NCBI GenBank assembly: GCA_001460835.1
Contig: CYKH01000991.1
Location: forward strand, 1 to 23,523
Direction: 5' to 3'
DNA: 23,523 nt
Source of the DNA: Bodo saltans
Taxonomy: Eukaryota > Euglenozoa > Kinetoplastea > Eubodonida > Bodonidae
Shown here: in pieces, positions 1-23,523 of the stretch
Numbering within the stretch: position 1 is the stretch's first letter
How the letters are laid out: every line of letters starts with the position of its first letter
Notes under the pieces: generated by a model
Databases searched by the model: none
What the model was told of the DNA's origin: nothing
Seen by the model: only the letters and a program-made list of their open reading frames with translations
Position numbers and translations under genes: made by a program

Positions 1-65
1 CGGCCCCCCCCGCCAAGCCCGCTGCCCCCGCCGCGAAGCCCGCCGCCAAGACCGCCAAGAAGTAG
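1..65 (+). CDS. C-terminal end of an Ala/Pro/Lys-rich protein, possibly ribosomal protein eL19 (partial)
   Basis: Only the last 20 complete codons are present; the frame is open from the window edge to TAG at 63-65. The visible tail is made only of Ala, Pro, Lys and one Thr and ends KPAAKTAKK. Kinetoplastid eL19 carries a long Ala/Pro/Lys C-terminal extension of this kind, and an eL19 gene begins at the other end of the window on the same strand. A second copy of eL19 is therefore a reasonable guess. Histone H1 or another ribosomal protein with a lysine-alanine tail would look the same over so few residues. The coding status is likely; the identity is open. The codons are strongly G/C-ending, as in the highly expressed eL19 at 23260. 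Confidence 0.55.
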   Translation, partial: APPAKPAAPAAKPAAKTAKK

Positions 66-368
66 ATGATTACTGACGCGGCAATGAAGGACGATTCTCT
101 GTAATCTCCCTTTATTCGTAACTTTTTTTTTTTGGTGAAACCTGTCGCTCGAGAGACAAAAGCTTTTGCGTTGAGGTGCTTTTGCTCCTTCATCGAGTTC
201 GCGGTTTCTCTTGATTGTGATTTTTTCTTAAGCGAAGTGTGTGAATGATGGGGGGGAAGAAGCAGAATGGCACTTTGCATGGTAGTTCTCCATTGTCACC
301 AATTTTCCGGAATTAATCAATCTATTTTTCTTTGCGTCCATAAAAGAAAGATTTATTTTGTAGTAGAA
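66..368 (+). other. Intergenic spacer: 3' UTR of the upstream gene and splice signal of the next
   Basis: No convincing gene is seen. The stretch holds an 11-base T run at 123-133, further T-rich tracts near 176-190 and 205-229, and a G run at 250-256. In kinetoplastids such spacers carry the 3' UTR of one gene and the polypyrimidine/AG signal of the next. The upstream ATGs at 245, 248 and 267 lie before the last pyrimidine tract, so they would be removed from the mature mRNA if splicing occurs near 346-363. Confidence 0.5.
320..363 (+). promoter_or_regulatory. Probable trans-splice acceptor region of the small zinc-finger gene
   Basis: A pyrimidine-rich stretch (about 321-339) is followed by AG dinucleotides at 345-346, 349-350 and 362-363, just before the ATG at 369. 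The exact AG cannot be chosen by eye; any of them gives a leader of 5 to 22 bases. This tract decides the start codon, because the longer reading from 267 would be cut through. Confidence 0.45.
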
Positions 369-704
369 ATGTCTCATGCAACCTCAGACTTGGAGTTCTT
401 CATGTGCGATATGTGCCGTGTGTATGTGCACCGAGATATTTACTGCAACCACCGTAGAGAGTGCAAAGGTTTAGACTCCAAAGAACTGAAAAAAGGTGAA
501 GTGAATGCCCTTAGTGAAGCGATCGGAAAAACTTGTCGAGCAACGCACCTTAACGGCGCCACAGCTGTGCCGCTACAGCGTGTTGAGAAAATTGGAGAAA
601 GTAAACGACGCCACAAGATCGCCGATGAATATGTGCGAGAAAAGGATGAAATCTTAAAGCAGCGGATGGAGAACGCCGCTGATCTCCTAGCGCTGCTCGA
701 GTAG
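369..704 (+). CDS. Small C2HC zinc-finger-like protein, function unknown
   Basis: The product has 111 residues from the ATG at 369 to TAG at 702-704. Near the N-terminus it has C13-x2-C16-x11-H28-x3-C32, a spacing close to the single C2HC knuckles of ZC2HC1-like proteins, which bind one zinc ion. The rest is charged: about residues 70-111 are rich in Lys, Arg and Glu and look helical or coiled-coil, ending in a leucine-rich stretch (ADLLALLE). No signal peptide or membrane segment is seen. The same frame is open back to an ATG at 267, which would add 34 hydrophobic, cysteine-containing residues. I prefer 369 because a pyrimidine tract with candidate splice AGs lies inside that extension, and because the added residues look like translated non-coding sequence. 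I do not recognise the family. It could be a conserved kinetoplastid hypothetical protein; role and location are unknown. Confidence 0.6.
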   Translation: MSHATSDLEFFMCDMCRVYVHRDIYCNHRRECKGLDSKELKKGEVNALSEAIGKTCRATHLNGATAVPLQRVEKIGESKRRHKIADEYVREKDEILKQRMENAADLLALLE

Positions 705-1312
705 CAGTAAATTAGAGAGAGAGAAGAAGTAGAACGGGAGACACAGTGATGGAGGAGAAACTTCAAAAAAAGACTTCTCGAATGTTTTCCCAGGATCGCA
801 GAGCAGTTTCATCAGTTGTGTCGCGTGCAATTTTGTTACAATATTACAAAATAGGGAACCTTCCACCTTGATCGACTTTACGATATTATCTCAACACCCC
901 TTTAAGTGCCTGTGCTTTTCTTTCTTTCTTTCTTCTTCAACACGCATATACACGGTTCACAGGGCATTGCCGCTCTACAAACGGCAAGTCCGCATTTCCT
1001 GTTCATCCAAACAGGGAAATACTCCTCGGCGTCAACGAGGAATTGCGAGAAAGAACAAAATAGCAAAGTTCAAACGTGGTAATCTTGAGAGGAAGGTCCG
1101 GCGCTTTCTTATTGTAATTCTCCTAGGTTCGGCGCTGCCGAGCACTTGCACAACACCTCGCTTCTTGTAAATACAGACACAGCTCAGAAGCGTAAACAAT
1201 TGTGACAAGTCCATTCGCAGACCTATCAGCTATCTTCTAACACTTACCCATAGCAGACCCCTACCATATTCAAAAAAAAGACCACTGCACAGCCAGCGAC
1301 GCAAAACAACAA
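705..1312 (+). other. Non-coding spacer with an ATG-free leader of the giant gene
   Basis: Bases 705-784 still contain ATGs and are probably 3' UTR of the zinc-finger gene. From 785 to 1312 there is no ATG in any frame, although several would be expected by chance over 528 bases. This fits a long 5' leader selected to lack upstream starts. A weak open stretch at 868-1170 begins with TTG, not ATG, and is not called a gene. The last 40 bases before the ATG at 1313 are A-rich, as in many 5' leaders. Confidence 0.55.
915..962 (+). promoter_or_regulatory. Polypyrimidine tract and trans-splice acceptor for the giant surface-protein gene
   Basis: A pure C/T run at 915-938 built on a TTTC repeat is followed, without an intervening AG, by CAG ending at 962. 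This is the strongest splice-acceptor-like signal upstream of the giant gene. It would give a 5' leader of about 350 bases (963-1312). A second, weaker candidate is the pyrimidine-rich stretch at 1230-1250 before AGs near 1253-1256. Confidence 0.55.
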
Positions 1313-4300
1313 ATGACACCACAAACATTCATCGCCGTCATCTTGTGTACAATCACACTTTTTCCTAGAATAACAGCATCACCAACAACATCATTATCTA
1401 GCAACCGCTACACCCACTCAACAACAAAAAGCGATTCCGGATCGGTCTCGGGCACTCGCTCGGGAAGCGCGTCGCTGACGGCGTCGGCCACCAGCAGCGC
1501 CTCTGGCACTGTGTCGTGGTCCGTGTCGTCATCCGCGTCGAGGAGCGCATCTGCGAGCACGTCGCTGAGCGCGTCCATGTCGAAGACCGCGTCGGCTTCA
1601 TCGACGCAGACCGACAGCGCGTCGTCGACGGCCTCGAACAGCGGGTCCACCAGTGCAAGCACCAGCGCCTCCGCCAGCACGACGACGACCTCGAGCGCCA
1701 GTGCTTCCGCAAGCCCGTCCACCAGCGCGTCGACCACAACGAGCGCGTCCGATTCCGGATCGGTCTCGGGCACTCGCTCGGGAAGCGCGTCGCTGACGCC
1801 GACCAGCAGTGTGTCACCAAGCGTATCAGGAAGTCCAAGTGAGACGTTTTCGGCTTCGCCATCGGTTTCGAATTCGCTAAGCTTTTCTATCTCACCAACT
1901 TTAAGTGCTTCTCCGAGTGGGTCCTTATCGGCATCAAGCAGCGATAGTAATAGTGTGAGCGTTTCTCAAAGTCCAACAGTTTCTGGTTCGATCAGCGCTT
2001 CATTTAGTGCTTCTGTGAGTGTGTCCATTTCACTTTCTGCATCCTTGTCGGCGTCTGTGTCACTTTCTAGTAGCCCGTCGTTTTCCGTGAGTCCTACCGC
2101 CAGTTTTTCACCTTCAGCGTCGCTTTCGCTTTCACCTTCTGGGAGCGATTCGCCTTCCGTGAGCACTTCAATTTCTTCCACGTGGACCGGCAGTCCTAGC
2201 ACTTCGTTGTCTCCCTCTGGAAGTATCAGCGCATCACCCTCAGACTCACTGTCGCCAACCACATCCATGTCACCAACTCGTTCGACGTCACCATCATTCT
2301 CGGTTTCTGGGTCACTCTCCGCATCGGGAAGCCCATCGCTGAGTATTTCCCCTTCGAATAGTGATTCTTCTAGTCGAACGGAGAGCGATTCACCGTCCTT
2401 GTCAACTTCGCTAAGTGGGTCGATGACGGAATCCACAACGGCTTCGATGTCACCAACGGAGTCTGTGAGCCCCAGTTCGAGCAGCTCGCCGACATTCTCT
2501 GAGAGCCAGACACCATCGTTAACGGAATCGCCCAGCACATCGTCATCGCCGTCTTTGTCGGTGAGCAGCTCTCCGTCAAGCACTGCATCACCAACGTTGA
2601 CATTTAGCCCATCGTCTTCGCTTTCTGAATCACCTTCGATGTCCGTTTCTCCCAGCTCAACGAGTTCTCCGTCTTCCACTATGTCTGAATCCTTTTCCAT
2701 GCAGCAGTCCCTGTCTGAGAGCTCGTCCCTCAGTCTCACTGCTACGACAAGTGCAACAACGTCGCAAAGCGCCACTACGTCGTTTTCGACATCCATGTCG
2801 ATGTCAATGAGCCTTACATTCAGCTACACATCCTCTGGTTCCGTTACCACGACCCAATCAGAGTCCCTGTCCACGACTGCGAGCTCGTCTGTGTCAATGT
2901 CAGCCTCGGATGAAATCTCCGAGTCTCACACACCTACTCAAAGTGCGTCTCCTTCGTTTGAAAGCACTGTGTCCAGAACGGTTGGCACGCTGACGTCAGA
3001 GGAATCGTCGTCTGCCACGTTTTCACAATCATTAACGGGAAGCGCCACTTCATCAGTGTCCAAGACAGAATCTAGCACTGCAAGTACCTCACAAACCGCC
3101 TCGTCATCTCAGACGACAGAGTACACAATGACGTCGACGCTCACTAGCACACCGTCTCGCTCTGCTTCCGAAACGAGCGAAACTAGCGCTTCGTACACGC
3201 AGTCCAATTCATTGTCGTACTCGAACTCTTTGTCCCTCACGTACTCCGCAACTCCTACTAATGAAGTGTCACCGTCCACAACCTTCTCCGAGTCTCCCTC
3301 CGCTTCATTGAGCCCCACGGAGACCTCATCTCCGTCAGCAACCGGGAGCGCCACACCGACCATCACCACAGCTTCGGAATCCTTGACCATTTCACGCGAT
3401 CCTTTCCGACCAGGGCTTATCAATATCATTCCCGACATGAATGCAAGTCACACAAACTACTCAGCTGATCACGTCATGATCATCACCCTGCAAAAGGACC
3501 AAGGGTGGACGTCTGTTGGATTCTGGACCTCGTTCTCCAACGGCACGAACGTGACAGAAATCAATCTGATTGAAACTCGTGAAGGCTTCTATGTGTACAG
3601 TGTTGTGGATCTCGACTATGAGCGCACGTACACCAAGCACTTGGATTGTAAAGACTACTTCCCGTGCTACATCAACTTGACCAGCCCGATAGACGCCGGT
3701 ATGCATCGAGTCACGTTCTTCTTCAACTACAAACTGGGTGGCCAAAATAACACTCGGCCGAGCATGGCACTGTACGTCAACAAAGTCCTTGATCCCCATC
3801 CCATTCCCGCAGCGCTTCAAGTGATTGACTATCTTTTCCCGCCCACTATTGCCTACGCCACACCATTGGAGATTCAAGTTCAACAAATTACCGCTGATGG
3901 AAGTACGGTTCCCTTTGATCAATTCGGCGCTCCGGGTGAAGGGGAAACGGCAACACTTGTTCTTGCGCCACGTGATCCGCTAAGTCGCTGTGAGTCCGTT
4001 TCAGTTGGAGGCATCCAATCGTTAACGATTTCAGACTTTACCACTCAGATTGGTTGCTTTATCGGTGGGATCACTCTTACCGGTGGAGTTTACACGAGAA
4101 CAGATCCCAACGACGCGACCTCACGAGTGTACCTACCCCTGCAGCCACGAGCGACGCAAGTACTTCACTGCCCTAATATTGTCATTGGTCCCCAAGCTTC
4201 CTATGGCATCCACTTTGCACCGTACAGTGCGCCGCATGCACCAGTGATCACTCCCACCGAACAGTTCGCCCAAATATCTCACGCCCAAATGATGAGCGGT

Positions 4301-7300
4301 ATCCGACAATTTGAAGCGCGCAGTGCAAACTATCGAGATCCCAACATGATGTGGTGGGCCAACGCGTCTCAATATCGCCCCTTCGTCCCCACTAGTCCGT
4401 CAGACGACGTGCTCATTGGTGGCACCGTACGATGGATTGCGTCCAGCCCAATTGCAACGTTTGTGTGGCTAGGAGAGCACGCATGCCGCGTCGTGCCGGA
4501 TGACGATAGCATTGTAGATGAATACGGGCGTCAAATTGTGCTGTTTAGTAACGCGGCGCTAGAAACCATCACGAACGGTGGTTGTGAGATCGTCTGCGTG
4601 TTTCGGAACGTAGACCTCAACATCCCTCGGCAAGGGCTTCTCCGTTTAGAGCTGTTGTATCAACCAGCGTCCCTCCCGCATCCCATTGTCGTTCCCATCA
4701 CGACGTTCTACATGAATAGCGGCCTACCAGTGGCACTATTGGTCTCGCGCCAAGGATTGTGGAGTCACCCCTTTTCTCCACATCCAGAATCCTCGACGAG
4801 CTCTTGGCAGCGCGTGCGTGTCTACATGCCTCACACCTGCGTGGAGCTTGTCCTTCAAGACTTATTTGGGAACCTAGTGCCGGCCCCACCGAGCACCTCA
4901 GTGTCCTTGTACACCAACGTGTCGCGCAGTCAACAGCACCCGCTGACGAAGTTCGTTGGAACGACTTGGTCGAACGGCACCGTCTACGAACGCATCTGCA
5001 ACTGGACACTGCCAGTCAACCTCTCAACTGTCACGGCACAAACCAACAATGCCCTCGTGGAGCGGCATGTTGTCGTGTCCGTCACCCAGCCTGGTGGCGG
5101 TACGAAGCAACTGAACGTGTCGGTTCCCGTGGAGTTGGTCACGCAGGCAACCTGCCTGACTTCCCTCACGATGGTGCGGCTGGTAGGATGTACCTCATGC
5201 AACTCTTCGCACGACCTGTGTGATTGCAGTATCGTATCGCGCATCACCGGTCTCGTACAACCAGTCGATACTGCGCCCATTGACAATATTCAAATTCAAG
5301 GCCGCCCATGTCTGTTCGGAACCGTTGGTGTCCCCCCGAACGGGATTGGATATCTTGACGTCAGTCAGTGTGCGGTGGCAGAATATCCCAATCTGCTTTC
5401 CAACGTACCGGCCATCCGCCCCACTGGGCTTACCGTTCTTCAAAGCTCTGGTCGGTACGTGGACTCTCCCGCCAACATCTACCTCAGGCCATACGCCAGT
5501 TCTGACCTTCAAATATTTCAACTCCTTGGCTGTAACGACACAAGAGCTAGCCCCTCCATTGCTGACTGTGATGTGACTGGTGCGACAACGAACATCACAA
5601 TCATTGGTCAAAACTTCCTTGCCGACTACGGTGTGCGTGTCACGACAACCTTTTCTGGGCCGAGTTTGTGTGCATCGGTTCAGTTTGTCAACTCCTCCTG
5701 CATGATCGCATCTGGATGCAAAGGCTTTGGCTTGGACGGCGTTGTCTCATTCTACCCTCTTGGGGATTCCAATCAAGACATCATCCCCGCCAACGTCCAT
5801 AACTGCACCGTTTCATTCTTTGTTCGATTTGAAGACGAATGCCCCAGAGATGCTCTCACCGGAACGCTTTGCTCAGGAAATGGTGCGTGCGACCAGTACA
5901 CAGGTTTGTGCAATTGCTTCACCGACGATGTCAACGGATTCTGGTCTGGTGCATCGTGCGACGTGTGTACCACCTTTTACAACAACAGCTTCCGATGTAT
6001 CACAGCATGCCCCATCGGGGAGGGAGGTTTCCCTTGCTCCAACCGAGGAGAGTGCTTCGACGGTGTTTGTGTTTGTACGGATTCCACTGCTACCGGCTTA
6101 GCGTGTGAGCGGGAGTGCGCAACGACCACGGACATGCCCTGTTCTGGCCACGGCACTTGCACAAGCGATGAGACATGTGACTGCTACAGCGACGGGTTCT
6201 TAGGGTACTACAACGGAACGTCTTGCGCCTCGTGCGCAACCGGCTGGAGTGGCGATGGCTGCACCACCGCGTGTCCTCTTGGAGCCAACAACCTTGTCTG
6301 CAACGGACATGGAGAATGCTACAATGGCGCGTGTATGTGCGTATCTGGTTACTGCGGTGCTGCGTGCGCATCATCGACGAACTGTGACACCTCTACGACA
6401 ACAAACTCTTCCGTTTGTGCCAACGACTGCAACGGGCACGGTGTATGCGACACGGCTCGCGCTGTGTGCCTCTGTGAAGGGGACTACGGTGGCGAAGATT
6501 GCAGTGGCGTCTGTCCAGACCTTGGTCGATGCTCTGGGCACGGTGCGTGCGTTGATGATGGATATTTGTGCCTCTGTTCTCCTCGTTACAGTGGTTACGA
6601 TTGCTCCGTCACATGCCCCGGCTATGTCGCGGCCACAGGTGAAACTTGCAACGGCCACGGTGTGTGTAGCAAACCTGGCGACTTTACTCTTCCTCAGTGC
6701 ACGTGCCTTGAGGGCTACGTCATGAGTGACTGCAGCGTGGCATGCTCATGCGGGGAGCATGGATCGTGCCAAGCTGACGGCACGTGTCTCTGCGACGCGA
6801 CGGACCGCCTTGGCTACTGGTCTGGTAGCGTTTGCCAAACGTGCGCTGCCTTCGCTGCTGGTGTCAGGTGCGATGTCGTGTGCCCGCACAACTCGACCAC
6901 GACGTGCAGCGGCAACGGAGAATGCACCGCCAGCGGTTGCGGCTGCTTCCACAGTGCATCTACAGGATATTGGGCAGGAACCAACTGCTCGTCATGTCAA
7001 CCTGGCTTCTATGGTGCGCAATGCAAATCAGAATGTCCGGGTGGGTCGTGTTTGGTCTGCACGGGACACGGCACGTGTTCCGACGGCACTACCGGGACTG
7101 GTGTCTGCAAATGCAACACAAACTGGACCGGCACCAACTGCAGCAGCTGCATCGCTGGGCACTACGGCGCGAACTGCTCATCGTTGTGCCCAGCCTCCTG
7201 CGGCCGTGCTGGTAATTGCTCATCAGGCCCTACGGGCACAGGAGAATGTATCTGCACCTCTGGTTTCGCACTCGACAGCACGTCCCAATGTAACATCTGC

Positions 7301-10300
7301 GCTGCAGGACACTTCGGCGACCGCTGCTTTGGTTGCAACACCGACGCGTCTGGGAATATTTGCTCTGCAAGAGGTTCGTGCGTGTTGGACTCGTCCACTG
7401 GAAATGGAATGTGCAATTGCACTGCCCCTTACGGAGGTTCTATTTGTCAATATCAATGCCCTGTCTTTTTATCCCTTACTTGTGGCACAACAACCGCAAG
7501 CTCGTGCATTGCGGACACTGTTTGTGTTTGTTCTGGCAACTTTCTTCTTTCAAGCGGCACCTGCTCCAAGTGCGTTGCCGGGTACTACGGCAAGTCCTGT
7601 ACCGCAGTGTGTCCCGCCTGCGTCAACGGTGTGTGCAGCGCTGGCCCCACAGGAAGTGGTCTTTGTGTCTGCAACAGCGGCTTCTGGGGACGACTCTGCT
7701 CGGAGGAGTGCCCTGGCGGTAGCAGCAACCCGTGCTCCGGGCATGGCGTGTGCAACACCACCTCAGGTACCTGCAGCTGCGACGCAAGTTCCGTGGGAGG
7801 GTTCTACACAGGTACCACGTGTAGCACTTGCCTCGCGACATACCAATCCACCAACTGCACGATCCCGTGCCCCGTCGACGCATCGTCGAGTATTTGCTCA
7901 GGTAGAGGGACCTGCAACAATGGTGTGTGCTCCAACTGCGTCGCCAAGTCGACAGATTTCTACAGCACCTACTGCGGGAGCCAATGCACGGTTGCAGGTC
8001 GATCGTGCTTCACCTTTGTCAACAACTGTCCAGAGGGGCTTTTCGGCTCATCTTGCCAGTTTCTCTGCCCCGGCGTCACGTCTGCGAACGGCTCTAACAG
8101 TTGCAACAACAACGGCTTCTGCAGTCCTGATACAGGTTACTGCAGCTGCTTCGGCGGCTACTTCGGCTCCTCGTGCAGCGACACGTGCCCCAAAGGGCTT
8201 GCGTACAACGTCAACGCCTCCACCAACATCACCACCGCGTGCAGCACACAGGGAACGTGTCTTCTCGGTGCATGCGTGTGCGACTATGGCTTCTACGGTT
8301 CTGCATGCGACAAGGTCGGTCCCGGCGGTGTCGGTGATATTTGTTTGCTTCGAGGAACAATGCAGAACGATGGTGCCTGTGAGTGCAATGAGGGTTACTA
8401 CGGAACATCTTGCGAACTACTGTGTCCTGGTATGGCGTCGAGCGGCCTTTCTTGCAACGGCAACGGAAACTGCGCATCAACTGGTACCTGTGTCTGCTAC
8501 AATAGTCCTGTCTTAGGCTACTTCCAAGGAGCGGACTGCAGTCTGTGTCGCAACGGTTATGGAGGTGGCGTCTGCCTCCAGACCTGCAACCCTGCATCAA
8601 GCATCACCGTTGGCGCCCAGTGCTCCTGCTTCCCTGGGTTCTGGGGAACGTACTGCTACGATGAATGTCCGGGAAAGCGTGAAGTGTCGTCATTTGAATC
8701 CACCTACTGCAACGAGCACGGTACTTGCTACGACGGGTACTCGGGCAACGGATCCTGTGCGTGTGACGCTAGCTACTACGGGACCAACTGCAGCATTCGA
8801 TGCACCACACTCCTTTGCAACGCAGCCGGACTCCTTATGACCATGTGCAATAGCAGTGGGTCTTGTGTGTGCCTTGAAACAGCGACGCAGCATTGGGATG
8901 GCAGCACATGCAGCGTGTGCAAGTTTGGGTACTGGGGAGATTATTGCGACTCGGTTTGTGATTGCTCCAACAACGGAGCTTGCGCAAAGGAGTCCGGTGT
9001 CTGCCAATGCTACAGCGATAGTGTCCATGGGTTCTGGACTGGGACCACGTGCTCACAGTGTCAGAGTAGTTACGTTGGTACACAGTGCAATGCGCTTAAC
9101 GTGATTATGACATTGGACACGTCACAGACCGCTGCGTTCCCTGCAGCATTTGACCACTCCACGTCCGCTGCTGTGTACTTCTTGGATGCGGACAACGATC
9201 GCACGTACGCCGGTAACAATCCACTTGTGGTCTATGAAACATCGACTCACAACCTCATCGGAACATTGTCCCTCACGTTTGACGAATCCAGTGATTCTAG
9301 CGCCACGCTGGTGTCGTACCTAATTACGTACAACGACACGTACCTCACCCTCCAGACCACAAACTACGTCACGACCAGGCAGCGTTACTTCATCCCCCGC
9401 ATCGGTCTCACCTCAATCTCCGATGCTGACGTCATCGTAGATCCGAGCTCGTCGACTAGTTCCCCCCAAGTTTTTGTCTTCGGTGGGGGTTCCTCATCCC
9501 TTACCTACGGTCAGCGCCGGCGTTTCGAATTGTTAACGCTGATTGACACCACGTCCACTGCCATCGGCATCGACGGGTCGTGGCGCATTGACGTCACCGG
9601 AGGAGGCCCCATTATCATCTCAATGGATGATGTGAATGTGGTGTACGAAATTCCATTCACTGCTCACAGTTTCGCAACCGTCTCGAGTGCCTCTATTCTG
9701 AAGAGCCGTGGCCTTGCGATCGTCACAGGGATTTCATCTGTCACAAGTGAATGGCAGATTATCAGAATTCGTAATATTGACCCGCTTGACAACGGTGTGT
9801 CTTTGGTCGTACTGACTGTCTCGTTCCTAGACATCGCCATATCCCAATGCATTCTTCCCTCGTTGTGCCCTGAGGTTCTGCGATGCGACGATGCGGCAAC
9901 CGGATCGTACATCTACTGCATCTTCGCCTATGAGTCTGGCCCGCTATTTGTCCGCGTGACCGATGGCATCACTCTGGTCAGTCAATGGACAACAACGTCT
10001 GTGCTGATCACCGGAACCACGTCCACGTACTCGATCACCGCCGCCACGTATTCGGAAGAGCTTGGCTACGGTTTCTTGGGGTACCAAGTCGTGGATACCG
10101 CAACCCCTGGGCAGATTATCAAAATGAACACCGTCGACGTCAGTGTCAGTAGTGTCTACGAGTTGATCGTGACCGAGACCGCCTCGAGCTTCACTCTCGA
10201 CACTGTGACCCGCCGCCTTGCCGTCGTTGTGTTATCCCCCATCGGCATTCGTGTGATCACCCTGCAATTCTTTGGAGTTCGCTCCGTGAGTCCCTACGTC

Positions 10301-13300
10301 ATCGACAACCGCGGTGGTGTTGTGGTGACCGTGTCCGGAGAAGCCTTTCCAAACGAAACGATCTGGTGCCAGTTCTACGGAGCGAACGACACCATCTACG
10401 AAAGCATTGCGACGTATGTGAATGCGTCGGTCCTGACGTGCATCGCCGTCGCAACGCCACCAACGTCGTTATGTGATCCCATCGAGTTTAACGTGCGCAC
10501 CGCGACGCAAAGCACCCAATCTACTGGTGTGTTCGTCAGTCGTCCACTTCCCGTTGATCTCAGTGCAGTGACGTCGTCGCAGGGGTTCAACGGGTACACG
10601 TCTGCGTTGACGTCTGACTCGATTACAGTGACGGGCTACATGTTCGTCGCGTCGCCGTCTGCGCGCTGTGTCATCAACGACACGGTTGCTGGACAGCTCA
10701 CCGACATGGCCTTGACGTTTGTTGATCAATCCACCGTTGAATGCCAACAGTTAGCGAGAGCCGGGCCGACAAACCCTGGCACGGTGCTTTCTTACTCCCA
10801 TGACGGATACCTCTTTGCGCCGACTCCTATTTTATTCGCCCTCGTTGGACTTGCTGCAGGCTTCCAGATTCAAGCCAGCGCTCTCACATTCCCAGCTGCC
10901 ATCACCGCCCAAGTACCCACCTCCGTTTTAATGCTAATCGATGCTCTCGGCAATAAAATTTTGTTGACCCAGCAATCCGATATTATCGTGACGGCTTCCA
11001 TCGTGCAAGGCAACAGCACGAACGCATACGCACTCTCCACCGCTTCCTCAACACAAGTGTCCTGCTCAGGAGGCTTTGCCACATTCGACGCGTTGTACAT
11101 GGACACTCCCCTTGCAGGGATTGCAACGATATTGTTCTCGGCTGTGCAAGGGTTCCGCCTGTCGGTGCAGTATGTTGTCTCTCCGGGCATTCCTGATCAC
11201 ATCGAACTGCAGAACCCCTCTAGGACGTCGTGGATTGTTGGCATCACGGAAGCACAAGCACTCAATCCAGCGCCTCTGGCATTGGTTGCGGACATCGCTG
11301 GAAATAAACTCAGCGACTCCTCTGTCATCCCACCCACACTGGAAGTGTCGTTTATCAAGAGTGTCTACGATGCGGATAGCAAACATGTGGACGCTGGGAC
11401 GGTTGTGTTTGCTGCTGGTACGAATATCGATATTTTGTACGAGTTCACGGGCGTGAGCGTGCAAAGTGTGTTCGGTACCCCAGTGACCTTAGTATTCCAA
11501 GCCCCAAGCTCATACACAAAATACGCAATTTTAGCAACGGTGTTCACACTCGATGTCCTAGAAGCTTGCTCAGTAGAGTCGTATGCAATCACGGGCACCT
11601 CACTTTGTCAAATTTGCCCTGAGTTCGGAACTTGCGACGGTACCACCTCGGTAGCTGTGCAGCCCGGACATTGGCGTGCCAACATTGAGACGTACGTCTT
11701 CTACGACTGCAGCCCGCCATTCTCATCCTCAGCGGCTTGCTCCACCGGAAGTTGCACCACTGGCTACACTGGCCCACGGTGTTCAGTGTGCGACGAAGGC
11801 TACGGCCACAGTGGGCTGACTTGCTCAGTGTGCCCACCCGTCCTCACCAGTGCTGTAGTGCTCACGCTTCTCTGCATCGCTATTGTGGGCGGTGTCACAT
11901 TCCTCACTATCAGCTCCGTGACGAGCGGAAAGGAGGCTGCGGAGGGCGGTGCTCATAACAACACAAGTCTTCTCATCAAGCTGTTGTTAAACCACTTCCA
12001 GATGACAGGAACGGTCGTCTCTCTCACCGCCGCAATGCCTTCTCTTCTATCCTCGTTCTTAAGCACCCAAGGACAGGCGTCGATTAGCGTTAATCTGGCG
12101 TTCCTTAGCTGCACGGTGACGCCTAATTTCTTCAGCCAGTACACCATGACCATGGTGCTGCCAGTGCTCGTTGTGGGCGTGTTCCTCGGCGTCATGGCTG
12201 TGTACAGCAAGGTTGAGATTCACTTCGCAGTGCAAGAGTACAACAAGAACATCAAAGCGCTGGAGATTGAGCAAGAGTTACTCAACACTCGACGTCAGAA
12301 CCTCGATGAAACCGTCTTTGAGGATTGTGTCGAGCCAGCGCAGGACGTCCCGAAAGTGTTCCTAGACATCATGACAAACGCCTTCAACAAACTAGACAGT
12401 GAACAACGCACAATGACTGCCAGCATGGCGAATAGTCGCAACACCAACAATCACACGTGGGCTCATCGCGTTGGGTCGCGAGGCAACAGCAGCGCTGGCG
12501 GCTTCGGGATGATTCCATTAGCGTTGAAGCAGCAGCGACACTCGTTGACAAGCTTGCACAGTGCCACCTCTGCGTCGACAGAAGTGTCTCCGCGGTACGA
12601 TGGCGGAAGTAAGCAGCGCAATTCATTTTTTTCGCCACGTGAAAGCACTGGTGCTGGTAGTGGTGCTCCAGGAGGAGGTCCCGCTGCCTTAGGTGGCGAC
12701 AGCTTCTTCCTCACAAGCATCACCGAAGAGATGATGGGCGACGAACAAAAGCTTGTGGTCTTCAGCAACTCTCAGGACGATGTTCTCGTGCCAGACCTCC
12801 TTCCGGCGCAACAAACCAGTTCTCCACGCCACGGCTCCATGACACTACAAAACAGTTGGTTCAACGTCAAGAGTTTGTTGCGGCGTGGAAGTGAGCAGGG
12901 AAGCCCGATGTCTCCTAGATCTGGTCCAAGCTCCCCGCGTGGAGCGTTCTCTGACCGCAGCGGTGGTGGTGGTAGACGATCTTCCATCAATGACTTCGCT
13001 GCGTTTGGCGAAGAAAGTAACGCGCCCCAAAGCCGGGCAGCCTCTCGCTCCAACAGCATCGTGCACGACAGCTTCCTCCTCAAATCACAAGGCCCCGCCG
13101 GCTCTCGTCGCGTCAAAACGATTCGCTTTGAGAATGTAGAAACCGCGCTCAGTGATGAAGACGACGATGAAGACTACCTTGATGCGCATCAGAAACGAAT
13201 TCAACAATCCGGGCTGTACTACGACGAAGAGAGCGATGATGACGATGACATTGACTACGGCGATGACGTGGAAAGTCCCAAATTAGCGCGACGAATGTCG

Positions 13301-15613
13301 TCTACCTTCGGCGGTGGATTTATGATGCGTCGTTCCTTCGTAGACGAAATCAAGCCGCCTGTATGGGCCGTCAACGCAAACGATGATGACCGCCTCCTCA
13401 CGCGATCCCAACTTGTCATCAACAAACTTCAGTCTCAGATCGTAGAAGAGATCGACGCTCGACACAAGGACTTAACCGAAAATCATGTGATTGCAACCTC
13501 ATTCATTCACAATTGGTTTGACTTCATGGCCGTGGCAACCGTCATTATCCTGTTCTTCCTCTACCCCACGATTCTGCAAGTCTGCGCCAACTTACTCCAA
13601 TGCGAGTCGTTGATTGTAAGTGGAACAGGTGAGCAAATTTCAGTGCTAGTCGTGGATCGCTCCATTGACTGCAACTCCAGCGAGTACAACAAGTACCGAG
13701 GACTTGCTCTCATCAGTCTTGCGGTGTATGGGCTCGGTATCCCTTTGCTGTGCATTGCACTGGTTCTCATCGTCGGTCTTGTGAAGAACAACTTACAAGC
13801 CGCCAAGACTCTCTTCTTCTTCACGACCGGTGGATTCCGATCCGAGTACTGGTTTAGCGAAGTCATCAGCTTACTGCGCAAGGCTGTTCTCGTCGTCCTC
13901 ACGCAGAGTATTACCGACGACACACTACGAGGCGTCCTCTGCACGTGGTCTATTTCTCTCTTCCTGGTGATCAACCTCATGATGAACCCGTGGCAAGACG
14001 AAGAGCTCCAGCTCCTTGAAAACTGCAGCCTTGCGTGCATCACTGTGACGTTCAACCTCATGCAGGTGCTCGTCCGGTACGACCCGACGTCATTCCAAGC
14101 GAACTTTATCGCCGTCCTCATTCTTGCCGTGAACATTATGATCTTTGTCGTCTTCGTTCGAAGATTGATATTGGATGCACAGGGGTTCTTGTTGCATCAC
14201 GCACACAATGGCTCCAAGCTCGCACGGTTTGTGACCTGGATTCTCCGCATCCGTCCGTCCGAAGAGCAACTTGCAGAGCAGACCATGCACATTCAACAAG
14301 ATATTCAAATCACTGGAAAACTATTCAGCGGTTCCCATCATCGCCTCTTTGCGCTGTACGATCTCACAGAGTCTGAGGTCAACGACGCATTGTTGTTTGA
14401 GCACAAGGAGGACTTGAAGGAGGAGGGAAGGTTCCTTAACGAAAAGAGTGTTGACTTCAAACTTCTTTTGTTAGACTTCCGCCACCAAAGTCGACAGCTC
14501 AGCAAAAGGCATAGTATCGCGGAGCTTGCAGTAGAAGAACAATCTGCGAATAGTGGCATCAGCAAGGTACTGCGGATGCTCACACGCCGAGCCAGTGAAG
14601 GGCTTCACGACATGGGCGGTCTCATCCATGACGTTGCCATCGACACCACTGCGATCTTAGCCGCACCCAACACCAGCATCGCACAACCTGTGTTCAAAGT
14701 GTTCACCACCTTCCAAATGACATTGTACATGCTCGGAGAACTCAGTAAGGTGACGGGGTGGTGTACCTTCGATGAAGAAGATGATAGTGGTGCAATTCAA
14801 ATAAACGACGTCGGTGGTGCTCCCAATAATGCGTTGCTGCTTATGGGCGCGGGCACTCAACAAGTGACGGGCGAGGGAAGCAACGGCTTCACCCCCACTG
14901 ACGAGGCACACACGGATCCTCAAGTTCAGTTGCAGCACCAAATCTCACCGCCTCCACTACAACCACTTCATCACAGTGGCGTTATTCTGTACGATGTCTT
15001 GACACCACAGACAATGGTCCTTGGCGGGGGGCAGCGCCGCGTGGCAGTGTCAGGGTTCACAACTGGGTCTCACAACATGCAATCATCCCACGCCGCTACT
15101 ACCTCTAGCCATTCTCGCACCCACACCACCGATGAAGAAGACCACTCTAGCAGCAGTGGTGGCCATCATCACACTGCCGATGATTTCCTCCGGGCTACTG
15201 GCATCGGACCGCTTGCAGCAGTTCCCCGTAATGACGGAGGTGAAAATAGAACTCCTCATCCCTTCGGCGATGATCTCGAAAGTCAAACTGCAACAAGCCG
15301 ACATGTTGCCCCTCCTGGTGGAGTTACCGATGACGACGGCAATGGCAATCGGCTCCCACATTTTATCGCTCCTGGCGCTGCAGGTGCAAACGTGCCGAGA
15401 CCAGATGCTCACATCGCGGAAATGGAGCGTCTCGAAGAGCTTGCAGATGACATTGCTCGCATCAAAGCAACAGACGCGCTAGAAAGTGTGTTTGCGATGG
15501 AGATGGCAGTGATGCACAAGGTGCTCGCCTCTGTACAACGGCGTCGCGCAGTTGAACAAGCTCGCGTGAACGCCCTTCGCAACCGAATCACGTACGATCC
15601 AGATGAAGACTAG
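1313..15613 (+). CDS. Giant mucin-like, EGF-repeat, multi-pass membrane surface receptor
   Basis: The product has 4766 residues from the first ATG after the splice signal to TAG at 15611-15613, with no intron. Domains in order, read by eye: signal peptide 1-22; Ser/Thr-rich mucin-like region about 22-693, probably heavily O-glycosylated; beta-rich ectodomain with many N-glycosylation sequons 694-1507, whose last 100 residues resemble an IPT fold (ITIIGQNFL); about 24 EGF-like repeats 1508-2592; beta-rich region 2593-3418 with a clear IPT/TIG domain about 2988-3070 and Ig-like stretches after it; Cys-rich juxtamembrane module 3419-3508 (GPRCSVCDEGYG); first membrane segments about 3511-3536, 3555-3584 and 3610-3635; long cytosolic loop about 3640-4065; more segments about 4070-4096, 4130-4157, 4180-4200, 4206-4228, 4240-4255 and 4265-4286; cytosolic tail to 4766 ending in a coiled coil. 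The sequence around YWFSEVISLLRKAVLVV resembles the membrane core shared by many protist EGF/TNFR-like multi-pass proteins. A role in prey adhesion, or as a GPCR- or TRP-like sensor, is inference. I know no exact named family. Confidence 0.93.
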   Translation: MTPQTFIAVILCTITLFPRITASPTTSLSSNRYTHSTTKSDSGSVSGTRSGSASLTASATSSASGTVSWSVSSSASRSASASTSLSASMSKTASASSTQTDSASSTASNSGSTSASTSASASTTTTSSASASASPSTSASTTTSASDSGSVSGTRSGSASLTPTSSVSPSVSGSPSETFSASPSVSNSLSFSISPTLSASPSGSLSASSSDSNSVSVSQSPTVSGSISASFSASVSVSISLSASLSASVSLSSSPSFSVSPTASFSPSASLSLSPSGSDSPSVSTSISSTWTGSPSTSLSPSGSISASPSDSLSPTTSMSPTRSTSPSFSVSGSLSASGSPSLSISPSNSDSSSRTESDSPSLSTSLSGSMTESTTASMSPTESVSPSSSSSPTFSESQTPSLTESPSTSSSPSLSVSSSPSSTASPTLTFSPSSSLSESPSMSVSPSSTSSPSSTMSESFSMQQSLSESSSLSLTATTSATTSQSATTSFSTSMSMSMSLTFSYTSSGSVTTTQSESLSTTASSSVSMSASDEISESHTPTQSASPSFESTVSRTVGTLTSEESSSATFSQSLTGSATSSVSKTESSTASTSQTASSSQTTEYTMTSTLTSTPSRSASETSETSASYTQSNSLSYSNSLSLTYSATPTNEVSPSTTFSESPSASLSPTETSSPSATGSATPTITTASESLTISRDPFRPGLINIIPDMNASHTNYSADHVMIITLQKDQGWTSVGFWTSFSNGTNVTEINLIETREGFYVYSVVDLDYERTYTKHLDCKDYFPCYINLTSPIDAGMHRVTFFFNYKLGGQNNTRPSMALYVNKVLDPHPIPAALQVIDYLFPPTIAYATPLEIQVQQITADGSTVPFDQFGAPGEGETATLVLAPRDPLSRCESVSVGGIQSLTISDFTTQIGCFIGGITLTGGVYTRTDPNDATSRVYLPLQPRATQVLHCPNIVIGPQASYGIHFAPYSAPHAPVITPTEQFAQISHAQMMSGIRQFEARSANYRDPNMMWWANASQYRPFVPTSPSDDVLIGGTVRWIASSPIATFVWLGEHACRVVPDDDSIVDEYGRQIVLFSNAALETITNGGCEIVCVFRNVDLNIPRQGLLRLELLYQPASLPHPIVVPITTFYMNSGLPVALLVSRQGLWSHPFSPHPESSTSSWQRVRVYMPHTCVELVLQDLFGNLVPAPPSTSVSLYTNVSRSQQHPLTKFVGTTWSNGTVYERICNWTLPVNLSTVTAQTNNALVERHVVVSVTQPGGGTKQLNVSVPVELVTQATCLTSLTMVRLVGCTSCNSSHDLCDCSIVSRITGLVQPVDTAPIDNIQIQGRPCLFGTVGVPPNGIGYLDVSQCAVAEYPNLLSNVPAIRPTGLTVLQSSGRYVDSPANIYLRPYASSDLQIFQLLGCNDTRASPSIADCDVTGATTNITIIGQNFLADYGVRVTTTFSGPSLCASVQFVNSSCMIASGCKGFGLDGVVSFYPLGDSNQDIIPANVHNCTVSFFVRFEDECPRDALTGTLCSGNGACDQYTGLCNCFTDDVNGFWSGASCDVCTTFYNNSFRCITACPIGEGGFPCSNRGECFDGVCVCTDSTATGLACERECATTTDMPCSGHGTCTSDETCDCYSDGFLGYYNGTSCASCATGWSGDGCTTACPLGANNLVCNGHGECYNGACMCVSGYCGAACASSTNCDTSTTTNSSVCANDCNGHGVCDTARAVCLCEGDYGGEDCSGVCPDLGRCSGHGACVDDGYLCLCSPRYSGYDCSVTCPGYVAATGETCNGHGVCSKPGDFTLPQCTCLEGYVMSDCSVACSCGEHGSCQADGTCLCDATDRLGYWSGSVCQTCAAFAAGVRCDVVCPHNSTTTCSGNGECTASGCGCFHSASTGYWAGTNCSSCQPGFYGAQCKSECPGGSCLVCTGHGTCSDGTTGTGVCKCNTNWTGTNCSSCIAGHYGANCSSLCPASCGRAGNCSSGPTGTGECICTSGFALDSTSQCNICAAGHFGDRCFGCNTDASGNICSARGSCVLDSSTGNGMCNCTAPYGGSICQYQCPVFLSLTCGTTTASSCIADTVCVCSGNFLLSSGTCSKCVAGYYGKSCTAVCPACVNGVCSAGPTGSGLCVCNSGFWGRLCSEECPGGSSNPCSGHGVCNTTSGTCSCDASSVGGFYTGTTCSTCLATYQSTNCTIPCPVDASSSICSGRGTCNNGVCSNCVAKSTDFYSTYCGSQCTVAGRSCFTFVNNCPEGLFGSSCQFLCPGVTSANGSNSCNNNGFCSPDTGYCSCFGGYFGSSCSDTCPKGLAYNVNASTNITTACSTQGTCLLGACVCDYGFYGSACDKVGPGGVGDICLLRGTMQNDGACECNEGYYGTSCELLCPGMASSGLSCNGNGNCASTGTCVCYNSPVLGYFQGADCSLCRNGYGGGVCLQTCNPASSITVGAQCSCFPGFWGTYCYDECPGKREVSSFESTYCNEHGTCYDGYSGNGSCACDASYYGTNCSIRCTTLLCNAAGLLMTMCNSSGSCVCLETATQHWDGSTCSVCKFGYWGDYCDSVCDCSNNGACAKESGVCQCYSDSVHGFWTGTTCSQCQSSYVGTQCNALNVIMTLDTSQTAAFPAAFDHSTSAAVYFLDADNDRTYAGNNPLVVYETSTHNLIGTLSLTFDESSDSSATLVSYLITYNDTYLTLQTTNYVTTRQRYFIPRIGLTSISDADVIVDPSSSTSSPQVFVFGGGSSSLTYGQRRRFELLTLIDTTSTAIGIDGSWRIDVTGGGPIIISMDDVNVVYEIPFTAHSFATVSSASILKSRGLAIVTGISSVTSEWQIIRIRNIDPLDNGVSLVVLTVSFLDIAISQCILPSLCPEVLRCDDAATGSYIYCIFAYESGPLFVRVTDGITLVSQWTTTSVLITGTTSTYSITAATYSEELGYGFLGYQVVDTATPGQIIKMNTVDVSVSSVYELIVTETASSFTLDTVTRRLAVVVLSPIGIRVITLQFFGVRSVSPYVIDNRGGVVVTVSGEAFPNETIWCQFYGANDTIYESIATYVNASVLTCIAVATPPTSLCDPIEFNVRTATQSTQSTGVFVSRPLPVDLSAVTSSQGFNGYTSALTSDSITVTGYMFVASPSARCVINDTVAGQLTDMALTFVDQSTVECQQLARAGPTNPGTVLSYSHDGYLFAPTPILFALVGLAAGFQIQASALTFPAAITAQVPTSVLMLIDALGNKILLTQQSDIIVTASIVQGNSTNAYALSTASSTQVSCSGGFATFDALYMDTPLAGIATILFSAVQGFRLSVQYVVSPGIPDHIELQNPSRTSWIVGITEAQALNPAPLALVADIAGNKLSDSSVIPPTLEVSFIKSVYDADSKHVDAGTVVFAAGTNIDILYEFTGVSVQSVFGTPVTLVFQAPSSYTKYAILATVFTLDVLEACSVESYAITGTSLCQICPEFGTCDGTTSVAVQPGHWRANIETYVFYDCSPPFSSSAACSTGSCTTGYTGPRCSVCDEGYGHSGLTCSVCPPVLTSAVVLTLLCIAIVGGVTFLTISSVTSGKEAAEGGAHNNTSLLIKLLLNHFQMTGTVVSLTAAMPSLLSSFLSTQGQASISVNLAFLSCTVTPNFFSQYTMTMVLPVLVVGVFLGVMAVYSKVEIHFAVQEYNKNIKALEIEQELLNTRRQNLDETVFEDCVEPAQDVPKVFLDIMTNAFNKLDSEQRTMTASMANSRNTNNHTWAHRVGSRGNSSAGGFGMIPLALKQQRHSLTSLHSATSASTEVSPRYDGGSKQRNSFFSPRESTGAGSGAPGGGPAALGGDSFFLTSITEEMMGDEQKLVVFSNSQDDVLVPDLLPAQQTSSPRHGSMTLQNSWFNVKSLLRRGSEQGSPMSPRSGPSSPRGAFSDRSGGGGRRSSINDFAAFGEESNAPQSRAASRSNSIVHDSFLLKSQGPAGSRRVKTIRFENVETALSDEDDDEDYLDAHQKRIQQSGLYYDEESDDDDDIDYGDDVESPKLARRMSSTFGGGFMMRRSFVDEIKPPVWAVNANDDDRLLTRSQLVINKLQSQIVEEIDARHKDLTENHVIATSFIHNWFDFMAVATVIILFFLYPTILQVCANLLQCESLIVSGTGEQISVLVVDRSIDCNSSEYNKYRGLALISLAVYGLGIPLLCIALVLIVGLVKNNLQAAKTLFFFTTGGFRSEYWFSEVISLLRKAVLVVLTQSITDDTLRGVLCTWSISLFLVINLMMNPWQDEELQLLENCSLACITVTFNLMQVLVRYDPTSFQANFIAVLILAVNIMIFVVFVRRLILDAQGFLLHHAHNGSKLARFVTWILRIRPSEEQLAEQTMHIQQDIQITGKLFSGSHHRLFALYDLTESEVNDALLFEHKEDLKEEGRFLNEKSVDFKLLLLDFRHQSRQLSKRHSIAELAVEEQSANSGISKVLRMLTRRASEGLHDMGGLIHDVAIDTTAILAAPNTSIAQPVFKVFTTFQMTLYMLGELSKVTGWCTFDEEDDSGAIQINDVGGAPNNALLLMGAGTQQVTGEGSNGFTPTDEAHTDPQVQLQHQISPPPLQPLHHSGVILYDVLTPQTMVLGGGQRRVAVSGFTTGSHNMQSSHAATTSSHSRTHTTDEEDHSSSSGGHHHTADDFLRATGIGPLAAVPRNDGGENRTPHPFGDDLESQTATSRHVAPPGGVTDDDGNGNRLPHFIAPGAAGANVPRPDAHIAEMERLEELADDIARIKATDALESVFAMEMAVMHKVLASVQRRRAVEQARVNALRNRITYDPDED
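1432..1480 (+). repeat. 49-bp exact direct repeat, copy 1
   Basis: Identical over 49 bases to 1750-1798, 318 bases (exactly 106 codons) downstream in the same frame. It encodes residues 41-56 (DSGSVSGTRSGSASLT). It marks the left edge of a G/C-rich codon segment inside the Ser/Thr region. Confidence 0.95.
1750..1798 (+). repeat. 49-bp exact direct repeat, copy 2
   Basis: Exact copy of 1432-1480. It encodes residues 147-162 with the same 16-residue peptide. It sits at the right edge of the G/C-rich segment; beyond it the codon choice changes. Confidence 0.95.
5834..9088 (+). repeat. Tandem array of about 24 EGF-like modules in the giant protein
   Basis: Residues about 1508-2592 show a regular cysteine pattern, typically C-P-x(4-10)-C-[SN]-G-[HN]-G-x-C-x(5-9)-C-x-C, often followed by a second half with GxxC-x-x-C (as in FWSGASCDVC). 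I count about 24 such modules by hand. The spacing between CNGHG-type motifs varies and the copies are diverged, so this is an old array and not a recent expansion. EGF arrays of this kind make stiff extracellular rods used in adhesion. Modules near 13, 16, 19 and 21 lack some of the usual cysteines or glycines. Confidence 0.88.
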
Positions 15614-16823
15614 ATCTCGCTTGAGTTTGAGGATTCCTCGAGTAGAAGGTTGTTGGTTGTTTTTTTTGTTTTGTTTTGTTTTTTTTGTGTGTAGCGGTAT
15701 TCGTCGGCTGAAAACTTGCCGGGAATGTAGTACAAACTCCCCCCTGTCTCCCTACGTGCCCTTCCCTTACAATTTGTTACTTCGTTTTTTTTCGCTCCCC
15801 CCTCCTCAAGTTCTGCACAAGAAACGGGCTGAGATCTCCATGGAGCCGTAGAGAGCAGTATTCCCAAAACGAACTGAAAGCGGGAAGCACGCATTTTGAA
15901 GATGTGTAACCGCAGTTGGTAGAAGTTTTTTGCTGATCTTCTATCATATGTGACTGTTATGATTTTTGATGTTGATTGCGTTTGTTATGTGCCGCCCTCC
16001 CGTTTTTTTGATCATCAATCCCCTGCCACTGACCTTCAGAAAGTTAGAACACTCTGAAGCACTTAACGTTGTTGCTTCGTTTGTGTTTGATTATGTTTCT
16101 ACCCTTATGCTCCGCTGTGAAACGGTATGAATGGGCTGCGCACATTTTTTTGTTGTTCTTTTTTGTGTTGCGCTGGTCCACAGTTTGTTATCCTTGATTC
16201 GACCTTTCTCGCTTTTTTTACCCTCCTCGATTCGTCGCTCTCACGAGTTCGTCCAGAGATTCGTTTTTTTCGCTGACAAAACTCTCGTATGTATGGAATC
16301 TTTCGCCTTCGTCGTTGATGATGATGGTGTCAATTCTGTACTATCTTTGTCGGAGAAAAATGCATCATCACCCTCCTCCATTTAAATTACTACCGCCACT
16401 CACTTTTTACGCATACACTGAAAGACTCCCAAGAGAATTTTTCCAGTCGCGCTCGCTGCTCGAAGATGAAATTGTGAGAGACGCCCGCAAGAACAAGGAA
16501 GGATTTGTGACCCAAGGTTGTGTGGTTGTGCCGGTAATCAGGCTTTTTTGTGTGTTTTCTCTCTAAATACTTCCCTCCACTCAAAATGCCTTTTTCCCCC
16601 AATGATGCTAACTTCTCTGGCTGCTCTTGGTGCCGCCACTGCTCGTTCGGGAATACTAAGTATCTTTTTGTCTCCATGTTACTCTTCTTCATCACAAACG
16701 GAAAGAAAAAAACCAACAGTAGAAACCGAAACGTTAGAGTTAGAACACAGAGAGATTGAGTCAAGTAAACGCAAAAAAAGAGGACACACGCAAAGCGGTG
16801 AAGGTAAAATTGATAGAAAGCAT
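15614..16823 (+). other. 1.2-kb non-coding spacer, T-rich
   Basis: No gene is supported. The stretch contains a T/G tract at 15656-15694 ending in AG, a pyrimidine tract with C runs at 15781-15808 followed by AG at 15809-15810, and more T-rich tracts near 16144-16163, 16203-16240 and 16262-16271. Short frames here (for example 16131-16385) are T-driven hydrophobic sequence with no recognisable feature. The frame of the next gene is open back to an ATG at 16518, but that part overlaps the splice signals. Confidence 0.5.
16661..16705 (+). promoter_or_regulatory. Probable trans-splice acceptor for the nucleotidase-GAF gene
   Basis: A pyrimidine-rich stretch at 16661-16693 is followed by the first AG at 16704-16705. 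From there to 16823 the sequence is A-rich with no ATG, and the next ATG is the chosen start at 16824. That gives a leader of about 118 bases. This signal is the main reason for preferring 16824 over the upstream in-frame ATGs at 16518, 16602 and 16605. Confidence 0.5.
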
Positions 16824-19800
16824 ATGACAGATACGCACAGCGACGAATCTGCGCTTATGGTGCCGAGAAGGCAAGTGCGCAACAATAGCCATACATTGCC
16901 TCATCTGGACGAGGAATCTCCCTACACGGAAGCGGATGCCGCTCGAGAACATTCGAAGCATTCCACTTCGTCAGCTGTGGGAGGGGGGATTACGGAATCT
17001 CCTCATGTTACCGTTGATCAAGGATTTATCAGCCATGAACTACCTCAAGCAGGAGTGGATGGGGGATACACCAGGGATATGCGAGAATTATCAGATTACG
17101 AAAAGAAAGAGGTAGAACTTGACGGCGCCCCAGAGGCACCTCCACCACACGCGGAAGAGCGAACACAAGACGATTATCTTGGTGTCTACAGCGACGTCAT
17201 GAGTCAGTCCCCCGTGAGGAGAGCAGAAGAGCAGCGGCGTCGTTTGTTAGCCACCGCAACCTCTGCCTCCACAGGCCTGCGATATCGGACCAATCCACTA
17301 CACTTGGTGGTCCAGCAGAAGATTATCGCGTCCATTGGTCACTACGACGCGCAGCTGCCGCCGCACGAGGGCAGCGCTGAAGACGCTGATGCCACATCCA
17401 CACAGCACCATCAGCCAGCATCAGGAGCTCACGCATCATCCGTGACTCAACAGCGTCACCAGCAAGGAAATCTAATCCCCTCACGCCCAACCACTGCTCC
17501 TCATCACAACCTGCACCAACCTCGAAAGGTTAGCCCCACCTCACCAATCCCACGATCAGACTACACCCGACCGAGTACTGCGCTCCTTGCGTCTGTCTCG
17601 TCGAAGTCTGTTCGCACAACATCTGGTGGAGTTGTCAGTCTCTGCGATCAAAGCAGCCAAACTGCTGCTGGAAGTGATGCGTCATCTATTCGGGATCTCG
17701 CACCACGCTCCCATCCGCTGTCGATTCACTCTACTGCACCAGCGAGAACCTCCCCGACGTCCCAACAACAACAACAACACCCACTTGCCAGCGGGACCAG
17801 TGGTGGTGCTGATGAAGAGTACAGTGTCGAGGATATGCTGTCGACACCAAAAGCGAAGCGTTATCTCGAGCAGCTCTTGTCACGACCTACTCCATTCGCA
17901 GATTTTACTGTAGCAACATTAGATGCCCCACTCGTCGGCCGCCACCATCACCATCACCAACACGAACGCCACCAGCACGCACAGCATCAAAGCCCTGATT
18001 TCGAGCACGCAGAGGAGAGCGACAGCAGCCGCGACTGGGAACCAAATCAACCAGAAGTGACCGTCATCCCAGTGGATGGGACAGGTGCAGGATCATCGTC
18101 ATCATCATCGTCGTCCAATCCAGACGAAGTCGAAGATGTGAGCTTGGAAGAGATGGATAACGACGGAACGCACTCAGAGTCCTTCACCCCAACCAGCAGT
18201 CACGCACGAGGTGTCGCTGGCAATGGATTTCCACTCCCTGTGATTACGAGTGGCTCAGCGACGCCGCCGGTGGGGAAAAGACCTCTGGTCGTGCCGGTGC
18301 CGAGGTCTCCAAGGAACGTTGTCACCCCAGGCAGTGACAATGGATCGTTGCTGGAGCTTGTTCCCACCATGTCCAGACCTCAAGCAGAGTTCGCGTCTGT
18401 GATCTCACGAACCATGTCAATGGTGAATAGAGTTCACAAGCAAGCGGCGTTCCCGATGGATATCAACGGTGGTGTTGCATTTGTCGACCCGCCTGCTGCT
18501 GCTAACAATCCAATTGATGTTGGGCAGACGAGTGGCACCAACAGCGGGAAGGTAACCCCAACATCAGGTTCCATGTCTCAGCATAGTATTGGGCGTGAGT
18601 CACGCATGAGCTTCAAAGTCAACATCGACAAGCAAATCAAGAATACCATGCTGAAAGCAGGTGCTGCGCAGTGTGCAGTTGCGATGCCTCCCAACGTGGC
18701 AGTGGACACCACAACACAATCGATTGCAGGAGAGTTGGCGCATGGACCCTTTACTGTAGATTCCATCCGCTCCAACGGCTTCGCCTGGCACCCCACAGAT
18801 CCCACTGCGATGGACATCGACAGTCCCCTATTAGCAACTCCAGCAGATGGTGGGCGTGCCCCAACGTTTGCCGTACAGCCTCAATCGACTCCTCTCACCC
18901 TGCAGCTTACCACGGAGGGTATTTTTATTGTGCCGCAAACAACGGATAAAACGCACCGCGTGTACACATCGTTCCAGCTGTCGTACCGTCGCCAAGCAAA
19001 CTCCGCGACAATCGTGATGATTGCACTGGACGCCATCACCAATATTCGCCTAGAGCGAGGCAGGAACACGTCAGACGATCGTGGTGTCTCTTCAACCACC
19101 AGCGATAGTGTGCTCATGTCCGTCTCACGAAGCGAGCGCCACTCGAAGTTAATTCGCAATGCGTGGTTCCCTCCTGGTGTCGCTGAAGTCTCCGTCGCCA
19201 TACGTACACGCAACGCGGTGGAGATTGTCTCATCCTTCTCCACCATGAGCATTCAGCGCTTGAGAATGCTGACCGAAGGCCCCCAGCTGCGTCGTAAGAC
19301 GTTGACCATTGTCCACTTTAACGACGTCTACAATCTCATTGAACGTGAAGGGCCCACTGCCGCAGTAGTTGGAGGGGCGGCACGATTCCACACACTTCTC
19401 AACAAAATAAGGGAACGCTCACACCCCTTAGTGCTCTTCTCTGGCGACTTCATGGGGCCCAGCTTGATGTCGGTGGACATGAAAGGCAAGCAAATGGTAG
19501 ACTTCTTCAACCAGTGCGGAGTGTTGTACGGCTGCTTTGGTAACCACGAGTTTGATTACGGTCTGAAAGCGCTTCACGAAGCGATCCAAGGCTTCACCTA
19601 TGGAGCTCATGTGTTCACCGGAAGCAACACTCAGTGGGTCATGAGTAACATGTTCGAGGCGAGCACTAGCATGCCCGTTGCGGGTGCGTCCCAAAAAGAG
19701 CTCTTTACGTGGAATGGTGTTCGCGTTGGTATTGTTGGCCTTTGCGAAGATTGGATTGGAGGTTGCTCTCAGCTTGCCCAAGGTGAAATTATTTACATCG

Positions 19801-22800
19801 ATATGTTTGAAACAGGAGAACGTCTTGCTCGTGAGTTGAAAGCGGACGGTGCCGAGGTCGTGATCGCTCTGACCCATTGCAGGTTGGATAATGACAAGCA
19901 ACTCATGACGCGGTGCCCCTCCATAGATCTCCTCCTTGGAGGACATGATCATTTCTTCAAGTGTGTCCCTTCACTTCATATTGTCAAATCCGGTGAAGAG
20001 TTCCAGTACCTCACCGAGATTACAGTGAATGTGGATCCACTTCCCGTCGCCACCCCTGCCAACTCCCAGAATGCAGCCGTGTCCCCTGGCATGATAGGCA
20101 GCACCAGCTCACGACGTACCACCAGCGGAAGTGAAGCGATGACTGCGTCATTCCAGAGCACACGCAACGCCTTGGCTAACCCAAACAACAATAGCACCAG
20201 CACGATCCCGCCACCCCCGGCGCCCATCATGTACAGCCACAATCACAACAACAACAACAACGGCACCACTTCTGTGACACCAACAGGGTCAACGGATATG
20301 CTCATGTTGCAACAGGACGACACAAAGAGTCCCCTTCCTGGCGTGGTTGCCCCCCTCGTCGTCGCTCCTCCTCCTGTTCCAGTGACCGCCCAGGTATCCT
20401 TTGCCGTCACTGCATACCCCATTCACTGGGATATTCAACCATCTGCACAAATGATGAAGTTGATTGCACGCTATCAAAACAAACTAGATGAGCGCATGGG
20501 CGGCGTCGTTGGTCGCACTGCTGTCCCGTTAGATCCTCGCGAGTCTACGGTACGATTCCGTGAAGGTCTTCTCACGGGATTTGTGTGCGATGTGATTGTG
20601 CAAGAGATGCGAGCAAGACTGTTGCCGAATGCCGACTTTGCCATTCTCGGAGGCGCCGCGTTTTCTGGCAAGACGATCATCCCGCAAGGTGTTCTGACGA
20701 TGGGGCATATTTTTGATCTGTTCCCGAATGATACCAAAGTGATGGCAATACGGATTTCTGGTGCGACGCTGCACAAACTGCTCACTGTGATGGTGAGAGA
20801 GTGCCCGGAAGAAGCCCCTTCCTTCCCCCACTGCAGTGAAGACTTGTCCTTCACCATTAGTCTGATTGGCGGTGGAGCCCCCAAAGTCAATAACATCCAG
20901 GTGAAGGGGATGCCCCTCGACGAGGACCGCGAGTATGTGGTGGCCGTCGAAGATTTTGCAGGAAAGGGAAGCGGGAAGTACAAATTCCTGAAGAACGAAG
21001 CGGAGGTGCTGATTGAGGAAGAAATGGCTGCCCAGGTCGTGTTCTGGTTGATTGACTACTTCTCTCGAAAGAAGGGACAGACTAGGCACACTTCTGTTGC
21101 GCTCGAAGCGGACGCTCTCCGTGCAGAGCAGGACCGTGCAAAGAAAGAAGATCGCCGAACGCGCAAAGCACAAAGAAATCGAAACACCCAAGATCGACTC
21201 TTACAGAGCGCTATCGATAGCAACGCGCCAAAGTTTGTCATCCCCGTTCGCCAATTCAAGCCGCTTGAATTCGCATCCACTCTGGAGTCAGGGGCCCTTG
21301 CGCGCCTCTACGCTGCTACAACACTTCTTAGTGAGGATGTCGAGACCGGATCTAACGTTGCGTTGATCGAAAAGGTTGTCACGAGGTTACTCAAGTGCAT
21401 GGCGTGCCGTGTGTATCTCTTCGACAAGGTGTCAAACATTCTCCGCCCACTGGTGTCACAGAAAGGTGTCAATCACGCCATCACGGGGCAGCTTCTTGCT
21501 GACAACAGCTCTCTCGCTGGTTACGCCGTGCATTTCAACTGCGCAGTGAACACTAAGAACGCGCCAAAAGACCCGAGCTACACCCCCTCCGTAGATGGTA
21601 GCCCAACCCTTAAAGTTCAAACGATGCTCACCTTTCCCATTTTCTACCGCAAGCAGTGCCTTGGCGTCGTGCAAGCGTTGAATAAGCAACATCCGCAGGA
21701 GCTTGATGACGGTGGTCGAGATATGTTCGAACAGTCCGTGTCTTCGGAAGACTCTTCGACAGACTCGGAGTCCGACTCTGAGTCCGAAGGAGAAGTGAGC
21801 GGGACGATCCGTATTATGGTCGGTGGTGCAAGTCCACTCACGCCAAAAGAAAAGCGTCGTCGTAAGAAGCGTCGAACTCAGCTGTGTTTCAGTGATGAAG
21901 ATCAAGGCCTTGCGTTACTCCTCTCGAAGCAGATTGGCACGCAGTTGCACTTCTCGAACATGTACCAACGTATTCAGCTGAGCGATGAGGCCACAAAAAA
22001 TCTCATGGAGATGGCGAGACTTCTTGGCAGAGCTCAAAAGGACGATAGCGTGCAAACCATGGTGCTTCGCATCACAGATATCGGAAAGCAACTCATCGGG
22101 TGTGATCGCTGCAGTCTGTTCCTCGTGGACAAGGGGGAAATGTGGACAGTTGTGAAGACAAAGGACTTGACTGGCAACATTCAGATTCGACTTCCTCTTG
22201 GCACCGGTGTGGCTGGTCACGCCGCTCAAACGGGGACTAAAATGAATATTCACGATGCGTACAAGTCACCTTACTTCAACCCAGAAACCGATCGTAGAAC
22301 TGGATACCAAACCCGCACGATGCTAGCAGTTCCCATGCTGAGCGAGAACGGTGAGTCGATCCTTGGTGTCCTACAACTGATCAACAAGAACAACGGCAAG
22401 GTGTTCACAGACGCGGATGAAGACCTCGCCGAAAATTTCGTCAATCTTGCCGCCATCGCTGTGCACAATTCCTTCGAAATTGAGACACTGCGCTTGGGAC
22501 GTGACGAAAGCACTCTACAAGTGCTCCCTGTTCATGAGCTCAACCGTATCACACTGAAACAAGGCTGGAAAACGATTCGTAGAAACTTGCACCTTGTCGC
22601 TGCAATGCGCCTCGTCGTGAGGGGCGGCATTACCTTCGAGGGCATAGGAGATTCCTCTATGATGGACAGAGGGCATAGCATCCACCCTCTTGGGCGATCC
22701 GGCGATGATGCTCTTGTTGCGGAGGAAATGGCATACAAAGAGCTTAGTCCGTTGACATCGACAGGCGGGTCATCAGGGCAGCATCGCGCAAGTGAGACAC

Positions 22801-22904
22801 CGAATAATGTCTCGCTACGCCAACTCACCATCGTACGTGGCATGCAAGATTTCGATGACTTGCAGAGTGAAGCGGAAAGCGAAGATCGTGGTGAGCGAGA
22901 ATAG
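16824..22904 (+). CDS. 5'-nucleotidase-type metallophosphoesterase fused to tandem GAF domains
   Basis: The product has 2026 residues from ATG 16824 to TAG 22902-22904. Residues 1-680 look disordered, with Gln, His (about 373-389) and Ser (about 424-431) runs. Residues about 690-813 form an unrecognised beta-rich domain. A UshA/5'-nucleotidase-like metallophosphatase follows at about 828-1060: HFNDVYN (D834), SGDFMGPS (D875), GNHEFDYG (N907, H908), THCR (H1018) and GGHDH (H1041, H1043). A low-complexity linker follows, then the 5'-nucleotidase C-terminal domain about 1229-1400 (VEDFAGKGSGKY). GAF1 lies about 1491-1712 with NK at 1620-1621 and F1689; GAF2 lies about 1722-1890 with a complete NKXnFX3DE motif (N1854-K1855, F1861, D1865-E1866). 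A charged tail ends the protein. Family knowledge suggests hydrolysis of a phosphate ester such as a nucleotide, controlled by cyclic-nucleotide binding to GAF. No signal peptide is present from this start, so a cytosolic enzyme is likely. Starting at 16602 would add a hydrophobic N-terminus, which I think is untranslated sequence. Confidence 0.88.
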   Translation: MTDTHSDESALMVPRRQVRNNSHTLPHLDEESPYTEADAAREHSKHSTSSAVGGGITESPHVTVDQGFISHELPQAGVDGGYTRDMRELSDYEKKEVELDGAPEAPPPHAEERTQDDYLGVYSDVMSQSPVRRAEEQRRRLLATATSASTGLRYRTNPLHLVVQQKIIASIGHYDAQLPPHEGSAEDADATSTQHHQPASGAHASSVTQQRHQQGNLIPSRPTTAPHHNLHQPRKVSPTSPIPRSDYTRPSTALLASVSSKSVRTTSGGVVSLCDQSSQTAAGSDASSIRDLAPRSHPLSIHSTAPARTSPTSQQQQQHPLASGTSGGADEEYSVEDMLSTPKAKRYLEQLLSRPTPFADFTVATLDAPLVGRHHHHHQHERHQHAQHQSPDFEHAEESDSSRDWEPNQPEVTVIPVDGTGAGSSSSSSSSNPDEVEDVSLEEMDNDGTHSESFTPTSSHARGVAGNGFPLPVITSGSATPPVGKRPLVVPVPRSPRNVVTPGSDNGSLLELVPTMSRPQAEFASVISRTMSMVNRVHKQAAFPMDINGGVAFVDPPAAANNPIDVGQTSGTNSGKVTPTSGSMSQHSIGRESRMSFKVNIDKQIKNTMLKAGAAQCAVAMPPNVAVDTTTQSIAGELAHGPFTVDSIRSNGFAWHPTDPTAMDIDSPLLATPADGGRAPTFAVQPQSTPLTLQLTTEGIFIVPQTTDKTHRVYTSFQLSYRRQANSATIVMIALDAITNIRLERGRNTSDDRGVSSTTSDSVLMSVSRSERHSKLIRNAWFPPGVAEVSVAIRTRNAVEIVSSFSTMSIQRLRMLTEGPQLRRKTLTIVHFNDVYNLIEREGPTAAVVGGAARFHTLLNKIRERSHPLVLFSGDFMGPSLMSVDMKGKQMVDFFNQCGVLYGCFGNHEFDYGLKALHEAIQGFTYGAHVFTGSNTQWVMSNMFEASTSMPVAGASQKELFTWNGVRVGIVGLCEDWIGGCSQLAQGEIIYIDMFETGERLARELKADGAEVVIALTHCRLDNDKQLMTRCPSIDLLLGGHDHFFKCVPSLHIVKSGEEFQYLTEITVNVDPLPVATPANSQNAAVSPGMIGSTSSRRTTSGSEAMTASFQSTRNALANPNNNSTSTIPPPPAPIMYSHNHNNNNNGTTSVTPTGSTDMLMLQQDDTKSPLPGVVAPLVVAPPPVPVTAQVSFAVTAYPIHWDIQPSAQMMKLIARYQNKLDERMGGVVGRTAVPLDPRESTVRFREGLLTGFVCDVIVQEMRARLLPNADFAILGGAAFSGKTIIPQGVLTMGHIFDLFPNDTKVMAIRISGATLHKLLTVMVRECPEEAPSFPHCSEDLSFTISLIGGGAPKVNNIQVKGMPLDEDREYVVAVEDFAGKGSGKYKFLKNEAEVLIEEEMAAQVVFWLIDYFSRKKGQTRHTSVALEADALRAEQDRAKKEDRRTRKAQRNRNTQDRLLQSAIDSNAPKFVIPVRQFKPLEFASTLESGALARLYAATTLLSEDVETGSNVALIEKVVTRLLKCMACRVYLFDKVSNILRPLVSQKGVNHAITGQLLADNSSLAGYAVHFNCAVNTKNAPKDPSYTPSVDGSPTLKVQTMLTFPIFYRKQCLGVVQALNKQHPQELDDGGRDMFEQSVSSEDSSTDSESDSESEGEVSGTIRIMVGGASPLTPKEKRRRKKRRTQLCFSDEDQGLALLLSKQIGTQLHFSNMYQRIQLSDEATKNLMEMARLLGRAQKDDSVQTMVLRITDIGKQLIGCDRCSLFLVDKGEMWTVVKTKDLTGNIQIRLPLGTGVAGHAAQTGTKMNIHDAYKSPYFNPETDRRTGYQTRTMLAVPMLSENGESILGVLQLINKNNGKVFTDADEDLAENFVNLAAIAVHNSFEIETLRLGRDESTLQVLPVHELNRITLKQGWKTIRRNLHLVAAMRLVVRGGITFEGIGDSSMMDRGHSIHPLGRSGDDALVAEEMAYKELSPLTSTGGSSGQHRASETPNNVSLRQLTIVRGMQDFDDLQSEAESEDRGERE
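17763..18117 (+). repeat. Homopolymeric codon runs in the N-terminal disordered region
   Basis: Within the nucleotidase-GAF gene there is a CAA run coding Gln (17763-17777), a CAC/CAT-rich stretch coding a His-rich segment (about 17941-17990, with five His in a row), and a TCA/TCG run coding eight serines (about 18093-18117). They are short triplet-slippage tracts in a region with no recognisable fold and could vary in length between strains. Confidence 0.7.
20045..20400 (+). repeat. Low-complexity linker splitting the two halves of the nucleotidase
   Basis: Between the metallophosphatase domain and the C-terminal domain, residues about 1075-1193 are rich in Ser, Thr, Asn and Pro and include an AAC run coding Asn (about 20246-20263) and Pro runs. 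In bacterial UshA and CD73 the two domains are joined by a short helical linker, so this is an insertion of about 100 residues. It is probably unstructured. Confidence 0.7.
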
Positions 22905-23037
22905 CTCAAAGCACGTAGTAGGGAGTGATGAACGAAGCGGATAGGGACCGTAGAGTGTCACACCATCATCATCAGCAGAGGTTGCACCCCACCACAAAGA
23001 AGGAATGGATGTTCCTCTCTCTCCTGTGTATCGTAAC

Positions 23038-23067
23038 ACCACACACACCCACACACACATCACCCCT
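23038..23067 (+). repeat. CA/CCA microsatellite
   Basis: Imperfect (CA)n stretch interrupted by CC, lying in the presumed 3' UTR/intergenic region. No function is implied. Confidence 0.8.
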
Positions 23068-23217
23068 TCACTGCTTTCAATTATTTTTGCGTTCAAAAAG
23101 ACAACGGCAGACAAAAAACAATTACAATTCATTGCGCCCCCTTGGTAGGTACTGACCAAAATCGCATTTGCCTTTCTCTTTGTACATGTTACTCACCGAT
23201 CTTACACTGTATGTCTT

Positions 23218-23254
23218 CATTTTCCCTTCTTCCCATTTGAATTTTTCGGCTCAG
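23218..23254 (+). promoter_or_regulatory. Polypyrimidine tract and trans-splice acceptor of eL19
   Basis: A tract of mostly T and C (23218-23250) is followed by CAG ending at 23254 with no earlier AG after the tract. Only five bases (23255-23259) separate the AG from the ATG. Very short leaders are usual for kinetoplastid ribosomal-protein mRNAs. This is the cleanest splice-acceptor signal in the window. Confidence 0.7.
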
Positions 23255-23259
23255 GAACA

Positions 23260-23523
23260 ATGGTGTCCCTGAAGCTGCAGGCCCGCTTGGCCTCCGACAT
23301 TCTGCGCTGCGGCCGCGGCCGTATCTGGCTCGACCCCAACGAGGCCCAGGAGATCGGCAACGCGAACTCGCGCAAGTCGATCCGCAAGCTGATCAAGGAT
23401 GGCTTCATCATCCGCAAGCCCGTCAAGGTGCACTCCCGTGCCCGCTGGCGCAAGCTGAAGGAGGCCAAGGGCATGGGCCGCCACGAGGGCGTTGGCCGCC
23501 GTGAGGGTTCCCGCGAGTCGCCG
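23260..23523 (+). CDS. RPL19: 60S ribosomal protein eL19, N-terminal part (runs off the window)
   Basis: The first 88 codons are present. The product starts [18 protein letters not shown] and continues with the hallmark eL19 stretches [39 protein letters not shown] and [11 protein letters not shown]. eL19 is a core large-subunit protein with a long helix reaching into the 60S/40S bridge. The wording ([15 protein letters not shown]) is close to what I recall of trypanosomatid eL19, which supports a kinetoplastid origin. Codons are almost entirely G/C-ending (CTG, CGC, AAG), much more biased than in the two large upstream genes, as expected for a highly expressed gene. The rest of the gene lies beyond the window. 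Confidence 0.97.

Follow-up and report, generated by a model that had tools for sequence, protein, structure and literature searches.

The window, the whole 23,523-nucleotide stretch of Bodo saltans DNA that was analysed, carries on its forward strand a single uninterrupted reading frame (16824-22904) in which a domain search calls Metallophos, 5_nucleotid_C and two GAF domains (Table 1). The first-pass annotation had proposed a nucleotidase-type phosphoesterase and two GAFs in one protein, and both the domain search, run over the GAF and nucleotidase regions, and the structural matches of AlphaFold models confirm this composition.

Table 1. Layout of the tandem-GAF metallophosphoesterase gene and its 2026-residue product.
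Feature	Residues	Positions	Strand	Basis or remark
Uninterrupted ORF, tandem-GAF metallophosphoesterase	2026 aa	16824..22904	+	In-frame ATGs also at 16602, 16605
Long low-complexity N-terminal region	1-821	16824..19286	+	Residues 690-790 mostly low pLDDT
Metallophos domain	828-1043	19305..19952	+	Pfam, AlphaFold model, structural match
Low-complexity insert within catalytic module, between its two domains	about 1070-1195	20031..20408	+	Low pLDDT
5_nucleotid_C domain	1228-1390	20505..20993	+	Domain search, model, structural match
Rebuilt substrate loop LGGAAFSGK, replacing nucleotidase N-G-x-I-R	1275-1283	20646..20672	+	Alignments
Predicted long helix out of catalytic module	1432-1464	21117..21215	+	Structure model
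GAF1	about 1509-1710	21348..21953	+	Domain search, model, alignment
Charged low-complexity insert inside GAF1	about 1631-1690	21714-21893	+	
Predicted 47-residue helix, GAF1 to GAF2	1691-1737	21894..22034	+	Structure model
GAF2, with cAMP-type contact pattern	1744-1880	22053..22463	+	Domain search, alignments
NKX5FX3DE signature of GAF2, NKNNGKVFTDADE	1854-1866	22383..22421	+	Alignment
C-terminal motif LNRITLKQGWKTIRR	1906-1920	22539..22583	+	RIxxKxGWxxxR common to all three paralogs

The gene, its paralogs and its host

Residues 1-829 match no Pfam family at thresholds up to E 1, and a PH-like domain suspected by eye in this upstream part is not supported, given low pLDDT and the lack of a Pfam match. 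No PDEase_I domain is called in the product at E values up to 0.1. The highest 19-residue hydropathy is 1.45, the N-terminus read from the 16824 start is not hydrophobic, and neither a secretion signal nor a membrane segment is seen by hydropathy; the cytosolic location claimed earlier is thus upheld as probable.

The same genome holds two paralogs of the gene (C712 and C606), which are alike in domain order, 53-54% identical in the catalytic module, and largely devoid of the insert at residues 1070-1195 in the alignment. When the paralogs are compared, the differences at codon positions 1/2/3 come to about 0.39/0.28/0.63, a pattern expected under protein-level constraint. Paraflagellar-rod genes in the same genome mark the host as euglenozoan and, by extension, as a kinetoplastid; a search for spliced-leader exon patterns found none, so the kinetoplastid assignment draws nothing from them.

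Catalytic module and substrate pocket

In structural search, the AlphaFold model of the catalytic module resembles CD73/UshA-type nucleotidases; among the matches listed for CD73, entries labelled closed give target TM-scores of 0.74-0.77, whereas those labelled open give 0.53-0.55. The metal ligands D834, D875, N907, H908, H1018, H1041 and H1043, which lie in the metallophosphatase motifs named in the first-pass annotation, are all found in the window gene. The seven are likewise whole in C712, and thus in two of the three paralogs, and in 80/80 bacterial relatives (the best 80 of 509, obtained with search patterns that favour GNHE by construction); in C606, H1041 is replaced by Q. Y836 sits at the position of the CD73 ligand H38, giving D-V-Y for D-x-H, and its column in the best 80 of 509 bacterial relatives reads Y in 77, H in two (L094 and L104, with D-V-H) and G in one, so that the tyrosine is characteristic of the clade and does not point to decay.

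These bacterial D-V-Y metallophosphatases/nucleotidases share D-V-Y, GNHE and GGH(D/E)H with the window gene, at an identity of at best 43% among the best 80 of 509, and differ in that they retain the N-G-x-I-R pocket and show no GAF fusion in the 61 of the 80 that were scanned. Of 45 columns near-invariant in 60 of the 80 (alignment A3, which leaves out L032, L035, L060, L069, L073, L081, L086, L087, L088, L091, L094, L096, L098, L101-L105, L107 and L108), 35 are retained in all three kinetoplastid paralogs. A phage relative is annotated as mannosylglucosyl-3-phosphoglycerate phosphatase, seven phage records give weak matches (22-29% identity), and viral contigs yielded 63 pattern matches and no relatives; among viral structure models, the top matches in structural search are nucleotidases of pandoraviruses and a pithovirus.

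Six positions of CD73 (R354, N390, R395, F417, F500 and D506) are taken here to be nucleotide contacts. The equivalents of R354 and F500 are retained, but those of N390, R395, F417 and D506 are changed in all three paralogs (alignments), leaving two of the six residues of the 5'-nucleotidase pocket. The bacterial relatives (best 80 of 509) conserve all four, with N in 74/75, R in 75/75 and F or Y in 74/75 at the first three columns, where five of the 80 rows have no letters. A fresh alignment recounting all 80 has D or E at the D506 column in 68 of the 72 rows with letters, the earlier alignment A3 having D in 26/60. The first-pass annotation had offered a nucleotide or phosphate-ester hydrolase; the fold and the metal ligands are present, but the pocket speaks against the nucleotide part, and the phosphate-ester alternative survives. 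As judged from the alignments, the substrate of the kinetoplastid enzymes is probably non-canonical and not a simple nucleoside monophosphate. In common with CD73/UshA-type 5'-nucleotidases, the protein thus has the two-domain Metallophos and 5_nucleotid_C fold and the metal ligands; unlike them it is fused to GAFs, has no secretion signal or membrane segment by hydropathy, has lost the NGGGIR loop and the F417/D506 equivalents, and carries D-V-Y for D-x-H.

The tandem GAF domains

The AlphaFold model of the tandem-GAF region, built from 15 sequences and with a middling pTM of 0.45, has two GAF folds and a joining helix. In structural search it resembles PDE2A and CyaB2 in their tandem-GAF portions, the Foldseek TM-scores against CyaB2 being modest (0.40/0.49). 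CyaB2 is the closest PDB relative of GAF2, and a search of 12 bacterial genomes places cyanobacterial ORFs at the top (42% identity, E 4.8e-30); each of the six used for comparison combines a class III cyclase domain with two GAFs.

The contact pattern of GAF2 comprises R1762, S1764, V1777, Y1813, D1823, T1826, T1830 and Q1851. The ligand contacts given for CyaB2, R291, T293, I308, D356 and N359 (PMC4411481), align with R1762, S1764, V1777, D1823 and T1826; the arginine and the aspartate are identical, and S1764, V1777 and T1826 replace T293, I308 and N359. Y1813, D1823, T1830 and Q1851 occur in 6/6 tandem-GAF cyclase rows, whereas 0/5 other bacterial GAFs have the tyrosine or a complete NKFDE motif; L116, a GAF of another kind, also has part of the pattern (S, D, T, T, Q). 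NKX5FX3DE by itself is no proof of cyclic-nucleotide binding, because the NKFDE residues make no ligand contact, although PDE2 and PDE5 lose binding or bind more weakly when these residues are changed (PMC11977230). The contact pattern common to GAF2 and the tandem-GAF cyclases is better evidence, and it points to cAMP over cGMP. As a ligand of GAF2, cGMP was set aside on the basis of Q1851 and T1779, which stand where PDE2A has E512 and D439, positions presumed to have a ligand role. The earlier description of the second GAF as cyclic-nucleotide-type therefore holds, with both the signature and cyclase-like contacts present.

GAF1 of the window gene is without the cAMP-contact pattern (by eye, in the alignment), and in C712 it is the first GAF that has both the pattern and NKX5FX3DE; two of the three paralogs thus retain a cAMP-type site, at differing places. 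The GAFs of C606 are degenerate with incomplete motifs, and alignment found no cAMP-type contact pattern in them; together with the missing H1041 ligand, this suggests that part of the family may be non-catalytic.

A candidate cAMP-gated phosphoesterase

From these features we infer, with about an even chance of being right, a cytosolic metal-dependent phosphoesterase that has the two-domain 5'-nucleotidase fold and, at its C-terminal end, a tandem GAF of the CyaB2/PDE2A kind; cAMP would gate its hydrolysis of a phosphoester, probably one other than a simple nucleoside monophosphate. cAMP would bind GAF2, and GAF1, its site lost, would serve coupling or dimerisation; the bound state would be relayed allosterically to the 5_nucleotid_C half, first along the helix between the GAFs and then along the one that leads out of the catalytic module. 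In the CD73/UshA fold this half rotates against the metal half, opening and closing the active site, and it is on this rotation that the relayed signal would act.

A role of the GAFs confined to dimerisation or to another small molecule, with no cyclic-nucleotide binding and the enzyme outside cAMP regulation, is unlikely. The absence of ligand contact by the NKFDE residues (PMC11977230) and of the pattern from GAF1 and C606 would suit such a role, as would trypanosome PDEB GAF-B, described as of unknown ligand and perhaps acting in dimer formation (PMC2689650), but GAF2 retains Y, D, T, T and Q with a complete motif, like the tandem-GAF cyclases, and the first GAF of C712 does likewise. Slightly less likely is a cAMP-switched true 5'-nucleotidase, which would convert AMP, IMP or GMP to nucleosides able to bind a nucleoside-type PKA regulatory subunit (PKAR), in a relay from cAMP via nucleoside to PKA. 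Consistent with this are the nucleotidase fold, the retained R354 and F500 equivalents, the activation of trypanosomatid PKA by inosine, guanosine and adenosine (PMC10959531), and a nucleoside-type PKAR in the same genome (C612, L145), both cassettes of which have glutamates and no arginine by eye. The four pocket equivalents missing from all three paralogs argue against it, and since the genome also encodes a canonical cAMP-type PKAR-like protein (C805), cAMP need not work via nucleosides.

Less likely still is a cAMP-responsive scaffold or pseudoenzyme, its catalytic module turned from hydrolase into a protein- or ligand-binding platform; the altered pockets of all three paralogs, the further loss of H1041 in C606 and D-V-Y for D-x-H would agree with this, but all other metal ligands are whole in the window gene and C712, and D-V-Y is the rule in the bacterial clade. 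An assembly join, or two genes read as one, is very improbable: the same assembly does carry tandem near-exact duplications of 369-447 bp, in C712, C364 and C716, but the GAF gene of the window has no such repeat (the sole exact repeat of at least 40 bases in the window lies at 1432/1750), its frame is open throughout, and both of its divergent paralogs have the same domain order.

In trypanosomatids, PKA responds to nucleosides (PMC10959531, PMC6440977), and the targets of kinetoplastid cAMP are still largely open. The few known effector candidates include the cyclic-AMP-response proteins (CARPs), a term search of one CARP paper finding no mention of GAF (PMC10354285), and effectors of the flagellum and contractile vacuole are described as still to be identified in a 2026 paper (PMC13340794). 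Literature searches for a Metallophos/nucleotidase-GAF fusion found none named in titles and abstract openings, and neither GAF nor nucleotidase occurs in the main text of the Bodo saltans genome paper (PMC4728078). The union of a phosphoesterase with paired cAMP-type GAFs suggests a route by which cAMP could act in kinetoplastid cells, and the family is a direct, testable effector candidate. More tentatively, it may form a new class of kinetoplastid cAMP effector, in which cAMP acting on a C-terminal tandem GAF would directly switch a phosphoesterase with a new substrate and so control how much there is of another phosphorylated signal or metabolite (possibly nucleosides feeding the nucleoside-type PKA of that cell).

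Tandem-GAF phosphodiesterases and cyclases (PDE2A, PDE5, trypanosome PDEB1/B2, Anabaena CyaB1/CyaB2) likewise have a partner enzyme that handles phosphoesters and, with a long joining helix, two GAFs, of which one carries NKX(n)FX3DE and cAMP-type contacts; a PDEB-like gene of the same genome is located on C716. Here, unlike in those proteins, the catalytic domain is neither PDEase_I nor a class III cyclase but a 5'-nucleotidase-fold metallophosphoesterase. It also precedes the GAFs instead of following them, so that the known coupling path is not simply transferable. Tandem GAFs are thereby seen, in reversed order, on a further kind of phosphoester enzyme.

Nucleotidase and GAF domains in one reading frame

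The first-pass annotation had proposed a nucleotidase-type phosphoesterase fused to tandem GAF domains, and this domain order stands, with Metallophos, 5_nucleotid_C and GAF stretches all matched by Pfam within a single ORF that is unbroken end to end; every motif that it listed is present at the residue it named. Further in-frame ATGs lie at 16602 and 16605. No Pfam family was found in residues 1-829 at E values up to 1, and the product contains no hydrophobic stretch pointing to secretion or a membrane anchor. Among the bacterial relatives (best 80 of 509), no GAF domain was found in the 61 of 80 scanned against Pfam, and no description of a Metallophos, 5_nucleotid_C and GAF fusion was found in a search of open-licence papers.

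Coordinates of the window ORFs, of the domains of the 2026-aa product and of related host ORFs (C- and L-numbers denote host contigs)
Feature	Position	Strand	Size	Source
Second large ORF of window	16824-22904	+	2026 aa	
Metallophos	residues 828-1043			Pfam
5_nucleotid_C	residues 1228-1390			Pfam
GAF domains	two stretches			Pfam
EGF/teneurin-like ORF of window	1313-15613		4766 aa	
C606 paralog	L028:799-5289		1496 aa	
C364 cyclase ORF	L029:2469-5627		1052 aa	
C510 GAF protein	L031:1802-3445			
C805 PKA regulatory-subunit-like	L144:567-2264			
C612 PKA regulatory-subunit-like	L145:549-2048			

Metal site and substrate pocket

An AlphaFold model of residues 690-1410 (pTM 0.72; pLDDT ≥90 at 411/721 residues) has 5'-nucleotidases such as CD73 and UshA as its top structural matches, and among the 50 matches listed the target TM is 0.74-0.77 for closed-labelled entries versus 0.53-0.55 for open-labelled ones. 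Residues D834, D875, N907, H908, H1018, H1041 and H1043 are shared by 80/80 of the best 80 of 509 bacterial relatives, and the metal ligands are retained in all three kinetoplastid paralogs (the window gene, C712 and C606) except for a Q at H1041 in C606. Y836 occupies the position of a CD73 histidine ligand and is a clade trait, since Y is found in 77 of the same 80 relatives.

The pocket positions are read through the CD73 contact roles of N390, R395, F417 and D506. In the bacterial rows with letters (best 80 of 509), these positions hold N (74/75), R (75/75), F or Y (74/75) and D or E (68/72); the three paralogs carry G/G/G, S/S/A, N/N/G and G/A/A, respectively. A smaller alignment with 60 bacteria gives N in 59/60, R in 60/60 and F/Y in 59/60, and the D506 column is alignment-dependent, because D is found there in only 26/60. 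Shifting the loops by one residue would place L1275 or P1301 at pocket columns, with N and the aromatic still absent, though F1300 is nearby. Equivalents of CD73 R354 and F500 are retained. Of the 45 columns near-invariant in the 60 bacteria, every paralog retains 35, and a further six are missing from each of them. The C-terminal domain accounts for four of the six, including three in the substrate loop, a concentration that is only suggestive given a Fisher p of 0.05 against kept columns. These pocket changes make a simple NMP less likely as substrate; possible candidates are a phosphorylated sugar or other small phosphoester and a cyclic nucleotide.

In this protein the GAFs come after the output module, and the 5_nucleotid_C half is connected to a predicted helix running into GAF1. 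Catalysis in the 5'-nucleotidase fold involves a rotation of this half relative to the metal half; cAMP, if bound to GAF2, the second GAF, would gate that rotation.

Paralogs and GAF genes of the host genome

A protein search of the host assembly (29.3 Mb, 934 contigs) recovered two paralogs, C712 (1570 aa ORF) and C606, both with Metallophos and 5_nucleotid_C. Their catalytic modules are 53-54% identical to that of the window gene. GAF domains are above cut-off in C712. GAF-like sequence in C606 is below it (17.4 bits versus 22.4, E 0.0066), its C-terminal part resembles the window GAF2 region (E 6.6e-17, 28% identity), and the C-terminal motif RIxxKxGWxxxR is common to all three. In C606, GGQHH replaces GGHDH, a metal ligand is gone and the GAFs are degenerate; it is possibly a pseudoenzyme. 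A GAF family search found at least four contigs (C432, C712, C716 and C510), or at least five with C606, the phosphoesterase family being on three and PDEB on one. The C510 protein, truncated by the contig end, has an NK...FTEEDE signature. Near-exact tandem duplications lie inside coding frames of L027 (C712; period 447 bp), L029 (C364; 369) and L030 (C716; 387), with exact blocks of up to 153 bases, and the GAF segments are the duplicated part in C712 and C716; they reflect either recent duplication or assembly artefact.

Cyclic-nucleotide setting and host lineage

The host genome has 29 listed cyclase-domain matches and 12 PDEase_I matches, some of which are pieces of one gene; C716 encodes a GAF-GAF-PDEase_I protein like trypanosome PDEB. 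PKA regulatory-subunit-like proteins are of two kinds, both with Pfam cNMP_binding domains. By eye, C805 has canonical cAMP cassettes (GELAIMYGMPRAAT, GEMALLFDRPRMAS), and C612 has a trypanosomatid-like LRR-like N-terminus and nucleoside-type cassettes with the glutamates and without the arginines, resembling the nucleoside-binding trypanosomatid PKAR (PMC10959531, PMC6440977). Since cyclases, PDEs and both PKAR kinds are encoded, cAMP and nucleoside signalling may operate side by side in this cell, and a cAMP-switched phosphoesterase connecting them is a speculative extension.

The C364 ORF combines 5_nucleotid_C (390-544) with a cyclase domain of class III (686-878), and has one hydrophobic segment near residue 650; no Metallophos match was found on this contig. 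The ORF resembles a receptor-type cyclase with the substrate-binding half of a nucleotidase in its ectodomain.

As to lineage, paraflagellar-rod proteins gave nine matches in the host genome (best E 9e-105) and none in 14 control genomes, and C612 is of the trypanosomatid kind. With the PDEB-like protein of C716, these place the host among the euglenozoans, probably as a kinetoplastid and possibly as a free-living bodonid; spliced-leader patterns were not found in the host genome, either exactly or with two mismatches. EGF/teneurin-like repeats occur in the 4766 aa ORF of the window, which also has strongly hydrophobic segments at residues 3515, 3612, 4136 and 4264 and resembles a giant surface protein.
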